A stretch of DNA of 64,000 nt from a virus, in the IMG/VR virus record IMGVR_UViG_3300017989_000104, positions 1 through 64,000 of that record. One strand, 5' to 3'. Shown here in pieces: positions 1-64,000 of this stretch; position 1 is the first letter of the stretch, and each line of letters opens with the position of its first letter. Both the position numbers and the translations under genes were made by a program. The notes under the pieces are model-generated. The model was given only the letters and a program-made list of their open reading frames with translations. It had not been told where the DNA came from and made no database searches.

Positions 1-2430
1 ATTTATTAAATAGAATGTTATAAAATTACATCTTTTAGGATGGTATTATAAATAAGGTTTGATATTTTTATTTTAATTTTATTATATTCCTTATTTGTTG
101 ATTTCATATTACCCAAACTCATACAGTAATATAAAATAAAGTATATTTTATTAGATTAAAAAGGGTGCTAATGAACTCCATCTAATCAAATAGAGTCATA
201 TTAAAGATTTATTAAATAGAATGAGATGTAAAAGGATCGAAACTTAATAAATCCCAAAGAATCCAATTACGAATATTTTATACATTTGATCGAATGTAAC
301 CCGACAGAATAGAATAATATGGAGTTTTATCATATGAAATTATTAATAAAATTGTATTCAATAATACCATAAGCTATCACATCCTAACCCATCAAATTAT
401 GTATTTTATTCCATACAATACTATGTAAATGGATCGAACCTAATTCAAATTAATCGAATCATTTATTAAATAAAATTGTATCTTAAGACATTTGACCATA
501 TTGTATTAAACATAAAATTATTATATCTAATCATGAATAGAATTTTACTCAACTGCATTGGAAAACATATTAAATAAGGTTTGTTATTTTTTAGTTAATT
601 TTATTATATTCCTTATTTATTTATTTAGTTAAATTTAGTAAAAAGTTAACATAAAATATATAAGATATTTATTCGATAGAATTGGAATGAAATGTAAAGA
701 ATTCGGTACCAATCAATGGAAATGCATAGCATCTAATTAAAAGATCTATGACATCGCATAAAATAGCATGGAACGGCTTCGTATAGAAATAGATTCAATT
801 AAAACGTTCATTTTATCGAATGATATAATATAAAATTGAAAGTTGTTATACCTAATTAAATAATGAATAATATACTATTTCATAATATTCAAAGGAATGG
901 CGTCGCATCCATCATATATTGAATAGCATTCAATCAGATATTAAGAAGAAATGCTTGATTAAATTCGATCTGATCAAATTATTTATAATAATTTAACAAA
1001 TTGTATCGAAACCGGTAACATTGAATCATTAATGAAATTTAATTATATTGTATCGCATTGAACTGTATTATAATGGATATAATTCAAATATAGATTGTAT
1101 AAAATGCTATCAGATAGGATTTCTTTCTACATTACTTTATTCCATATCATAATACATAAAACATTATTTAATTGAACATAATTGTATAATACTGCATGAT
1201 ACGTTAAAAGTCAATTCAGTGAAATATAGATTGTATTGTATTATACCCAATTATACAGTGATCAATATTACGTATGTATACAATTTTACGTAATTACAAA
1301 CCATAATACCCCATACTAACCAGTTGAATAATTTATAGAATTAAATGGTATTAAATAGGAACGGGTAAGATTAAAAAGTTTATAAGACCTTATTCAATTA
1401 TAAAATATTGTATTAAATTGAATGTATAATGAATAGGATCGCATAGCAACGCATAGTATTGAACATATTTGCATTGTATTACAAAGTAAATATCATTGAA
1501 TCAAATAAAATACCATTTTACCAAATAGGAACGTAACCGGTAAAATAGAATAGAGAATATTATGTTATTCAACGGCGCCATAACGAATTAAAATGAGTCG
1601 CAAAGAATCTTACGATTTACGGAATTATATTGGATCTCTTAGGAAATCTTTGCATTGTATATTATTGTGAATCTGATAACATAGCATTAAATTGAATCAC
1701 ACCATACGATAACGAATAATATTCTTTTATGAATGACATTCGATTTAACTGATTAAAATGACATAAAATCAAAAGCTCTCAATGCCTATTTTACTGCATA
1801 TTTTATTTATTGGCATTGTAAAACTTATGGATGAAATATAATCGCATAGCAAAACAAGCTACCATACATTATTTAATTGTGAATTTCATTGGATAGGAAC
1901 TTATTCAATAGTTTCGCACTGAATAGGATGAGATAATATTGTGCATTATATCGCATTGAATATGTTCATGTTGAAATAAGTTTAAGTTAAAAGGTAATTC
2001 CATTCTATTCGACTCAATGAGACAGGACCGCATTCTTTATCATCGCATTGAATTATGAATACCATTTTATTCAATTATACTTCACAGCATTAAATAAAAT
2101 AATGCATATGATTGAATTACAACTTATTCGACCGGATCGTACTGTGTCGAATTGCTTTAAAAATGGATCGGATGGAATTATATTGAATTACGTGCTAATC
2201 AATTAAGTTTTATAGTATATCGAATTTTATCCAACTGAAATGGATGCTGTCCCATAAAATAATATTACATATGTAAATCGAATCAAATAAAATTGAATTA
2301 TATCATAACGTAAGGAATTTAAAATTAATAATATGGAATAACATTCTACACCAAAACAAAATATTTAACCAAATTAAATTAAATTATTAGATTATTTAAT
2401 ATGATTTCATTCGGTTGCATCATAGCTCAC
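1..2430. repeat. 2.4 kb gene-free block with degenerate five-base periodicity
   Basis: No credible gene is seen on either strand: stops are dense and no start with a ribosome binding site opens a frame of useful length. The bases are far from random. Words such as ATAGAAT, ATTGAAT, ATCGAAT, ATCGCAT, ATAGCAT and ATTGTAT recur and line up in steps of five. Examples are tcgca tagca acgca tagta at 1439-1458 and attcg accgg atcgt actgt at 2126-2145. The reverse-complement form (tcaat, ccatt) occurs with the same step. No long exact repeat was noticed, so this is a diverged or constrained pentamer array rather than a simple microsatellite. It could be an origin, a packaging or partition site, or a protein-coated or curved segment; the sequence does not say which. 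Confidence 0.7.
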
Positions 2431-2435
2431 ATTGC

Positions 2436-2460
2436 AAATGGGTTAAACTTCAACCCATTT
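2436..2460. terminator. Hairpin at the right end of the repeat block
   Basis: AAATGGGTT (2436-2444) and AACCCATTT (2452-2460) form a perfect 9-bp stem with a 7-base loop, followed on the plus strand by a short T-rich stretch. It marks the boundary between the periodic block and the first genes and may be a terminator. A structural role is also possible. Confidence 0.45.
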
Positions 2461-2596
2461 TAGTGAATAAAATGTGATTGCGTCGGATTCTATTATACAA
2501 CATAGAATGTCATAGGATCGGATTCGATATATTATGCATTCTATTAAATATAAAAGAAAACCATGAAAGAGGAATAAATATAACTATATTCCATGG

Positions 2597-2623
2597 ATGG
2601 GGCGATCTCATAACTCGCCCCAT
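2597..2623 (-). terminator. Strong hairpin after the leftmost minus-strand gene pair
   Basis: ATGGGGCGA (2597-2605) and TCGCCCCAT (2615-2623) form a perfect 9-bp GC-rich stem with a 9-base loop, just past the stop of the gene at 2634-2849. Its position suits a transcript end for the minus-strand pair. There is no clear T run on that strand, so it may instead protect or process the RNA 3' end. Confidence 0.5.
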
Positions 2624-2633
2624 TATCCATTTG

Positions 2634-2849
2634 CTATCTTTTCTTTTTCGTAGATTGTTTACAAATCTTTTGAAAACCTTTAAGATTTTCATCATTTAAT
2701 CCACGATCGTGAGCATCATGATCTCTTTTGCGTTCAAGCTGATGTATATTACCTACTTTGGCAACGACTTCACCAGTCTTTAAAGGAACCTCTCCATCAA
2801 GAAGTTTCTCCGCAGTTTCGACCATCATATCGGCCATTCCTTTTGCCAT
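2634..2849 (-). CDS. Small basic protein downstream of the RAMP-like gene, function unknown
   Basis: This 71-residue protein is not one I recognise. The start was set at the ATG at 2849 because GGAGGA lies six bases before it; the frame runs further upstream but without a ribosome binding site and over the neighbouring gene. The N-terminal half looks mildly amphipathic (MAKGMADMMVETAEKLL). The C-terminal third is charged and ends in a run of lysines (STKKKR), as in proteins that touch nucleic acid. It lies 25 bases after the RAMP-like gene and is probably translated from the same message. A hairpin follows it. Confidence 0.6.
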   Translation of the reverse strand: MAKGMADMMVETAEKLLDGEVPLKTGEVVAKVGNIHQLERKRDHDAHDRGLNDENLKGFQKICKQSTKKKR

Positions 2850-2874
2850 AATATTTCCTCCTCTCGCTACTGTT

Positions 2875-3750
2875 TTACGCAGCCTTGCTGACGTCTTCAT
2901 CCTCTTTTTGTCCATCGCTTCCCTCCATTGCTGCCATCTCATGGAATTCAATCTTTTTAACTTTCCATTGGCCATAACCGGAAGCTCGTCGTGAGCCAAT
3001 TCCGTGAAGGGCACTTTGGATAATCACTTTCTTAACAAGCTCGAGATCAGCAAGTGCATTGAATTGAGTACAGCTGTGAACTTCAAGTCGGTATTTCACA
3101 ATAGCTCCTTTTGGGAGAATCTCAAAACGAGAGAAACCCTTAACGTCTGGAGGAACAGGGTGCTGATTTTCAATAACAATATCACTTTCTTCCATGTAAT
3201 TATCCTCATCTTTCATGAGGAAAATATGATCCGGGGCAACTCGCACAGACTTTCTTAAGTGCTTTATACTTGGTCCGGATGTATTTTTAACCTTAATATA
3301 GATATTAAAGTCTTTGGGATATGCCATCTTTATAGTATCTCGGAAGGCACCAAAGAACATATAAGCTCCTTGAAAAGGTCTTCTGCCACATTGTTCATCC
3401 CGTTGAAAAACATGAAGGGGATTTGAAAAATCATTTCCAGAGTTCTGGAAAGCATCTACTGCCGCAGTTGCTCCTTCAATATCTCCCTTTTGCAGGCAGA
3501 GTTCAACCTGAGCTTTCATAATTTTATGAAGCTCTTCATTGACTGTCTTTGAGGGTTTACTGATAAGTTTAGCAGTATCCTCAGGGCGGGAACCCGAAAT
3601 TGTTGAAATGTATTCACCGGTAACATCAACATAGTAAGGTTTAAATCCCCTGACCATTTTGTCAAGTTCTTTTTCACGTTCACTTTTTGTTTTACGTTTC
3701 GGTGCTGTCTTTGATGCTGCTGTTTTCTTTTCATCTGCTGCTTTTGCCAC
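2875..3750 (-). CDS. RAMP-like protein (resembles Cas5/Cas6/Cas7-type RNA-binding folds), tentative
   Basis: This 291-residue protein starts at a GTG with GAAAGGAG six bases upstream. The N-terminus (about 1-30) is a lysine/alanine-rich, probably disordered tail. The body has two features of RAMP proteins: a segment reading RRPFQGAYMFFGAFRDTIK near residues 123-141, where many RAMPs have a G-S-x-x-K-G-A-x-R-type helix, and a glycine-rich loop GIGSRRASGYGQW near residues 250-262 followed by a beta strand (KVKKIEF). The last 20 residues are acidic. No CRISPR array or other cas gene is visible nearby. The family link is by motif shape only. A virion or RNA-binding role outside CRISPR is equally possible. 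It is paired with the 71-residue gene downstream. Confidence 0.4.
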   Translation of the reverse strand: MAKAADEKKTAASKTAPKRKTKSEREKELDKMVRGFKPYYVDVTGEYISTISGSRPEDTAKLISKPSKTVNEELHKIMKAQVELCLQKGDIEGATAAVDAFQNSGNDFSNPLHVFQRDEQCGRRPFQGAYMFFGAFRDTIKMAYPKDFNIYIKVKNTSGPSIKHLRKSVRVAPDHIFLMKDEDNYMEESDIVIENQHPVPPDVKGFSRFEILPKGAIVKYRLEVHSCTQFNALADLELVKKVIIQSALHGIGSRRASGYGQWKVKKIEFHEMAAMEGSDGQKEDEDVSKAA

Positions 3751-3924
3751 GATTGACTCCTTTCTCGTCCAAATAATCCTATTAGCACCTATGTGCTTTG
3801 ATAAGTTTAGACTTTTAAAAAATAAATAAATAAAAATAAACTATATAATAATACTTATACTAATAATTAATATATATACTAATATTTTTTATATTAAAAA
3901 TATTTACCGTTTTCAGTTTTTTTT

Positions 3925-3939
3925 AAGAACAAATAATAA
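3925..3939 (+). promoter_or_regulatory. Candidate late promoter motif (AGAACAAATAATAAA type)
   Basis: AAGAACAAATAATAA lies about 50 bases upstream of the structural gene at 3975, in the only gap between divergent genes here. It matches motifs before 7803, 8454, 8865, 25724 (minus) and 27643 (minus). It does not look like a sigma-70 or a T4 late (TATAAATA) promoter. Confidence 0.5.
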
Positions 3940-3974
3940 ACATAATAATCTACCGTAATAAGGATGTTTAACCA

Positions 3975-4670
3975 ATGGATGAAAATACAAAAGAACTTTG
4001 TCAGGGAGATAAGGATCTCGTTGTCAGCGTTGAAGAACGTTATGGGGACAATTGTCTTATGGATCATGTTCCTTTGAACGGAGAACCTAGTCCTTCCGGA
4101 AAAACACCCCAAGGATTTGTCGAAATATATGAAGCAACTGATGATGATAAAATGAAGCTCCTTGGTAAACATAATTTAGTGGTATATTTAGGAAGAGAAT
4201 GGTTAGCAGTTAGAGCAACCAAAACCGCAAATGGAAATATAACTCCGACACATGATGAATTTATAAGTTGGTTTGGAGTTGGAGTTGGCGGAACACTTCC
4301 TGGGGATCCTTTTGATCCAGTATCTCCCACTAATGAAGACACAGATTTAGATGATGCAGTAGGAATTAATGCGACGGACGCCACTTGTGCAGATTTTCAT
4401 GATGGGTATTATTATAAGCATCCCTTCGACAATATAACTTTTGAGCAAGATCCTGAGAATTCAAATTCATGGTTACTTGCAAGAGTCGTAATTACGCTTG
4501 GGTCTTTGGATGCTAATGGAAATCAATTAAGTGAAGCGGGTCTTTTCACATCTCCGAGTACAGCAGGAGGAAGTTCAGGACCGTTTCATTTATTTAGTAG
4601 AGTCACATTTCCAACCATTGTGAAGAATACAAATAGGCAACTTATCTTCGTATGGTACTTATATTTTTAA
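3975..4670 (+). CDS. Probable virion structural protein
   Basis: This 231-residue protein opens the plus-strand virion block. It has the make-up of a beta-rich phage structural protein: many G, N, D, S and T residues, few charged helices, a short motif GREWLAVRATKTANG near residues 74-88, a glycine-rich turn FGVGVGGTLPGDPF near 99-112, and a hydrophobic aromatic C-terminus ending FVWYLYF. No catalytic motif is visible. It follows a candidate late promoter and precedes a homing endonuclease gene and the tail sheath, so a neck, tail or decoration role is likely. The exact T4 equivalent is not clear. The start was chosen as the first ATG; a clear Shine-Dalgarno site is lacking. Confidence 0.6.
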   Translation: MDENTKELCQGDKDLVVSVEERYGDNCLMDHVPLNGEPSPSGKTPQGFVEIYEATDDDKMKLLGKHNLVVYLGREWLAVRATKTANGNITPTHDEFISWFGVGVGGTLPGDPFDPVSPTNEDTDLDDAVGINATDATCADFHDGYYYKHPFDNITFEQDPENSNSWLLARVVITLGSLDANGNQLSEAGLFTSPSTAGGSSGPFHLFSRVTFPTIVKNTNRQLIFVWYLYF

Positions 4671-4698
4671 AATAATGGGGACAGGGTCTGGCCACCTT

Positions 4699-4721
4699 GA
4701 GAAATACCCGTTTTATTTCTC
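4699..4721 (+). promoter_or_regulatory. Hairpin in the leader of the homing endonuclease gene
   Basis: GAGAAATA (4699-4706) and TATTTCTC (4714-4721) form a perfect 8-bp stem. Part of its loop, CCCGTT (4707-4712), can instead pair with AACGGG (4743-4748), which overlaps the ribosome binding site of the gene at 4759. Two competing folds could therefore hide or expose the start site, as is known for some T4 homing endonuclease genes. The pairing is read directly; the switch is inference. Confidence 0.45.
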
Positions 4722-4758
4722 TTACCCATTTTTAATATTTCTAACGGGAGAAATTAAA

Positions 4759-5619
4759 ATGAAAATAATTACATGCAAGATTTGCAGAAAAGAATTCAAA
4801 AGTTTAAAAGCATTAACAAGTCATTTAAGAATTCATAATATTAAATCAAAAGAATATTATGATAAATATATAAAGAATGATGGTGATGATATTTGTTTAA
4901 ATTATGGAAACTATAAAGGATGCAACCAATATACAAAATGGGTTAATCTTGTAGTTGGTCATCATAAATATTGCTCTGTTAAATGTATGTGTAATTCTAG
5001 TAAGTTCAAAGACAAGTCTTCAAAAAATAAACTTGGAGATAAACATTGGTTGAATCAACCAAATTCTGTTCATCCTAATAAAGGGAAGACATATGAACAA
5101 CAATTTGGATTTGATAAAGCAAATAAATTAAAGAGTAATTTATCTAAGAGAGGGAAAAAATTAATAGGAGATAAAAATCCATTTTATGGAAAAAAGCATA
5201 GTGAAGAAAGTTTATTAAAGGCTCGAAATACATGTATGGTGAAATATGGAACACCTTGTTATCAAAAGACAAGTGAATTTAGAAACAACCAAAGAGATTA
5301 TATGTTAAATGGAGGATTTTTAGCTGCTAGAGCTGGAGTTACTAAAATTTCCAAACCTCAACTTAAATTATTTAAAATAATTTCTAATTATTTTAATGAT
5401 ACTAAACTAGAATATCCATGTTTAAATTTTTCAATTGATATTGCAATTCCAAGTGAAATGATAGCAATTGAATATGATGATAGTTATTGGCATCAAGATA
5501 AACAATATGATAAGAAAAGACAATTATTAATTGAAAATGAAGGTTGGAAAGTTATTAGGTTTATAGATAATATTCCTAATATAAATGAGATTATACAAAA
5601 AGTTATTTCTATTGTATAA
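4759..5619 (+). CDS. Free-standing homing endonuclease, Vsr-like (EDxHD) type
   Basis: This 286-residue protein starts at the ATG at 4759, preceded by GGGAGA; an in-frame ATG at 4675 has no binding site and would add an odd leader. The N-terminus is a C2H2-type finger (MKIITCKICRKEFKSLKAL, then HLRIH). A second Cys-rich patch follows near residues 53-77, then a NUMOD-like DNA-binding middle (GDKNPFYGKKHSEES). The C-terminal domain has the order expected of Vsr-related EDxHD nucleases: an acidic residue in a hydrophobic strand (IAIEYDDSYWHQD), an aspartate/lysine helix (YDKKRQLLIENEGW) and a final strand with Arg (KVIRFID). It sits between two virion genes and probably spreads by cutting phages that lack it. 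Confidence 0.85.
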   Translation: MKIITCKICRKEFKSLKALTSHLRIHNIKSKEYYDKYIKNDGDDICLNYGNYKGCNQYTKWVNLVVGHHKYCSVKCMCNSSKFKDKSSKNKLGDKHWLNQPNSVHPNKGKTYEQQFGFDKANKLKSNLSKRGKKLIGDKNPFYGKKHSEESLLKARNTCMVKYGTPCYQKTSEFRNNQRDYMLNGGFLAARAGVTKISKPQLKLFKIISNYFNDTKLEYPCLNFSIDIAIPSEMIAIEYDDSYWHQDKQYDKKRQLLIENEGWKVIRFIDNIPNINEIIQKVISIV

Positions 5620-5663
5620 AAATTAATTATAAGACAAATTCACTTACTTAAGGAAGTCAACTG

Positions 5664-5689
5664 TACTATTCTCTATAGATAGAATAGTA
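5664..5689 (+). promoter_or_regulatory. Perfect hairpin in the leader of the tail sheath gene
   Basis: TACTATTCT (5664-5672) and AGAATAGTA (5681-5689) form a 9-bp perfect stem with an 8-base loop. It lies about 58 bases before the sheath start, between the endonuclease stop and the sheath ribosome binding site. No T run follows. It could stabilise the sheath message, end upstream transcripts weakly, or bind a regulator. Confidence 0.45.
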
Positions 5690-5747
5690 AATACTAAATT
5701 TTATAGAGACTCTCATTTTAACACTTAAATATTAGGAGAATAGTATT

Positions 5748-7706
5748 ATGGGAAGTAATATCAGTCCGGGCGTTTATACTAAAATTATCGACTTGTCAGC
5801 ATATGTAGCTGAAGTTCCTTCTACAATTGGTTGTATTTGTTTTCTCGCTGAAAAAGGTGAAGACAATAAACTAAAATTCATAGGTTCTCGACAAGAACTT
5901 GTATCTGAATTTGGTGAACCAAACATTGCTACGTATGGAAAAGGTTATGGACAAGGACTATATGAAGCTTATAATTTCCTTGGAGAATCAGGCGCTATAT
6001 ATGTAATGCGTCCATTACCTGATGATGCAGCATATGCAAATTTAAGAATTGACGCTGTCATGGGCGCAAGTGATGCAACATGTGCCATTGAACTTACTTA
6101 TGTTGACAGTCTAAATTCAGAAGCTGAAATTATTACAAACTTGGAATCTTCAGCGCCAACTTATCCATTAGGTTTCTTATATCCAATTGGCCGAGGTCAG
6201 TATTATAATAAATTGGGTATTCGTTTAACTGAAGTGGCAAATCCAATGATCAGTGACGTTTATGTTCTTGATGTTTATGAAAAACAGTCAGACGGTGATG
6301 ATCAAATTATTGAATCATTTGAAGTTTCATTCAATCCAAAAGCAATGGATGATACAGGTTCTTCAATTTATATCGGAGAAGTTCTTGATCTTTATTCAGG
6401 ATTGCTTAAATGGCAAATGCAACTTTCAAATGAAGAGTACACAGATGGTTATAAATTAGTTGCAAAGATTTATGATAAAGACATTGGTCTTACAACTGTT
6501 GACTTAACACCCGGTTCTGCAGAAATTGCAGATAATAAACAAGACTTTACTGATTACCAAACAAGTCCTGCAACTGGAAATGCTGAATTTATGATTTCAG
6601 CTAAAGACAGTCGAGGAAATAAGATTTGGGGTTGGATAGGACTTGCTGCTGGAGTTGACGGAGAGGTTGCTGAAATTTATAATGGCAGAGACCTTGACGC
6701 AGCTTCAAGAGGATGGGAAGGTGACACTGTAAACTTTGATGATTCTGCAGATGCGACATATCTTGTTAAGAAAGCTGACACAAGTATTGCCACAGCATTT
6801 GCTTCATCAACTCCTGTTCCATTTAGAAAAGGTTCTGACGGATCTTTACTTGATGCTTCTGGAGATCTTGATACAGCTGAAGCAACTCAGGTTCTTGCTC
6901 AAGCATATGCAGGACTTATTGATGATTCAATTCTTGACTCTGAGAATTTTTATTTCACAGTTGTCTGGGATGCTGGTTACCCAACTGACGTTAAGACACA
7001 AATTTCAACTCTTGTTCAGACAAGAAGAGATTGTGTTGCATTATTGGACAATGGAGACAACCCAACATTTAATGCAGCAATGACAAGACGTCTTCAATAT
7101 CATACTTATAACAATTATTTTACTGCTCTGTATGAAGAGTATAATAAAGTATATGACCCATTTACCGGTCAGGACGTATGGTTTTCACCCTTGTATCATA
7201 TGTCATACTTGCTTCCAAGAAATGACAATGTTGCAGAGATTTGGTGGGCAGCAGCAGGATTTAATAGAGGCGCCATTGAGTCAGTTAAGGAACTTCGATT
7301 CAATCCTAAGCAAGGTCAAAGAGATCAAATGTACTTGAAACAACTTAACCCAATTGTAAGATTTAACCAGGGTTATGTAATGTGGGGACAATTGACTTCT
7401 CAAGCGAAACCAAGTGCTCTTCAAGATCTCAATATTGTTAGACTTGTTCTTTATTGCAAGAGAGCATTAGAGCAATTCTGTAGATTCTTTATATTTGAAC
7501 TCAATGACGCCGTTACTTGGAATAAAGTATCAGGTGAAATTGTTGAGTTCCTCCAAAGAATTCAACAACAAAGAGGTCTGTATAGCTTTAGCGTTGATGT
7601 TGGAGCAACTGAATATGAAAGAAAACGTAAAACATTTCATGTAAATGTTATTCTTGAACCTACAAGAGTTGTTGAGAAAATTGAATTGAATTTCTTCATC
7701 AAATAA
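5748..7706 (+). CDS. gp18: Tail sheath protein (T4 gp18-like)
   Basis: This 652-residue protein begins SNISPGVYTKIIDLSAYV, the usual start of contractile sheath proteins. The C-terminal third contains the conserved region with FNRGAIESVKELRFNP and LNIVRLVLYCKRALEQFCRFF, ending in a long strand that interlocks sheath subunits (KIELNFFIK). The length is close to T4 gp18. It polymerises around the tail tube and contracts to drive the tube through the host envelope. The start is fixed by AGGAG eight bases before the ATG. A rho-independent terminator follows directly, so the gene seems to be a high-level transcript of its own, as expected for a protein needed in hundreds of copies. Confidence 0.93.
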   Translation: MGSNISPGVYTKIIDLSAYVAEVPSTIGCICFLAEKGEDNKLKFIGSRQELVSEFGEPNIATYGKGYGQGLYEAYNFLGESGAIYVMRPLPDDAAYANLRIDAVMGASDATCAIELTYVDSLNSEAEIITNLESSAPTYPLGFLYPIGRGQYYNKLGIRLTEVANPMISDVYVLDVYEKQSDGDDQIIESFEVSFNPKAMDDTGSSIYIGEVLDLYSGLLKWQMQLSNEEYTDGYKLVAKIYDKDIGLTTVDLTPGSAEIADNKQDFTDYQTSPATGNAEFMISAKDSRGNKIWGWIGLAAGVDGEVAEIYNGRDLDAASRGWEGDTVNFDDSADATYLVKKADTSIATAFASSTPVPFRKGSDGSLLDASGDLDTAEATQVLAQAYAGLIDDSILDSENFYFTVVWDAGYPTDVKTQISTLVQTRRDCVALLDNGDNPTFNAAMTRRLQYHTYNNYFTALYEEYNKVYDPFTGQDVWFSPLYHMSYLLPRNDNVAEIWWAAAGFNRGAIESVKELRFNPKQGQRDQMYLKQLNPIVRFNQGYVMWGQLTSQAKPSALQDLNIVRLVLYCKRALEQFCRFFIFELNDAVTWNKVSGEIVEFLQRIQQQRGLYSFSVDVGATEYERKRKTFHVNVILEPTRVVEKIELNFFIK

Positions 7707-7731
7707 TAATTGGTGAATGTTTTAAAAATAA

Positions 7732-7767
7732 CCCCATATTGGAGGAAACTCTGATATGGGGTTTTTT
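7732..7767 (+). terminator. Rho-independent terminator after the sheath gene
   Basis: CCCCATAT (7732-7739) pairs with ATATGGGG (7754-7761), followed by TTTTTT. The form is classical, and a candidate promoter starts only nine bases after the T run. Confidence 0.85.
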
Positions 7768-7775
7768 CCGTCGTA

Positions 7776-7790
7776 AAGAACAAATATAAA
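7776..7790 (+). promoter_or_regulatory. Candidate late promoter motif
   Basis: AAGAACAAATATAAA lies directly after the sheath terminator and 27 bases before the next start codon. A terminator followed at once by this motif strongly suggests a new transcription start. Confidence 0.55.
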
Positions 7791-7802
7791 AAGGAGATAA
7801 TA

Positions 7803-8357
7803 ATGAAAACTGATATGGAAGTTATTGAGGAAAGTATAGAAGCTTGGGCAATTGGAGGACTTATTGCTTTAGGGGTATGGGCATTTGTTAAAGCAGTTGT
7901 AGAAAGTGGAGCTCCAGATGATCCAAAGATTAATCAAGCAAAAAAGATGTATTTGAAAAAAATAGAAACTTGTAAGAGATTATTCCCTCACTCTGGATCA
8001 TCTGCTACAATTCCTACAGGTAACCGAAAAGAAGATGGAAGTTTTGATTCTATAAGTGTGGATACATTTAAAGAAAATCCAAAACAAGGTATATGTATTT
8101 TAAATGCCAGATATGAATTTTCAAAATTTATAGTTAATTATTTAAACAAAACAAGTGCTGATAAAATTTGTAGTCAATATGATGATAGAGAAAAAAATAA
8201 GAGAAATTGTCTTTCTATTATTAAAAGACAACATAATGAAGCAAAGGCAATGTTAGCAGATGCAAAGCAAGAATTGGATATGTTAAAGAAATTCGGTCAG
8301 GATGAAAAAGGCACACAGTGGAATGTGAAAGTTGGAAGACTCAAACATCTAAATTAA
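7803..8357 (+). CDS. Virion-block protein with an N-terminal membrane segment, function unknown
   Basis: This 184-residue protein has one clear hydrophobic segment near residues 15-34 (AIGGLIALGVWAFVKAVVES). A soluble, charged region with scattered cysteines follows (C57, and others in the ICIL and KICSQYDDREKNKRNCL parts), and the end is a helical, lysine/glutamate-rich tail. The layout of one membrane segment, cysteines and a helical tail is like that of the twin CX3C proteins at 9814, 11722 and 12339, but the CX3C pairs are not present. It may be a distant member of that set. AAGGAG precedes the ATG. It lies between the sheath and tube genes. Confidence 0.6.
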   Translation: MKTDMEVIEESIEAWAIGGLIALGVWAFVKAVVESGAPDDPKINQAKKMYLKKIETCKRLFPHSGSSATIPTGNRKEDGSFDSISVDTFKENPKQGICILNARYEFSKFIVNYLNKTSADKICSQYDDREKNKRNCLSIIKRQHNEAKAMLADAKQELDMLKKFGQDEKGTQWNVKVGRLKHLN

Positions 8358-8378
8358 TTTCTAAACTATATATGTAAC

Positions 8379-8390
8379 AAGAACAAATAA
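8379..8390 (+). promoter_or_regulatory. Candidate late promoter motif
   Basis: AAGAACAAATAA lies 75 bases before the start of the histone H1-like gene at 8454. Its first 11 bases are identical to those at 3925 and 7776. Confidence 0.45.
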
Positions 8391-8453
8391 CTGACCCTGA
8401 GAATATATAAAAGGGAATTTTGAACAATTAATTTAAACAAGGAGGAAATTATT

Positions 8454-8711
8454 ATGAGCGAACTTCATGAACAATATGATGGTATGCTTACTACACTCAG
8501 AGAAACATTTGAAGATTTTATGGACGAAGCTGAAAAAGGTAAAGAAGGTCGAGGAAGCAAAACATCCGCCCTTAAAGCTCGAAAACTTAGTAGTAAATTG
8601 GCGAATGGTCTTAAAGACTTTAGATCATTATCAATTGATAATGATAAAGCAAAACCTGTTCAGAAAAGAAATGCAGCTTCAGGAGAAGAACCACCTGCTT
8701 CAACATATTAA
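8454..8711 (+). CDS. Histone H1-like (Hc1-type) small basic protein
   Basis: This 85-residue protein has an N-terminal helix (LTTLRETFEDFMDEAEKG), then a basic stretch (SKTSALKARKLSSKLANGLKDFR) in the order seen in bacterial and chlamydial Hc1-type histone H1-like proteins: a coiled helix, an AEKG turn, then an S/T-x-K-A-R-K-L helix. The tail is short and disordered. Such proteins bind DNA, so it may condense phage DNA or coat the genome. Its place among tail genes leaves a virion role open. AAGGAGG precedes the ATG, and a strong terminator follows, so it is probably a single-gene, highly expressed transcript. Confidence 0.5.
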   Translation: MSELHEQYDGMLTTLRETFEDFMDEAEKGKEGRGSKTSALKARKLSSKLANGLKDFRSLSIDNDKAKPVQKRNAASGEEPPASTY

Positions 8712-8729
8712 ATTTTCAAATACATTAAA

Positions 8730-8770
8730 AATCCCTTGAGATAATTAAATTTATCTTGAGGGATTTTTTT
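8730..8770 (+). terminator. Rho-independent terminator after the histone-like gene
   Basis: AATCCCTTGAGATAA and TTATCTTGAGGGATT form a 15-bp stem with two central wobble pairs and a short AT loop, ending in a run of T. Confidence 0.85.
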
Positions 8771-8821
8771 GTACAAAAGTGAAAAATCCTCCATAAGAGT
8801 TGCTAGTTAACGTAAAGCACC

Positions 8822-8836
8822 AGAACAAAATTAAAA
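8822..8836 (+). promoter_or_regulatory. Candidate late promoter motif, variant
   Basis: AGAACAAAATTAAAA lies 43 bases before the start at 8865. It is nearly identical to the motif before the terminase (minus strand, 25758-25741), including the following ATCC. Confidence 0.45.
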
Positions 8837-8864
8837 TCCTTTAGGTTTACTTTAGAGGTGCTAC

Positions 8865-9047
8865 ATGACAATTATAGATAAATACTTATATGAATTACAG
8901 AAAAGAGAATCTATATTTCCTATGGACTCTATCCATTCAGGAACATTGCCTTCAGATACAGTCATATATGGAAAAGATGAAAAAAAGAAAAGCGAAGAAG
9001 AGAATAAATTACGATCAAAGGAAATTAAACAGAATGAAATTAAATAG
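8865..9047 (+). CDS. Small protein ahead of the tail tube gene, function unknown
   Basis: This 60-residue protein has no family I recognise. Its first half carries short hydrophobic and aromatic patches (YLYELQKRESIF). Its second half is almost all K, E, N and R, and is probably a helix or disordered. GAGGTG precedes the ATG. The gene sits 12 bases before the tail tube gene and behind a candidate promoter, so it is likely made with the tube. Confidence 0.55.
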   Translation: MTIIDKYLYELQKRESIFPMDSIHSGTLPSDTVIYGKDEKKKSEEENKLRSKEIKQNEIK

Positions 9048-9059
9048 GAGGATAACTAA

Positions 9060-9776
9060 ATGAAAACTTCATTCGCTAGCATGAGTCAAAATGTTGCTAC
9101 AAGACGTTTTGGTGGCACAAAAATAGGAGTTGCTGATCCTTATGTTACTGGATATCATTATGTATGGTTTGACTTAATTCCAGTTAAATTACCTGAGTAT
9201 GTTGTAACAGGAAACTCAGGTATTTCAAGTACAGGAGATATTTCTACAGTATTGGCATCAACATGTCTTTCAGTTACTCCACCAGGAGGAACTTTAAATA
9301 AAGTTGAATTTACCGGTTTAGGTGGAATTAAATGGGCAGTGCCAGGAAATATTGATTACGGTAATACCGTATCTGTTAAATTCTTTGAATTTAATAAAAC
9401 TCCTTTATTAGACATTATGCACGGTTGGGTAAAAATGATGAGAGATTACCGAACTGGTATAAGTGGTCTTGAAGATGGCAGTGACGGAGGCGGATATTCT
9501 AAGAGTACTTATGCTTGCATTATGTATTATTGGACAACTGCTCCAGATGGAAAAACCGTTGAATATTATGCCTGCTATGATGGCGTATTTCCAACAAAAG
9601 ATCCTCAAGATCTTTTTACAAGTGACGTTGAAACTGTAGGAAGACTTGATGTAGAGATTGAATTTAATGTTGATTATGCATGGCATGAACCTTGGGTTCT
9701 TAGCACATGTCAGACATATGCAGATTCATTTGCTGCAAGTTATACAAATGTTGAGGAATATGGTAAGAAATATTAA
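9060..9776 (+). CDS. gp19: Tail tube protein (T4 gp19-like)
   Basis: This 238-residue protein is longer than T4 gp19 (about 163). It begins with a disordered arm, then shows the tube fold pattern: an early strand with YVWFDLIPVKLP, a central region with GLGGIKWAVPGNIDYGNTVSVKF, a helix with LLDIMHGWVKMMRDYRTG, and final strands (DVEIEFNVDYAWH). Helix positions like LLDIMHGW are typical of tube proteins that stack as hexamers. Its location downstream of the sheath, after two short genes, supports the call. GGAGG lies before the ATG. The extra length may form a surface loop (near GLEDGSDGGGYSKS). Confidence 0.75.
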   Translation: MKTSFASMSQNVATRRFGGTKIGVADPYVTGYHYVWFDLIPVKLPEYVVTGNSGISSTGDISTVLASTCLSVTPPGGTLNKVEFTGLGGIKWAVPGNIDYGNTVSVKFFEFNKTPLLDIMHGWVKMMRDYRTGISGLEDGSDGGGYSKSTYACIMYYWTTAPDGKTVEYYACYDGVFPTKDPQDLFTSDVETVGRLDVEIEFNVDYAWHEPWVLSTCQTYADSFAASYTNVEEYGKKY

Positions 9777-9813
9777 TAACTAATTATGTAAAACTCATTG
9801 AGGAGAAAGTACA

Positions 9814-10236
9814 ATGGAAAATAAAGATCTCAAACATTATGCAGGCACTGTGGTTGTTGAAAGCAAACTTTCAAAAGCTTCAAAACTTCAAATGCTTGAA
9901 TTTTTGAAAACTGCATCAACACCTCAGGTTAAAGTTTTTATTATGGATGGTAAAATTGCAAAACTTGATGAACAATCTGAGCAAATTGCCAATGATCGTT
10001 TTGAAGTTTATAAAGAAGAAGCTTCAACCGGTAAAAGTATTTTAGGTATCTTCCTTGCAGGTCCTCTATATTGGCCGTTATATAGATGGGCAAGATCTGC
10101 AGTTGATCAATGCAACAAAAAATGTGGAACTTTCAACATTGGTGACAAACGTAATAAATGTATGAATGATTGTAATGCTAAAGTTAAAGCAGCAATTCAA
10201 TCTAAAAAGAGTGCAATTGACGCAAAGAAAAAATAG
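9814..10236 (+). CDS. Membrane-segment protein with a twin CX3C motif
   Basis: This 140-residue protein has a predominantly polar N-terminal half, a hydrophobic segment near residues 73-91 (GKSILGIFLAGPLYWPLYRW), and then cysteines in the pattern CNKKC-x11-CMNDC, a twin CX3C motif. The tail is basic and helical (KAAIQSKKSAIDAKKK). The same pattern occurs in the proteins at 11722 and 12339, so these are paralogues. Twin CX3C pairs form disulphide-linked helical hairpins in unrelated proteins such as small Tim chaperones; a similar hairpin is inferred. It lies between tube and gp26-like genes and may be a minor virion or membrane-contact protein. Confidence 0.6.
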   Translation: MENKDLKHYAGTVVVESKLSKASKLQMLEFLKTASTPQVKVFIMDGKIAKLDEQSEQIANDRFEVYKEEASTGKSILGIFLAGPLYWPLYRWARSAVDQCNKKCGTFNIGDKRNKCMNDCNAKVKAAIQSKKSAIDAKKK

Positions 10237-10298
10237 TAAGTTGATTTAAAATAATATATGAACAACTTAATTAAAATGCGAATATAAGGAGATCAAAA

Positions 10299-11087
10299 AT
10301 GTTTAAAGGATTCAACGCTAAATATCCTGAGTATGAAGTAACGACTCCTCAGACAAAGCAAACTTTCACTTTGAGAAGTCTTAACGTGGCTGAAGAGGAA
10401 AGAATGAAGGGCAGCTTCATGAGTCCTCAAAAAATTACCGAGCACTTAAATAAAATTATTTATGAATCTCTGGTAAAGAAGCCAAAAGAAATAACTGACT
10501 TCGACTCATTTTTAAAGTTTGTAACGACAAAGGACCGCGACGCATTATTGTACGGGTTATATCATATTTCTTATGAAGAAATAAGGAACTATGATGTAAC
10601 CTGTACTTCTTGTAGAAAAGAATATCCAATTACTATTAAAGCATCTGACACATTCTCTGCATCTTTATATCCTGAAGATGATATTCTCAGAAAGACTCAT
10701 GAGGTTCCTCTTCCTGTTACAAAAGGGGTTACTGCATTAATCAAACAACCCACTCTTAAAGATGAACTTGAAATGTATCAGAGACAGTCTATTCAACCGG
10801 GTGCTAAAATAGATGTTTTGACCGAAGCTCTTGCTGTCGCACAATTTCATCAAGATATTGAGAAGCAAACTGAACCTGACGTTTATAGCGAAAGGTCTGA
10901 CATTGTTAATGCTTATATGACTTTGCCTCCTATTGATAGGAGAAAAATAAACGATAAATATAAAGAAGAGTTTGGTCAATACGAGATTGCATTAAATATG
11001 ATGTCCCATTGTAAACATTGTGGGAATGAAGATTTAATGAATATAGATCTCGTGGAAAACTTTTTTCGTATGGTGTACGGACTTTGA
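10299..11087 (+). CDS. Baseplate/tail assembly protein, T4 gp26-like
   Basis: This 262-residue protein has a charged helical middle and a C-terminal zinc-finger-like pair: CTSCRKEYPI in the centre (near residues 104-113), and HCKHCGNE with a final amphipathic motif LVENFFRMVYGL at the end. This matches the general form of T4 gp26/gp28-type baseplate hub-related proteins, which carry Cys pairs and end with a D/N-L-x-x-x-F-F motif. Its last codons overlap a second open frame (stop at 11277) that seems to be its continuation after a frameshift. AAGGAG precedes the ATG. The protein is probably an assembly factor for the hub or a tail chaperone. Confidence 0.6.
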   Translation: MFKGFNAKYPEYEVTTPQTKQTFTLRSLNVAEEERMKGSFMSPQKITEHLNKIIYESLVKKPKEITDFDSFLKFVTTKDRDALLYGLYHISYEEIRNYDVTCTSCRKEYPITIKASDTFSASLYPEDDILRKTHEVPLPVTKGVTALIKQPTLKDELEMYQRQSIQPGAKIDVLTEALAVAQFHQDIEKQTEPDVYSERSDIVNAYMTLPPIDRRKINDKYKEEFGQYEIALNMMSHCKHCGNEDLMNIDLVENFFRMVYGL

Positions 11088-11112
11088 TGGCATTACTAAG
11101 TATCGCACAATT

Positions 11113-11277
11113 ATGGACGAAAATTTGTTTTCATGCATGGAACTTACTAAGCAACAATATTATCCAAGTCTCATGTTAATGCCAATAAATCGTTTTCATA
11201 GTTTTCTTAAATGGAAAGCGAAGTTAGAAGAAGATAAGCAAAAAGCAATGGAAGAAGAACTTGCCTCAATCAAATAA
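11113..11277 (+). CDS. Downstream frame of a probable tail-assembly frameshift pair
   Basis: The 54 residues from the ATG at 11113 have no ribosome binding site. The same frame is open further upstream through FDGITKYRTI and back across the end of the gp26-like gene. At 11061-11067 the message reads TTTTTTC; a +1 slip from TTT to TTC would join the gp26-like protein to this frame. The peptide is rich in M, L and F and ends in a charged helix (KWKAKLEEDKQKAMEEELA). Tail-assembly chaperones of many phages are made as a short form and a frameshifted long form at this map position. The coordinates give only the part after the first ATG. Confidence 0.5.
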   Translation: MDENLFSCMELTKQQYYPSLMLMPINRFHSFLKWKAKLEEDKQKAMEEELASIK

Positions 11278-11290
11278 TTAGTAGAGACTT

Positions 11291-11719
11291 ATGGCAAATA
11301 TACTTGATAGATTTCAAAAATCAGTAGTCGGTTCAAAAACTAGATATTCAGATTTTATCGACGTAATATCTCCATCCGGGGATTTTACGCGTATTACTGA
11401 TATAAATGTTATCTTAAAGTCCTGGTTTAAAATTCTCATAACTCCAACTCGTACTGTAGATCATGATCCTGAATTTGGATGTGATTTATATAAATACGTC
11501 TTTAGTCCCGCCGATAATGAAACAATGCGTGATATAATTGATGAAGTTACATATGCAATAAGAACATATGATAACAGAGCGAAACTTCAAGGAGTTACAG
11601 TTGAATTTTTAAATAATCGAAAGGGTTTTTCAATAAATATTATTGCTGAATATGGTGGACAAACTGGGGAAATTCAAGCTGTCATTGATAAAACTACTTT
11701 TAATATATTAGGAAATTAA
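11291..11719 (+). CDS. gp25: Baseplate wedge protein, T4 gp25-like
   Basis: This 142-residue protein matches the short lysozyme-like gp25/W family of contractile tails in length and order. It has a variable N-terminus, a strand with ITDINVILKSWFKILIT, then the conserved PEFGCDLYKYVFSPAD, a helix (MRDIIDEVTYAIRTYDNRAKL) and final strands (VTVEFLNNRKGFSINIIAEY). gp25 links the wedge to the first sheath ring. The PEFGC-x-L-x-x-x-V-F motif is the family mark. It is followed two bases later by a twin CX3C gene, so the two are probably co-translated. Confidence 0.88.
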   Translation: MANILDRFQKSVVGSKTRYSDFIDVISPSGDFTRITDINVILKSWFKILITPTRTVDHDPEFGCDLYKYVFSPADNETMRDIIDEVTYAIRTYDNRAKLQGVTVEFLNNRKGFSINIIAEYGGQTGEIQAVIDKTTFNILGN

Positions 11720-11721
11720 TT

Positions 11722-12339
11722 ATGGACGACTTTCTTAGACAAGCATCACATGACTTCTGTAAAAAGGTCTTAACAAAGTCCGTAATGGAAAGTGTTTCCT
11801 TACGTAATAAATTATCATTTGTTGAGCAAGTAAACCTTTGTGAGTATATAGATAAAATAAGTTATGAAGAATCAGTTGAATTAGTATTTGAGTTAGGGGT
11901 AAGGGACTATGAGTCAAGATTTGGAAGACTCTTGAAGGTAGGATTAGCTGCAGTGGCTGGGGGGTTTGCTGCAGCACGATTTGGTACTAAAAAAGTCGCC
12001 GGGTTTGGGTTAGGTGCCCTTTTAGGTTATATGTTTAAAAAGGCAACTGACCCATGCTGGCAAGCATGTCGAAAACAACCATCTGATAGTAAGAATATAT
12101 GTAAATATATTTGCTACATGAAAGGTTGTGAATCAATAATGTCAGATATTAAAAACCAAATTGGAAAATGTGATGATACTGTAAATCCTTTAAAATGTGA
12201 GAAACAATTAAATAAAACTTTTTCTAAATGGCAAGAAAAGAGAGAAAATTATAAAGAGAAGTTGGAGTTGGCAAAAGAAGAGTATGCTAAAAAGGAAGCT
12301 ACAAGAAGACTTAAACTCCGCAAAAAGGGAGCTGAGTAA
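11722..12339 (+). CDS. Membrane-segment protein with a twin CX3C motif
   Basis: This 205-residue protein has a soluble helical start, a glycine/alanine-rich hydrophobic stretch near residues 72-113 (with AAVAGGFAAARFG and GFGLGALLGYMF), then CWQAC-x10-CKYIC and a further Cys pair, and a long charged coiled-coil tail (KWQEKRENYKEKLELAKEE). It shares this order with the proteins at 9814 and 12339. The glycine-zipper-like segment could enter a membrane or pack in a bundle. Its stop codon overlaps the start of the next gene. It lies between the gp25-like and wedge genes, so it is probably made with baseplate parts. Confidence 0.6.
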   Translation: MDDFLRQASHDFCKKVLTKSVMESVSLRNKLSFVEQVNLCEYIDKISYEESVELVFELGVRDYESRFGRLLKVGLAAVAGGFAAARFGTKKVAGFGLGALLGYMFKKATDPCWQACRKQPSDSKNICKYICYMKGCESIMSDIKNQIGKCDDTVNPLKCEKQLNKTFSKWQEKRENYKEKLELAKEEYAKKEATRRLKLRKKGAE

Positions 12340-12878
12340 TGGACAAACAATTTTTAATTAACTTTATTGCTAAAAGTGAATATATAAAATCCAAGACATC
12401 ATTTAAAGAACAACTTGGTATGATCAAATGGGTTAAATCTTTATCTGAGCAAGATTTAAAAATTGTTTTAAATGAAGTTGAAATAGATGCTGAAGTTCCA
12501 ACTCCTGACGGTCCAGCTAAAAAAGTTTTAAGTATTGGATTTGTAACTGCTGCTGTTATACTTCCTGGTGGAATGGCATTACACGCAGCTTCTCAATATT
12601 TATTGAAAGATTTTAATTATAAATGTGAATTAAAATGTCAAAATGATAAAACAATTAAAAATAAAGCTTTATGTAGTAGACATTGTAAAACTGCTGCTTT
12701 AAAAAATATTGTAGAAAAATTAGAGAAAGAGTATAAAGGTTGTGACGCTTCTAAAGATCCAAGTAAATGTAGAAAAAGATTATTACCATTAATTAAAGAG
12801 TATACAAATAAAAGAAATAAAGCAATATTGCAATTATCATATGCAACTAAAAAAGCAAGAATGCGAGGAGATATATAA
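12339..12878 (+). CDS. Membrane-segment protein with a twin CX3C motif
   Basis: This 179-residue protein is the third clear member of the set. It has an N-terminal soluble region (FIAKSEYIKSKTSFKEQLG), a hydrophobic segment near residues 64-84 (VLSIGFVTAAVILPGGMAL), then CELKC-x11-CSRHC, another Cys pair (CDASKDPSKC) and a basic helical tail. The N-terminal sequence has distant likeness to that at 11722 (FVEQVNLCEYID versus FKEQLGMIKWVK). The start ATG overlaps the upstream stop (TAATGG) and the stop overlaps the next start, so translation is coupled on both sides. No enzyme motif is visible. Confidence 0.6.
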   Translation: MDKQFLINFIAKSEYIKSKTSFKEQLGMIKWVKSLSEQDLKIVLNEVEIDAEVPTPDGPAKKVLSIGFVTAAVILPGGMALHAASQYLLKDFNYKCELKCQNDKTIKNKALCSRHCKTAALKNIVEKLEKEYKGCDASKDPSKCRKRLLPLIKEYTNKRNKAILQLSYATKKARMRGDI

Positions 12879-13522
12879 TGCAGTCATACGAACGTCTGTA
12901 CTGGTACATCCAAGACTATCAGGATCTCCTTTATCGCTATTATTCAAAACATGCGATTGCTTTTTTAACTACATATTATAATTTGGATAAAGTAAATACT
13001 GTCTGGGATAATGAAGACTTATTAGATGGAGCATATGAGAGAGTTGGAGAATTAACAGGAATTAAATTTAATAAATATCTTTTGCTTCCTGTATTCTTTA
13101 TTACAGAAGTTTCAACCGCTTATGATGGGTCAGAGATAGGATTAATTAAAGAAGGAAATTGTGAGTTAGTTATTCCAAGTACCTATGGGATCCTTCCTTA
13201 TGAGGGTGACATAGTTAAAATGGAACAAGATTATTTAAGACCTCAAAATGATATTTATCCAACATTTATGGTTACCGGAAAAGAAAAAAGTGTAAATACA
13301 GACATTACATTTTATAAACTAAAAGTAGAGTTATTTCAAAGTAAGACTACAGATCAAGTCGACGAACAAGTATCTGATTTATTTGTTTTCTTTGATTATA
13401 CAAAGAAAATATATACTTATGATGATGCTACATTTTTAGCTAAAATGGTTTCGAAGAATCATAAATTATCTCTACAAACTAATAACCTATTCAACCAAAA
13501 CGCTGGATTATACTTTATTTAA
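12878..13522 (+). CDS. Probable baseplate wedge or tail structural protein
   Basis: This 214-residue protein starts with an aromatic helix (YERLYWYIQDYQDLLYRYYSK). It then has a region with LDKVNTVWDNEDLLDGAYE and a beta-rich remainder (LLLPVFFITEVS, ELVIPSTYGILPYEGDIVKM, KLKVELFQSK). The pattern of short strands around P-x-x-G-D-I-V is common in baseplate proteins that share an OB- or LysM-like part, and T4 gp53 occupies a comparable place, but no firm family match is claimed. It lies between the twin CX3C genes and the gp6-like gene. Confidence 0.55.
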   Translation: MQSYERLYWYIQDYQDLLYRYYSKHAIAFLTTYYNLDKVNTVWDNEDLLDGAYERVGELTGIKFNKYLLLPVFFITEVSTAYDGSEIGLIKEGNCELVIPSTYGILPYEGDIVKMEQDYLRPQNDIYPTFMVTGKEKSVNTDITFYKLKVELFQSKTTDQVDEQVSDLFVFFDYTKKIYTYDDATFLAKMVSKNHKLSLQTNNLFNQNAGLYFI

Positions 13523-13534
13523 AGGAAGTAAACT

Positions 13535-16036
13535 ATGGCAGATGCACCAGAAACTTCAATTTCGAGTCAGATCTATTCATCAAGAGATCAAATAAGAACT
13601 GAAATTATAGAGCTTACGCAAAAATATTTAGAACTTGAAAATGTAGATCTTACGAAAACTTCATTTCTTTCATTCCTAATAAATTTATTATCAACTCTAA
13701 CAAGTAACCTTTTATTTTATAATACGTCTGTATATAAAGAGTTCTTTCTTACCAAAGCAGTACTTCCTGAATCAATTTTAAATCTTGCAGCTTTTATAGG
13801 ATATTCTCCTGCTGAAGCTGAATATGCAACAAGTAATGTTCTTCTTACTTATGACTTAACATTTGATGATCCAAATGCAAATTTTACAATTCCTGAGAAT
13901 TCAGAATTTACAACTTCATCTGGACTCAGTTTCTCTACATATTATAATACCGAAGTGACTGTTACAAATAACTCTTATGTATCAGTAGTTGTTACAGAGG
14001 AAAATAAAATATATAATCTTCCTGTAAGCATTGATACAACTGGAGATGAACAATTTTCATTCTTATTGCCAGTAAGACAATATGATACATCTGTTCAAGA
14101 ATTTCAAATTGATGAAGATACTCAAGAATTTCAATTTGTTGTAGTTGATGTTCCTGTTGATGCAAAAATTGCCGATCTTAAAGTTGAGGTGAGAGAACCA
14201 GGAGAAACATCTTGGCGATTATATGAGGAATTCGATAGTGTGTATCTTATGTCGAATTTAGACTATGGATATGTATATAGACGTACTGCTGATGGAGTTA
14301 GGATATATTTCGGAAATGGTCTTATTGGAGTACAACCTGCACCAGGTTCTACAGTCAGAGTTACTATTACAGAGACTGAGGGAGAAAATGGTAATGTAAT
14401 TGCCGGAACAATTGTAAATGGTCCAAGAGTTTATTTAGTTAACTCAGTAACAGGACTCACACAAATTGTAAATTATGATGTCAATAATACATCTCCAGCA
14501 ACTGGAGGGCAGGACGAGGAAGGAATTGAAGAAGTTAGACGAAATTCAATAACGAGTCTTACAGCTCTTAATAGGTTAGTATCTGAGGGAGATTATCAAG
14601 CGACTGACGTTATAATTCCAAACTTTCCTATTCAACCAAATTCAATTCCTGTTCTTAAAAGATCAGATATTAAAGTTAATGAAATATCATTATTCACTTC
14701 ACTTGATTTCAATAATGATATTGTTCCATCAAGAAATGCTTCATATGAAGTTCCTATTGATGAAACTTATATACCAAGGTCTACAGTAATTCCTATAGAC
14801 AATGTTGATTTTATTACATTATTTGATATGACTTTGGATCATATTAATTCATCAGCAATGTATCATTATATAATGAATCAAATTGTTTTAGTTCCTACTC
14901 TTGTAAGGAGTTATGGAATTGTTTATAATATATCAGCTACAAAATTTACAGTTACAAGAGTTGGTGATACTGCGGTAATGTATTTAAATTATTATACTGA
15001 CGAGACTGATTATGCTTCAACAACTTGTGAAATGAGTTTCTTAGAAACTGGGTCAGTATATACAATGATAAATAATACAACTGAAAAAAGATTTGAATAT
15101 ACATTTGATCCATATACTCTTTTAATTGAAGATGATATAAATGCTATCTTTACCATAAGCAATACAACACAGCAAGTATGTACATATTCAGCTGGATTTA
15201 TATTTAGACAATCTCTTGATGATTTTATGTTATCAAATGTTGTTGATGATTCAACTGCTTATATTTCTACCATTTATGATATTCCAGTTGTTAAAAAGAG
15301 TTATTATGACTCAATCAATCAAGATGATTTTGAATTATTAGTTCTTCAAAAGATGATGGAGAATACATCATTTGCTGGACACAGAATGTTAACTGACTTT
15401 GCAAATATTAAATTTACGAATACGTCAGGTTATATGAGGAATATGCAATTAAACGAAACTCAAAAACCTCCCGTAATAGATATCATATCGAGTCCTCCCG
15501 TCTATCCTTCGTCTTTAAAGAAAGGTGATAGATACATAGTAGGAACAAACGCAACGGGTGATTTTGAGGGGCATGAACACGAAATTGCGCAATGTACAGA
15601 TGCAACAAATGTCACATGGTATTTTATAAGACCAATTACAGATGATATGGTATATGTGACAAGAAAAGGAATGAAATATATTTATGCAATAGCAGGTTGG
15701 ATAGTTCCTACTTATACAATTCCTCTCCAATTAGAACTTGAGGTATTTAAACGAAGTGATTATTCAGGGACTGATACAGACTTATCCAACTCAATAAAAA
15801 CAGCTCTAATAGAATCCTTTTCAGATAGATTCGGATCCAACATTGCAATTTATAGATCTGAAATTACAGATGTTGTTCAAGAGGTTGTTGGAGTTGATCA
15901 TCTTAGACTCACAGCGCCTGCGTCAAGTATTTTCTTTAATTTTAAATTAGAGGACTTTACAGATGAAGAGTTGTTAGATTATGGTCCGGAGTATGTATAC
16001 TTTACAGAAGACACTATTTCAATCTTAGTCATATAG
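13535..16036 (+). CDS. gp6: Baseplate wedge protein, T4 gp6-like (J-type)
   Basis: This 833-residue protein has the order of gp6/baseplate-J proteins. There is an N-terminal helical region (about 1-90, with ENVDLTKTSFLSFLINLLS), a beta-rich domain with FTIPENSEFTTSSGLSF (near 130), then YIYFGNGLIG-like VRIYFGNGLIGVQPAPGS (near 262) and the J-type motif TGGQDEEGIEEVRRNS with LVSEGDYQA (near 325-355). A second beta-rich half ends in a helix-strand part containing IYRSEITDVVQEVVGVDHLRL. gp6 dimers hold the wedges together around the hub. AAAGGAAG precedes the ATG. Confidence 0.85.
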   Translation: MADAPETSISSQIYSSRDQIRTEIIELTQKYLELENVDLTKTSFLSFLINLLSTLTSNLLFYNTSVYKEFFLTKAVLPESILNLAAFIGYSPAEAEYATSNVLLTYDLTFDDPNANFTIPENSEFTTSSGLSFSTYYNTEVTVTNNSYVSVVVTEENKIYNLPVSIDTTGDEQFSFLLPVRQYDTSVQEFQIDEDTQEFQFVVVDVPVDAKIADLKVEVREPGETSWRLYEEFDSVYLMSNLDYGYVYRRTADGVRIYFGNGLIGVQPAPGSTVRVTITETEGENGNVIAGTIVNGPRVYLVNSVTGLTQIVNYDVNNTSPATGGQDEEGIEEVRRNSITSLTALNRLVSEGDYQATDVIIPNFPIQPNSIPVLKRSDIKVNEISLFTSLDFNNDIVPSRNASYEVPIDETYIPRSTVIPIDNVDFITLFDMTLDHINSSAMYHYIMNQIVLVPTLVRSYGIVYNISATKFTVTRVGDTAVMYLNYYTDETDYASTTCEMSFLETGSVYTMINNTTEKRFEYTFDPYTLLIEDDINAIFTISNTTQQVCTYSAGFIFRQSLDDFMLSNVVDDSTAYISTIYDIPVVKKSYYDSINQDDFELLVLQKMMENTSFAGHRMLTDFANIKFTNTSGYMRNMQLNETQKPPVIDIISSPPVYPSSLKKGDRYIVGTNATGDFEGHEHEIAQCTDATNVTWYFIRPITDDMVYVTRKGMKYIYAIAGWIVPTYTIPLQLELEVFKRSDYSGTDTDLSNSIKTALIESFSDRFGSNIAIYRSEITDVVQEVVGVDHLRLTAPASSIFFNFKLEDFTDEELLDYGPEYVYFTEDTISILVI

Positions 16037-16045
16037 GGAAAATAA

Positions 16046-17158
16046 ATGGACGAGCTACTTAATAAAGCAAAAATAAATAAAAATATACTTAAGTCTACAA
16101 TTGTTAAAATTGCAGCTCAGGAGCTTACGAAATTATCTGAACCATGTTATTATCCTGAAATACATAAACACCAATATGAATTATTTAGATTAACTGGAAT
16201 TAATGAAAAAGATTTAGGAGAATTTGTATCAAGATATTGGAAGGGAACAAAGTGGGCAAAATTTTTATTAACTAAAGATAAGATAACAATGTTATTAGTT
16301 TTCATTATGTATTATTTCTTAAAAGAGAAAGAAGAGAAAGCATTTGAATATACATTATTATTTTTTATGATAAGATTTTATACAAACTTAATGCACAGAC
16401 AAATGAAATTTTGCAATGATGATGTATTCAAATATACATTAGATAATATAAATAAAACTCATTTGTTTGCTAGAGAGAAAACAATTCCATCTGCTATTTT
16501 GTTTTTAGCTAAAGAAATGAAAACAAGATATAAAGCTGCCATCTTAGAAAATAATAAAGAGAAAATAGGAAACTTTATTCAAGAATCAAGAACTCGATTA
16601 TCACAAAGTATTAAGAGCTTTGCTACATTATATTACAAAGCTTCCAAAGAAGGAACTGGAATAAGATCTCCATATGAGGGACTTGAGGATGATACGAATG
16701 CTCATCATTTAGAAACTGAAAAGAAAAGTGATAGGTTAGTTGATGAAATTTCTAAAAAGGTCACAGTCTATAAATTTATAGATAATAAAGCTTTAACTGA
16801 AGCAAAGACACTTTCTAAAATTAAAACATCTCTTGCTATTTTAATTGCAAAAACTATCACAGATATTAAATACCAAGATAATCTAAAATCAATTTATAGA
16901 CTGTTTATTAAGGATTTAAAGAATGTTAATTTATTATGCGGAAAAAGATATTTTACGTATGTTAAAAAATTAATGTCTATTAAACGAACTAATGAATTAA
17001 TATATTTCAAACAACAAGTAAATGTTCTTCTTGTTAAAGTTTTGAAAGAACTTAATTATGAAGATAAATATAATAAACTCACTTCACAAAGTCAATTCAA
17101 TATAAATACCTTCCTTGCATATTACGTAACAATGATATTACGTAACAATTTATGTTAA
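16046..17158 (+). CDS. Helical protein closing the plus-strand virion block, function unknown
   Basis: This 370-residue protein is rich in lysine and predicted helices and has no family I recognise. Residues about 95-135 are hydrophobic and aromatic (ITMLLVFIMYYFLKEKEE, then YTLLFFMIRFYTNLMHRQM) and could be two short membrane segments or a buried helical hairpin. A central charged region (EGLEDDTNAHHLETEKKSD) separates two helical halves. It begins nine bases after the gp6-like gene with GGGAAAA before the ATG. Its stop shares the palindrome TTAA with the stop of the convergent gene at 17155, so two transcription units meet here with no gap. Confidence 0.6.
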   Translation: MDELLNKAKINKNILKSTIVKIAAQELTKLSEPCYYPEIHKHQYELFRLTGINEKDLGEFVSRYWKGTKWAKFLLTKDKITMLLVFIMYYFLKEKEEKAFEYTLLFFMIRFYTNLMHRQMKFCNDDVFKYTLDNINKTHLFAREKTIPSAILFLAKEMKTRYKAAILENNKEKIGNFIQESRTRLSQSIKSFATLYYKASKEGTGIRSPYEGLEDDTNAHHLETEKKSDRLVDEISKKVTVYKFIDNKALTEAKTLSKIKTSLAILIAKTITDIKYQDNLKSIYRLFIKDLKNVNLLCGKRYFTYVKKLMSIKRTNELIYFKQQVNVLLVKVLKELNYEDKYNKLTSQSQFNINTFLAYYVTMILRNNLC

Positions 17159-18486
17159 CCAATTTGAGGCATTAAACTATCTAAATAATCAGATGTTGCC
17201 TTATCCTCAGCACTAACACGATCTCCCGCTTCAGTTTGAAAATTCTCAGTGTCAGTTACATTTTCAGCACCACCCATTGTGTGAGAAAATTGTTTTTGTG
17301 GAGGAACTACTTGACCAGCTGAAGTTGCGCTCGTTACAGTTTCCTTATATCCAGGACCTTCTATTTTATAACCGCTAGTTCGTCCTGCAATATTTTGTTT
17401 AAGATTTAAGTTTCTTTCATTAGCGGCCAAAGCTGCTTGACTCTTAATTCCTGGTACATATTTGCCAGGTCCATGATGTTCTCCATTCTTAGGATCTGTA
17501 TACATATCTCTTGCTGTATCTTCATCTCTTAAAATATCAAGATAAGCTTCCAAAGTTGATTTATCTGGATTTCCATCATCAGCTCCTGCCAACATACTTG
17601 AATATAATCCACCAAAGTCAATTCTTATATCAACAATTCCAAGTCTTTGATTCCAAGCAATTTGTTGTTGATCTCCACCTTTGATTATAGTGATGTTGCT
17701 TATAAATGCAGCTCTTAAATCAAATAATCCTCGACATTTAATTTTATGTAAAAATGGCCAGCTGTAAGTATGACCATCTTTAGTTTGAGGCAAATTAAGA
17801 CATAATATAGCAGCAATAGGACCTATTATATATTTCTCAGTTGCTTCAGCATTTCCTGGAGCAGGATTGTATAATCGGCATGTTATTGAATAAGATGGTT
17901 GAAACCCACTATTTTTCCAAATTTGTGGAAAGTCGACTCTTGCTCCTGCCATGATAGATGATAATACAGCGCCTCCTCCTTTTAAAGAAGGTATTGAATT
18001 TGCAAGAGCATTTCCTACATTTTCAACTCCTGCTTTTCCAGCTGAAACTCCACTTCCTAATGCTCCTGCCATTCCACCTGCTTCTTTTAAGGCGGCAATT
18101 ATTTTATCAGCTCCCTCTCCAGCACTTCGAGATCCTGTTATTTGAGCAAGTTCAGCTGCTGCAGATGATGCAACGTCTGTAACTCTATTTAAAAAACTAT
18201 CAGAATATTCATTTGAAAAAGAATCTGTTGGAAAATTATCTGCTAAAAATGCAAGTCTTATAGGAGTTGAATCTAATTGATAACCATATGTTTCAAGAAG
18301 AGCTTTATAACCATTATTTCCATCCCATGCTTTATCAAGTTTGAATAGACTCAAACCTCTTTGAAATTTAGGTAAATGAGGAACTATTTCAAGTACAGGC
18401 ATTGAATTAAATTTAGCATTCTCACTTACTAATGTATCAGGAGGCATTCCAAAGTATTTAGGAAGCTGTGTCATTCGTAAAGCCAT
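17155..18486 (-). CDS. Probable tail tube/baseplate connector, T4 gp48/gp54-like
   Basis: This 443-residue protein is the last gene of the tape-measure unit. The N-terminal part has beta strands around MPVLEIVPHLPKFQRGLS. The middle (about 115-180) is Ala/Gly/Ser-rich and low in complexity. A conserved-looking domain follows: strands and turns with PSYSITCRLYNPAPGN, IIGPIAAILCLNLPQ, YSWPFLHKIKCRG and LGIVDIRIDFGGLYSSML. This order suits tube-like proteins that sit at the top of the baseplate, such as T4 gp48 and gp54. The tail (after about 340) looks disordered. The start ATG overlaps the stop of the tape measure gene, so production is linked. Confidence 0.5.
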   Translation of the reverse strand: MALRMTQLPKYFGMPPDTLVSENAKFNSMPVLEIVPHLPKFQRGLSLFKLDKAWDGNNGYKALLETYGYQLDSTPIRLAFLADNFPTDSFSNEYSDSFLNRVTDVASSAAAELAQITGSRSAGEGADKIIAALKEAGGMAGALGSGVSAGKAGVENVGNALANSIPSLKGGGAVLSSIMAGARVDFPQIWKNSGFQPSYSITCRLYNPAPGNAEATEKYIIGPIAAILCLNLPQTKDGHTYSWPFLHKIKCRGLFDLRAAFISNITIIKGGDQQQIAWNQRLGIVDIRIDFGGLYSSMLAGADDGNPDKSTLEAYLDILRDEDTARDMYTDPKNGEHHGPGKYVPGIKSQAALAANERNLNLKQNIAGRTSGYKIEGPGYKETVTSATSAGQVVPPQKQFSHTMGGAENVTDTENFQTEAGDRVSAEDKATSDYLDSLMPQIG

Positions 18487-21400
18487 TAGTTTATATCTCC
18501 TTCTAAAATTTGTTTAGCTAATGGGTCAAAGTGACCTCTATCTTGATTGCCCATATTATTAGCAATTGATTGCATTGAGCTTGACATTGAATTTGTAATG
18601 TTATTAATAACTGTGGCAGTTGTCAATGAGTTCGTCTTAGCAAAATCATCCATTGCTTCTTTTTGAGCTTTTGCTTGTTCTTGAATAAGAAATTTAGTTT
18701 TAGCGGTATCACTTATAGCATCCTTTTTAGCAATGTCAGAACCTGAAGTTACAGCATTTTCAATTCTTTCTTTAATTTCATCTGAAATTGGAGATATTAA
18801 TTCTCCAGCATGAACTTTAACAAGTCCTGTCTTAGTTACAAGTCCTCCTACTGCTGCTTGAGGAACTCCAGACATTTTAGATTGATAAGCATCATATGAT
18901 GTCCAAGGTTTTGTCTTTGTTGCAGCTGATGCTTCAACATTGACTTTATCAGCTGCCTCAGTTGGAGTTGATGACATACCGTCTGCCCATTTAGCTATCT
19001 TTTCTCCAACAAATGGTATTCCTCTTAATTTATCAACTAAAAATTCTTTAATTGTTGAAAATAAATTAGTGAATAAACTTCCTACCCATTTGAATGGCAT
19101 CATTACTTCAAATTTAATTTTATCCCATGCTTTCTTTCCAGCACCTTTAGCTAAATCTCTAATTTTTTCACTAAGAGATGTCATTATTTTAATAGGAAGA
19201 TATATAGGAAATAATGCCAATTTCAATGTTTTCTTTGCCATCTCTGTTATTAATCCAATTCCACCTTTTTTCTTATAAGCTTCTTTAAAATCAGATATAG
19301 TTGTCTTAATAACTTTCCATGCAAATCTTACTGGGAATGTCACAAAATTATAAACTCCTTTTACCAATTTCTTTATACTCTGTGCAATGAAGTCCATTCC
19401 TTTTGCTATATTCTTTCCTCCAAGAGCTCCCATAAGTCCACCGGCAATTGCTCCAACTGCGCCACCAACTAATGTACCGACTCCGGGTATGAATGACCCA
19501 ATACCTGCTCCGAGTGCTGCGCCTTTTAAAGCACCTCTTTTCGCTCCTTTCCCACCTGCTTCAGTTCCTCCCAAAGCTCCACCGAGAGTTGCTCCAAGTT
19601 TTGAAGTTCCCCATTCTTTAGCATTCTTTCTTGCTGCCATGGCATCTTTAACTGCCATATAACCGCCAACTCCAACTCCAGCAATACCCGCTGCTCCAGC
19701 ACCCATTCCTCCTGCTTGCAATGCAGCTTTCCCGGCAATTGTGGCAATTACTGATTTTGCTCCACCAACTACAGCACCAAATGCAGTTGCCATAGCAGGA
19801 ACTATAAAAGTTTTAAATCCTCCAAATATAATATCTTTAAGAAAAGCACCAGCTATCATAATCCATTTGAATGCTCCAGTTGTTATTTTCTTGATAAATC
19901 CAAAACCTTTATAAAGTGCATCTTTAGTACTTTGAAGAACACCTTCTAATTTATTGAGTTTATATAATTGTTGTTTAGCTAACTCAATTCTCTCTTTAGT
20001 ATCTTTTCCAAATTGTTTTCTAAATTCAGCTAATCGTCTTGGAGTATTTTTTAAATAGTCAAGTCTTTCTTTAAATAATATTTTTCTTTGTTCCCACTGA
20101 TCTTTTCTTGCTTGCTTTAATTCAGCTTTCAATTTTGCTTTTTCTTCTTTCATTTGTTTCTTTAACTTAGCAGTTTCTGCTTTCATTTCTTTCATTCTAA
20201 CTTTCATTTCTGCTTTAGCTTTTTTCTGCTCTAACTTCATTAAAGCTTTATCTCTAATTCTTTGGATTTTTGCTTTTTGCTCATCTTCTTTCATTTGTTT
20301 CTTTAGCTGGAGAAATTTAACTCTTCCTTCTAATTTAGCTCTACGAGTTTCTAATCTCTCTTCCATCTTTTTCTTCTTAGCTTCTAATTTGGTTTGCCAT
20401 TTCTCTCTATTCTTTTCAATTTTTAATTTAAGATCTTTGACTTTATTAAGAGCTTTATTTCTCTTTTTCTCAACCTTCTCTTGTTGTTTTGCTATCTTCT
20501 TTCTTTTTCTCTCCTGTTGCATTTCAAAACGATGTTGCTTGTTAAAGAAATACTTCATTATATTTTTATGTTTACCAAATATTTTATCTTGAGCTTTTCT
20601 TATTTTAGATAATCGTTTTTGTTGATGTTTGAGAGCTCTAGAATCCCAATATTCTTCTATCTTCTTTCTCTTTTTAATACCATCTTTAGCGATTGTATCT
20701 AAAGTTCTTTGGCGATTCTTTTCACCCTTTGTTTTAATCTTTTCAATACCTTTTTCAAGCTTCTCAGCTAATTTGGTTTTAAAATTAGTAAACCTAGTAG
20801 TTCTCTTTTCTATAAAACCTTCAATGCGTGTTGCTATTTTTGTTGAGCGTTTAAGATGTTTTTGATAATCCTTTTCCATTGCGGTAAAGAATTTATTATC
20901 AAATTTATGCCATTTTTTTCTTTTCTTTCTCATCTCCTTATCATGTTTCTTTTGTTGACGTTCTAACTTCTCTTCGTATGTTAATCCAATTCCAAAGAAT
21001 CTTCCAATATTTCTAAATAATCCACCTACTTTTCCAGCTTTTTCTTTTACAGATTCACCATACATCTTAGCTTCGTCTTTTGCATAACCATATCGCCATT
21101 TAGCTCTTTCTTTTTTCTGATTAGCAGTATCTTTAAATATTTTAGCAGATTCATTAAAACTATCAATAAGACTATTCATCTTATCAGCTGGTAATACCAT
21201 TTCTCCTTTATGAGCATATATTGGACCAGTCCTTTTTAATAATCCACCATCTGCGAGAAATGGCATTTTATCTCTAAGCATTCCCCCATACATCTTAGCT
21301 TCGTCAGCACCATATCCAGCATACCATTTTGCTCTATCTGCTTTCTTTTTGAGATTGCGATTCATTTCAGAAGCTTTGTCCTTCATTTTTTCTTTACCCA

Positions 21401-23087
21401 TCTCGCCATACATTCTAGCTTCATCAGCACCATAACCTGCGTACCATTTCGCTTTCTCTGCCGCCTGACCAGCTTGTGTTCTATAATCTCGAGTACTTTC
21501 TTTACTAACACCCATTCCTTTAAGAACTTTTTTCGGTGATAATATATGCAATAAAGTTGTAATACCTGCTTTATCAAGAGATTCTTTATCCAATCCTAAT
21601 CTTGCAGTTAATTTAGCAAGACCAAGTTCACCAAGACTTTTCTTTTCTTTTGGTCCACCCTTCAGTTTATTTCTAATTCTTGATGCAACACTCCATTTAT
21701 CTTGATTCTTTTTATCTTCTTCTTTCCATCTTTGTAATAATACATCTCCAGATTCTCCAACAGTTCCTTCTGTAAGAGTTTTTAGATAAAAGATTATTTT
21801 ATCTAATTTTTGCATTTGCTGAACAAATGTAATATTTAAGATTTGACTAATATTTTGAAAATTATTTAATCCTTTAGGAAGATATTTTCTATATCCACCT
21901 CTCATTCCAAATAAGAATTGTATTGGAGTAAATATACTTGTCTTTAAAATTTCAGAAACTCCAAGTAAATTTCTGAATAATGGATGTTCTGTTAAAACTC
22001 TCTGCCAAGCGATTTTCATTCGAGATGTCATTCCAACCATTGCAACTTTCATTTCAAGAGTTGCCTTTAACATACGATTTTCAAATGATTTCTTCTTTGG
22101 AGATCTTGCTTCTTTCCATCCTGCTATAAAACTTTTAGTTAAAGATCTATTCATTTTTTGCTGTTCACCAACGAAGTCTTCCATTGATACAGCATTATCT
22201 GCCATTACTTTAATCAACCCATGAACAGATGTTCCAGTAGGTGTATCAGCAACTCTCCTCATTCTTGTCATTGCTTCAGCAATTTGAGGAAGTTTTTCAA
22301 TTGGAGTTATAACTTCTCCCTTATGTACTTTAACAACTCCAGTCTCATCTACATAACCACCTCTGGCAGCTTTTTGTATAGGTTTCTTAAATTTGCCAGT
22401 AATTTTATCTTTAGCATCTTTAACTGCAATTGCAGTATCCCCAAGATATCTTTTAGACTCATCTGAATATTCAACTTTTCCAGAGCGTGTAAATATATCT
22501 GAAACTTTATCTTTAGCTGTTCTTAACATTCCTTTTGAAACTTGAAATGCATCTTTAACAGCATCTCCTAATCTAAGTTTTATTCTATCTGCAGCACCTT
22601 GAAATACATCAGTTTCCATGAATTTTGCTGCAAAGTATCCAAATATAGGAGTTGATTGAGATAGAGCAGTTGCTACCATATTTTGTTTATTGTAATTCAC
22701 ATCTTCGCTTATTGCTTTACCATATTGTTTCAACATATCTTTTGAACCAACTGCGGTTGATGTGGTGATCTTTTGAGTTCCAACAGCTAATTGCTTTATT
22801 GTATTATTCATGCTTCCAAGAATTTTAGAAGTCGAGGATGCTAATTGTTTATTTGATTTCGTACTTGAATCAATTGCTTTCGCTGCATACTCTGCTCTTT
22901 TTTTAGACATGGCTTGAAATCTCATGACAGAGTCTATACGATCTTCCATGGATTTAATATCTTTTTTAGTTTGCTCTTGCATCTTCATAGTAAATGAAGA
23001 TAAAGAACTAACTTGACTTGCCTGCTTTGCTTCTAACTTTGTAGACTCAGATGCAGGTTTATCATTTATATTAGTCGAATCGGCCAT
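18486..23087 (-). CDS. Tail tape measure protein (T4 gp29-like role)
   Basis: This 1533-residue protein has the marks of a tape measure. It has long helical regions and a very basic coiled coil from about residues 710-1045 (runs such as KKMEERLETRRAKLEGR). Glycine/alanine-rich hydrophobic segments follow near 1095-1235 (ALGAGIGSFIPGVGTLVGG). A repeated motif GG-x-V-x-x-TG-x-V-x-VHKGE occurs near residues 243, 615 and 1414, which is common in tape measures. A second repeat, RAKWYAGYGADEAKMYGE, occurs near 545, 590 and 664. The protein would set tail length and pass into the host envelope. It lies between the HExxH gene and the gp48/54-like gene. Confidence 0.85.
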   Translation of the reverse strand: MADSTNINDKPASESTKLEAKQASQVSSLSSFTMKMQEQTKKDIKSMEDRIDSVMRFQAMSKKRAEYAAKAIDSSTKSNKQLASSTSKILGSMNNTIKQLAVGTQKITTSTAVGSKDMLKQYGKAISEDVNYNKQNMVATALSQSTPIFGYFAAKFMETDVFQGAADRIKLRLGDAVKDAFQVSKGMLRTAKDKVSDIFTRSGKVEYSDESKRYLGDTAIAVKDAKDKITGKFKKPIQKAARGGYVDETGVVKVHKGEVITPIEKLPQIAEAMTRMRRVADTPTGTSVHGLIKVMADNAVSMEDFVGEQQKMNRSLTKSFIAGWKEARSPKKKSFENRMLKATLEMKVAMVGMTSRMKIAWQRVLTEHPLFRNLLGVSEILKTSIFTPIQFLFGMRGGYRKYLPKGLNNFQNISQILNITFVQQMQKLDKIIFYLKTLTEGTVGESGDVLLQRWKEEDKKNQDKWSVASRIRNKLKGGPKEKKSLGELGLAKLTARLGLDKESLDKAGITTLLHILSPKKVLKGMGVSKESTRDYRTQAGQAAEKAKWYAGYGADEARMYGEMGKEKMKDKASEMNRNLKKKADRAKWYAGYGADEAKMYGGMLRDKMPFLADGGLLKRTGPIYAHKGEMVLPADKMNSLIDSFNESAKIFKDTANQKKERAKWRYGYAKDEAKMYGESVKEKAGKVGGLFRNIGRFFGIGLTYEEKLERQQKKHDKEMRKKRKKWHKFDNKFFTAMEKDYQKHLKRSTKIATRIEGFIEKRTTRFTNFKTKLAEKLEKGIEKIKTKGEKNRQRTLDTIAKDGIKKRKKIEEYWDSRALKHQQKRLSKIRKAQDKIFGKHKNIMKYFFNKQHRFEMQQERKRKKIAKQQEKVEKKRNKALNKVKDLKLKIEKNREKWQTKLEAKKKKMEERLETRRAKLEGRVKFLQLKKQMKEDEQKAKIQRIRDKALMKLEQKKAKAEMKVRMKEMKAETAKLKKQMKEEKAKLKAELKQARKDQWEQRKILFKERLDYLKNTPRRLAEFRKQFGKDTKERIELAKQQLYKLNKLEGVLQSTKDALYKGFGFIKKITTGAFKWIMIAGAFLKDIIFGGFKTFIVPAMATAFGAVVGGAKSVIATIAGKAALQAGGMGAGAAGIAGVGVGGYMAVKDAMAARKNAKEWGTSKLGATLGGALGGTEAGGKGAKRGALKGAALGAGIGSFIPGVGTLVGGAVGAIAGGLMGALGGKNIAKGMDFIAQSIKKLVKGVYNFVTFPVRFAWKVIKTTISDFKEAYKKKGGIGLITEMAKKTLKLALFPIYLPIKIMTSLSEKIRDLAKGAGKKAWDKIKFEVMMPFKWVGSLFTNLFSTIKEFLVDKLRGIPFVGEKIAKWADGMSSTPTEAADKVNVEASAATKTKPWTSYDAYQSKMSGVPQAAVGGLVTKTGLVKVHAGELISPISDEIKERIENAVTSGSDIAKKDAISDTAKTKFLIQEQAKAQKEAMDDFAKTNSLTTATVINNITNSMSSSMQSIANNMGNQDRGHFDPLAKQILEGDIN

Positions 23088-23098
23088 TAATCAAACTC

Positions 23099-24007
23099 CT
23101 ATAATTTTGAAAGTCCTGAATATATTTTTGATGAATATGAAGAAGGTATTTCAGATAAAATTGCAATGACTTCAGATGGTATATATAACTCTTGATAAAA
23201 CATACTATTAACATTTGTAATCTTATTTCCTACTAATGTTTTATAAGAATTAATTATTGGTCTTACTACAGATGCATACTTTTTATAATAATTATTTGAA
23301 AATATATTAAAATTAATTACTGATAAAAGTATAGCATTTACAATAAGATCTGCCATCATATCAAATTCTTTATCTTTTAATACAGATAAGGATTTAAATT
23401 CATCAAGGTGTTCTCTATATTTTTTAAATAGAGCATATGATAATTTAGATTTAACATCAAAGTTTTGATAAATAAAATTAGTAAATTTATCAACTCTTGG
23501 TTGTTTGGTTAACTTAAATGCATCAACAAAATAATTTTTATAAAACTCTGTATATATTGGTTTAAATGAAGATTTAAATTGAGCTGGTTTTAATCCAACC
23601 ATTAAATGACACATCTCATGAATAGTTAATACAGCTAACCAATCATTTGAAGCAAATCCAAATGAGCTTATATTATTATCAATTAATACAAATATTTTAC
23701 CATGTTTAGGAGCATAAAATGCAGCTCCAATTTTCTTATGAGCTGGACCGAAAATCTTAAACTTATAAAACTTTAGTATATTTTTATTCATCCAACATGG
23801 GACAAGTTTCTTATTCATAACTAATCGAGTCATTGTCTTCATCAATGGTTTTGCTCTTGAAGATTCACTCATAGATTTTAAGAATGATAAATTCAATGAA
23901 GGTGAACCAAATAAGTCCTCTCCATCAAGAGATGCAACCTTTTTGAGACCTGTTGGAGCAGCAAAAAATTCCTGCAAAGTTTGTTGATTTTCGCCTAATC
24001 TATCCAT
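23099..24007 (-). CDS. Putative zinc metallopeptidase (HExxH) next to the tape measure
   Basis: This 302-residue protein carries HEMCH at residues 130-134 within a hydrophobic helix (WLAVLTIHEMCHLMVGL), the classic zinc-binding HExxH pattern. A later helix with EFDMMADLIVNAIL (near residue 220) could give the third ligand, as in gluzincins. The rest is helical and lysine-rich. No signal peptide is seen. Its place between terminase and tape measure suggests a virion-associated enzyme, perhaps acting on cell wall peptides or processing a virion protein. It has no match to the usual T4 prohead protease (gp21), which is a serine protease. Activity is inferred from the motif only. Confidence 0.5.
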   Translation of the reverse strand: MDRLGENQQTLQEFFAAPTGLKKVASLDGEDLFGSPSLNLSFLKSMSESSRAKPLMKTMTRLVMNKKLVPCWMNKNILKFYKFKIFGPAHKKIGAAFYAPKHGKIFVLIDNNISSFGFASNDWLAVLTIHEMCHLMVGLKPAQFKSSFKPIYTEFYKNYFVDAFKLTKQPRVDKFTNFIYQNFDVKSKLSYALFKKYREHLDEFKSLSVLKDKEFDMMADLIVNAILLSVINFNIFSNNYYKKYASVVRPIINSYKTLVGNKITNVNSMFYQELYIPSEVIAILSEIPSSYSSKIYSGLSKL

Positions 24008-24059
24008 AATTTCTCCATATATATTAAATACAATAATAAATTATTGTTTGGAATTTTCA

Positions 24060-25724
24060 TTAATGTATTCCGTACATTCCTAATACGTCAATGACTCCTT
24101 GTTCATCTCTATTTAAATTCTCACCATCTAAGTTAGCTTTAATATGTTTTATCAATTTAGCATTACTAAATTCAGTTAAAGATAAGTCATCATTCATACC
24201 CATAATATTTGAAAATTCTTGCTGAACAAGAGTTGATACAGATGTATCAATTAATAATGGTGGGTCATATTTTCTTACATATGTACAACACGCAGTTGCC
24301 ATTACAATATCATCATGACAATCACTATCTGCTTCAACTCTTCCACTTGATTTTGACACAAGTCCAACTAACTCTAATGCTAATCTTTTTGAATTTACAA
24401 TTTCTGTGAACTCAGTAATGTATGAATATAATGAGTCGATCATTAATGGGCGTGTCTTTGAATTTGTACTGAGTCCAGGAACAACTGTGTTCTTTCCTCT
24501 TTTCTCTTTATAAACCATAGTTGAAAATTCGCTAGCATTCATATGTTCAACAACTTGGTTTCCATATGAGTTATTTTCAATTACACATAATCCTGGATAT
24601 TGAGCACATGCAACTTTAACAACTTTAACAAAATCTAAGACTTTACATTTACCTTGATATTCCCATACCTGCTCCATAGTTTGATAATCATAAACTGCAA
24701 TTGCTGATTTATCAAGTCCATGTTCAGGTGCTGTATCAACTCCAATTATATAATATCTTCCTGGAATAGGTTGTTGAAATTTCCATATTTCTCCATTGAA
24801 TATTTTAAGTCTTTCAATTGGTTCAATTGCTAACTCTTGTAATTTCTCAATTATATCTTCCTCAAAGAAAGACCCACTGCTACCAAGGAATTTCAATTCA
24901 AGCTCTTGTTGGATTTTCTTTGGGTCATTATCAAATAACTCACATTGTAATTTATACCAATCAGGATCATCAGCTAACTCAGCAACATCTTGCCAATGAA
25001 TTGTGAATGGTTTCATAATGCCATCACCATTTATAGCTTTTGTATATCTCTCAAAAAACCATTTACCAACTCCAACTGTTTTATTTGGTGTTGATAATAC
25101 AATTGTGCCATAAGGAACATTATTCTTTCTTGCATGCATTTGATTTGTTGATAAAGCAGGTACCATTGAAGTCCAAGCATCATCAACCTTATTGACGAAA
25201 GCTGCCTCATCAATTATTAAGAATGTAATTGCCTTACCACGAAGAGTCTTCTCTGGAGCATTTGGATTTACAGTTGAAGCATATACTTTTGATCCATTGG
25301 TTAATATAAATGATTGTTCAGTTCTCTTTGCAAATCCAGGACCTTGAACACCATTTTTAGGTTTCATCCATAATGGGAGTTTTTCAAACATTCCTCTTGT
25401 TGTTCTTGCAAAGTCTGTAGCTTCTCTTCCATCTTTTGAAATAATACCAACAACTGTGTTCTTATAAAAGGTAACTAACCAACAACAATATGCTTGGACA
25501 ATTGTAGAGATCCCTATTTGTCTACTTTTAAGGACTAAAACCATTTTATCTTGTGTAATTAAATCAATAAGATTCTTTTGTGGTGCATATGGTTTAAGTA
25601 AAACGTCCTTACCTGGCATTTCTATATAAATATAATTACTGCAAAAATAATCAAAGGATTTCTTACACTTATAATACTCCAATACAAATTGTTGCATTTT
25701 AGTTACTTGTGCTGTCGCTGCCAT
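24060..25724 (-). CDS. terL: Terminase large subunit (T4 gp17-like)
   Basis: This 554-residue protein has both terminase domains. The N-terminal ATPase part has a Walker A-type motif LKSRQIGIST (about 65-74), a Walker B motif FLIIDEAAFV (about 168-177) and a coupling motif STPN (near 215). The C-terminal nuclease has the RNase H-like order: IIGVDTAPEHGLDKSAIAVYD in pieces near 318-340, a central strand with VIENNSYG (near 380), and DCHDDIVMA near 468-476. It packages DNA into proheads through the portal. T4 gp17 is 610 residues, so this one is slightly shorter. No small subunit gene is evident next to it. A candidate late promoter lies 34 bases upstream. Confidence 0.93.
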   Translation of the reverse strand: MAATAQVTKMQQFVLEYYKCKKSFDYFCSNYIYIEMPGKDVLLKPYAPQKNLIDLITQDKMVLVLKSRQIGISTIVQAYCCWLVTFYKNTVVGIISKDGREATDFARTTRGMFEKLPLWMKPKNGVQGPGFAKRTEQSFILTNGSKVYASTVNPNAPEKTLRGKAITFLIIDEAAFVNKVDDAWTSMVPALSTNQMHARKNNVPYGTIVLSTPNKTVGVGKWFFERYTKAINGDGIMKPFTIHWQDVAELADDPDWYKLQCELFDNDPKKIQQELELKFLGSSGSFFEEDIIEKLQELAIEPIERLKIFNGEIWKFQQPIPGRYYIIGVDTAPEHGLDKSAIAVYDYQTMEQVWEYQGKCKVLDFVKVVKVACAQYPGLCVIENNSYGNQVVEHMNASEFSTMVYKEKRGKNTVVPGLSTNSKTRPLMIDSLYSYITEFTEIVNSKRLALELVGLVSKSSGRVEADSDCHDDIVMATACCTYVRKYDPPLLIDTSVSTLVQQEFSNIMGMNDDLSLTEFSNAKLIKHIKANLDGENLNRDEQGVIDVLGMYGIH

Positions 25725-25740
25725 ACACTCTCCATATTAC

Positions 25741-25758
25741 GGATTTTTATTTTGTTCT
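25741..25758 (-). promoter_or_regulatory. Candidate late promoter motif before the terminase gene
   Basis: On the minus strand this reads AGAACAAAATAAAAATCC. It starts 34 bases before the terminase ATG and nearly copies the plus-strand motif at 8822. Confidence 0.45.
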
Positions 25759-25875
25759 AAAAAAAAATTTAGAATGGATTCTTATGCTATATATATTAAT
25801 TTATAGAAGGAGTGAGTTGGTTTGATTTTTTAATAGCAACTCACATAAATAATAACTCTAATTTTTGGAGGTTTT

Positions 25876-26214
25876 ATGAGCGAGGTCCTTGTATTTACCG
25901 AAAGGACACATAAGAGTAAAAGGAGGTGGACTGAAACTGATTCAAAAGAAGTACCAAGAAAAACCACGAATTTAAAAACAGTCAAATTAGAACCGGGATT
26001 AAACACTGCAATTTGTCCATATGAAAAATGTAATGGGTTAATCACTCCAGACAGAATCGTGGGAAAACGATTCGTATTTAGCGACAAAGGTCACTGTACA
26101 AAATGCGACCGAACTGTATTAATTGACTTTGGAGGAAACCGTGCAGGTAGGAACGAAACTAAAAGTAGAAAACTTTCAGCTGCACTTAAGACGCAAGCTA
26201 AGTTTTTTGACTAA
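25876..26214 (+). CDS. Small zinc-ribbon protein, function unknown
   Basis: This 112-residue protein has a basic N-terminus (HKSKRRW) and a zinc ribbon built from C47 and C52 (CPYEKC) and C74 and C77 (CTKC). The C-terminus is basic and helical (RKLSAALKTQAKFF). Such proteins often bind DNA, RNA or polymerases. It is the only plus-strand gene in a long minus-strand stretch, divergent from the terminase, with GGAGG before the ATG. Its message seems to end at the strong hairpin at 26372-26400. It might be a transcription or packaging accessory, but nothing proves this. Confidence 0.7.
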   Translation: MSEVLVFTERTHKSKRRWTETDSKEVPRKTTNLKTVKLEPGLNTAICPYEKCNGLITPDRIVGKRFVFSDKGHCTKCDRTVLIDFGGNRAGRNETKSRKLSAALKTQAKFFD

Positions 26215-26252
26215 CGTATGCACATAAAGTTTTGGAAGGAGGTGACGCTATA

Positions 26253-26315
26253 ATGGTTTATCTAATAAACCAACTAAAAAGTTGTACGAGTATCAAAAGA
26301 AACCCCGTAGTATAG
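26253..26315 (+). CDS. Possible 20-residue leader-like peptide
   Basis: A very strong ribosome binding site (AAGGAGGTG) precedes an ATG that opens only 20 codons (MVYLINQLKSCTSIKRNPVV). A second site, GAGGAGG, follows at once before a four-codon frame (MANA). Two good start sites with almost no product, then two hairpins, looks like a leader or regulated RNA more than a protein gene. Confidence 0.3.
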   Translation: MVYLINQLKSCTSIKRNPVV

Positions 26316-26344
26316 AGGAGGATTAGGTTATGGCAAATGCCTAG

Positions 26345-26366
26345 TCATCCTCATTAACCAGGATGA
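26345..26366 (+). promoter_or_regulatory. First hairpin downstream of the mini-frames
   Basis: TCATCCT (26345-26351) and AGGATGA (26360-26366) form a perfect 7-bp stem with an 8-base loop, immediately after the second mini-frame. Confidence 0.45.
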
Positions 26367-26371
26367 TTGGG

Positions 26372-26400
26372 GTGTTGGGCGCTGCCCAGCACAAATTTTT
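26372..26400 (+). terminator. Rho-independent terminator of the zinc-ribbon transcript
   Basis: GTGTTGGGC (26372-26380) and GCCCAGCAC (26384-26392) form a 9-bp GC-rich stem with one wobble and a 3-base loop, followed by AAATTTTT. It lies between convergent genes and ends the plus-strand unit. Confidence 0.75.
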
Positions 26401-26407
26401 GTTGTAT

Positions 26408-27643
26408 CTAAATTGTTTTATTTGAGCGAATTAAATTTATTTTTGCAGTTGATTGCCATTCACCTTCTCTATGAAATACAAGATCACTTGATTTTAAAAT
26501 ATATTTCCCAGTAAGATCAACCATTTCTTGATTTCCAGAATTGACTTTAACAGTTCTTCCAACTTCCATCAATCTCATTATTGGTAAATTTTTTTCTAAA
26601 TCTATTGAAAGTCCTGCCATATTAGAAAGAGAAGGAGTCATTCCAGCTATTGCAAAAACTTCATCATAATCGTAACCTGTGTGATTATTATATACTCTAT
26701 GTCTATCATCAATAACATTATCAATGTAAGGTTTTGGATTTTTAAATATCAATCCATTGTCTGCCATAATTTTAGTTACGTCATGATTAATTGTATAAGA
26801 TAAACTATCTCTTGGTTTTACAATATAATGTTGCTGTTTACCCAATGTTGTAAATTTAGAGTTCCCAGAATAATGACTTTTGAAATCTGAGTATGTATAA
26901 AAGTTTTTACCATCACTACATTTATCTATAATATCATCATCAACAGCATCCAATGCTAATTGATAAACTGTGAATGTTTGATTCTTATCAAATTTTTTGT
27001 TTAAATTTATCACAAAGAGTTTATTATCTTTATCAATAAATTGCACTACAGGACCTGAAAAAATTCCAAATGTTTCATCAATATATCTAATTGATTTCAT
27101 TAATGGTTTTGGAGGAATAATTACTTGATCAATAACTAAAGGATTTACTCCATCAGTGTCATGTTCAATTTTAGCATTTGTAAATGTCTTAACAATATCT
27201 TCAACAATCTCTTTTGCCGTCTTCTTTAAATATATTTTATTCACAATTGAGGTAGCTGATTTAAATGCAGCTCTTGGCACTGTTACAAAACTTACAGGAA
27301 CTCTGTCTTTCTCAACACCCTCCGATTTCTGTTTTTTCATTGTTAATGGATAATCCGAAGTTACATACATTAATTCAAAATCAATTTCCTCTTTTGGCAT
27401 TGCGGAGTTTTGCTCTAATAATCTTACCTGAAGTTTTATCTTATCCTGTCCATACATCTTATCCAATATAATATCATTTTGATCTATGAAAACATCAAAG
27501 AATATAGTTTGATAAGGAACCGTAATAGACGAAACTATACGGACTCTAAATATGTCAGCAGAATAATCTCTATTTTTAATTATCAATTGAAAGTCCCATC
27601 CCCTTGTTGGGGTTACGACTCTTTCACCAATATTCTCAGGCAT
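26408..27643 (-). CDS. Probable baseplate hub protein (T4 gp27-like)
   Basis: This 411-residue protein has the pattern of hub proteins of contractile tails. Its N-terminal beta domain includes FRVRIVSSITVPYQTIFFDV, where a strand meets the tube axis. A second strand-rich part has KIKLQVRLLEQ. A helical insert follows (TAKEIVEDIVKTFTNAKI), then RYIDETFGIFSGPVVQFIDK near 190-210, a motif in gp27/VgrG-type hubs. The C-terminal part, GRTVKVNSGNQEMVDLTGKY with a final W-x-x-x-A-K-I strand, resembles the end of such domains. It is preceded by a terminator and a candidate late promoter, so it is expressed on its own. The exact T4 partner is not certain. Confidence 0.6.
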   Translation of the reverse strand: MPENIGERVVTPTRGWDFQLIIKNRDYSADIFRVRIVSSITVPYQTIFFDVFIDQNDIILDKMYGQDKIKLQVRLLEQNSAMPKEEIDFELMYVTSDYPLTMKKQKSEGVEKDRVPVSFVTVPRAAFKSATSIVNKIYLKKTAKEIVEDIVKTFTNAKIEHDTDGVNPLVIDQVIIPPKPLMKSIRYIDETFGIFSGPVVQFIDKDNKLFVINLNKKFDKNQTFTVYQLALDAVDDDIIDKCSDGKNFYTYSDFKSHYSGNSKFTTLGKQQHYIVKPRDSLSYTINHDVTKIMADNGLIFKNPKPYIDNVIDDRHRVYNNHTGYDYDEVFAIAGMTPSLSNMAGLSIDLEKNLPIMRLMEVGRTVKVNSGNQEMVDLTGKYILKSSDLVFHREGEWQSTAKINLIRSNKTI

Positions 27644-27660
27644 GAATATAACTCCTCTTT

Positions 27661-27673
27661 TATTATTTGTTCT
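27661..27673 (-). promoter_or_regulatory. Candidate late promoter motif before the hub gene
   Basis: On the minus strand this reads AGAACAAATAATA, starting 30 bases before the hub ATG and directly after a terminator. The 13 bases match the motif at 3926 exactly. Confidence 0.55.
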
Positions 27674-27675
27674 GC

Positions 27676-27707
27676 AAAAAAAATAAGGTTCCCTAAAGAA
27701 GGAACCT
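27676..27707 (-). terminator. Rho-independent terminator between the Cys-pair gene and the hub gene
   Basis: On the minus strand AGGTTCC and GGAACCT (plus coordinates 27701-27707 and 27686-27692) form a perfect 7-bp stem followed by TATTTTTTTT. Confidence 0.8.
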
Positions 27708-27732
27708 CATTTCAATCTATCTTATGATATAA

Positions 27733-28284
27733 TTAAATATCACTGAATTCAAACTCTTCTTCCTGTTTCTTTTTAATAGCGTCCAACTCTTCTTTGGTCA
27801 CTTTTTTACAATCCCAATAAACAGGAGCTCCAGCGTTTAACCAGTCTTCTACGATCTTTGATTTGCATATAACATATTTGAATCCAACTTTTTGAATTTC
27901 TCTTGTGTATGTTTTAACTTCATCAATAATCTTAAAAAACTTTTTAATATGATCAGATGTTGGAACAACTCTAGAAACTTTTTCTTTCTTAATGTCAGGT
28001 TCGATTGTTAAGTATCTTCCTAAATAAGAGTCTGGAATATATACTGTGATTTCTTTTTGACCTCTAAATATACCTGCTTGTCTTGCTTGATCTTCAGTTA
28101 ATTCTAAAGTTAAACACATTGTACATGAAGGACATGAAATGCTGGCATCAATGAGTGATAAGTCAAGATCAGGCATATTGATATCTCGTCGAAGATTATC
28201 AACAGCATCTAACCCAATATTTCCCATTGGATAATCTATAATTCTTTTTCCAAGTTCATTGGTCAATTTAATTGTGAATTTCAT
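27733..28284 (-). CDS. Unknown protein with a CxxC pair, downstream of the DUF932-type gene
   Basis: The start was set at the ATG at 28284 (GAGGATAATAG before it), giving 183 residues; the frame extends upstream but without a binding site. A CPSCTMCL motif near residues 49-56 could bind metal. The rest has strands (KEITVYIPDSYLGRYLTIEP) and a helical, acidic C-terminus ending EEEFEFSDI. A part reading EKVSRVVPTSDHIKKFFKIIDEVKTYTREI suggests helices. No family was recognised. It is the last gene of its unit, since a terminator follows. Confidence 0.6.
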   Translation of the reverse strand: MKFTIKLTNELGKRIIDYPMGNIGLDAVDNLRRDINMPDLDLSLIDASISCPSCTMCLTLELTEDQARQAGIFRGQKEITVYIPDSYLGRYLTIEPDIKKEKVSRVVPTSDHIKKFFKIIDEVKTYTREIQKVGFKYVICKSKIVEDWLNAGAPVYWDCKKVTKEELDAIKKKQEEEFEFSDI

Positions 28285-28366
28285 TCTATTATCCTCTTTG
28301 TTATGCGATGTATGGACATGAAGTCTTCTCATTGTTTCAAGCCATACATCGCTAACATAACTCAAT

Positions 28367-29299
28367 TTAAGCTGCCTCTTCCAATTGCTGAGCAATTGTT
28401 CCATTGAAAGATTCAATTGCATCAACCATCTGTGCAGGAACTGTCAATACGGACTCTGCCACATTCTCAAGTAATTTCTTTGCATTGAGATTTGTTTCCA
28501 TTGTGGAGAATCTGGTAAGAGCATGAAATATATTCCAGGATGTTTTATTTGGAATTGATTCAAAATACTCAGAGATCATAGCATGTCTTGTTTTCCCGGC
28601 GCCGGTCTTTTCAATCATTTCAAGAACTTTCATAGCATCATCTTCAGGAATTACTGAATTGAAGTTCTCTTCAATCATTTGACCAATGTTGGTAGAGAAG
28701 ATATCAACATATCCGGAAACAGCTCCAGTCATCAATGTCGGGGCACTGTTTACATGGACTTGTTTTAACGTAATCATCTTTTTATCAAAACCAAAACCAT
28801 TACGACTTTCAATTGCTCCAGCTTCATATATGGAGAATCCGAATGAAACACATGCTTTGGCAGTTCCATTATAGCTATTTGAAAGGTTTATCTGTGGACG
28901 AACTGTGCCAACATTTTCCATTGTGGTCGGATGTTCAATAACCATTTCAGTCATGAAACCTGTAAGATTAGGAAGTAAAATGGGATATTCTCGAAATACA
29001 GCTTGGCCGGCAGCAGAGATGGAGTCGCGAATTGTCTGTGCAAGAATGTCATTACCTACGAATTGGTAAGACCCAGAGATGTTTCCAATATAGCGATATC
29101 CTTCCAATACATCGCCTTCCTCAACATCAACGTCAAGAGGTTTTACAAAGATTGCAAATGTAGGGACGTCGTGTCCATCTTTTTTGGTTGCAAGTTGCAT
29201 ATATTTAATTGCAGAATACTGATCAACGTATGAGTAGCAATTATCTCCATCGTCATTAAGTCCCATTACTTCATGATTTTCACTGAAATTTGTTTCCAT
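28367..29299 (-). CDS. DUF932-type phage/plasmid protein
   Basis: This 310-residue protein has the marks of DUF932 proteins: a strand region with GYRYIGNISGSYQFVGN, and the central signature QINLSNSYNGTAKACVSFGF in which a P/N-S-H/Y-D/N-G-T turn is followed by a strand and an xNG motif (ESRNGFGF). A helical C-terminal half includes MIEKTGAGKTRHAMISEYFE and a region like the usual W-x-x-x-N-x-x-T part (TSWNIFHALTRFSTME). Family members are widespread in phages and plasmids and their role is not settled. AAGGAAC precedes the ATG. Codon use is somewhat richer in GC than in neighbours. Confidence 0.55.
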   Translation of the reverse strand: METNFSENHEVMGLNDDGDNCYSYVDQYSAIKYMQLATKKDGHDVPTFAIFVKPLDVDVEEGDVLEGYRYIGNISGSYQFVGNDILAQTIRDSISAAGQAVFREYPILLPNLTGFMTEMVIEHPTTMENVGTVRPQINLSNSYNGTAKACVSFGFSIYEAGAIESRNGFGFDKKMITLKQVHVNSAPTLMTGAVSGYVDIFSTNIGQMIEENFNSVIPEDDAMKVLEMIEKTGAGKTRHAMISEYFESIPNKTSWNIFHALTRFSTMETNLNAKKLLENVAESVLTVPAQMVDAIESFNGTIAQQLEEAA

Positions 29300-29346
29300 T
29301 TTATTAAGTTCCTTTCGTTTATTCTCTATTAATATTATTCCATCTA

Positions 29347-29385
29347 TAAAAGAGACTCATTGTTTTCAACATTGTACAATGAGTC
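29347..29385 (-). terminator. Terminator in the gap before the DUF932-type gene
   Basis: GACTCATTGT (29354-29363) and ACAATGAGTC (29376-29385) form a perfect 10-bp stem. On the minus strand it is followed by TCTCTTTTAT, which suits the end of the methyltransferase message. The remaining 29386-29590 is AT-rich and shows no gene. Confidence 0.6.
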
Positions 29386-29590
29386 CCTGTAAAACTCTAA
29401 ATAATTTATTTTTAAGTATATTTATAACACCCTGCTTTCAACTATGTGCAAACAATGTTATACATTCTATAAATTATATATAATCTAAATACTTCTATAA
29501 AACAATCTAATGTATTCTTTATAAGTTATCTAATATAATTAATTTATCAGCTCAAGCAAATAGGTACCCCTCCTTCCTATTAATCCATTA

Positions 29591-30169
29591 TTATTTTTTC
29601 TTAAGAATTACTCTCATATACCAATCTCTGTTATCCAATGTCACATGAGCAACATCTTGAAATTTCCAGAAATCCTCAAGCTCGACATAATATCTAACCA
29701 GAGTTTTTGTCCATATTGATCTATGAGGATCTTTTGGTGTATTAAAAAGTTCAGTATGTGTATCAATCATATCTCGATTGAATTGTGCCGCTGGTCCATT
29801 TGGATCGATTTCATTGATCTTCTCAAGTATCTTTGAGAAATCAGGTACTGTAAAAGTCAATTCCCCATTAGTGTTGAGTACTTCTTTGCATAAGTAAAAT
29901 AAGTAAGGAAGTTTATCATAGTCAATATGCTCGAATACTCTGTTAGCAATAATATCGTCAAATGATTCATTGCATTTTTCAAGGAATTTAAATATATCTC
30001 TTCCTATGAGAGTTATATTGTCATACATATAACTAGGTCCTCTCTCATATGAAGAATCAACACATGTCGCTAATACTTTTGTTTTCTTAGAATACTTTTT
30101 CCAATGTTTTCCTGCTCCAAGTTCTAAGATCTTTTTAGGTTTTTTCTCTTCTTCACACATCTTCATCAT
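29591..30169 (-). CDS. SAM-dependent methyltransferase (class I)
   Basis: This protein of up to 192 residues has the Rossmann methyltransferase order. Motif I is KKILELGAGKHWKKY (about 13-27), an acidic end of strand two is VDSSYERG, motif III/IV is FDDIIANRVFEHIDYD, and a post-motif region has NGELTFTVPDF. No target-recognition part is clear, so the substrate (nucleic acid, protein, small molecule) is unknown. Several start codons are close together; AGAGG is best spaced for the ATG at 30160, which would shorten it by three residues. It overlaps the end of the small membrane protein gene at 30153. Confidence 0.75.
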   Translation of the reverse strand: MMKMCEEEKKPKKILELGAGKHWKKYSKKTKVLATCVDSSYERGPSYMYDNITLIGRDIFKFLEKCNESFDDIIANRVFEHIDYDKLPYLFYLCKEVLNTNGELTFTVPDFSKILEKINEIDPNGPAAQFNRDMIDTHTELFNTPKDPHRSIWTKTLVRYYVELEDFWKFQDVAHVTLDNRDWYMRVILKKK

Positions 30170-30323
30170 CCTCTGTGTAATATCCGTAATAATAAGGTAT
30201 CAAAACGAATAATATAAAGGTTAACACGATAGATATACCCAATAGGATAGGGTTATGATAAACTATCGCTAAAGTGGTCAATACACAGGTTGCTAGTTGA
30301 AATACAGCTGGCCAATCTATCAT
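30153..30323 (-). CDS. Small two-helix membrane protein
   Basis: This 56-residue protein is translated from an ATG that overlaps the stop of the gene upstream (ATGA). It has two hydrophobic segments, about residues 8-22 (FQLATCVLTTLAIVY) and 25-45 (PILLGISIVLTFILFVLIPYY), and an acidic end (YTEDDEDV). The layout is of a holin-like or inner-membrane protein, but no lysis genes are nearby. It overlaps the methyltransferase start by 17 bases, which suggests coupled translation. Confidence 0.6.
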   Translation of the reverse strand: MIDWPAVFQLATCVLTTLAIVYHNPILLGISIVLTFILFVLIPYYYGYYTEDDEDV

Positions 30324-31042
30324 TTAGTCATTTCAAATACAATCGCCTTTGTAAAAGGCATTAAATAATAATCAAAATACTTTTGCCTATCAATGTCATT
30401 AACATCCATCACTCTTGCAAACGATGGAGAAACTTCAATTTGTCCATAAGCTTTTAAGAATAGATAATTTTTATTTCCTGCAGGAATACAAAATAAATTT
30501 GAATTCTTAGAGAAAACAATTTCATCTTTAATTCTTTGTAATGCCTTAAACGTTGCAACTCTATCTGAGAAATTACATCTGATAAGTTTCTTTAACATTA
30601 AGTCAATTTCATCATATCTATGAGCAACTCCTTTTATAGTCGCTTTATTTCCATCATATGCAAGATAACTGTGTCTATCTATAGATGATAGGAAATATTC
30701 ATAAGTCTTCCTTAAAGGTAAGGGAATATATTTTGTAGTCGTTTCAACTAATCTTCGTGTTGTGATGATTCCATCATACTGTCTTAATACAATTTCATCA
30801 TCTTTTATTCTATTTCTTAAAATATATTCATCTAAAGTTGCTGACGTTATTTGTCTTAATATTTGAATAAGTCTTGGATTATCTTTCATCATTAATCCAA
30901 TGAATTTATTTCTTTCAAATTTATCCTCAGGGATTGCTGAGACGTCATATCCAAGACTATTCAATATTGTATAATGACATGATTCAATATCATATACATA
31001 CACATCACGTAAAAGAAACCCAAGTGATGGATTTATATTCAT
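30320..31042 (-). CDS. Possible minimal B-family DNA polymerase palm protein
   Basis: This 240-residue protein has three pieces in the same order as B-family polymerases. VYDIESCHYTILNSLG (about 15-30) resembles motif A (D-x-x-S-x-Y). RQYDGIITTRR (near 85-95) sits where motif C (DTD) would be. HSYLAYDGNKATIKGVAHRY (near 124-143) resembles the K-x-Y/thumb strand region. The region between motifs A and C is too short for a usual fingers domain, and motif C has one Asp only. It may be an inactive or remodelled polymerase fragment, a primase-like protein, or chance likeness. Genes around it are unknown, so context does not decide. Confidence 0.35.
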   Translation of the reverse strand: MNINPSLGFLLRDVYVYDIESCHYTILNSLGYDVSAIPEDKFERNKFIGLMMKDNPRLIQILRQITSATLDEYILRNRIKDDEIVLRQYDGIITTRRLVETTTKYIPLPLRKTYEYFLSSIDRHSYLAYDGNKATIKGVAHRYDEIDLMLKKLIRCNFSDRVATFKALQRIKDEIVFSKNSNLFCIPAGNKNYLFLKAYGQIEVSPSFARVMDVNDIDRQKYFDYYLMPFTKAIVFEMTK

Positions 31043-31810
31043 TTATGCAACTAAGCTGATTATTGCATTATCAATTTGAAGTAAATGATTTACATCGACT
31101 ACAGTTGCAATCTTTGCATGGAAGAATTTTATTACATCAAGATTTGTCTCAAGTCCTTCCTGAAACTTTTCGATTTGTTTATATCGAAGAATGAGATCTT
31201 CCATAGCAACCTGAGCAGCAAGTTTTTCATCAAGGTCATCAGGAGGAAGAATCATGTCAAGACCTTCATCATTCTTTTTAAGTTTTTGGATTGCGTAAGG
31301 TATCAATACATCATCACCTTCTTTGCAAAATACAACGTGTCGGGAAGATACTCCATAATATTTAATGAAAATTCCTTCAACAGGAGTTCCATAAATAATA
31401 CGGAATATGTTATGATTAAAGACACTCATATCGACGCCGGGTAGATCGAGGACTGAAATCTCATTTGCTTTATCAAAGATCCTTATTTTTCTATCAGGAA
31501 CTTCAACATCATTTTCCATTGATACGGTTCCGTCTGGATGAGGAACTGTGATGATAAGATCTTCTTCAGGATTTACTCTTTTAATCTTTGCTTTGACATG
31601 AGTTACATTATCTCCAAAGTTTTCTTTATTACCTACAAACCATGGAAATAAGGCAGTTACAGTCACGTCAAAAGATGCTTCTTGTTCGTCTGGTTGTTGA
31701 GTTTCTTCCCCAGCTTCAGTAGCTGTTTCCTCAGTTGTTTCCTCAGGAATTGCTGCTGCTTCATTTGCTTCAGGATCCTCAGTTACCATTGCTGCCAAAT
31801 TGTCATTCAT
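31043..31810 (-). CDS. Unknown acidic protein
   Basis: This 255-residue protein starts with a disordered, Glu/Thr-rich tail (about 1-45). A beta-rich domain follows (FDVTVTALFPWFVGN, HVKAKIKRVNPEEDLIITVP) with LDLPGVDMSVFNHNIFRIIYG, and the end is a helical region (LAAQVAMEDLILRYKQIEKF). No known motif was seen. It ends immediately before the polymerase-palm-like gene (TAA followed by ATG) and is probably co-translated with it. Confidence 0.6.
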   Translation of the reverse strand: MNDNLAAMVTEDPEANEAAAIPEETTEETATEAGEETQQPDEQEASFDVTVTALFPWFVGNKENFGDNVTHVKAKIKRVNPEEDLIITVPHPDGTVSMENDVEVPDRKIRIFDKANEISVLDLPGVDMSVFNHNIFRIIYGTPVEGIFIKYYGVSSRHVVFCKEGDDVLIPYAIQKLKKNDEGLDMILPPDDLDEKLAAQVAMEDLILRYKQIEKFQEGLETNLDVIKFFHAKIATVVDVNHLLQIDNAIISLVA

Positions 31811-31843
31811 TCTTTTTTCTCCTTTAATTGATTCGCGTTTTGT

Positions 31844-32227
31844 TTAATACCCACCTTTACAAGGTTCTGCTGAAAATCTTTTCTTTCCAGCATTTATATA
31901 ACAGACTTTATATTCTTTGCCTGCTATCATAAACTTAGCACCCATAGGAGGTAAAACATCTTCTTTATTCTTTGCTATTTGTTCTTCGTTTGCCAGGTTG
32001 GTTTCATAAGGCATTTCGACAGTCTTTATATTTTTGTCTTTCATTGCCTCTTTAATTATACTTGCATTTGAGTTGTCTCCAACCACAGCAACCTTAATAG
32101 GTTCTTTATCATCTTCATATGGTTTATTTGCAGTAACTTCTTCAGTCGTTTGAAATTTTCCAGAAATTGTCTCTTTGTCAGTCTTTTCTGCAATTGTAAT
32201 TTCATTATCAGATTTTTCCTCAGTCAA
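31844..32227 (-). CDS. Unknown acidic small protein
   Basis: This 127-residue protein has a charged, Thr/Glu/Lys-rich first half with low complexity, and then a compact part (PPMGAKFMIAGKEYKVCYINAGKKRFSAEPC) that resembles a small beta barrel. No family was recognised. The final Cys pair is far apart. It follows the 116-residue gene by 12 bases in the same unit. Confidence 0.55.
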   Translation of the reverse strand: MTEEKSDNEITIAEKTDKETISGKFQTTEEVTANKPYEDDKEPIKVAVVGDNSNASIIKEAMKDKNIKTVEMPYETNLANEEQIAKNKEDVLPPMGAKFMIAGKEYKVCYINAGKKRFSAEPCKGGY

Positions 32228-32239
32228 TGTAAATCCTCC

Positions 32240-32590
32240 TTAAATCTTCCATTTTGGTTTAATGTCTTCTCCAAATCTCCACATACTTGGATTAATTGAA
32301 GTAAATGTTTCAATCGCAGCTCCATGTAAAGCAAAGTTTTTAATAATTGCTTCATATGTTTTAACTGGAGCAGTTCCTTGTATTTCATGCTCTCTACAGT
32401 TTCCCAACCATGGTGGTAAATCATTGTCCCATTGTTGAGCATACATATTTTCTGCTTTTTGAACATACTCTCTATGTAATAAAAGAAAGCTAGCGAGATT
32501 TAAAACTGAGATATTTTTATAATCTCCAAATACTCGCTTTTGATATTCTCTTTCTTTTAAATATAGCTCTATCACCTTATCAGATTCCAT
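32240..32590 (-). CDS. Conserved-type phage protein, function unknown
   Basis: This 116-residue protein has the order ERxYQxxVFGDYxN - LNLASFLLLHREYVQKAE - W-x-NDLPPWLGNCREHE - PVKTYEAIIKNFALHGAAIETF. I recall similar small proteins in other large phages, but their job is not known to me. The fold looks all-helical. AAGGAGAAAGA precedes the ATG. A frame overlapping it in another phase is not supported by a binding site. Confidence 0.6.
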   Translation of the reverse strand: MESDKVIELYLKEREYQKRVFGDYKNISVLNLASFLLLHREYVQKAENMYAQQWDNDLPPWLGNCREHEIQGTAPVKTYEAIIKNFALHGAAIETFTSINPSMWRFGEDIKPKWKI

Positions 32591-32599
32591 TCTTTCTCC

Positions 32600-32968
32600 T
32601 TAAAATGTTAATCGTTCACTTACACTTATCTTTGCAGATTGGACTTTGAATATATGTCCTTTCTTTTTTCCTGTTAACATCATTACCACAGAACCATAAT
32701 CATTATAAGTATGATTTTTAAATTTTGTTATTTTATATCTTTCAAGAATGACTGCAAATTCTCCAACTGCATAATTTGGAAACTTATTAGGAATCGAAGT
32801 TCTGAATTGAAATACATCTCCTTTTCTCAATGTCATTTTTTCACTGTCAACAATTTCATAAGTCTTAGTATATTCAATTCCATCACTTTTGGTTTTCATC
32901 CTATTATATGGATTCCACATACCTTTAATCTTTTTTCCTAAAGGAATTCCCCATGTTGGTCTTTTCAT
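32600..32968 (-). CDS. Unknown small basic protein
   Basis: This 122-residue protein is basic (many K, R) and beta-rich in its centre (LRKGDVFQFRT, NYAVGEFAVILERYK, DYGSVVMMLTGKKKGHIF). A part reading GDVFQFR followed by VVMMLTGKKKGHIFKV could be a small barrel of the SH3 or KOW type. No family was assigned. It overlaps the stop of the gene at 32965 by four bases. Confidence 0.55.
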   Translation of the reverse strand: MKRPTWGIPLGKKIKGMWNPYNRMKTKSDGIEYTKTYEIVDSEKMTLRKGDVFQFRTSIPNKFPNYAVGEFAVILERYKITKFKNHTYNDYGSVVMMLTGKKKGHIFKVQSAKISVSERLTF

Positions 32969-33333
32969 AAGGTTCTCCCAGAAAGATGTTCATCTGATAA
33001 TTCTTGAATCTTTTCAATAATGTCTTCTATTACAACTTCATTAAACATATCTGAAACAGTCTCCATCTCAGTATATAAATAATGAGCTATAAAGTATAAT
33101 AATTCAGTTAATGTAAACTGTCCCGATGTATGAGTAACTCTATTTTTAGAAATTGTAATACCATCGTTACTAAAACCAATTATTATATTTTGCTTTTCAA
33201 CCCATTCAAGCATATTATTAAAAGGAATTGGTGACGATGGTTTTACTTTTGGCATCCCTAAAACTTCTGACAATTTCTTTCTAAATCCTTTTTTAGTATT
33301 ATAATTAGAGATAAAAGCTTCCGTTGAATCCAT
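32965..33333 (-). CDS. Unknown small protein
   Basis: This 122-residue protein has a short basic start, a part with two strands (NIIIGFSNDGITISKN), and a helical end (LTELLYFIAHYLYTEMETV, then EVVIEDIIEKIQELSDE). No motif was recognised. Its start lies inside the last codons of folE2, so translation is likely coupled to it. Confidence 0.55.
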   Translation of the reverse strand: MDSTEAFISNYNTKKGFRKKLSEVLGMPKVKPSSPIPFNNMLEWVEKQNIIIGFSNDGITISKNRVTHTSGQFTLTELLYFIAHYLYTEMETVSDMFNEVVIEDIIEKIQELSDEHLSGRTL

Positions 33334-34180
33334 TGAGAATTCCTTTCCAGTTCATAGCAATTGCCTCACTTGTATGAATACTTTCCTCATGAACACATTT
33401 CACTATCCAATCATAATATTTATCATTGTCATTTAATGCTTGACTTATCTGTCTTATTGCATCTTCAACAAAGATTGGATTATTTGCCGCGATTTCAGCA
33501 ATCTTTTGTTCATCAGGTCTTTTAATAATTGGATAAGGTAATGTTGCAATTGAATTTTCAACTGTATCAATTACATCTTCCAACCAGACATAATTAGGTT
33601 CTTTAGTTTCAACCAATACATGAGCAAATGATCTTTGTGCATGAGGAAACCCAGTTTTAGCTTGGTCTCTTAAATGATTACATAATTCAGATGAACATGG
33701 ACAATATGATGCATATTGAACTGTAACCCCTTGATAAAATTTAAATTTGTCTACAAATTCAGGACCTAGATATACTTCACTCACCTGTCCTTCAAAACTA
33801 CATTTATAAAATAAAGGAAATGAATTTAAAGAAGCTGGAGATTGTCTTATCTTAGGAAATTTAAAATCAAATTTCATATATGCAGATGAAGTTCCCATAT
33901 TCTTTTTCATGTCTTTTAATATGTCATAAATCATTTTATGTTTTAGAGGTTTTCCTAAATAATCTCTAAGAGTTCCAATAAATCTTGACATTGAAACACC
34001 TTTGACATCTTCAGCAATATCTGTCCTCATTGAAACATTTGCATTGAGAGTATGAAGTCCTGCCAATCCATCTCTGGATTGAAGAGTAAATGGAACTTCA
34101 ACATTTTCAACTCCAACTTGTTGTATTGGAATTTCGATCATTGGTCTACTTTCCTGAATATCAGGAAGTTCATCTACCAT
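33305..34180 (-). CDS. folE2: GTP cyclohydrolase IB (FolE2/MptA-type)
   Basis: The start was set at the ATG at 34180, which has GGGAGG four bases before it, giving 291 residues, close to FolE2 length. It begins VDELPDIQESRP, as FolE2 proteins do, then shows VGVENVEVPFTL, an RDG turn and KGVSMSRF. The active-site region reads SYCPCSSELC near residues 158-167, followed by FPHAQRS (compare the family H-N-Q-R-S). The enzyme opens GTP to dihydroneopterin triphosphate, the first step towards 7-deazaguanines and folate. A QueD domain, the next enzyme of the 7-deazaguanine route, is encoded at 60624. QueE and QueC are not in this window. Confidence 0.75.
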   Translation of the reverse strand: MVDELPDIQESRPMIEIPIQQVGVENVEVPFTLQSRDGLAGLHTLNANVSMRTDIAEDVKGVSMSRFIGTLRDYLGKPLKHKMIYDILKDMKKNMGTSSAYMKFDFKFPKIRQSPASLNSFPLFYKCSFEGQVSEVYLGPEFVDKFKFYQGVTVQYASYCPCSSELCNHLRDQAKTGFPHAQRSFAHVLVETKEPNYVWLEDVIDTVENSIATLPYPIIKRPDEQKIAEIAANNPIFVEDAIRQISQALNDNDKYYDWIVKCVHEESIHTSEAIAMNWKGILNGFNGSFYL

Positions 34181-34524
34181 ATTTCCTCCCACCCTTCCGA
34201 CGATTTATCAGTTTCTGGATTTTTCTGAACAAAAACGGAAGTTAATTTAGATGGATGGTGAGCAACAGACATATGTCCGTTACTCACCATCACTGTTATT
34301 TTTGGTTTTAAGTCTTTACCTACTGCTTGAATATTTTGTTGATATAAAGTATCTGTCATATTTCCTTTTCGTACAAACCCTGAAGCAATATTATCATCAT
34401 TTATAAAGAATGTCATTTCATTAATAACATCTTTTTGCTCATATCGCTTAAGTATGTTTAACATCTGCTCATATATGTATCGTATATCTTTCTCGGCTTG
34501 TATAATTAGCTCGTCATTTTTCAT
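34174..34524 (-). CDS. Unknown small protein between rpoB and folE2
   Basis: This 116-residue protein has an N-terminal helix (LIIQAEKDIRYIYEQMLNILKRYEQ), two or three strands (NEMTFFINDDNIASGF, KITVMVSNGHMSVAHH), and a short tail. No family was recognised. Its ATG comes two bases after the rpoB stop, and its stop overlaps the FolE2 start. It is part of the unit running from rpoC to folE2. Confidence 0.6.
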   Translation of the reverse strand: MKNDELIIQAEKDIRYIYEQMLNILKRYEQKDVINEMTFFINDDNIASGFVRKGNMTDTLYQQNIQAVGKDLKPKITVMVSNGHMSVAHHPSKLTSVFVQKNPETDKSSEGWEEIW

Positions 34525-34526
34525 AT

Positions 34527-37500
34527 TTAATCCTTTGGATCAAGTCCTACACATATTAGAGATGATTCAAATAAGAGAACTGACTCAGCAATATTGCATC
34601 CATCATCATCTTTATCTGGGTCAAACTCTGTAGACTCAATCTCTGCTCTGATATATCTATTTTTCCTATCAATGCAGTCTGACTTCGTAGTCGTAAATTC
34701 ATTTAAGTTTGTGGCAGCGTCATGACCTATTAAACATGCCATTTCCATTTCTCCAGATCTCTGCCCACCTTTATTCCTTCTTCCCCCAAGAGGTTGCAAA
34801 GTCTTTCTTGAGTAAGATCCAATTCCTCTTGCTGCTAATCTGTTTTCAGCAATATGGACCATTTTAAAGAAATATATATACCCGACTGCGATATCATTGA
34901 ATATTTCACTTTTTGACATTGGATCAAGTAATTTATAATCGTAGTCCGTATTTGTATATTGCATTGCCTGATCAAGCATCTCTAATGTCACTGATTCAAA
35001 TGGAGGTTGAATTACAAATATGTTATTGATGAAATCTTCGTCAATTTCAATATCTTTTAGCTTCTCCACCATTTGTGTAGTATACCAATTATTCTCAGTA
35101 TTGTCAATGCATTTGATATAACCAAGGAAATAATTGATAAGGTCTTCTCTTTTTCCGCCATTTTTCAATGACTCTAACATCTTTTGTCTTAAATCATTTA
35201 CGGACATTGAGAGATGCAACTCAAATATTTGTCCTATATTCATCCTGCTTATAATACCAAGTGGGTTGATACAAATATCCACGTGTCTCCCATCAGGAAG
35301 TTTTGGCATTTTTTCTCTTGGCATTATCTTTGAAATAACACCTTTATTACCATGTCGATTTGCAATCTTATCACCAGGATTTATTTTTCTTTCAAAAATC
35401 CCATACATCTCAATATGAATACCATTTATCTCTTCTCTCTTATATCTATATTTTCCAACTTGAGAGAATTTATTAAGTCCTTCCTCTCTTATAATTTTAC
35501 TCATTTGAGATTTTGGTATATAATCTTTTAACATTTTAAGAAAGTCTTTTTGCTTTTTCTTTTGACTTTCAATTTTATCTTTAACCCATTTGTCATATTG
35601 AGGCATTTCAGTGTTCCAAGTGTTCGGGTAAATATTAACCTCTGAGATTAACACTTGTTTTTTAGCGGTCAGTTTAATTTCTTCATCAAATACACTATAA
35701 CAATGTATACCTGAATTAATATCTTTCATTATAGCATAAGGTTTTCCAACTCCTATCCTATCATGAATTATAGGTTTTCCTCCTCCAGGATCTTTAACTT
35801 CAGGTAATGGTTTATATTCACCATCATTAGATAAACTTAATAAAACTTTATTTGGTGGAATTGTAAATGATAAATCAACATAATGCATTGAAGTGAAAAC
35901 ATCATCCTCAACTATTCTATCAGATATAACAATTCCGTCCTCATAGTTATATCCAAAATAAGGAATTACAGCAGTTAACAACTTTCGACCAAAGTTGATT
36001 TTACCATCATTCATAAACATACTCTCAGCAAGAATATCATTTTTCTTAACTTTATCTCCTTGCTTCACATATATTTTCATCCAATCCATATTTCCTACAT
36101 ATATCTTTCTATAAGAAACATTGATTATATCAACTTCATTATCATCATAGACAACAATTATATAATTATCATCTGTATAAACAACTTCACCATCTTTCTT
36201 TGCTGCTTTCAAAAACTGGGTTTCTTTTGAATATAACCATTCACTCCCAGAATATACATCAGGTGAATCAAAACTTTTTGTTAATACAGATTGTCTCATT
36301 TGAGATGATGCCATTTGAAGTCTGGTTTGATCATCATGCTCTGAGAAAGGTACCATTGCAACTGGAATTGAAATGGGTTGCTTCTCTAATATTTCATCTG
36401 TGAATTTCAAATTTTCATCAAGTTTAACATTTGGTACTAAGTTTTGTAATATTCCACAGTTATCTCTATCAGGAGTATCAACTGAGCAAACTCTGCCAAA
36501 CATACTATTTGAAATATCTCTAAGATGCTCTGGAACATTTTCTCTTTTAAAACCACCCGGACCTATGAGACTTGTTCTTGAAAGTCTTGTAAGTTCTTCA
36601 ACTGGATTTATTGAAAAATCAAATTGGACAATGTCAGATACATTACACTCTGATAATATCTTTGTTGAATTTACATTAAATTTCGGTTGTCTCGCAGTCC
36701 TATTTGACATACATAAGTCAAATATATATTTGGATATTTTTGATAAAAGAATATATTCATAACATCTTATTCTCTTATTGATAAAGTCTGTGTCATCAAA
36801 ATCGTCAGGGTGCTCAATTGCATAAACAACTTCATCCAATATAGTATCTGTGATAAAGAGTTTCTTTGATATTGTATCAGTTTCCATTATCAAATCTAAG
36901 GCGTACATAACATCTTCACCTTTTGATTTTGAGTTATACTGAGAATAAATTCTTCCCACTTCTTTGATAAAGTCATCTTGAGTATAACCATCTGATTCAG
37001 CATAGAACATTGTTAAATCAGATATCAATTTATCATACATATTTGTTGGAATTGTGTCAGCTGGTGTTTGAGAACTTAAGTTAAATTTTCTATTTACTTC
37101 TTCAATTCCAAAATATGCAAATAACATTAATGATAAAGGAACCATTTTTCCTAAGAAAGTAATATGAATATATGGTTCTTCTTTCTTAGGGACAACTACG
37201 ACAGTTGCTACATTTGTTCTTATTTTTATATTTTTACCACGAGTTACAATTGGAACATCAAATAATTGAAATTGAGGGATCTTCTGTTTTCCATTTATGA
37301 TGATATAATTTCCATCAATCAATTTTGGAATATCCATTGAGAGATCTAAAACATGTTCTCCCTTAGCTAATTTAATAACTAATTTCTGTTTTACTGTTCT
37401 TGCAAGATCTCGTGACGAAAACCTTGAATCACGAATCCCGAACTCGGGGACACTAAATCCAAGCGCTTCGGCCGGTTTTAGCATCTCCCGAATTGTGGAC

Positions 37501-37583
37501 TCAAGTGACCCAAATTCATTTTCTCGAATCCTGAAAATATTATTTTCTTCATCAAGCACAAAGTTTGGGTTAATCACTTTCAT
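34527..37583 (-). CDS. rpoB: RNA polymerase beta subunit, phage-encoded, single chain
   Basis: This 1018-residue protein is a shortened beta subunit (E. coli 1342). Conserved parts appear in order: SLIGPGGFKRENVPEHLRDI with GRVCSVDTPDRDNCGILQN (about 340-390, the fork loop/rifampicin region), FGYNYEDGIVISDRIVEDD (about 545), GDKIANRHGNKGVISKI (about 735), and RGIGSYSRKTLQPLGGRRNK with GGQRSGEMEMACLIGHDAA (about 918-956). The variable lobes between are reduced. With beta-prime it would form a catalytic polymerase. T4 itself relies on host polymerase, while phiKZ-like phages split these subunits into several chains; here the chain is whole. Start and stop overlap neighbours by four bases or abut them. 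Confidence 0.93.
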   Translation of the reverse strand: MKVINPNFVLDEENNIFRIRENEFGSLESTIREMLKPAEALGFSVPEFGIRDSRFSSRDLARTVKQKLVIKLAKGEHVLDLSMDIPKLIDGNYIIINGKQKIPQFQLFDVPIVTRGKNIKIRTNVATVVVVPKKEEPYIHITFLGKMVPLSLMLFAYFGIEEVNRKFNLSSQTPADTIPTNMYDKLISDLTMFYAESDGYTQDDFIKEVGRIYSQYNSKSKGEDVMYALDLIMETDTISKKLFITDTILDEVVYAIEHPDDFDDTDFINKRIRCYEYILLSKISKYIFDLCMSNRTARQPKFNVNSTKILSECNVSDIVQFDFSINPVEELTRLSRTSLIGPGGFKRENVPEHLRDISNSMFGRVCSVDTPDRDNCGILQNLVPNVKLDENLKFTDEILEKQPISIPVAMVPFSEHDDQTRLQMASSQMRQSVLTKSFDSPDVYSGSEWLYSKETQFLKAAKKDGEVVYTDDNYIIVVYDDNEVDIINVSYRKIYVGNMDWMKIYVKQGDKVKKNDILAESMFMNDGKINFGRKLLTAVIPYFGYNYEDGIVISDRIVEDDVFTSMHYVDLSFTIPPNKVLLSLSNDGEYKPLPEVKDPGGGKPIIHDRIGVGKPYAIMKDINSGIHCYSVFDEEIKLTAKKQVLISEVNIYPNTWNTEMPQYDKWVKDKIESQKKKQKDFLKMLKDYIPKSQMSKIIREEGLNKFSQVGKYRYKREEINGIHIEMYGIFERKINPGDKIANRHGNKGVISKIMPREKMPKLPDGRHVDICINPLGIISRMNIGQIFELHLSMSVNDLRQKMLESLKNGGKREDLINYFLGYIKCIDNTENNWYTTQMVEKLKDIEIDEDFINNIFVIQPPFESVTLEMLDQAMQYTNTDYDYKLLDPMSKSEIFNDIAVGYIYFFKMVHIAENRLAARGIGSYSRKTLQPLGGRRNKGGQRSGEMEMACLIGHDAATNLNEFTTTKSDCIDRKNRYIRAEIESTEFDPDKDDDGCNIAESVLLFESSLICVGLDPKD

Positions 37584-40276
37584 CTATGTATATCCTCTCC
37601 TGTTAATAGTTTATCCATAACACCTTGATAATTACCAGCTTTGAATAATCCTCTTACAATATGCTGCCTTGGTCTTGAAAATGCGAGTCCTAATAACCAA
37701 CTCTCATTACTCGGTACCGTTTGAACTGAGATATACTCAGGTGGCACAGAATCTCTATTTTCAAGGAGTCTCCATTTTCGATACCCTGCCCACATTAACT
37801 GTGAAACTACACATTCAAAATGAACATGGTAAATTTTTCGATTTGTATTGTAAATCTTAAATAACTTATCAACAATATCTTTATAATTGCTATTCTTTAC
37901 ATCATGAAGACTCTTTGAGGCATTTGATAAATCCCCAACAATATCATCTTGATGCATATCTCCTTTGGAAGTTGCAACACCCGACGTATGAAATGTCCTA
38001 AGAACTAATTGAGTATTACATTCTCCTAATGATTGAGCAGCAATTACTCCAACATATCTGCTGTGAAGTTTTTTCCATAAATCCCCATAACACTTATGAC
38101 ATATCTGAGGAGATTTACAAAATATTGGACTTCTTATTTTGATAACTTCTCCAACTATATCTTTGAAATTATCCATTGTTATCTTAATATACTCACCATC
38201 TTTTACATAATATCTATCTATTAGAAGAATTGCTTTTGGTGCATCATCAACATAAACTTCTAAACAATCTTCAGTACCACAATCTTCTAATTCAAGATCA
38301 ATTTCTACATTTACACATGCAAAAATCAGTTTTCGAGAAAGGTATCCTGAGGTCCCGGTATTCAAGGCAACGTCTAATAATCCTTTACGACATCCATAAG
38401 TTGAAAGAAAGAATTCTCTTCTTGTCAACCCTTCAATCAATGAATGTTTAATTGGTTCAGGTAATATTTCCAAATTAAAATTTGAAATAAACCCTCTCGT
38501 AAGGAGTATTTGTCGTGCTTGATCCCAAGAACCTCGTGATCCTGACTCTATCATATATGAATATGCAAAATTTTCTTTAAGCATATTTGTAGCTAAAGAA
38601 CCATTAACTTGCTCTAATTGTGTTGAAACTTCATCACTTTCGTATAACGTATCTCTGAAACTCCTAACTCCATCAATCTTACATTGACCTAAGGAAATAG
38701 TTGCTCCAAATAGAGTTGAATATTTAAATCCAACTCTTTTAATATGATCAAGAACTTTTGTAGTAACTGAGAATATATATTTTGACTCTACGTCATTTAA
38801 TATTCTAATAAGTCTCTTGCTTATAACTACATCGTCAATAATCGGATAATCATCAGGAAGGCAGGCATTAAATATTTTCCTCCCTTCCGTGATCATTTTG
38901 CCCTTAAACTCAACCTCATTTCTTAAGTCGGGGAAAACATTTGAGGTTAAAGCATATATTCCTAATATTATATCTTGCGAGGGTGTTGGTGCCAAACTTC
39001 CATTTGATGGATTTATGAAATTTCTTGTGATCAAACATTTTTCAATGATTTCTTGTTTTGCTTTTTCAGTTATTGGAATATAAACTGCCATTTGATCACC
39101 ATCAAAATCTGCATTAAATCCTGAGCAAGATAATGGGTGAATTTTAATTACTTTATCTAAAGATATTGTAATATAAAATCCAGTCATGCTAAGTCTGTGT
39201 AAAGAAGGTTGTCTATTCAACATACATACTTCACCTTCAATCACTTCCTTAGCAATTTCAAATAATACGGGACTGTCGAGTTCCATACATTTTTCAATAA
39301 AGTCAACTGCTTGATTAATCATCTTGAATTTATTCTTTTCAATAAGCTTCTTTGCTATTTGAATTTTGAATAATTCAAGTACCATAAGATATGGTAAACA
39401 GCAATGATCAAGTTTAAGTAACGGGTCGGGAATTATAACTGCTCTGCCAGAGAAATCAATTCTCTTTCCTAATATATTTCCCCGTATAAGTCCTTCCTTC
39501 TTTGATAATTTTTCTAAGATGTGATTATATAATTCATTCACATCTTTTTGTAGAGGAGTATAATATTGATAATATATTGATTTATCCTGCTTAATGTCAA
39601 TTATAGTTGAAAGCATTATCTCTCGTTTTGTGAGAATTTGCGTATAATATCTATTAATGGTATCTGCCTTTTGATGTGCGCTATCAATTCCTCTTGAAGC
39701 AGGTCTTAAATCAGCTGGTAATACTACAATTTCATGTAAAAGCAATTTATCAATATTATCAAGTACCATTTTCCATTCAGGAATTCCATCAGCTGAAAGT
39801 CCAGTAGCTAATGTTTTAATTAATTCTTCAATAGCTTCAATTCGATCAATTCTTGCTGCTCCTTCTGGAATTACAGAAGCTTCGGTTGTTGCAACATATT
39901 CATCTTCATGCATATACAAAATACTTTTCTCATCTTTCATGAGAACATCAATGACTTTCTTTAAATCACTTCCACCTAAATTCACAAGTAAATCATAAAA
40001 TAAAGGATTTACAACTGGAATTGGCAAAGTGATTTTTGCAAACCTTCTTCTTCTTTCCACAGAACTTAAAATGTCAACTTCGCATATTGGACAAGTTCCT
40101 CCAGATTTTGAAACACCATAATACGTACCACATTGACATGTGTAATTCTTAATAGGACCAAAGATTTGCTCAGAGAAGAGTCCATCAGGATGAAATCTTC
40201 TCTTAATTATTGGTTTAGGAGATGTCACTTCCTTAAGATCTTCACAGAATTTTTTCTGATCCAGTAGTTTTGGCAT
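37580..40276 (-). CDS. rpoC: RNA polymerase beta-prime subunit, phage-encoded, single chain
   Basis: This 898-residue protein is a shortened beta-prime (E. coli 1407). It has an N-terminal zinc ribbon (C47, C49, C62, C65), KRIDFSGRAVIIPDPLL, HRLSMTGFY, and the catalytic NADFDGDQMAVYIP near residues 388-401 with all three Asp. RGSWDQARQILLTRGF and FFLSTYGCRKGLLDVALNTG follow (bridge/trigger region), then a second zinc site (CKSPQICHKCYGD) and VIAAQSLGECNTQLVLRTFH. The active centre is intact, so it should be catalytic. The large insertions and C-terminal domain of bacterial subunits are missing. Its stop overlaps the rpoB start by four bases. No sigma factor was recognised nearby. Confidence 0.94.
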   Translation of the reverse strand: MPKLLDQKKFCEDLKEVTSPKPIIKRRFHPDGLFSEQIFGPIKNYTCQCGTYYGVSKSGGTCPICEVDILSSVERRRRFAKITLPIPVVNPLFYDLLVNLGGSDLKKVIDVLMKDEKSILYMHEDEYVATTEASVIPEGAARIDRIEAIEELIKTLATGLSADGIPEWKMVLDNIDKLLLHEIVVLPADLRPASRGIDSAHQKADTINRYYTQILTKREIMLSTIIDIKQDKSIYYQYYTPLQKDVNELYNHILEKLSKKEGLIRGNILGKRIDFSGRAVIIPDPLLKLDHCCLPYLMVLELFKIQIAKKLIEKNKFKMINQAVDFIEKCMELDSPVLFEIAKEVIEGEVCMLNRQPSLHRLSMTGFYITISLDKVIKIHPLSCSGFNADFDGDQMAVYIPITEKAKQEIIEKCLITRNFINPSNGSLAPTPSQDIILGIYALTSNVFPDLRNEVEFKGKMITEGRKIFNACLPDDYPIIDDVVISKRLIRILNDVESKYIFSVTTKVLDHIKRVGFKYSTLFGATISLGQCKIDGVRSFRDTLYESDEVSTQLEQVNGSLATNMLKENFAYSYMIESGSRGSWDQARQILLTRGFISNFNLEILPEPIKHSLIEGLTRREFFLSTYGCRKGLLDVALNTGTSGYLSRKLIFACVNVEIDLELEDCGTEDCLEVYVDDAPKAILLIDRYYVKDGEYIKITMDNFKDIVGEVIKIRSPIFCKSPQICHKCYGDLWKKLHSRYVGVIAAQSLGECNTQLVLRTFHTSGVATSKGDMHQDDIVGDLSNASKSLHDVKNSNYKDIVDKLFKIYNTNRKIYHVHFECVVSQLMWAGYRKWRLLENRDSVPPEYISVQTVPSNESWLLGLAFSRPRQHIVRGLFKAGNYQGVMDKLLTGEDIHR

Positions 40277-40494
40277 TAATTTGATTTCCCTCCATGTTGT
40301 TCAATCACATACTGTGCTATAAGAACCATATGGTGTTTTACTTGTTTAGCAACAAGTTCATCTAATGAAGGAATCAAAGAAGAGACAATCTCATTGAGTT
40401 CGTCTTTTGTCAGTTTATTTTCTTTATCATTTATCTTTTCATCTATAATCGCTTCAATTTCTTTACGTACTTGCTCTCCTAAGATTCCTTCCAT
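40276..40494 (-). CDS. Small helical acidic protein, function unknown
   Basis: This 72-residue protein is highly charged and helical (EQVRKEIEAIIDEKINDKENK, SSLIPSLDELVAKQVKHHM). Its stop shares one base with the rpoC start. A polymerase accessory role, such as an omega-like subunit, would fit the position, but no motif supports it. Confidence 0.55.
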   Translation of the reverse strand: MEGILGEQVRKEIEAIIDEKINDKENKLTKDELNEIVSSLIPSLDELVAKQVKHHMVLIAQYVIEQHGGKSN

Positions 40495-40495
40495 T

Positions 40496-40699
40496 TTAGC
40501 TCTCCTTAGTTCCTTGAATTGAAGATTTTACTTTTGACACATTACGTTTCCATAGCTTTGAAGTAATTTCTTCAAGTCCGCCAGTGGCAATTGTTATAAA
40601 ACGTTTACCTATTTTTTTAAATGCGCTATCAATGTCATCAACTGCTCCGAGCATTTCTTGTTTAGTTAGCTCTTCTGCAGAAGGTTTTTCATCACTCAT
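40496..40699 (-). CDS. Small protein, function unknown
   Basis: The start was set at the ATG at 40699, behind TTGGAGGAAG, giving 67 residues; the frame extends upstream over the neighbour without a binding site. It has an acidic first half (MSDEKPSAEELTKQEMLGAVDDIDS) and a basic second half (KRFITIATGGLEEITSKLWKRN). It overlaps the E2-like gene by four bases and lies one base from the 72-residue gene. Confidence 0.55.
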   Translation of the reverse strand: MSDEKPSAEELTKQEMLGAVDDIDSAFKKIGKRFITIATGGLEEITSKLWKRNVSKVKSSIQGTKES

Positions 40700-41037
40700 A
40701 ATCTTCCTCCAACAACTTTGAAATGTCCATATGGAATTTCGTAACAATTTAAGAGGTTATATAATTCAAGAGATTTGTCTATCTTTTTAAGATTCTCTTT
40801 TGTAAACTTAAGTCCTTTTAGAGTGTATGGTAGGCAATATTCTCCGGTATACGGGTCAGCATTCGGATGACGACAATCAACTAAAAGTATTTTCATAATT
40901 TTGTCGTCTATTAATACAACTCTATATTTCTCTATAATTAAATGGTCATCAATTTCCTCTATTTCTGTCTCTCTACCTCTGTAAAATACCCTTTTGGGTA
41001 CTATCTTTCTCTTAACCAAATAATTTTCTTTTAACAT
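40696..41037 (-). CDS. E2-like (ubiquitin-conjugating-enzyme-like) protein, tentative
   Basis: This 113-residue protein carries HPNADPYTGEYCLPYTL: H57-P58-N59 then C68, spaced like the HPN and catalytic Cys of ubiquitin-conjugating enzymes (H-P-N-x-n-G-x-x-C-L). It is preceded by strands (YRVVLIDDKIMKILLVDCR) and followed by helices (FTKENLKKIDKSLELYNLL), which also fits the E2 core order. It is short for an E2 (about 150 residues). It sits two bases after the E1-like gene at 41040 and in the same unit as a Ubl and a JAMM gene, which is the main reason to take the likeness seriously. The C68 thioester role is inferred. Confidence 0.4.
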   Translation of the reverse strand: MLKENYLVKRKIVPKRVFYRGRETEIEEIDDHLIIEKYRVVLIDDKIMKILLVDCRHPNADPYTGEYCLPYTLKGLKFTKENLKKIDKSLELYNLLNCYEIPYGHFKVVGGRL

Positions 41038-41039
41038 TT

Positions 41040-41912
41040 CTAAGCAGCTCCTGTATCAGGAATCAACTCAATAACATTTTTCCCTGAAGATACTACATAG
41101 TAATTATATGCAAATGGTAAATTAATAGCATTCACAAGGGATTTTATAACATCTGAAAACGATGTTAATGTTCCAGCCGGAAATTCTTTTTCCATAGTTG
41201 GAAAGTCTTTTGGTCCAACGAATAATGTCGTAGCAGATTTTGTATTCATATCCAAAATTGGTTGGAGATTCTCATGTAAATTAATTAGAGAGTCTTCTCC
41301 TTTATTTGTCTCCGCATCACAGGACTCATATAATATATCAGGAGTTTTTGATCTTTGATCAATATATTCACATGCTTCGATATTCGATCCATCAAGTTCA
41401 TAACGATATACTATCTCTTCGTCTATAAATTTATTCACAATCTTTTTGTTAAATAATAATGCAACAGCATTAACAGCTCCAATAACATCTGTTTTTGTAA
41501 GCTTTGTTGTATAATAACCTTCCATTGGAGTTTCGTAGGTCGCTTTCTTTCTGCAATCTACAATTAATTGTCTTCCTGAAAAATAAAGTCTTATGTTAAC
41601 TTTTCTTCGATTGTAAGTGAAGTCCCTACAATCAACCACATAATCATATGGCGTTAAATCAAATTTGTCTTCATTAAACTCTATGTCATACTTCGATAGG
41701 GTAATTTTTTCATTTGTTTCTTTGATAATTTCTTCAACTGCGTCAATCTTTAACATCCCAATATGTTTTCTCTTGAAAACAGTATTTTTTAGATTTTTCT
41801 TTTCAACTTTATCATAATCTATAATAGTCAAATGAGTCACATCTCTAAAGTCAGAAATAAATTGTGAAAAGAATCCACCTATTGTGCCCAACCCAATAAC
41901 GCAAATACGCAT
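41040..41912 (-). CDS. E1/ThiF-like adenylating protein with possible C-terminal Ubl domain
   Basis: This 290-residue protein has the E1 nucleotide fold: VIGLGTIGG (residues 5-13) and IIDYDKVEKKNLKNT (30-44), where D-x-D-x-V-x-x-x-N-L marks ATP binding. YVVDCRDFTYNRRKV (91-105) corresponds to the usual V-x-C/D-x-x-D-N-x-x-x-R part, with C95 as a possible reactive Cys. The end (about 228-290) reads like a beta-grasp: strand TTLFVGP, strand with FPAG, helix TSFSDVIKSLVNAIN, strands YYVVSS and VIELIP, ending GAA. It would make an E1 joined to its own modifier. The E1 part is reliable; the Ubl part is weak. The second E1-like gene is at 43319. Confidence 0.65.
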   Translation of the reverse strand: MRICVIGLGTIGGFFSQFISDFRDVTHLTIIDYDKVEKKNLKNTVFKRKHIGMLKIDAVEEIIKETNEKITLSKYDIEFNEDKFDLTPYDYVVDCRDFTYNRRKVNIRLYFSGRQLIVDCRKKATYETPMEGYYTTKLTKTDVIGAVNAVALLFNKKIVNKFIDEEIVYRYELDGSNIEACEYIDQRSKTPDILYESCDAETNKGEDSLINLHENLQPILDMNTKSATTLFVGPKDFPTMEKEFPAGTLTSFSDVIKSLVNAINLPFAYNYYVVSSGKNVIELIPDTGAA

Positions 41913-41943
41913 GTTACTCCCCTATCCTAACAATTTAATTTGT

Positions 41944-42189
41944 TCAATTTTCTCCTTCCATTACGGAAATGATTTCATCTAAATTATCTCTTAAATATTT
42001 CATTTCCTCGATAGTCATTCTTCCTGCTTTACCATAACCTTGTGTGTTGTCTTTCTTCTTAAACATTCTTGTCATTTGGATTTTCCTGGGTCCTCCATCA
42101 TATGAGAATATAGAAAAATGTAGTGCTGCATCCTCATCTCCAAATTCAAATAACTTTATAAGTTTGTCATCCTTCTCAGAATATGCCAA
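41944..42189 (-). CDS. Small PC4-like (YdbC-like) single-strand DNA-binding candidate
   Basis: This 81-residue protein resembles the PC4/YdbC domain: strands LHFSIFSYDGGPRKIQMTRMF with basic residues, a turn (KKDNTQGYGKAGR), then a helix starting MTIEEMKYLRDNLDEIISVM. PC4-like proteins bind single-stranded DNA and act in transcription or replication, and some phages carry them. The likeness is to the order of strands and the GR-x-x-T/S-x-E-x-x-x-L helix, not to a single decisive motif. A possible use with the phage polymerase is inference. Confidence 0.45.
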   Translation of the reverse strand: MAYSEKDDKLIKLFEFGDEDAALHFSIFSYDGGPRKIQMTRMFKKKDNTQGYGKAGRMTIEEMKYLRDNLDEIISVMEGEN

Positions 42190-42249
42190 CGTTTATCACC
42201 ACCTTTCGTTTTAAATTACATATAATAATTGTATTAGTACTTTAAATTG

Positions 42250-42654
42250 TCAAGGTTTATTTTTAATCTCTATACATATCTTATGTAAAGATTTGCATTC
42301 CTTCCTAAATGTATCAGCTTTACCATAATAATCTGGATCAATATTTTTAATGTAATGATGAAAAATATTAGGATTTCCAATTTGAGTATATAACCTTTTC
42401 AAGAAAACAGTTAAATCCTCAGCAAGTTTTCTCCAATGATCTATATCAATTGGTTTAGTTGAATATTCTAAAGTTGTTAAAAATAATCTTTCTATGTCGT
42501 CTTTATTTATTGCTTGTGCAACTTGTGCAACTCTGTCGTCATGACTTTTTTGAATTTTAGCTCTATCAACTGTAAAGATTTTAAATGATTGTCCTTTTTC
42601 ATTCTCTGCTATAAATTTTCCATCTCCACAATCTTTTGTGATTTTAACGGTCAT
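42250..42654 (-). CDS. Unknown helical protein
   Basis: This 134-residue protein starts with two or three strands (VKITKDCGDGKFIAENEKGQSFKIF) like a small barrel, followed by helices (SHDDRVAQVAQAINKDDIERLF, HWRKLAEDLTVFLKRLYTQIG). No motif was recognised. It lies between the SAP-Ubl gene and the PC4-like gene, after a hairpin. Confidence 0.55.
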   Translation of the reverse strand: MTVKITKDCGDGKFIAENEKGQSFKIFTVDRAKIQKSHDDRVAQVAQAINKDDIERLFLTTLEYSTKPIDIDHWRKLAEDLTVFLKRLYTQIGNPNIFHHYIKNIDPDYYGKADTFRKECKSLHKICIEIKNKP

Positions 42655-42680
42655 AATAAAAAAGTCTCCTAAATAATTTA

Positions 42681-42723
42681 TATGAGAGGGAAATTTTATA
42701 TTACAAAAATTCCCCTTCTCATA
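42681..42723 (-). terminator. Imperfect hairpin between the Ubl gene and the next gene
   Basis: TATGAGAGGGAAATTTT (42681-42697) pairs with AAAAATTCCCCTTCTCATA (42705-42723) with small bulges. It could end or dampen transcription after the Ubl gene, which would make the Ubl more abundant than downstream products. Confidence 0.5.
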
Positions 42724-42758
42724 TAATTATATATATAGAAGTCTATTGATTAAATTAA

Positions 42759-43286
42759 TTACCCTTTCTGACCTGCTGGTTTCAAGAACTCAAGTTCATC
42801 ACCTTGTTTGATTACATAATTATCTTCAACCTGTTTTCCATTGACGATTGGAGAAGACATTTTGGAAATATTGAGAACTTCAGAGAGGAATGATTTAACA
42901 GAAGATACTGTTCTTCCTGTTACAGGGAAGTCGCCTGCAGCTGCGCCGGATGATACGCGAATTGTCGTGGTTGTTCGATCACCATATTTTGCAGATGGTT
43001 TTGTCAAAACACTGCTAAGAGTAAATGTTGCAGCTTGAAGTTTGTCATCTTTCTTTGCTTCGGAAGCATTTTTAGTTGGTTCGCCATCTTTTCCAATTCC
43101 GAGAGTCTTAGCTTTCTTGGAAGATTTGGCATTTGCTTTCGTTCCGCCATGAGCAAGAAGTATTGCGTCAACCATAACATCTTTACGTTTCTTTGACATT
43201 CCAGGAATTTTCTTTTTCTTGCAAATTTCTCGGAGTTCAACATTGTTAAGTTTGGACAGTTTCTCTTTTGTGTACTTTGATGCCAT
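42759..43286 (-). CDS. SAP-like domain fused to a ubiquitin-like (ThiS/MoaD-type) domain
   Basis: This 175-residue protein begins with a SAP/Rho-N-like helix pair (LSKLNNVELREICKKKKIPG then KKRKDVMVDAILLA), which usually binds nucleic acid. A lysine-rich linker follows (about 45-82). Residues about 104-175 fit a beta-grasp: strand TTTTIRVSS, strand DFPVTG, helix VSSVKSFLSEVLN, strand SPIVNGKQVEDNYVIK (compare the V-N-G-x-x-V of ThiS), GDELEFLKP, and end AGQKG. A C-terminal G is needed for adenylation by an E1. The tail ends in a single G after K, so the activated residue may be the last glycine. Codon use looks highly expressed. E1-like and JAMM genes lie on both sides. Confidence 0.6.
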   Translation of the reverse strand: MASKYTKEKLSKLNNVELREICKKKKIPGMSKKRKDVMVDAILLAHGGTKANAKSSKKAKTLGIGKDGEPTKNASEAKKDDKLQAATFTLSSVLTKPSAKYGDRTTTTIRVSSGAAAGDFPVTGRTVSSVKSFLSEVLNISKMSSPIVNGKQVEDNYVIKQGDELEFLKPAGQKG

Positions 43287-43318
43287 TTTCTTAATCCTTT
43301 TCGTTAAATAGTTTTTCG

Positions 43319-44011
43319 TTAAACAGCTCTCATCTTGCCTACAATTGACATCATCTCGATGTCAAAATAAACTTCAGGTTTTCCAAAGTTAAATTTTTCC
43401 TGAATCAAAGCATATAAAACCCAGCACATAACTGTTGCCGCAGTCAAATTGGCAAAGTATAATTGAGGAACTGAGTCTGCCAATTCTTCACATGACATAT
43501 CGCTTGGGTGTTTATCATCAGGACTGTCTATTTCAGGATGAAAAGATGTTAATGATGGGGAAATGTCTTTTCCATTTTCTCTTCCGTATACTTGCACATT
43601 TCCATCAATGTAGTCATTTCCTCCAGAAACAATTATAACGTCGTCTAACGTTCCCGCATGGTCGGATATCAATTTACGGGATTGGTGATTATCCACACAC
43701 ATAAAGACTAAATCGCCTGATCCAATATATTGTTTTACATTGTCTTGATCAATATAAGACTCAACAACATATTGAACTGTATTGACACCATACTTGGCAT
43801 TAAGCTCTTCTTGTTTGGATAATGCTTTGTTCTTTAAGTATATAAAATCTTGTCTTTCCCTGTTTTTGGGTTCGTAGTCATCACCATCAATTAAAGTGAT
43901 TGTCCAGTCATCATTTGCAAATTTACCAAATGACATAAATCTGCAAATTTTGTCAGTAAGAATTGAACCAATTCCACCAAGACCAATTATCTTAATATTC
44001 TTAATTTCCAT
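43319..44011 (-). CDS. E1/ThiF-like adenylating protein
   Basis: The start was set at the ATG at 44011, spaced correctly from GGAGG within the end of the JAMM gene, giving 230 residues. It has IIGLGGIGS (8-16), ITLIDGDDYEPKNRERQDF in which D-x-D-x-x-x-x-x-N-x-x-R-Q/Q-x-F marks the E1 fold, and VFMCVDNHQSRKL (near 102-114) with a conserved C-V-D-N-x-x-S-R pattern. MSCEELADSVPQL holds a Cys near 175 that could accept a modifier. Such proteins adenylate the C-terminal glycine of a Ubl. It lies between the JAMM and Ubl genes; together they resemble PRTRC- or Bil-type sets. Confidence 0.72.
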   Translation of the reverse strand: MEIKNIKIIGLGGIGSILTDKICRFMSFGKFANDDWTITLIDGDDYEPKNRERQDFIYLKNKALSKQEELNAKYGVNTVQYVVESYIDQDNVKQYIGSGDLVFMCVDNHQSRKLISDHAGTLDDVIIVSGGNDYIDGNVQVYGRENGKDISPSLTSFHPEIDSPDDKHPSDMSCEELADSVPQLYFANLTAATVMCWVLYALIQEKFNFGKPEVYFDIEMMSIVGKMRAV

Positions 44012-45068
44012 GCTCATCACCTCCGTCTAATAATTGATTTTCATGTGTGATTGGTCTGTGATTGTGTTCATCTCCACCAACAATGTCATAACCCTCAACA
44101 TCATTAGGGTCAATATCTTCATCTTCAACTTCTTGAAGAAGTTTATGTTCAGAAAATACACAATTCAAACAGGGATTGAAATCATGTGTATCTTCATCGT
44201 TGTTGTCAGCACCAAAATGATGTTCGATTATCTTTTGGTTATTTTTGTAATGAGGACTTCCAACACTATGGACTCTATGTCCACCACCTCCATAATGAAC
44301 ACTGCCCATATAATAACCACGTCTTACAGACTCAACGGTCACATAGTCTAACCATTTTTTATTGAATGTCATTTTTGAATCAGGAAGACCCATTTTATAA
44401 CCCGATTTAACGTCAGGATCTGAATCATCATTTAAATATGAATTAAACCAGGTGCTTATATAATGAGGTTTCGTTTCTTCAACTTCAACTTGTGTAAGAC
44501 CCTCAATATAATCACTCGCTTCAACCATAAATCTTTTTCCATTGATGACTACAGAAACTGATAAATCAAACATTCCATCATCCCAGTCTAAATGACCTAC
44601 CGTGATATGAAGTCCATCTGTGTCTTCTTCATCTTTATCGTCGGTTCCTGAATGAAAAGCACTCATATCCGAATGACTATGAATAGTACATACTTTTGTA
44701 TATCCAGGAAATGTTACAGTTCTTATATAATCAAGTCCCGCTCTTGTAACTTTTTGATGTGGACATTGAAGTTTAAACTTTTCATTTTCCTCATCAAAAT
44801 GTACCAATACAATTGCCTCACTCTTATGCATCTCATATATTACTTTAAAGAATGAGACAACTTTAGCAAAATGCAATGCAGGAATTGGAGGTAAGTCATA
44901 TGTCGCCATTGTCTCAACATCTCCAAGTGTTGAGATTTTATCAACCGGGACAATTGCATCAAGTCTTCCAAGTTTTTTCCTTAAGTAAATTCCATCTTTA
45001 CCAATTATGTAAAATATATCTGCATCAGGTACTTCTTGGGTTCCGTCATTAACATATACTGGAAACAT
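44001..45068 (-). CDS. JAB/MPN metalloprotease (JAMM) protein
   Basis: This 355-residue protein has the full JAMM signature: E84 in MHKSEAIVLVHF, H130 and H132 in TIHSHSD, then seven residues and S140-x-x-D143 (HSGTDDK). This is the zinc site of deubiquitinase-like enzymes that release or mature Ubl proteins. The region before is a beta-rich domain. The C-terminal part (about 230-355) has a His- and Gly-rich linker (VHYGGGGHRVHS) and acidic segments. It is not like the phage-tail K/NlpC protein, as no NlpC part is present. It stands directly before the E1 and Ubl genes, so it probably processes that Ubl. Confidence 0.8.
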   Translation of the reverse strand: MFPVYVNDGTQEVPDADIFYIIGKDGIYLRKKLGRLDAIVPVDKISTLGDVETMATYDLPPIPALHFAKVVSFFKVIYEMHKSEAIVLVHFDEENEKFKLQCPHQKVTRAGLDYIRTVTFPGYTKVCTIHSHSDMSAFHSGTDDKDEEDTDGLHITVGHLDWDDGMFDLSVSVVINGKRFMVEASDYIEGLTQVEVEETKPHYISTWFNSYLNDDSDPDVKSGYKMGLPDSKMTFNKKWLDYVTVESVRRGYYMGSVHYGGGGHRVHSVGSPHYKNNQKIIEHHFGADNNDEDTHDFNPCLNCVFSEHKLLQEVEDEDIDPNDVEGYDIVGGDEHNHRPITHENQLLDGGDEHGN

Positions 45069-45080
45069 TTAATTTTCTCC

Positions 45081-48000
45081 TTATGATTCTAAATTTCTCA
45101 TTCTCATTTCATCATGCATTGCTTGTTGGGCATCCTCAATAGATATTTGAATGTCATTTTCAACAACTTGTTGAACATGGTCAATGTCTGGATCTTCATT
45201 AACTATTGTTTCTTCAAATACATCTTGTGCCATTTCATTAGTCGTTTCTTCAGCAGCATTTTCTTCCATTTCCTCTCGGTCAGGATTTTCATTTATGTCT
45301 TCTGCATTTTCTCGGTCTGGAGCAGGTATTGCTTGAACTTCCCCTCTTTCCTCCATTTCTTCCCAGATCTCATCAGCAGCTTCTTCAGCAGATTGTTCTG
45401 GAGCTTCTTCTTGTAATGCTTGAGCTTGCTCTATTTCCTCATCGGTTTGCTCTGGATTGTCAAAAGATCTAAATGCCTGAGGTTCATGTAATCGTCTGAA
45501 CATAATCTCTTGATTATATTCTCTATAATAATCTGAAGATGTTGCTGTATTAGTCCATGTCATTTGAGGTCTTTCTCTAAGTCTATCAAATCTTCCTGCA
45601 GGAGCTGGCGGAGAAGAAGCTCCACTAGCAACCTGTTCAATATCATTCATAGTCTTTTCAGATTCTTCTTCAGGAAAATCCTCATCCTCAACCTCATCAA
45701 TATCTTGAGTTGGTGGAGTTGGTTGAGTTACTTGAATGATCTCATTTTCAGTTCTTTCAAGTTCTAATTCAAAATTCCTTTCCGTATTTACATAAGGCAT
45801 TGGAATCATTCTTGAAGTTGGAACAATACTTGTCGTTGTTTCAATATGTGGTCCATAAATAGTTTGAAATTGTGCTTCGTAATTAAGAGTCTGTCTTACA
45901 GTCGGAGTGATTCTTGGAAGTTGAAAACCATAATATACTAATTTGTTTTCCAACTCAGATCCTTTATAAAGTTCATCATTTGCACTAAAAGAAGGATCTA
46001 CTCGAACAGCTCTCAAATATTGATTATTTTCCATGACATTGTAATACAATCTATCATCTTCTTTGTGATAGATATAATCTCCAAATTGTCGTTTAATCTT
46101 CTTCGTGTCATATGGAGCTATTTTCATTCCATAATACTTTGGATGAGTCGGTGGGAAAATGTCAAACTTTTCATATGTTTCTTGATTTGCCCATAAGGTA
46201 CATAAATTGCTACAAATCATTAATGGAGTTGCTCCAGTTTCGATAAAAGCAACAATCTTATTTACATCTTTCTTTGGGAACATTCCAAGTCTTGGAACTT
46301 TCGCTCTGATCTTAGATCCGGCAACAATTCCATCATATGTCCTATAAGCTTTCCTTATAAGTCCTACATTTACTTTTGGTCCAGTTAAGGATATCTCTAC
46401 AATTGTATACCATCTTTCAATACCTTGATGATCTTTACATACTACATTTGCATGAAAATCTCCAGTAAATCTGTCATTTTTATATTCAAATCTAATGATA
46501 GTTTGAATAATAGTCATTTCATATGGGTTTTCCCAGTTAGCTACAATAATGTCATCCCCAACTTTAAAGTCTATATTCTCATGAATACCTGGGATGTAGA
46601 GTCTATCTTTCTGTGTGGTTATATATTCAATAAGTTCCTTTGTGTTATGGGATTGAATTTTCCTATTGTAATAAATAGGATCTCTTTTATCGTTTGTAAA
46701 GAATGCCCATGGTTCTCTTAAGTTTTGTGTATATAATCTTCGTCCAACAATAAATACTTCAGGAGTTGAATAATTGGGCAAGTCTAATACATTGTAAGAT
46801 GGAGTTCCAACCATATCAAGACTAATTTTCTGACGATCTCCATATTCATCTGTATATCTAAATATAGATGCTATTTTTCCAGAACTCAAAACTTTAATCT
46901 CAGTAAACTCAGCAACAAATGTCTTGGTAAATTGAAAACCAGATGAACCGCATCGTTTAAGTAAATACTTAACATCTTTTTGAGGTTTAACCCCATCAAT
47001 TGTAAGTTTATCCATATCAATAGGTCTTATATTTATTGATTCCTCAATATGATAAGCTTTGCCAAGTCTAACTTCAACAATCCCATCTCTTGTTTTACGA
47101 AACCCTTTAAATATTCTATATTGAGGAACCATTGAGCTGTCATGGTTATGTATATCAACTTCGACAACATCATTAACTTTAAATTCATGACCTCCATGAT
47201 TAAAAGTATCTGAGATATTATTAATATGAGCATATATCTTTTCGCTCAATTCATCGTTATATTTCTTAACAATCTCATTATCTTTTTCATCCTCAAATAA
47301 TATAGCACTTACTTCACCAGATGCATTATTCAAATCAATTGCTAATACATATAACAACTCATCATCTATAATTACATCATCACCAACTGATAAGATTTTA
47401 TCTTTAACTATAATATTATCAGTATATCGGTCATGTGTTGGAAGTCCACTTGATGTTGTGGTCAACATTTTCATTAGATCCTCAAATGTATATTCTCCTG
47501 AAGATTGACCACGATTCACTAATTTATTTTCAATTACACTGCTTAATTTATAATCATACATTAACCAGTCAATTGAAAATATAAACATTGGATCGTATTG
47601 TGTGAAATATGCCCAACTTAAATATCCCTGTAATTCAGGTGGTCCCTTCTCTGCATACTTATTATAATTTTCAGATAAATCTGTATTAAATTCATATTCC
47701 CACCATGCAGTAATATAAGTCTCAGTAATATCAATGAGAGTTCGTCGCCCTTTTGTCTTTGGTAGCTTTATATTACCTGTACATACTTCAGAGTTATCCA
47801 TATTCGTCAGAAACGGTCTGATCAAATAATCATCTAATGATGTTAATGGATGAACTCTAAAATATACATTGAATTTTTCAACTCCTTTATCTTTATTAAT
47901 ATCAATTACATAAACCAGATAAGGAAAAGATAGAGCTATTTCATATGGTCCTGGTGGACTTTGCTCTAAGAATTCAACATAACCATATTTTTCTAACTTA

Positions 48001-48365
48001 CCTACTTTCTGAAGTTCAACAGCTTCAGAAAGTAAATCCAATTTTACTTTAATTGTTCTTATACTTGGAGCTTCTTCCATAACAAGAATGGTGCTGCCAT
48101 TAGCTGTTTTATGAAAATATCTACAATTTGCTGGCAAGATCTCTCCAGATGCAGAGTCATTTACACTTAGGAGATTATTAATTTTTGTGCGTGAATTGTA
48201 AGTCGCAATTCTCTCAACTGCACATTTATCTAATTTTTTATCGTCTCTATAACGATTGTTAAAATAAGTCGAAGATTTAACAACACTTATATGATGTCTA
48301 TTAATAACAATTTCATTTTTGTCAGTTGGATTTTTCAATCCAACTCGTATATGTTCACTAGACAT
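45081..48365 (-). CDS. Large unknown protein of the ubiquitin-like cluster
   Basis: This 1094-residue protein has no family I can name. Its N-terminal region (to about 240) has strands and the part PYLVYVIDINKDKG, VYFRVHPLTSLDD and NMDNSEVCTGN, vaguely like the E2-like PRTRC protein B (strand, P-x-L, then V-C-x-G), which is a weak idea only. The centre (about 340-800) holds repeated barrel-like units such as DDVIIDDELLYVLAID, HEFKVNDVVEVDI and FKVGDDIIVANW, spaced as in KOW/SH3-like domains. The end (about 900-1094) is very acidic and Gln/Glu-rich, probably disordered. It is followed by the JAMM gene 13 bases later. Confidence 0.6.
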   Translation of the reverse strand: MSSEHIRVGLKNPTDKNEIVINRHHISVVKSSTYFNNRYRDDKKLDKCAVERIATYNSRTKINNLLSVNDSASGEILPANCRYFHKTANGSTILVMEEAPSIRTIKVKLDLLSEAVELQKVGKLEKYGYVEFLEQSPPGPYEIALSFPYLVYVIDINKDKGVEKFNVYFRVHPLTSLDDYLIRPFLTNMDNSEVCTGNIKLPKTKGRRTLIDITETYITAWWEYEFNTDLSENYNKYAEKGPPELQGYLSWAYFTQYDPMFIFSIDWLMYDYKLSSVIENKLVNRGQSSGEYTFEDLMKMLTTTSSGLPTHDRYTDNIIVKDKILSVGDDVIIDDELLYVLAIDLNNASGEVSAILFEDEKDNEIVKKYNDELSEKIYAHINNISDTFNHGGHEFKVNDVVEVDIHNHDSSMVPQYRIFKGFRKTRDGIVEVRLGKAYHIEESINIRPIDMDKLTIDGVKPQKDVKYLLKRCGSSGFQFTKTFVAEFTEIKVLSSGKIASIFRYTDEYGDRQKISLDMVGTPSYNVLDLPNYSTPEVFIVGRRLYTQNLREPWAFFTNDKRDPIYYNRKIQSHNTKELIEYITTQKDRLYIPGIHENIDFKVGDDIIVANWENPYEMTIIQTIIRFEYKNDRFTGDFHANVVCKDHQGIERWYTIVEISLTGPKVNVGLIRKAYRTYDGIVAGSKIRAKVPRLGMFPKKDVNKIVAFIETGATPLMICSNLCTLWANQETYEKFDIFPPTHPKYYGMKIAPYDTKKIKRQFGDYIYHKEDDRLYYNVMENNQYLRAVRVDPSFSANDELYKGSELENKLVYYGFQLPRITPTVRQTLNYEAQFQTIYGPHIETTTSIVPTSRMIPMPYVNTERNFELELERTENEIIQVTQPTPPTQDIDEVEDEDFPEEESEKTMNDIEQVASGASSPPAPAGRFDRLRERPQMTWTNTATSSDYYREYNQEIMFRRLHEPQAFRSFDNPEQTDEEIEQAQALQEEAPEQSAEEAADEIWEEMEERGEVQAIPAPDRENAEDINENPDREEMEENAAEETTNEMAQDVFEETIVNEDPDIDHVQQVVENDIQISIEDAQQAMHDEMRMRNLES

Positions 48366-48370
48366 AACCT

Positions 48371-48736
48371 TTACTCTCCTCTAACGTACTTTAGTCTCTC
48401 AGCGAATGCTCTAATAATTCGCTTACAATTGACTTCCTTTACACTCCATGTTCTATATCGTTTTAATTTATCATTTGGAATTTTAGGTGTTATTGCCCAA
48501 AACCCAACTAAATACTCATCAACAAGTTCTCTTTCTAAAGTCAGAAATCCAACTTCACCTTTAATTCTTCCTGGGCAACTAAGAGCTAAGAATATATTAG
48601 GTCCTACAGGAAGAAATTCTTCATTTTCAATTGAATCCTTTTCTTGTTCAGTTATTTCGTCACAAATTTCTTTAACTTGTTGATCAATATCTTTTCCTTT
48701 AAGTTCGCCAATAATTTCATCTAAGAGTTTTCCCAT
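48371..48736 (-). CDS. Unknown small protein
   Basis: This 121-residue protein has a helical, charged start (LLDEIIGELKGKDIDQQVKEI), a strand region with FLALSCPGRIKGEVGFLT and a helical basic end (RYRTWSVKEVNCKRIIRAFAERL). No motif was recognised. Its start overlaps the end of the gene at 48717, and it stops five bases before the 1094-residue gene. Confidence 0.55.
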   Translation of the reverse strand: MGKLLDEIIGELKGKDIDQQVKEICDEITEQEKDSIENEEFLPVGPNIFLALSCPGRIKGEVGFLTLERELVDEYLVGFWAITPKIPNDKLKRYRTWSVKEVNCKRIIRAFAERLKYVRGE

Positions 48737-49064
48737 ATTTTTTAACTTCCTGTCTCATTCGGTTAAGTAAATTATTGAATAATAAATCCGAATGTTTTGA
48801 TAATTTCGGATTTTGTTGTGTTTCATCGTAAATCATGTTATACATATTTACCATAAATAAAGATAAGTCTGGAGATTTACGAGTCTCTGTTTCAGTAATA
48901 ATAGCTTTACCACTATCAATATCAATTCTTGAAAATTTAGATACTTCATTTTCAAAATCGACTCCTTTAATTGTAATAGTAGTGTCGTCTGACTTTATTA
49001 AGATCTCTCCTGATGTTGTGTCTATTATAACTTTACTTAAAGGGATAATTTTTGATGAAAGCAT
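48717..49064 (-). CDS. Unknown small protein
   Basis: This 115-residue protein has beta strands in the first half (KVIIDTTSGEILIKS, TTITIKGVD, SGKAIITETETR) and a helical second half (LSLFMVNMYNMIYDETQ, LLFNNLLNRMRQEVKKYGK). It has no known motif. It overlaps the next gene and follows the WYL_2-like gene by two bases. Confidence 0.55.
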   Translation of the reverse strand: MLSSKIIPLSKVIIDTTSGEILIKSDDTTITIKGVDFENEVSKFSRIDIDSGKAIITETETRKSPDLSLFMVNMYNMIYDETQQNPKLSKHSDLLFNNLLNRMRQEVKKYGKTLR

Positions 49065-49066
49065 AT

Positions 49067-49390
49067 TTAACCCCTTGGTCTTATCCTATATCGTTTATTA
49101 TCATCTGTCATTAACCACTCCGTTTTCCGAAAAGGGACACTTCTCCATCCTTGTTTCTCTAAATCATAAACATGAATGATTCCATTATCCTTTAAAAGTT
49201 TTAATATTCTTGGTAAATTAACACTTTTGGGCTGATCTGTCCTTGGTATTTTGTCAAAGTTTAATGTACATTTCATAAGTCTTTCAGAACCATCTTTCTT
49301 AGTAAACTTAACTTGTACAAATTCAACGTCAGGATCTCTCAATTTTTCTAAAAATGTCATAGCATTGTCAATTATACCAGCATCTTCCAT
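49067..49390 (-). CDS. Small SH3-like barrel protein (WYL_2/DUF2693-like)
   Basis: The start was set at the ATG at 49390 (GAGAGGAG before it), giving 107 residues. VQVKFTKKDGSERLMKCTLN followed by DKIP and later LEKQGWRSVPFRK fits the small phage family with an Sm/SH3-like barrel that I know as DUF2693 (WYL_2). It probably binds nucleic acid or a protein, with no known role. It ends two bases before the 115-residue gene and starts one base after the radical SAM stop, so it is within one unit. Confidence 0.55.
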   Translation of the reverse strand: MEDAGIIDNAMTFLEKLRDPDVEFVQVKFTKKDGSERLMKCTLNFDKIPRTDQPKSVNLPRILKLLKDNGIIHVYDLEKQGWRSVPFRKTEWLMTDDNKRYRIRPRG

Positions 49391-49391
49391 T

Positions 49392-50417
49392 TTAGTCTCC
49401 TCTCTTGTCCTCATGTACTAATTCTGAAGAACTCACCCCTTTGGATATAAGGTCTCCCATAATATAACATGTATGATTACATAAGCGACAATAGTTTTGT
49501 TTGTCAGTTTTAATTGAGTCTATAAAGAATGGATCCAATTTTCCATTCTGTGCAAATAATTTGTCAATTTCTACTCTTGGTGTTGACGTTCCTTTTATCC
49601 GAAGACAAAGTCTCATTGTCCCATCAGCATCAACACATATTGTATTAATATCTTTTTCCATTTTACAGTCTAATTTAGATGGAAGAGCTTCAACTATTTT
49701 GGGTAATAAACTCTTCGCCATATGTACATCTAGATTATCTTTAATAATTCGGTCAAATATTTTCTTTACTTCAATTGTGTCTTTAATCAAAAGATTTGGA
49801 TCATTTATATTTGAAAAATCATAATAAGGACTCTTAGCTGTATCTATGAATGTAATATCACTATTAATTCCCAAATCTGATAACTTTTTAACAAGGTCAT
49901 ATAAATATGGAACATTATTTTTATCAACTGTAATCTCAGCAACAAGATCTTTAATTATATACTTATATTGAAGTAATCTTTCAAGACCTTGTTCGCTTTT
50001 AACTCTACGATCAACGTCAGTTGAATCAGATATAATAAGTGGATCTATTGAGGCAGTATAACCCGCAACATGTACAGTATTTAATAAGTCGTCAAGTTTA
50101 TCCTGAAGTTCAATTGTATTATTGCTTATAATTGTATAACCTAATTTAAGATCATTGCAATATTGCACAATTTCAAATAAATCTGAGCGCAATATTGGCT
50201 CACCTCCGTAAATAATTACAAATGCGTCGGGATTATGGTTTTTAAGTTTTTCAAGAAAATTTAAAATTAATTTAGTGCTCATTTCGTTATCATAATAATG
50301 TTTCATCTTTGGATATGTTTTTGGTAATGTCTTCATATTTCTTACTATACCACAATATGAGCACCTAAGATTGCATTTTCTTGTTACTAATAAGTTAACT
50401 ATATGAATTTTATTCAT
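49392..50417 (-). CDS. Radical SAM protein with SPASM-like C-terminus
   Basis: This 341-residue protein starts at the ATG at 50417, which overlaps the stop of the HNH gene (ATGA). It has the radical SAM C-x3-C-x2-C at C15, C19 and C22 (CNLRCSYC) and GGEP (near 73-76), the SAM-binding mark. The last quarter has CVDADGTMRLC and CRLCNHTC, Cys groups of SPASM/Twitch domains that hold extra Fe-S clusters in peptide-modifying enzymes. It is not QueE-like: too long, with other Cys spacing. Peptide or protein maturation is the usual role. The substrate in this phage is unknown; proteins of the Ubl cluster nearby are possible partners. Confidence 0.75.
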   Translation of the reverse strand: MNKIHIVNLLVTRKCNLRCSYCGIVRNMKTLPKTYPKMKHYYDNEMSTKLILNFLEKLKNHNPDAFVIIYGGEPILRSDLFEIVQYCNDLKLGYTIISNNTIELQDKLDDLLNTVHVAGYTASIDPLIISDSTDVDRRVKSEQGLERLLQYKYIIKDLVAEITVDKNNVPYLYDLVKKLSDLGINSDITFIDTAKSPYYDFSNINDPNLLIKDTIEVKKIFDRIIKDNLDVHMAKSLLPKIVEALPSKLDCKMEKDINTICVDADGTMRLCLRIKGTSTPRVEIDKLFAQNGKLDPFFIDSIKTDKQNYCRLCNHTCYIMGDLISKGVSSSELVHEDKRGD

Positions 50418-51106
50418 AATCTTTCTACCTTCCATCCATTATCTTTAATATAATATCCCTTAGAACAACTAGTTAGATTGATATCATTATCTCTACAATA
50501 TTTAGTTAAATTTTTAATAATTAATTCATCACCATTTGGTTTAGTGATTATCCATTCTTTACTTGTCCATTCTTCTGGTTTGAAATCAGGATTATTTGAA
50601 ATCCATTTTTTAACTCCATTTTTAATTTTTTCTTTTTTTTCTTTAGATGAAATTTTTCCATAATTTGGATTATTTTTTCCTGAAAGTGTTCCAGCATTTC
50701 TTAAATCTCTCATGTTATCTTGATGTGTACCTGCATATATATGATCTGGATTCACACAACTTTTATTATTACATTCATGAAGAATTTGAAGTCCATCTGG
50801 AATTTCTCCTATATACATCATATAACTAAATCTGTGAGCAGGATATGTTTTATATTTTCCTTTTATGCAACAACTAAACCCACCATATCCTTGACATTTT
50901 CCACCTATCCATTCCCAACAACCTGTATTTTTATCAATTTCAATTTTACTTTCAAATCTAGATATAATATTATCTATATCATTAAATTGTTTTTTAGATT
51001 CTTCAGACCATTTTCTTCCTTTATTATTTTTACCATTATGACCTTTCAAAAATCTATTTTTATCATTAGAAACTTCATTCCCACAACCACATTCACATAA
51101 TTTCAA
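50414..51106 (-). CDS. HNH homing endonuclease
   Basis: This 230-residue protein starts at a TTG behind AAAAGGAGGG. It has an N-terminal Cys pair (CECGCGNEV), then the HNH part with ILHECNNKSCVNPDHIYAGT, where H, N and H form the active site and two Cys hold zinc. It ends in a NUMOD-like DNA-binding tail (WIITKPNGDELIIKNLTKYC). It lies between the gp46 gene and the radical SAM gene, its stop overlapping the start of the latter. This is the usual habit of free-standing homing endonucleases in T4-like phages. Confidence 0.88.
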   Translation of the reverse strand: MKLCECGCGNEVSNDKNRFLKGHNGKNNKGRKWSEESKKQFNDIDNIISRFESKIEIDKNTGCWEWIGGKCQGYGGFSCCIKGKYKTYPAHRFSYMMYIGEIPDGLQILHECNNKSCVNPDHIYAGTHQDNMRDLRNAGTLSGKNNPNYGKISSKEKKEKIKNGVKKWISNNPDFKPEEWTSKEWIITKPNGDELIIKNLTKYCRDNDINLTSCSKGYYIKDNGWKVERL

Positions 51107-51150
51107 TTGCCCTCCTTTTGGAACAAAAAAGGTTTATAGATTAAGATGTT

Positions 51151-51182
51151 GGGGAAGACAATTATTTCTAATTGTCTTCCCC
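51151..51182 (-). terminator. Perfect 14-bp hairpin between gp46 and the HNH gene
   Basis: GGGGAAGACAATTA (51151-51164) and TAATTGTCTTCCCC (51169-51182) pair fully around a TTTC loop. On the minus strand no T run follows closely. It may end the gp46 transcript, protect its 3' end, or be an RNase III site. Downstream (51107-51150) is short and gene-free. Confidence 0.7.
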
Positions 51183-51248
51183 GAAGGAATTTTCACTATG
51201 AGAGTACCAATAACCTCATATGAATATTATAAAATAATATATATAGTA

Positions 51249-53456
51249 TTAAGATCCTATCCTTAAAATTTCATCAGCTTCGATTGAATCAAAATGCCTA
51301 TGGGAAATGATTACAACACATGCTTCTTTGACTAACCCAGTGAGAAGTTTAGATACATAGCTGATATTTTGATCATCCAATGAATCAAATATCTCATCAA
51401 ATAAAATCAAATTAATTTTCATATTTTGAAAATTGCTTTGAAGATCTCTAAGAGTTAGTATTGTGGCAATATCAACAATCCTTGTCTGTCCACCAGAGAA
51501 CTTAACTCTCTTATCTGATTTAGTTTGTGTATCATATACTTCAACATTTATTTTGTCTTTATATTGTTTTCCATCTTTACTTGCTTGGAGTGTATCAAAG
51601 CTTATTACATATCTTCCTCCAGCAATTTTTTCAGAATATTCAGCAACCTTTTTATTCATAAATGGTATAGACTCATCAATTAACATACTTGGAATACCTG
51701 AAGATGAAAACCCAACCTTTTTCCAAAATTCATATATTTTTGCTTTCTTTTCAAGAGCTGGTAACTCTTTTCTTTCATTAATTATTTTAGTTTCAAGTTC
51801 CTTTTTATTAGCAACTAAATTTAATTTAATGCTCTTATCAAATTCAGTTAAATCTTTTTCAGAATGTCTATCAAGTAACACAACTCTTTCGTTTTCAAGT
51901 CGAGAGAGTTCAATTTTTAATTTTTCTCTTTTTTCAATTTCGGCATCTATTTCTTTTAATCTTTCATTTGCCGTATATTCCTCAACTTTAATTTTCTCAG
52001 CTCTTGTATTTCCATCATTGGTTATTGCTTCTATTTCAGTAGTTGCTCGATTACTCACTTTAACTAAAACATTATCCAATCTGGTTTTAATATCTTGCAT
52101 TTCAGTTGCATGTTTGGATGAAACTTCAGCTAAAATATTATCTTTTTCTATAATTTCTGCATTATAAATTTCAAGAGCTTTCTTCTTTTTATCATCTCTT
52201 TCTATAGTTGCTTCTTTTTGAATTCTTGTTTTTTCAAGTGCTAGAGTATTTAATTCATTTGTCAGTGTTTCAATTTTTTCGTCCAAATATCCTTTTGCTT
52301 CTTTACCAAGAATCTGTCTACAAGTCGGACAGGTTGATCCTTCTTCTAAAAATGATGATTCTTTATATTCTGCTAAATCTTGATCAAGTCTTTCTTGTTT
52401 ACTGGAGATAACTGTGCATTCCGATAATTTTGCATTGTATTCAGTATCTGCTTCATTAATAACTTTATCATAAATCAATTGAATTTCATGTTTATGATTA
52501 GTACACTCAGCTGTTTTTTCTGAAAGAATTAAATTTTGATCCGATTCTTTTTGTGTTGCAATATGTTTAAACTCTTGCTCTTTATTTGTCTTTTGAGATA
52601 CAATAAGATTTAATTTAGACTCTATCTCAGCTTTAATAGAATCTGCCTCACTATGAATAGTTGATAAATGATTTTGAATATCCACTTTTTGAGCATCGTG
52701 ATTAAAAGCTTTATAGACATCTAAATCGGTTTTAACTTTTTCAATCTCAGTATCTGTAGAATTTATTTCGGTAGCTATCTTATTTAATTCTTCTGTTTTT
52801 GTTTTGTTAAACTCTACCTCTTGAAATTCAACTGTTTTTATTTGAGTCAATATATTTTGCAAAACACCTTCGTCTATTTTTATTTGACTAACAATTTTAT
52901 CAATCAATTGTTGAACATCACTTAACTTATTTGATGCCATTTTCTGAAAATCAATATAATTGTCTAATAAAAGTATTTTACGAAAGATTTCTTTTTGAGC
53001 AGAATCCCCTAAATCAGTAAAGAAATCCTTGACCTTTTGAGTAAACATAAGAGTATTCAAAAAGAGTTTGTATGGCATAAAGATTTGATCAATATAAGGG
53101 ATTACCTCTTTACTTCCTTTCTTAATAGTCTCAGTACCCTTTTTCAAATGAACAGTCGTACCCATCTTTGTATATTTTACAAATCTATCACATCTAAATA
53201 ACTCTCCATCAACTGTAAAATCCACCCAACATCTACAATTATTCTTTGATTCATTGTTTATTACGTCTTCTCCAGTACCACCTTTTGTGGTTCTCCCATA
53301 TAAAGCGTATGACATTGCATCAAAGAATGTAGTCTTTCCAACACCATTTGGTCCTGTTATTAAGAATAGTTTCCCGCTCTCAAACTTAAGAACGACTTCT
53401 TCTCTATAACACCCAAAGTTTTTAAGACCAACTGCTAAAAATTGAATATCTTTCAT
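51249..53456 (-). CDS. gp46: Recombination nuclease subunit, SbcC/Rad50-like (T4 gp46)
   Basis: This 735-residue protein has Walker A ITGPNGVGKTTF (about 33-44), long coiled coils, a zinc hook CPTC near residues 375-380, the ABC signature FSGGQTR (near 652) and Walker B LILFDEIFDSLDD (near 690). These are the marks of Rad50/SbcC ATPases. With gp47 it resects DNA ends for recombination-dependent replication. T4 gp46 is 560 residues; this one is longer through its coiled coil. The partner gp47 gene lies upstream at 54589, with four small genes between. The stop is close to a perfect hairpin. Confidence 0.93.
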   Translation of the reverse strand: MKDIQFLAVGLKNFGCYREEVVLKFESGKLFLITGPNGVGKTTFFDAMSYALYGRTTKGGTGEDVINNESKNNCRCWVDFTVDGELFRCDRFVKYTKMGTTVHLKKGTETIKKGSKEVIPYIDQIFMPYKLFLNTLMFTQKVKDFFTDLGDSAQKEIFRKILLLDNYIDFQKMASNKLSDVQQLIDKIVSQIKIDEGVLQNILTQIKTVEFQEVEFNKTKTEELNKIATEINSTDTEIEKVKTDLDVYKAFNHDAQKVDIQNHLSTIHSEADSIKAEIESKLNLIVSQKTNKEQEFKHIATQKESDQNLILSEKTAECTNHKHEIQLIYDKVINEADTEYNAKLSECTVISSKQERLDQDLAEYKESSFLEEGSTCPTCRQILGKEAKGYLDEKIETLTNELNTLALEKTRIQKEATIERDDKKKKALEIYNAEIIEKDNILAEVSSKHATEMQDIKTRLDNVLVKVSNRATTEIEAITNDGNTRAEKIKVEEYTANERLKEIDAEIEKREKLKIELSRLENERVVLLDRHSEKDLTEFDKSIKLNLVANKKELETKIINERKELPALEKKAKIYEFWKKVGFSSSGIPSMLIDESIPFMNKKVAEYSEKIAGGRYVISFDTLQASKDGKQYKDKINVEVYDTQTKSDKRVKFSGGQTRIVDIATILTLRDLQSNFQNMKINLILFDEIFDSLDDQNISYVSKLLTGLVKEACVVIISHRHFDSIEADEILRIGS

Positions 53457-53728
53457 TATTCTTCCTTTATTTCAGTTTCATAATCATCAAGAAAGTATAT
53501 TTTTTTTATAGTTTTATGTATACAATCTGAAACATACTGACCTATTTTATCTTTTTTATCTCCAAATGCCTCAAGTTTACTAAATGCAGTCTCATGATTT
53601 AAATCATAGTTATATACATCAAAAATAAGTTTATCGTCAATATACAATTTAACATTAAAAGTAAAACTTAGTTTATTTAAAAACCCATTTGTACATTCTT
53701 CAAGATCAATTTTAACTTTTATTTTCAT
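53456..53728 (-). CDS. Unknown small protein between gp47 and gp46
   Basis: This 90-residue protein is beta-rich in its first half (KIKVKIDLEE, LSFTFNVKLYIDDKLIFDVY) and charged after (KLEAFGDKKDKIGQYVSDCIHKTIKK). No motif was recognised. Start and stop overlap neighbours by one base each, so it is clearly within the gp47-gp46 unit. Confidence 0.6.
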   Translation of the reverse strand: MKIKVKIDLEECTNGFLNKLSFTFNVKLYIDDKLIFDVYNYDLNHETAFSKLEAFGDKKDKIGQYVSDCIHKTIKKIYFLDDYETEIKEE

Positions 53729-54129
53729 TATTCTTCCTCTACATTAAAAGTATAATATAAACTATCAGATCTTCTTTTTACTTCCTCATATGGAATTATT
53801 AGATTTTCGGCATCCTTAAATGTATTTATATACTTTTCATAATGAGATAATGCTTGCATTAAGAATGGATGATCAATATTTTTAACTTTAAATTTTGTAG
53901 TTGAACCTCTTGATAATCTTTTTGTCATTTTCTTGATTCCTTTAATAACATTCGATATTCTAACATCTTCAGATATTATTCTTTTAGGTGGAGGATATAT
54001 TGGACTGAATATATCTCCATCTGTAGATCTTAGTGGAAGCTCACTTTCTTTAAATGATCTGTTAGGAGGCGGAGGTGGGGGAGAAGGTTTTTTAATTGTT
54101 GGTGGTTTTGGATTGCTTTCTTTTTTCAT
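53728..54129 (-). CDS. Proline-rich small protein, function unknown
   Basis: The start was set at the ATG at 54129, which has GGAGAG before it, giving 133 residues. The N-terminal third is a proline-rich tail with six Pro in a row; the C-terminal half is helical (HPFLMQALSHYEKYINTFKDA). The proline stretch may be a binding tail or spacer. No family match. It overlaps the gene at 54126 by four bases. Confidence 0.6.
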   Translation of the reverse strand: MKKESNPKPPTIKKPSPPPPPPNRSFKESELPLRSTDGDIFSPIYPPPKRIISEDVRISNVIKGIKKMTKRLSRGSTTKFKVKNIDHPFLMQALSHYEKYINTFKDAENLIIPYEEVKRRSDSLYYTFNVEEE

Positions 54130-54353
54130 AAATCTCTCCATTGTTTCAATTCAATAATTGGTCTATTTAAATTTTTATCATAACACCCTACCGCAATATA
54201 TTTCTTATGATCCTTATCTTCCAATAATGCTCTATAAAATTGCTCATCTACAGGATTAAGTATTTTTTGTTTAATCTCTCGTTTGTATATTAAATTAACA
54301 ATCTTTTGCCATGAAGCACTCCTTAAAGTTCCTTCTTGCAAATATCCTGCCAT
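54126..54353 (-). CDS. Unknown small protein
   Basis: This 75-residue protein is basic, with NLIYKREIKQKILN, a helix QFYRALLEDKDHKK and strands (YIAVGCYDKN, PIIELKQW). No motif was recognised. It stops within the start of the proline-rich gene. Confidence 0.5.
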   Translation of the reverse strand: MAGYLQEGTLRSASWQKIVNLIYKREIKQKILNPVDEQFYRALLEDKDHKKYIAVGCYDKNLNRPIIELKQWRDL

Positions 54354-54368
54354 TTATTTTATTCTCCT

Positions 54369-54587
54369 TTAAGGTTCCATCAGAAATTTAAATCTCTCCG
54401 TTACTGTATATGTAGTTTTAATTATTGCTTCTTGTACTTCTTCTACTTTTATAGCATCATGAGGAAATATAAATTCAACTTCATGTTTTTCATTTGTTAT
54501 TTCTTTTATCTCTGCATTCTCACTTTCCATATCAATTTCTTTACAAAACTTTTTTATGAGTTCGTCTTTTATTAATTCTTGAGTCAT
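54369..54587 (-). CDS. Unknown small protein
   Basis: This 72-residue protein is charged, with a helix (QELIKDELIKKFCKEIDM) followed by strands and another helix (KVEEVQEAIIKTTY). It lies one base after the gp47 stop. No motif was recognised. Confidence 0.5.
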   Translation of the reverse strand: MTQELIKDELIKKFCKEIDMESENAEIKEITNEKHEVEFIFPHDAIKVEEVQEAIIKTTYTVTERFKFLMEP

Positions 54588-54588
54588 T

Positions 54589-55605
54589 TTATTCTCCTAC
54601 AGAATCATCTATAATTTCCATTCCTAATTTCATATACATTTCTCTTTCTTGTTCTGGAATTTCTTTGATAGCAAGAAATGCTTCGAGTTTATCAGTCATT
54701 GACATTGTTGAGTCAACACCACGATTCGTAATATCTTTTTCAGTTTTATCAACTACAATAAAGTCAGTTTCAAGTGAAGATGTGTCAATAGCTTCTGTCT
54801 TTACTAATTTTACAAAATGTCCATTGTCTTTTAATTGTTTAGCTTCCTCTGCTAATGCAGACGCGTTGTCTGGGGTTAAATAAAATTCTATATATTTTGT
54901 ATAACCCTCAGTTGCAATGCTCTCTATTGACGGTTTATCGGTGTCAACTATTAAGAACCTTTTTTCCTCGTTCTTCTCTCCCCAGTCAATTTGAATTGGA
55001 GACCCCACATAATGTAAAGAGATATCCTTATTAATAATTGATTGAGGTTTATGATAATGTCCTAAAAGAACGTGTTGATATTTTCCTACTAATTGAGGAA
55101 GTCCAATGTCAGCTATAATACTCATCCCACTATTTAAAATACCTTCGTTTAATCCAAAATGTGAAATAAGAAATTTAGCTTTATTATTCTTAATAATATC
55201 AACCATATCATAAGACCATGGAACAAAGAAAATCTCATCTTGAATCATTGTAGGTTTTGAAAATCTTGTCACGTTTGGTTCATTATCAATAGACTTTAAT
55301 GCAGAAACAGCGTCTTTGCCTTTTCCTGATAAGTCATGATTTCCATCAATAATTATAAATTCCAGTTTTTCAATGAAATCTCTGAAGAACTCTAACATAA
55401 TACTTTGAGCTAAAGCATGTATCAAAGATTTCCCATGTAATGTATCACCGCCTATTACAATTGTTGGAATATCATTTTGAATGCAATGTGCCGCAATACT
55501 ATAAAGCACATTCTTAAGAGAATTTAATCTCTCGGGTAATTGATTCACAATCTTGTCTTGTGAATAACCTGATAAATGAATGTCAGCGGTAAATGCAAAT
55601 TTCAT
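54589..55605 (-). CDS. gp47: Recombination nuclease subunit, SbcD/Mre11-like (T4 gp47)
   Basis: This 338-residue protein has the metallophosphoesterase motifs in order: FTADIHLSG (D-x-H, 5-13), VIGGDTLHG (GD, near 50), IIDGNHDLSGK (GNHD, near 85), LISHFGLNE (H, near 150) and LLGHYHKPQ (GH-x-H, near 182). It is the nuclease that works with the Rad50-like gp46 at DNA ends. The length equals T4 gp47 (339). AAGGATAAAAA lies before the ATG. It is separated from gp46 by four small genes. Confidence 0.93.
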   Translation of the reverse strand: MKFAFTADIHLSGYSQDKIVNQLPERLNSLKNVLYSIAAHCIQNDIPTIVIGGDTLHGKSLIHALAQSIMLEFFRDFIEKLEFIIIDGNHDLSGKGKDAVSALKSIDNEPNVTRFSKPTMIQDEIFFVPWSYDMVDIIKNNKAKFLISHFGLNEGILNSGMSIIADIGLPQLVGKYQHVLLGHYHKPQSIINKDISLHYVGSPIQIDWGEKNEEKRFLIVDTDKPSIESIATEGYTKYIEFYLTPDNASALAEEAKQLKDNGHFVKLVKTEAIDTSSLETDFIVVDKTEKDITNRGVDSTMSMTDKLEAFLAIKEIPEQEREMYMKLGMEIIDDSVGE

Positions 55606-55608
55606 TTT

Positions 55609-55746
55609 TTATCCTTTAATTGCAAGTGTTATAAGTCCTAATATTATTACTATAATTCCAAATATTAAAATCGCTCTTTCAAGAGGATTTGCCACATACC
55701 ACGCGTGTTCTATAGTTCTCTTTATTGTATTTATAATATTATTCAT
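55609..55746 (-). CDS. Small single-helix membrane protein
   Basis: This 45-residue protein, too short for many gene finders, has a basic N-terminal part (MNNIINTIKRTIEHAW) and one clear hydrophobic helix (ILIFGIIVIILGLITLAI) ending KG. Start and stop fit tightly between the Cys-rich gene at 55739 (eight-base overlap) and gp47. It is likely an inner-membrane protein of unknown role. Confidence 0.55.
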   Translation of the reverse strand: MNNIINTIKRTIEHAWYVANPLERAILIFGIIVIILGLITLAIKG

Positions 55747-55918
55747 AGCTCATCTTTTTAAGAATTTCAGTTCTACAAGGTTGACATATATTATCACATA
55801 TTGGACCAACTATACATTCTTTGCATACTTCAACTTCAAACATATATAATTCTTCAATTGTTTTGATAAACTCTCTTCCTAATTTATTTGGACTGAATCT
55901 ATCTAAAATGTCATTCAT
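55739..55918 (-). CDS. Small Cys-rich protein of a three-member family
   Basis: The start was set at the ATG at 55918, which overlaps the stop of the gene before it, giving 59 residues. Its core is CKECIVGPICDNICQPC, i.e. C-x2-C-x5-C-x3-C-x2-C, flanked by helices. The proteins at 55911 and 60356 share this core (CIV at the same spot). The Cys set could bind zinc or an Fe-S cluster. The role is unknown. Confidence 0.6.
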   Translation of the reverse strand: MNDILDRFSPNKLGREFIKTIEELYMFEVEVCKECIVGPICDNICQPCRTEILKKMSYE

Positions 55919-56099
55919 GTTGTTTAATCCTAAACCTATTTTGAATTTCAGTTTCACATAACTCGCATATCTTATTGCATAACATTCTAACTATACAATC
56001 CTTACATACCTTAAATTCGATTTTATAAAATTTTTCAAGATCATCAACTTCATTTATTTTACGATCATCTTCTTCATCTGAAAATTTAAAGGTTGTCAT
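55911..56099 (-). CDS. Small Cys-rich protein of a three-member family
   Basis: This 62-residue protein has an acidic first third (FSDEEDDRKINEVDDLEKF) and then CKDCIVRMLCNKICELC with the C-x2-C-x5-C-x3-C-x2-C spacing of the gene after it. The two lie in tandem and probably arose by duplication. It starts one base from the UvsW-like stop. Function unknown. Confidence 0.6.
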   Translation of the reverse strand: MTTFKFSDEEDDRKINEVDDLEKFYKIEFKVCKDCIVRMLCNKICELCETEIQNRFRIKQHE

Positions 56100-57511
56100 T
56101 ATAATTCCTTCAATAGATCTACAAATTGTTCTTCAATCGTTTCTTGTAATCCTCTGATTTTTGAATAGATGAAAAATCTTACATTCCAACCTTTCTTTTC
56201 ATAATATTTAAGTCTTGTATGAATTGTATTTCTTATTGGTTTACATGAAATGTCAACTAAATCAATAACAACTGGATTTTGTTTTCCATCTTTACTTCGA
56301 GTCACACGACCACATACTTGAGCAACATTGGATATGGGAGATGTCATTAATAAAGAGTCTTTCCAAGGAGCATCAACTCCATCTCTCATTTTTCCTGGAG
56401 TTGTAAATGTGGTTCTCTTTTTTAATACTTCTAATTTATGTCCTGCTGTGAATATTGAGGAATCTCCATCATCTAACTTATTATAAAGTTCATCAATAAG
56501 TTTTATCCTTTCACACATCACAACACTATGTCTATCTGTCTTCCTTAATTTAGTAATAAGTCTTTCGCAAGTTTTAAGAAGATTTTCAGATTTTCTCGTT
56601 AAATTTAAATATCTTGCCCTTTGGAAATCCCCTCCCCAATATAAATACCCATGTCGAGAGGGTTGATCAATTTCATAATCCAATCCGATAACTGTAACTT
56701 CAGCAGGTAAAGTCCCTTCATCATCTTCTTCAGCAAATATTTGTCCAAGATGATACTCCATAATATCTCCATTACCATCCCACCTATAAGGAGTTGCACT
56801 TAATCCAAATACAACTTTACATGGTAAATGAATTGAGCATTCAGAGAAAGTAGGAGCTCCAACTGTGGTATGTACTTCATCAGCAATAAATATCCCAATT
56901 TCAGCATTATGAATTGCAGTTAAAAATTCAACTCGCTGTCTTTTTAATATTGAGATCATAGTCTGATTTGTGGTAATAATAATCGGGTGGGTAAGATCTT
57001 CTTCGTATGTCGAGGATGACAATCGTGCTACAGAAGATTTATCGAGATTGGTAAATTCTTCAATTCTATTAATCCATTGTTCAACTAAAGAGTCTCTATG
57101 AACTAATATTAAAGTCTTTCTTTTTCGAGTAGCTATCATGGAAATACTTATTACAGTTTTCCCTGTCCCAGGTTGTAATTCCAATATACCTGAATCATTT
57201 TCAAGCATATAATTCATAGCTCTCTTTTGTAATTCGTTCCTTGGTTTTATATTATGTTCTATCTGTATTTGTTTGCCTTCGTGGCGCCTATCATCGAAGG
57301 TAAACTTTTCATGCTTCATGAACTTTTGCAAAGGATAAAATCTTGGAATTGTTAATAAGTTTTGAGATTCAATGTAAAATTTTAAAATTTCATAGTCAGC
57401 TGTTTGATACTTTTGAGATCGTCTTAATAAGTCCGCCCTTATTTCACGATACCACATTTCATTTTCATATTGTCGTGGTATCGCAATTCCTCCCCTTTGT
57501 ATAAAATTCAT
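56099..57511 (-). CDS. uvsW: SF2 helicase, T4 UvsW-like
   Basis: This 470-residue protein has Walker A PGTGKT (114-119), motif Ia LVHRDSL (near 137), DEVH (211-214), motif III GLSATPYRWDG (near 235-245), and motif VI VCGRVTRS (near 404) with R residues. The N-terminal 90 residues resemble the small UvsW domain. UvsW unwinds R-loops and branched DNA and drives the shift from origin-dependent to recombination-dependent replication in T4. A UvsW type fits the neighbours gp46, gp47 and topoisomerase. The length is near T4 UvsW (587, or 503 in some counts), slightly shorter. Confidence 0.85.
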   Translation of the reverse strand: MNFIQRGGIAIPRQYENEMWYREIRADLLRRSQKYQTADYEILKFYIESQNLLTIPRFYPLQKFMKHEKFTFDDRRHEGKQIQIEHNIKPRNELQKRAMNYMLENDSGILELQPGTGKTVISISMIATRKRKTLILVHRDSLVEQWINRIEEFTNLDKSSVARLSSSTYEEDLTHPIIITTNQTMISILKRQRVEFLTAIHNAEIGIFIADEVHTTVGAPTFSECSIHLPCKVVFGLSATPYRWDGNGDIMEYHLGQIFAEEDDEGTLPAEVTVIGLDYEIDQPSRHGYLYWGGDFQRARYLNLTRKSENLLKTCERLITKLRKTDRHSVVMCERIKLIDELYNKLDDGDSSIFTAGHKLEVLKKRTTFTTPGKMRDGVDAPWKDSLLMTSPISNVAQVCGRVTRSKDGKQNPVVIDLVDISCKPIRNTIHTRLKYYEKKGWNVRFFIYSKIRGLQETIEEQFVDLLKEL

Positions 57512-57891
57512 TATTCTCCTTTAAACTCTTTGAATTTTTTCATAAATTTCTTATTATCTTTAGTTAAGATTATGAGTTGAGGATCCCATCCGGAAATACT
57601 ATCACCAGAAATTTCAAATCCTCCCTTAGATTTAATATATCTAGCTAACTCACCACAAAATGTTCTATTCATGAAGCAATCATCTGACGTAAAACATTCT
57701 TCATCAATTGCTAAATTATATATTTCTTTTATTTCTTCTTTAAATTTTTCAATTGTTCCATAGTTGTCATTATAATATATTTCTTCAAATGTATCATACC
57801 CAGATTTAACGTCATTTATAAATTTATAGAATTCCTCAAAGTCTAATACATCAAGAGTTTCAATCCCAACTGTAGTTCTCCATGAACTCAT
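57511..57891 (-). CDS. Unknown small acidic protein
   Basis: This 126-residue protein is mostly helical with aromatic patches (DFEEFYKFINDVKSGYDTFEEIYY). Its end (ISGWDPQLIILTKDNKKFMKKFKEF) could be a strand and helix. No motif was seen. It shares one base with the UvsW-like start. Confidence 0.55.
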   Translation of the reverse strand: MSSWRTTVGIETLDVLDFEEFYKFINDVKSGYDTFEEIYYNDNYGTIEKFKEEIKEIYNLAIDEECFTSDDCFMNRTFCGELARYIKSKGGFEISGDSISGWDPQLIILTKDNKKFMKKFKEFKGE

Positions 57892-57900
57892 AATTCACCT

Positions 57901-58221
57901 TTATACCAATGTATTTATTACGTAATCTGCAGTTCCTTTTCCTTCAATGCTACACATAATTGAATGGATTTCAAACTCTTTCAGTACTCGCAAAACATCT
58001 CTAAAATCAACTTTGCTATTTTTACTATTAAGAAATCCTTCTTCAACTACTTTTAACAATTCAGCTTCCAGTTCACCAAAATAATCATCGTCTTTCAACT
58101 CTTGTTCTTTTGGAGTCATTTCAGATAAATATTTATGAAGACTAGAATATATAACATTTACATCTTCTTTCGCAATACCTACAAAATAAACTGATAAATT
58201 TACTCTTTCAATTTCCGTCAC
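57901..58221 (-). CDS. Unknown small acidic protein
   Basis: This 106-residue protein is acidic, with strands (RVNLSVYFVGIAKEDVNVIY) and helices (SLHKYLSEMTPKEQELKDD, LEAELLKVVEEGFL). No motif was recognised. It overlaps the gene at 58208 and belongs to the run of small genes behind the metallophosphoesterase. Confidence 0.5.
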   Translation of the reverse strand: MTEIERVNLSVYFVGIAKEDVNVIYSSLHKYLSEMTPKEQELKDDDYFGELEAELLKVVEEGFLNSKNSKVDFRDVLRVLKEFEIHSIMCSIEGKGTADYVINTLV

Positions 58222-58603
58222 TTTTCATTCTCCCGTATAATGTTTGAAATATATCCTTTGTAATTGTTTCCATCATTGGGTCAGATGCTGAAATATTATA
58301 CATTTCTCTTACATATGAATAAGTTAGTCCTATTGTTATTGGATTAAAATTTTCATAGCAAAAATCAACAATTGCATAAAATTCATATTCTTTTCCATCA
58401 AAGTCAGTTAATCTAAGTTTAGGTGTATTATCCTTAAACTTTTCAAAAGTCTTAACAGTTTCATTTAAATGCTTAATAAGCATACTATCATCTTTCTCAT
58501 AGTATGCTAAAAAACATCTTTTAAATTTTTCATAGTTATCGTCGGTTAAAATATTAAAGTCTTTAGGAATATAAACTATATAATTAGGTGAATCAAGTCC
58601 CAT
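58208..58603 (-). CDS. Unknown small protein
   Basis: The start was set at the ATG at 58603 because GGAAGGATTGAAT lies before it; an upstream ATG in the same frame lies further inside the neighbour. It has 131 residues. Strands (YIVYIPKDFNIL, LRLTDFDGKEYEFYAIVDF) alternate with helices (YEKFKRCFLAYYEKDDSMLI). No family was assigned. Confidence 0.5.
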   Translation of the reverse strand: MGLDSPNYIVYIPKDFNILTDDNYEKFKRCFLAYYEKDDSMLIKHLNETVKTFEKFKDNTPKLRLTDFDGKEYEFYAIVDFCYENFNPITIGLTYSYVREMYNISASDPMMETITKDIFQTLYGRMKSDGN

Positions 58604-58937
58604 ATTCAATCCTTCCATATTCTCTGCGTATAAAATTCTTATATTCATCAGAGTCTACTTCTAAATTTATTACTTCTTTCATCTTGAGTCCCTTATATTC
58701 AGTTTCAATGAAATCCAAATACCATTTTTCAAGATCTTTTGCGCAATCTTCAAAATCTCCAACTGTCGGAGTAGTGTATAGATTATAATGCCCATTTGAG
58801 ACAATTCCAGTGTATCTATGAGATTCTTGAAATTGATTATAAAGACAATGAATCCGAGCTTTAAAAATCCCACCTAATGGAGCTTTCACTCTTTCAAATA
58901 CTTCATCATTTATTTGTGTCCAACCTTCAATCATCAT
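58593..58937 (-). CDS. Unknown small protein
   Basis: This 114-residue protein starts at the ATG that overlaps the stop of the metallophosphoesterase (TGATG). It has strands (ARIHCLYNQFQ, GIVSNGHYNLY) and a helix with FEDCAKDLEKWYLDFIETEY. No motif was recognised. It overlaps the next gene by 11 bases. Confidence 0.5.
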   Translation of the reverse strand: MMIEGWTQINDEVFERVKAPLGGIFKARIHCLYNQFQESHRYTGIVSNGHYNLYTTPTVGDFEDCAKDLEKWYLDFIETEYKGLKMKEVINLEVDSDEYKNFIRREYGRIEYGT

Positions 58938-59506
58938 CAATTCCTTTCAATAATATCATCAGGAAGCATGATTTGTTTTTGATTATTAATCATATGAATT
59001 GTAGAAAAATCCTTAACTATTTTTCTAATTCGAGTAAGACTAATTGGTTTATAATCCCAAACATCAACTCCAACATTAATACAATTTGCTTTTGTTTTAA
59101 AGAAAGTATGAAGATGACCACATAAAAATATTCTACTTTTATCAACAAGTGCGAGAGCTGGATCATGTACAATTACAAATTCATCAATTTCGAAATAAGG
59201 ATAATGAACAGACCAAAAGCCAATATCAGTATAAAAAGTAGGATCTTTAATATCATGATTCCCCATTATCAAATGTTTTCTACATTTAATTTTTCTTGCC
59301 CATTCTTCAAACATTCCTCTATGAGATTTTGTATGCATTGAAAAATCTCCAGCAATATATAAGTCATCGTCTTCCTTTGCTACTTCATTAATATTTCTTA
59401 TCAATGAAGCGTCCATATGTCTAACTTGATTATAAGGTCTATTACAATGTTCAATTATTCCATGATTGCCTAAATGTGGATCTGCAGTTAAAAATGTTTC
59501 ACCCAT
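58937..59506 (-). CDS. Calcineurin-like metallophosphoesterase
   Basis: This 189-residue protein has the full metal site: FLTADPHLGNHG (D-x-H), LYIAGDFSMH (GD), LIMGNHDIKD (GNHD), FVIVHDPAL (H) and FLCGHLHTFF (GH-x-H). It is short, like the YfcE-type phosphodiesterases of many phages and bacteria. The substrate is unknown; nucleotide or second-messenger turnover, including host defence signals, would be reasonable for a phage. The gene begins inside the end of the 66-residue gene. Confidence 0.85.
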   Translation of the reverse strand: MGETFLTADPHLGNHGIIEHCNRPYNQVRHMDASLIRNINEVAKEDDDLYIAGDFSMHTKSHRGMFEEWARKIKCRKHLIMGNHDIKDPTFYTDIGFWSVHYPYFEIDEFVIVHDPALALVDKSRIFLCGHLHTFFKTKANCINVGVDVWDYKPISLTRIRKIVKDFSTIHMINNQKQIMLPDDIIERN

Positions 59507-59699
59507 GATTTATTCCTTTCTGTAATTCTTTCTCTGTTTCCTCTTGTCGTTTTTTAACTTTTTCTTCTGTCCATGGTTCGTCTGCTTTATGTTCTTTAAT
59601 AATTTCAATTGCTCTTCTTAGAGCTTCTCCATGAAAATCTTCATAACCAAGATCGTATTGATAATAAATTTCATCTAAAACATCAGTTAGATCTCTCAT
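59499..59699 (-). CDS. Unknown small acidic protein
   Basis: This 66-residue protein is charged and helical (LTDVLDEIYYQYDLGYEDFHGEA is its N-terminal part), ending in KKRQEETEKELQKGINHG. It overlaps the metallophosphoesterase start by eight bases. No motif was recognised. Confidence 0.5.
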   Translation of the reverse strand: MRDLTDVLDEIYYQYDLGYEDFHGEALRRAIEIIKEHKADEPWTEEKVKKRQEETEKELQKGINHG

Positions 59700-59702
59700 A
59701 AT

Positions 59703-60104
59703 TTACTCCACGATTTCACATTCAATTGTATTTACTTCATTTAACTTTGCCCAAAATCTCAATGGAATTCTTCTTGGTTTAAGATCTGCATGCCATTGTT
59801 GAAGTGGTTTTGTTGACTTTCGTCCATCAGGAAGAGTTAAATGAAATGTAACAGAGCTATATTTATTAGCTCCCTTCCTTATATATATTCTGTCAACTTT
59901 TAAAATACATCCAATGTCTAATTTAAGTTTGTCTACAATGTCATTATATTTAAAGTTTGTGTCTAATTTACGACCTTGTTCATTTCTTTTGAAATATTCA
60001 TAATGCCACAATAGACTGTCATTCCTTGATTCACAATAAAGATTAAAAGACCAAGGTTGTATAAGTCTTAACCTCGTTCCTAATTCTGGTATAAATAGTC
60101 TCAT
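59703..60104 (-). CDS. Unknown conserved-type phage protein
   Basis: This 133-residue protein starts RLFIPELGTRLRLIQPWSF, then has strands (CILKVDRIYIRKG, VTFHLTLPDGRKS) and ends in a basic part (LKPRRIPLRFWAKL). It resembles small beta-rich proteins of large phages, with no known role. Confidence 0.5.
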   Translation of the reverse strand: MRLFIPELGTRLRLIQPWSFNLYCESRNDSLLWHYEYFKRNEQGRKLDTNFKYNDIVDKLKLDIGCILKVDRIYIRKGANKYSSVTFHLTLPDGRKSTKPLQQWHADLKPRRIPLRFWAKLNEVNTIECEIVE

Positions 60105-60108
60105 ATTT

Positions 60109-60399
60109 TCACCAACTTATCTTTGTGGTAGTTCTTTGTGGTTCATCGTCTAAGGAAATTTTAATAAATTCAATGATATAACCTAACTCACTCAATCTTG
60201 CCCATACCTTTTTTAGAGTCTTTGAATTTGGCATGTGTATTCCATGTTTTACAAGTACATAAGTTGCATCATATAAACATGATTCCCCATTTTCAGATCT
60301 ATGTCTAATCTCTTTATCCAAAACGGTTATAAAATCATCTATTGAGTTAGAATGATTATTCTTTAAATACAATTCCCTTGCTTCGTTCGCTGTTATCAT
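60109..60399 (-). CDS. Unknown small protein
   Basis: This 96-residue protein is helical (ITANEARELYLKNNHSNSID, LYDATYVLVKHGIHM) and ends with a GYIIEFIKISLDD strand and KISW. This pattern (N-x-A-R start, then L-x-x-x-GY-x-I, then I-x-W end) recurs in small phage proteins. It overlaps the gene at 60356. Confidence 0.5.
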   Translation of the reverse strand: MITANEARELYLKNNHSNSIDDFITVLDKEIRHRSENGESCLYDATYVLVKHGIHMPNSKTLKKVWARLSELGYIIEFIKISLDDEPQRTTTKISW

Positions 60400-60631
60400 A
60401 AGATTTCATCGCCCTTGCCATTTGTTGTAGTGGAGACATTCCTTCTTCTAAATACATTTTTATGAATTCTTTACATTTTTTTTCATGTGCATAATATACT
60501 CTTAAATTGCATTGATAATCATATGAATTAAATGTAGTTTCATAATCTGTTTTCAATTCGCATATTTTGTTACATAAGAACCCCACGATACAATCATCGC
60601 AGGGATCATGCAATAATTCAAAATCAAGCAT
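60356..60631 (-). CDS. Small Cys-rich protein, third member of its family
   Basis: This 91-residue protein has CDDCIVGFLCNKICE, which matches the cores of the proteins at 55739 and 55911 (C-x2-C-I-V-x3-C-x3-C), but lacks the last Cys. A helical, basic remainder follows (CKEFIKMYLEEGMSP, MARAMKSYDN). Its start lies inside the end of the HNH-QueD gene. Function unknown. Confidence 0.55.
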   Translation of the reverse strand: MLDFELLHDPCDDCIVGFLCNKICELKTDYETTFNSYDYQCNLRVYYAHEKKCKEFIKMYLEEGMSPLQQMARAMKSYDNSERSKGIVFKE

Positions 60632-61676
60632 TATTATCCCATTTATAATGTTGAGTCAATTCATCATATAATGCCATCGCATATAATGGAGACAAAAACA
60701 TTCCCATTTGATTGACTGAAGCATTAGAGTTTGGAGTTTCCCATAGTTTAACTTCATATAATCCTTTGAGTTTTCCTTCAAATTCCAATTGTCTCCAAAT
60801 CCAATCACACATTACTTCAGCAGTTGGATTAAATTCAGGTAGTTCATCATTTAAGTATTTATGATCCAATGGTTCAATTACATATTTATTGATGATATTT
60901 TTAAGAGTTCCAAAATCCATTACCATTCCAGAGTGTAAATCAACTCTATTTCTAACAGTAATCTCCAATTTATATGTGTGACCATGAAGGTTTCTACATT
61001 TTCCGTTATAATTCAATAAATTATGGCATGAATCAAATGTAATAATTTTAGTTATCTCTGTATATGGGGTCTTTCGTGCTGCGTAATGTCTATCCATATG
61101 ATGAAATACACAATAACCTTCTAAATTAGTCAACATAAAGTTGTCATGATTTTCATCAATGTGATGAACATTTTCAACTTCTTTATCACAACCATGAATC
61201 AAACATTTATTATCATTATGATAATAATTATATATTTCCTTATATTTCCATTTTAAAAATGTATATACATTAAATTCAGGGTGATCAACTCCTTTCTTAT
61301 CTAACATTCCATTTTGTCTATTTTCATAAACACCATGTTCCCATTTTTTAGCAACAGTGTTTGATATTTTTTCAATGACTCCATCTTTGAACACAGGATT
61401 GTTATTTCCTCTTCTTCTCAAACCCATTACTTTATAACCTCTTCCTGGACAAATTTCTAACTCTCTCTTATGTACCAAAGAAGAATAACAATATAATCCA
61501 TCATTTTCCATAATTACTTTTGGAATTTCATTCATATAATATGTAGAGTTTAATAAAAACCAGTCTATTCTTTCTGATACTATATTAATATATTTTACAT
61601 GTTCTTCATCTGAACATGTGGATAAATGTGAATGTAATTGTTTAAATAAATTTCCACAAACTGGACATTTTTCCAT
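60624..61676 (-). CDS. queD: HNH nuclease domain fused to QueD (6-carboxytetrahydropterin synthase)
   Basis: This 350-residue protein has two unlike halves. Residues 1-200 have a zinc-finger start (CPVCGNLFKQLHSHLSTC), a NUMOD-like middle (RRRGNNNPVFKDG) and an HNH motif (HHIDENHD at 171-178, then LTNLEGYCVFHH at 182-193). Residues 205-350 are QueD: H218 and H231/H233 as zinc ligands (FDSCHNL, LHGHTY), catalytic-type C227, MDFGTLK, LDHKYLND, PTAEVMCDWIW and E313. QueD turns dihydroneopterin triphosphate into carboxytetrahydropterin for 7-deazaguanines. No internal start with a binding site precedes the QueD part, so a single chain is expected. FolE2 for the preceding step is at 33305. Confidence 0.82.
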   Translation of the reverse strand: MEKCPVCGNLFKQLHSHLSTCSDEEHVKYINIVSERIDWFLLNSTYYMNEIPKVIMENDGLYCYSSLVHKRELEICPGRGYKVMGLRRRGNNNPVFKDGVIEKISNTVAKKWEHGVYENRQNGMLDKKGVDHPEFNVYTFLKWKYKEIYNYYHNDNKCLIHGCDKEVENVHHIDENHDNFMLTNLEGYCVFHHMDRHYAARKTPYTEITKIITFDSCHNLLNYNGKCRNLHGHTYKLEITVRNRVDLHSGMVMDFGTLKNIINKYVIEPLDHKYLNDELPEFNPTAEVMCDWIWRQLEFEGKLKGLYEVKLWETPNSNASVNQMGMFLSPLYAMALYDELTQHYKWDNNA

Positions 61677-61677
61677 A

Positions 61678-62055
61678 TCATTTCTCCTTAAATTCAGTTA
61701 CTAGTTCTTTAATTTCTTTAGATAATCCATCTGATTTTAGTTTCATTTGCTCCATAAGCATTTTTTGTTTAAATACTCTTTCTTGTGTTTCATATGCACT
61801 CACTTCTCTAACTGAAACATCAAGTGCTTCTCCTACCTTTTTTCCTTCTTGTTTTATAAGTTCTATAAGAAAGTCAATATTTCTATGACAAATATCATGA
61901 AGCATGCCTTGATGTATGGTTGGTTTAATGATTTCATCAATCCAATATGTTTCACCATGTCCTTTACAATTTGGACATATTGTACTGATAGTAATAGTCT
62001 CTCTTACATTTCTTTCTCCCTTACATATTTCACATTTTCCATCATAATATTTCAT
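61678..62055 (-). CDS. DnaJ-type zinc-finger protein with coiled coil
   Basis: This 125-residue protein has CEICKGERNV and CPNCKGHGE, two C-x2-C-x-G knuckles like DnaJ zinc fingers, within the first 40 residues, then a helical coiled coil (VFKQKMLMEQMKLKSDGLSKE). No J domain is present. Such fingers may bind a client protein or nucleic acid. It overlaps the YefM/Phd-like gene by four bases and sits one base from the QueD gene. Confidence 0.6.
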   Translation of the reverse strand: MKYYDGKCEICKGERNVRETITISTICPNCKGHGETYWIDEIIKPTIHQGMLHDICHRNIDFLIELIKQEGKKVGEALDVSVREVSAYETQERVFKQKMLMEQMKLKSDGLSKEIKELVTEFKEK

Positions 62056-62264
62056 GATCTCTTACCCATATTCTTCATTTCTTCAAAGTCTTGAGCTAAA
62101 TATTTATCTGCATATCTGCGAAGCTCTAAATACTTTGAATGGGACATCAATACAGCTTTATCTCTTTCATGTTTTCTTATAACAATAACCTTTGTCTCAA
62201 CTTCATCTAAATACAATCCAAGATTATTTTTTAATTCAGTTGCTTTTACAAATTTAGTTTCCAT
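62052..62264 (-). CDS. YefM/Phd-type antitoxin-like protein without a toxin partner
   Basis: This 70-residue protein reads like the Phd/YefM fold: VKATELKNNLGLYLDEVETK, then VIVIRKHERDKAVLMSHSKYLEL, where the R/K-H-x-x-x-x-A-V-L-M-S motif and the S-x-x-Y/L helix are typical. A short basic end follows. No toxin (RelE/YoeB/Doc) gene lies on either side; the neighbours are topoisomerase and a zinc-finger gene. It may repress promoters or neutralise a host toxin released by infection. The start ATG overlaps the topoisomerase stop. Confidence 0.6.
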   Translation of the reverse strand: METKFVKATELKNNLGLYLDEVETKVIVIRKHERDKAVLMSHSKYLELRRYADKYLAQDFEEMKNMGKRS

Positions 62265-63574
62265 TATAATCCCTCATATTGATCCAAAACAAATTCATTT
62301 AATTTATTTAAATGTTCTTCAATCTCTGTTTTAGTTTCATAGAGTTTTGTGACGTCGAAATCCATTGTTATAAGTTTATTAAGACGATGCCTTCTCATCA
62401 AATCTTTAACTCTTTCAACAGATAAAGTTGATTCTTCACTCAATCGTTTATATGATTCATCAAGTGGTTCTTTATCTCTATTTGATAAAAAGGATCTTAA
62501 TGGTTCTCTTAATTTTGATAAATCTAAATTCTCTTGAATTTTCTCTTCATTTTTTGAATATTCAGAGTTCAACATTACCTTAGTAACTTCTGAGAAATTC
62601 TTATAACAATGTAGCAAAAATTCATCAACTGAACATAACTCAACCTGCCCATTTAAAGTAGATATCATTATCTCAAATGATATACTTCCTTTAAGGGCAG
62701 CTTTCAATTTCTTTACAAAATTGAGATATATTTTATCTCTATTTCTTTGCTTCAATACTTGGAATTGAATATTATTTCCTGAAGCAGCATTTGATAAATC
62801 AGCAAAACCAATATCACCATTATCCAATTCCTTTGAAAATTTTGATAATATTGAATTAAATCTTTTGCCTTCTGGCCAAGACTTTACAATAACCTTACAA
62901 CTATTTCTAAATTCTTCAATTATACCCTGAGTCTTAATTGCAGCTTTTCCTGTAGTCAGTAATTGTTTAAGGTCTTCGTCTGAGGATATAATCGTTGAAG
63001 AAGATACTGGTTTGATTATAGGTTCTGTATCAATTGCTTTAAGTAACCATAATAGTCGTTGATGTAAATCTTTCAATTTATAACATGGAATATAAGTACG
63101 ATATCCAAATCCAATTCCTTGTGTATAATCTCTTCCCAATAAACATACTGGGAACATTGATGGAAGAAAAATAGGTTCTTCGTCTAATTCAGATTCCTGT
63201 CTTTCAACATAATTTATCAATCTGAAAGAATTACTCATTGCAAATTTTGATAACTTTGCTTCAGTATATCTCATTGCAGCTGCTGGAGATGGTTCAACTC
63301 CTAAGTTATGTCCAAAGTTTCCTTGAGGATCAAGAAAACCTTGTTTAACCAATTGTGTAATTGTTCCATAACTTGTGCCATGTGGATGATAATGTCCAAT
63401 ACAATGTCCGTCTATTCTTGCTGACTTTACATATTTTTCTCTTGCAATCTCAAATGCTGAAAGAAGAACTCTCCTTTCAACAGGTTTGCAACCATCGTCT
63501 TTTAATGGGAAAGATCTAAATTCATTTACATATCTCCCATATGTTCTGTACATCTCTGGTATTAATTTATCCAT
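62264..63574 (-). CDS. gp52: Type II topoisomerase, medium (GyrA-like) subunit, T4 gp52
   Basis: This 436-residue protein is the DNA-cleaving subunit. It has KPVERRVLLSAFEIAR near 30-46, HYHPHGTSYGTI (61-72), NFGHNLGVEPSPAA (86-99) and MRYTEAKLSK (101-110), where Y103 is the catalytic tyrosine. A coiled-coil arm and a C-terminal part follow. It matches T4 gp52 in length (442) and pairs with the large subunit whose end lies at 63815-64000. It relieves supercoils during replication. It lies six bases after the 76-residue gene. Confidence 0.92.
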   Translation of the reverse strand: MDKLIPEMYRTYGRYVNEFRSFPLKDDGCKPVERRVLLSAFEIAREKYVKSARIDGHCIGHYHPHGTSYGTITQLVKQGFLDPQGNFGHNLGVEPSPAAAMRYTEAKLSKFAMSNSFRLINYVERQESELDEEPIFLPSMFPVCLLGRDYTQGIGFGYRTYIPCYKLKDLHQRLLWLLKAIDTEPIIKPVSSSTIISSDEDLKQLLTTGKAAIKTQGIIEEFRNSCKVIVKSWPEGKRFNSILSKFSKELDNGDIGFADLSNAASGNNIQFQVLKQRNRDKIYLNFVKKLKAALKGSISFEIMISTLNGQVELCSVDEFLLHCYKNFSEVTKVMLNSEYSKNEEKIQENLDLSKLREPLRSFLSNRDKEPLDESYKRLSEESTLSVERVKDLMRRHRLNKLITMDFDVTKLYETKTEIEEHLNKLNEFVLDQYEGL

Positions 63575-63579
63575 AAAAT

Positions 63580-63810
63580 TTAAATCTCCATGAATACAAC
63601 TTCATCAAATTCCTCTGCTCTTGACAACCTTCTGAAGATTACCACATTTGCCATTGCATCAACAATAAACATAACCATTTCAAATGGTTTAATCCTTTCA
63701 ATATAAGCATTAGCTGTCATATCTTTGTTGATTTTTTCAGCGTCTTTCAATTTCTCAACAAAATCGTGTACTGTAGTCTCCTCTGCTCCATTAGATAGAA
63801 TAATGTGCAT
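63580..63810 (-). CDS. Unknown small protein between topoisomerase subunits
   Basis: This 76-residue protein starts MHIILSNGAEETTVHDF and has helices (VEKLKDAEKINKDMTANAYIERI), ending in a strand (FEMVMFIVDAMANVVIF) and acidic tail. It has no known motif. It lies between gp39 and gp52 in the same unit. Confidence 0.55.
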   Translation of the reverse strand: MHIILSNGAEETTVHDFVEKLKDAEKINKDMTANAYIERIKPFEMVMFIVDAMANVVIFRRLSRAEEFDEVVFMEI

Positions 63811-63814
63811 AATT

Positions 63815-64000
63815 TTACCCCGCTAATAACATTCTTTTGTGTTCAACATCTGTAAATAGTTTTACAATTTTATCCAAGTCTTGAGAAAAGTCAACTTGAA
63901 TTAAATTGCGCGTCTTTTCATTCGTTGAAAAGGTTTCTAGTTGATCTGGATTAAATTCACCCAAACCTTTACACCGAGTAATTTTTCGGTTTTCGCTTTT
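63815..64000 (-). CDS. gp39: Type II topoisomerase, large (GyrB-like) subunit, C-terminal end, partial
   Basis: Only the last 61 residues lie in the window; the gene continues past the right edge. They read RCKGLGEFNPDQLETF, which is the conserved R-Y/C-K-G-L-G-E-M/F-x-P-x-Q-L of the TOPRIM half of GyrB/gp39, then a helical end (LDKIVKLFTDVEHKRML). The gp52 partner follows 240 bases downstream. This confirms the T4-type topoisomerase pair. Confidence 0.85.
   Translation of the reverse strand, partial: KSENRKITRCKGLGEFNPDQLETFSTNEKTRNLIQVDFSQDLDKIVKLFTDVEHKRMLLAG

Follow-up and report, generated by a model that had tools for sequence, protein, structure and literature searches.

A probable ubiquitin-like conjugation pathway of the PRTRC type, with an additional E1-like/E2-like pair, in jumbo phages

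Ubiquitin-type pathways were described earlier in bacteria and their plasmids, and bacterial ubiquitin-like (Ubl) systems act in antiphage defence. Can a phage encode such a pathway of its own, and which proteins would it tag? The question was raised by the 64,000-nucleotide stretch of viral DNA analysed here (the window), whose record is a 72-kb fragment and in which the minus-strand genes 40276-48365 comprise a full conjugation set of Ubl, E1, E2 and JAMM protease (Table 1). A previous sequence-only reading had placed five such genes in the interval 40696-45068, and all five turned out to be real, correctly positioned and on the minus strand. That interval is not the whole pathway, which reaches further upstream because the adjoining gene, for the 1094-aa B protein, opens with an E2 domain of the PRTRC_B/Prok-E2_D type. 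The cluster is probably a phage Ubl conjugation pathway of the PRTRC/6d type, supplemented with an extra E1-like/E2-like pair.

Table 1. Features of the conjugation cluster and of its polymerase neighbours in the window
Feature	Coordinates	Strand	Basis
B protein, 1094 aa, N-terminal E2-like domain	45081..48365	-	Prok-E2_D, profile-profile, invariant Cys195
JAMM (JAB/MPN+) peptidase, PRTRC_A-like, 355 aa	44001..45068	-	PRTRC_A, Prok-JAB, zinc motif
E1 (ThiF1), PRTRC_ThiF-like, 233 aa	43319..44020	-	PRTRC_ThiF 1.1e-10; Pfam ThiF 9.4e-14
SAP/Rho_N + beta-grasp ubiquitin-like modifier (SAP-Ubl), 175 aa, end AGQKG	42759..43286	-	Family domain and profile matches
Intergenic RNA hairpin	42655..42758	-	-28.3 kcal/mol, z=-4.9 against shuffles
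134-aa protein	42250..42654	-	Some relatives only
81-aa protein	41944..42189	-	Some relatives only
ThiF2: E1-like Rossmann domain + C-terminal beta-grasp-like domain	41040..41912	-	Pfam ThiF 5e-15; AF2; Foldseek
UBC-like (HPN) protein, 113 aa: beta-meander, H57-P58-N59, Cys68, then helix	40696..41037	-	Invariant residues; AF2
Small protein, start codon uncertain	40496..40723	-	In part of clade
72-aa helical-looking protein (u72)	40276..40494	-	Between HPN and rpoC, nearly all relatives
RNA polymerase beta' subunit, unsplit, 898 aa	37580..40276	-	rpoC 5e-132; in all relatives
RNA polymerase beta subunit, unsplit, 1018 aa	34527..37583	-	Pfam Rpb2 domains; AR9 gp89 6e-30

A neighbourhood search in other jumbo phages, as suggested by the sequence-only reading, showed the gene order B-A-E1-Ubl-E1like-HPN-(u72)-beta'-beta to be kept in some 28 distinct contigs, the longest of 248 kb, whose homologues share roughly 20-54% identity with the proteins of the window. 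Given this conserved order, and since all parts were found again in a second scan, in 46 distinct contigs where the motifs were likewise seen, the genes and motifs are not a product of chance. The cluster formed a single locus with fixed synteny in all relatives found, and seven large contigs carried exactly two ThiF genes per genome. The window record can be assigned to a jumbo phage, since its relatives sit on contigs of 200-248 kb, and the near-invariance of catalytic residues across 27-28 distinct homologues indicates that these are core jumbo-phage genes. Relatives were detected through alignment-based scans alone: a DNA-level search of the phage collection gave no match, and neither the JAMM nor beta' recovered any relative when used as a single-protein query. 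A match in the Acinetobacter 'phage' MD-2021a was discarded as bacterial rpoBC.

The first approximately 270 residues of the B protein form a PRTRC_B/Prok-E2_D-type E2-like domain with Cys195 in the context NMDNSEVCTGN. Its match to Pfam Prok-E2_D had an E-value of 0.045, and profile-profile comparison with other phage PRTRC_B-like proteins gave 94.8% (E=5e-8, 146 columns). Two of those proteins match TIGR03737 weakly (0.0057 for phage D69, 0.0011 for KLEB27-3), D69 also matching Prok-E2_D at 4e-4. In the alignment with other phage PRTRC_B-like proteins the cysteine and glycine of CxG were invariant. Among the homologues, Cys195 was present in 38 of 38 rows. The domain thus has the features of a PRTRC_B E2, conserved cysteine included, and is followed by a large C-terminal extension of about 800 residues. 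Judged from its sequence, this N-terminal domain is the main E2 of the pathway. Recognition of the B protein put an end to the idea that the 113-aa HPN protein is the only E2.

The full H-x-H-x7-S-x2-D motif that had been reported for the JAMM is present as H130-S-H132-x7-S140-x2-D143, together with E84; among 28 homologues the four motif residues were invariant and E84 nearly so. Family matches were to PRTRC_A (E=1.7e-11) and Prok-JAB (5.3e-5), and sequence comparison with the PDB returned spurious matches alone. The protein is predicted to process the Ubl and to deconjugate it. ThiF1 combines GxGxxG, DGD, N53, R56-Q57, K65, D110-N111 and R115, kept in 26-27 of 27 homologues, with a candidate catalytic cysteine, C177, found in all 27. 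It therefore displays both the ATP-binding site and the candidate acceptor cysteine of E1 proteins (ThiF/MoeB/UBA). The E1 proteins of the cluster resemble MoeB/ThiF.

The Ubl with a C-terminal beta-grasp ending in AGQKG also held up. The protein joins a Rho_N/SAP N-terminus to a C-terminus of the ThiS/TGS type (best scores among family members: Rho_N 2.7e-8, TGS 1e-7, ThiS 7e-5), and in profile-profile comparison it matched the Ubls of other phage PRTRC-type sets at 91-93% (E 1e-6 to 5e-7), while 18 other pairs, mostly negative controls, all stayed at or below 1.1%. The GxKG tail (G172, K174, G175) occurs in 27/27 members, with a single glycine after the lysine in the window rather than GG; other phage Ubls share it with a Prok_Ub-positive protein of contig L056. 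Beyond the tail the residues vary (none, C, R, YK, DRKGC, IDVGL, and a long extension in L175). Conservation of GxKG with variable residues behind it is what would be expected of a processed precursor. In L102 the gene is tandemly duplicated, with an internal GRKG between the copies. Related sets were found in many other phages, including the cultured Bacillus phage KLEB27-3, Vibrio phage D69 and Salmonella phage Arash, and several of them have poly-Ubl open reading frames with precursor units arranged head-to-tail. Among these units are some with the same protein sequence but 21-37 synonymous codon differences. In Arash, the annotation of some homologues reads 'structural protein'.

The claim of two E1s stood in so far as both proteins are of the ThiF type, the domain being found in 28/28 ThiF2 members; the full ATP site and the invariant candidate cysteine belong to ThiF1 alone. 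ThiF2 has the E1 fold (Foldseek matches to Uba4/MoeB/ThiF, E~1e-9 to 1e-8) and lacks the corresponding ATP-site and acceptor features: the Arg of NxxRQ was absent in 28/28 homologues, among which no cysteine was invariant except C95 of a DCR motif. A ThiF2 scan of genome contigs gave one 25-residue Vibrio match. The AF2 model of ThiF2 (pLDDT 88.5) shows a beta-beta-alpha-beta-beta, beta-grasp-like arrangement at residues 228-285. Beside it, the HPN protein carries the reported HPN...C motif in the form HPN-x8-C, with H57, N59 and C68 in 27/27 homologues; the motif and its catalytic-type cysteine were found again in the second contig set, one member having HVN. The HPN alignment has no stretch of sufficient conservation to serve as a scan query. 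Its AF2 model (pLDDT 94.9) has a topology compatible with the UBC fold. The top PDB sequence match, weak (E=0.75), was the E2 Pex4 at HPN...TGEICL, and Foldseek found no significant match in PDB or BFVD (UbcH5c at E~2, TMq 0.43). Eukaryotic UBC E2s such as Pex4 share the HPN, a cysteine at matching spacing and a beta-meander followed by a helix, whereas the phage protein lacks their N-terminal helix and C-terminal helices. It is a second, minimal UBC-like protein beside the main E2 in B.

One explanation of this pair would make ThiF2 an E1-Ubl fusion, whose beta-grasp, ending in TGGA or TGAA, would be another modifier on which ThiF2 itself and the HPN E2 act, so that two pathways run in parallel. 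The beta-grasp-like topology fits, as do the last four residues of most members, TG[A/G]A. However, the glycine is gone in L174 (ISA) and L182 (AVA), which retain the final alanine, and a classic Gly-ended modifier was down-weighted on this account. The domain also has no sequence homology to Ubls in profile-profile comparison and no ThiS match, and the missing NxxRQ arginine speaks against the fusion as well, so that we hold it to be rather unlikely. ThiF2 looks like an accessory E1 half.

We infer the enzymatic steps of the proposed conjugation pathway, and the pairing of its enzymes, as follows. The JAMM would trim any residues past GxKG of SAP-Ubl, or split tandem copies. ThiF1 would adenylate Gly175 and then take the tag onto Cys177, from which it would pass to Cys195 of the B protein, whose long C-terminal part may select the substrate. 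After SAP-Ubl has been joined to that substrate, the JAMM could undo the attachment. A second branch would most likely consist of ThiF2 and the HPN protein, with ThiF2 serving as E1 partner and its beta-grasp recruiting the HPN E2, like the ubiquitin-fold domain of eukaryotic E1s.

As for substrates, our best guess is phage transcription or genome-bound proteins, because the tag includes a nucleic-acid-binding domain of the SAP/Rho_N type and the cluster lies directly upstream of the phage RNA polymerase (RNAP). The reported adjacency to RNAP genes was borne out, the order through beta'-beta being kept in the about 28 contigs. The beta subunit has as its closest AR9 match a non-virion RNAP beta subunit. 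This adjacency was observed only in the window's clade; in Vibrio phage D69 some 26 kb separate the polymerase from the trio. The hairpin of Table 1 separates the PRTRC-like genes from those downstream; it has no T-run and was not scored as a terminator, and it is possibly a transcript boundary or processing site. A far-reaching scheme, which we consider unlikely as a whole, would have a heterodimeric E1 (ThiF1 plus ThiF2 with its ubiquitin-fold domain) in the jumbo phages of this clade feed two E2s and place the DNA/RNA-binding SAP-Ubl on RNAP or on proteins bound to the genome, which would be tethered to phage nucleic acid in this way, while other phages would use polyubiquitin-like precursors with the same chemistry.

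Other functions can be envisaged. The phage might tag host-defence or rival-phage proteins, in counter-defence or superinfection exclusion mirroring Bil/CBASS. The antiphage role of bacterial Ubl systems and the generic PADLOC E1-E2 matches of both ThiF proteins would agree with this. PADLOC (the release may lack Bil models) matched neither JAMM, Ubl nor E2, however, and the fixed synteny at a single locus is unlike patchy defence islands, which makes this a quite improbable function. Bil (BilABCD) and CBASS Cap2/Cap3 share the E1, E2 and JAMM logic, and Bil has a Ubl too, but PADLOC gave no match specific to them, and they are bacterial defence systems, whereas the present genes are phage core genes with a PRTRC-type E2.

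More doubtful still is a sulfur carrier, in which ThiF would thiocarboxylate the Ubl in the manner of ThiS/MoaD, providing sulfur for nucleotide or cofactor modification, and the JAMM would only mature the carrier. Ubl-JAMM-E1 sets without E2 are known from sulfur assimilation operons (PMC1779556), and the MoeB/ThiF resemblance, the ThiS/TGS match of the Ubl C-terminus and a radical SAM gene conserved upstream point the same way. Such a carrier would leave unaccounted for two E2-like proteins with invariant cysteines, a KG instead of a GG tail and the poly-Ubl precursors of related phages, and neither a rhodanese nor a sulfur-metabolism gene was seen in the neighbourhood parts searched. Least credible is an assembly checkpoint without conjugation, in which the JAMM cuts the Ubl off a virion or tail precursor while the E1-like and E2-like proteins serve as scaffolds: lambda gpK (JAMM-NlpC), which cleaves the Ubl of gpI in tail assembly (PMC12908700, PMC1779556), is a precedent, and the 'structural protein' annotations would suit it, but lambda has no E1 or E2 and its Ubl is fused to a structural domain in the tail operon, whereas here the ATP site and cysteine of ThiF1 and the cysteine of E2-B are fully conserved, the Ubl is a separate protein, and the cluster adjoins RNAP genes, apart from the sheath/baseplate genes at 5.7-16 kb.

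No complete phage E1/E2/Ubl pathway was found in the freely accessible literature, an absence that is not proof; a comparative survey of jumbo phages nowhere mentions JAB or ThiF (PMC7824862), nor a 2026 review ubiquitin (PMC13282480). The literature searched likewise yielded neither phage polyubiquitin-style precursors, with protein-identical units and diverged codons, nor an assigned function for PRTRC-type conjugation. If a complete E1-E2-Ubl-JAMM set is a phage core function, ubiquitin-like tagging serves the phage life cycle and not just bacteria against phages. Through the cultured carriers KLEB27-3, D69 and Arash, the part played by PRTRC-type conjugation becomes open to experiment with phages and hosts kept in the laboratory.

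Compared with known systems, near-identical units that follow one another head-to-tail and differ at many synonymous positions are the signature of polyubiquitin genes; here the repeats belong to related phages and to the two-unit SAP-Ubl of L102, while the window Ubl is a single unit. SAP-Ubl, ThiF1, JAMM and E2-B are related, though divergently, to the PRTRC cassette of plasmids (type 6d, Iyer 2006). Like PRTRC sets on plasmids of diverse bacteria (TIGR03735-03739), they comprise a JAMM with N-terminal extension (A), a Prok-E2_D E2 (B), an E1 of the ThiF type and a small Ubl that has a glycine at its C-terminus (C); by its GxKG tail and its profile match to other phage Ubls the SAP-Ubl qualifies as such a PRTRC_C/Prok_Ub-type protein, though fused to SAP. 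The order B-A-ThiF is shared with a Pseudanabaena plasmid, whose Ubl candidate ends in AGTKG-AI. The NCBIfam scores are below the curated cut-offs, at 44 against 101.8 bits for the JAMM (TIGR03735) and 41 against 144.75 bits for ThiF1 (TIGR03736, E=1.1e-10). Neither ParB nor PRTRC_D (TIGR03739, TIGR03734) was matched by any protein of G000 or of five large relatives, the window record being partial and the D search having no positive control; as these proteins were not found, the phage set is regarded as a variant and not as PRTRC itself. The sequence-only reading had recognised no known counterpart: the core four do have one in PRTRC 6d, and what sets the phage cluster apart is the SAP domain on the Ubl, the E2 fused to about 800 residues, the extra ThiF2 and HPN proteins, and the fixed position beside the phage RNAP.

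The 72-kb virus record that is the source of the window codes for a contractile-tail sheath and for RNA polymerase (RNAP) beta and beta' subunits, and the conjugation-like genes lie directly upstream of the latter on the same strand, at coordinates that the sequence-only reading had all placed correctly. Alignment-based scans of viral contigs yielded 80 loci when the JAMM protein was the query, 31 with the 290-aa E1-like protein (ThiF2), on contigs up to 248 kb, and 55 with the 175-aa tag (SAP-Ubl), of which 47 were distinct by SAP-Ubl sequence; these counts overlap, several contigs being in more than one scan. In the neighbourhood check proposed with that reading, the order B (a 1094-aa protein), JAMM, ThiF1 (the 233-aa E1), SAP-Ubl, ThiF2, HPN (a short E2-like protein), u72 (72 aa), beta', beta was kept in about 28 distinct contigs, with beta scored only where the locus extends that far. 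B, JAMM, ThiF1, SAP-Ubl, ThiF2, HPN and beta' were all present in 46 of the 47 distinct SAP-Ubl contigs, the remaining one being truncated, and seven large contigs had exactly two ThiF genes each. Upstream of the cluster, a radical SAM gene and two genes for small proteins, kept in about 35 loci, are possibly part of its functional unit.

Features of the window and of related phage loci
Feature	Source	Position	Remark
Contractile-tail sheath gene	window	5748-7706	
RNAP beta and beta' genes	window	34527-40276	both unsplit
Hairpin, intergenic	window	42655-42758 (-)	z=-4.9, no T-run
B gene	window	45081-48365	
Small proteins	window	48371-48736, 49067-49414	
Radical SAM enzyme	window	49392-50435	Pfam 1.6e-12
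SAP-Ubl tandem ORF	L102	6438-7397	two copies
Poly-Ubl gene gp199	L003, Bacillus phage vB_BauM_KLEB27-3	4694-5443	four head-to-tail units ending KAGVKG
Poly-Ubl ORF	L002, Vibrio phage D69	8624-9415	3 units
Poly-Ubl ORF	L063	5048-6154	5 units
Poly-Ubl ORFs	L076/L077/L078		6 units each
B-type E2-like protein and E1	L004, Salmonella phage Arash	1519-2274, 3499-4539	annotated 'structural protein'
RNAP beta genes	L130	G001:C1:158000-166000	example of a large relative, whose genome has two, unsplit (~1025, ~1365 aa)

Residue conservation was counted over 27-28 distinct homologues. The JAMM assignment, made from an H-x-H-x7-S-x2-D motif, was upheld by a family match to PRTRC_A (1.7e-11) and by the invariance of H130, H132, S140 and D143, E84 being conserved at 96%. 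The protein's C-terminal extension has a CxxC that is close to invariant (residues 300-303, 96% each) and is possibly a metal site; unusually long JAMM/ThiF ORFs in two other phage loci, L064 (603/540 aa) and L065 (628/825 aa), suggest further domain fusions. The proposal of two E1s held for ThiF1, which matched PRTRC_ThiF (1.1e-10) and in which G13-x-G15-x-x-G18, D45, N53, R56, Q57, K65, D110, N111, R115 and C177 were all invariant. For ThiF2 it held in fold only: despite a ThiF family match (5e-15), the Arg of NxxRQ was absent in 28/28 homologues, which shared no invariant Cys besides C95 of the DCR motif. The ThiF2 model (pLDDT 88.5) comprised an E1-type Rossmann domain, with Foldseek matches to Uba4, MoeB and ThiF (E 1e-9 to 1e-8), and a C-terminal beta-beta-alpha-beta-beta unit (residues 228-285), for which no sequence relation was found to Ubls, by profile-profile comparison, or to ThiS. 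Because of these features and of a variable C-terminus (mostly TG[A/G]A, ISA or AVA in divergent members), the preferred reading of ThiF2 is that of an accessory half-E1 bearing a ubiquitin-fold-like domain, ahead of that of an E1-Ubl fusion.

The E2 had been sought in the short HPN protein, and its motif was confirmed (H57, N59 and C68 invariant), but the main E2-like domain had been missed: it is the N-terminus of B, which showed a weak Prok-E2_D match (residues 183-239). B shares an alignable P-x(n)-C-x-G, with invariant Cys, with the genes that other phages carry immediately upstream of their JAMM gene, and profile-profile comparison with these counterparts gave 94.8% probability (E=5e-8, 146 columns); among the homologues of B, C195 stands in 38/38 rows (not deduplicated); the 21 pairs compared were mostly negative controls, and all but three positives scored at most 1.1%. 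On this alignment and profile match, the B(E2)-A(JAMM)-ThiF trio would correspond to type 6d of Iyer et al. 2006 (PMC1779556), the PRTRC core. In the HPN protein model (pLDDT 94.9), the HPN motif, Cys68 and a helix come after a beta-meander; Foldseek returned no significant UBC match for this model, the top PDB sequence match of the profile was Pex4 at HPNVNFKTGEICL (E=0.75), and one family member matched UQ_con (0.0033). By motif and topology the protein is a UBC-like candidate.

Family searches gave SAP-Ubl a Rho_N/SAP match and a weak ThiS match. Its G172, K174 and G175 are invariant, what follows GxKG varies (nothing, C, R, YK, IDVGL, DRKGC, or more than 60 residues in locus L175), and the L102 tandem has GRKG between its copies; this is the pattern expected of a precursor that is cleaved after GxKG. 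The B-JAMM-ThiF trio was also found in the cultured phages D69, KLEB27-3 and Arash. A simple tail filter, which admits a few chance ORFs, picked out a small protein near the trio with an end of GTKG or similar in 46 of the 86 loci that have a JAMM gene and belong neither to the clade nor to the reference loci. One of these GxKG-ended proteins (L056) gave a full Prok_Ub match (5.9e-8), a Pseudanabaena plasmid relative has the tail AGTKG-AI, and the small phage Ubl profiles matched the SAP-Ubl C-terminus at about 1e-6. Several of these small proteins are poly-Ubl ORFs of three to six units. Units 2 and 3 of gp199 have 57 identical residues and 31 different codons, all synonymous, and three L077 units have 56 identical residues with 29-35 synonymous differences. 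Judged from sequence, this is the polyubiquitin signature, and it implies that GxKG would be the end of the mature unit and that the sequence of the unit is extremely constrained. If the Arash label rests on virion mass spectrometry, conjugation enzymes are packaged in that virion.

On the simplest reading, the cluster would be a working Ubl-conjugation cascade that the phage itself employs; catalysis, enzyme pairing and substrate are all inferred from conserved anatomy. In a clade of large phages it occupies one fixed locus, which points to a core role and not to a mobile defence island. The tag's SAP/Rho_N domain and the location in front of the RNAP genes suggest that substrates may be nucleic-acid-associated. 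RNAP adjacency, however, was seen only in the window's clade, and a strong hairpin lies between the PRTRC-like genes and those for ThiF2, HPN and RNAP.

In the literature searched, phage JAMM and Ubl together are described only from lambda-type tails (PMC1779556, PMC12908700); a jumbo-phage comparative survey (PMC7824862) makes no mention of JAB or ThiF, nor a 2026 review (PMC13282480) of ubiquitin. ParB and PRTRC_D were not found (the latter search having no positive control), and the cluster is therefore PRTRC-like, not PRTRC itself. Each of the seven large contigs has two RNAP beta genes, one of ~1025 aa adjoining the cluster and one of ~1365 aa 31-38 kb away. The closest AR9 protein to the window beta is a non-virion RNAP subunit (6e-30), which is only suggestive of a non-virion type, because the long beta best matches the same AR9 gene. 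RNAP subunits are split in phiKZ/AR9-type phages, whereas each large relative in this clade, L130 for example, carries two unsplit beta subunits.
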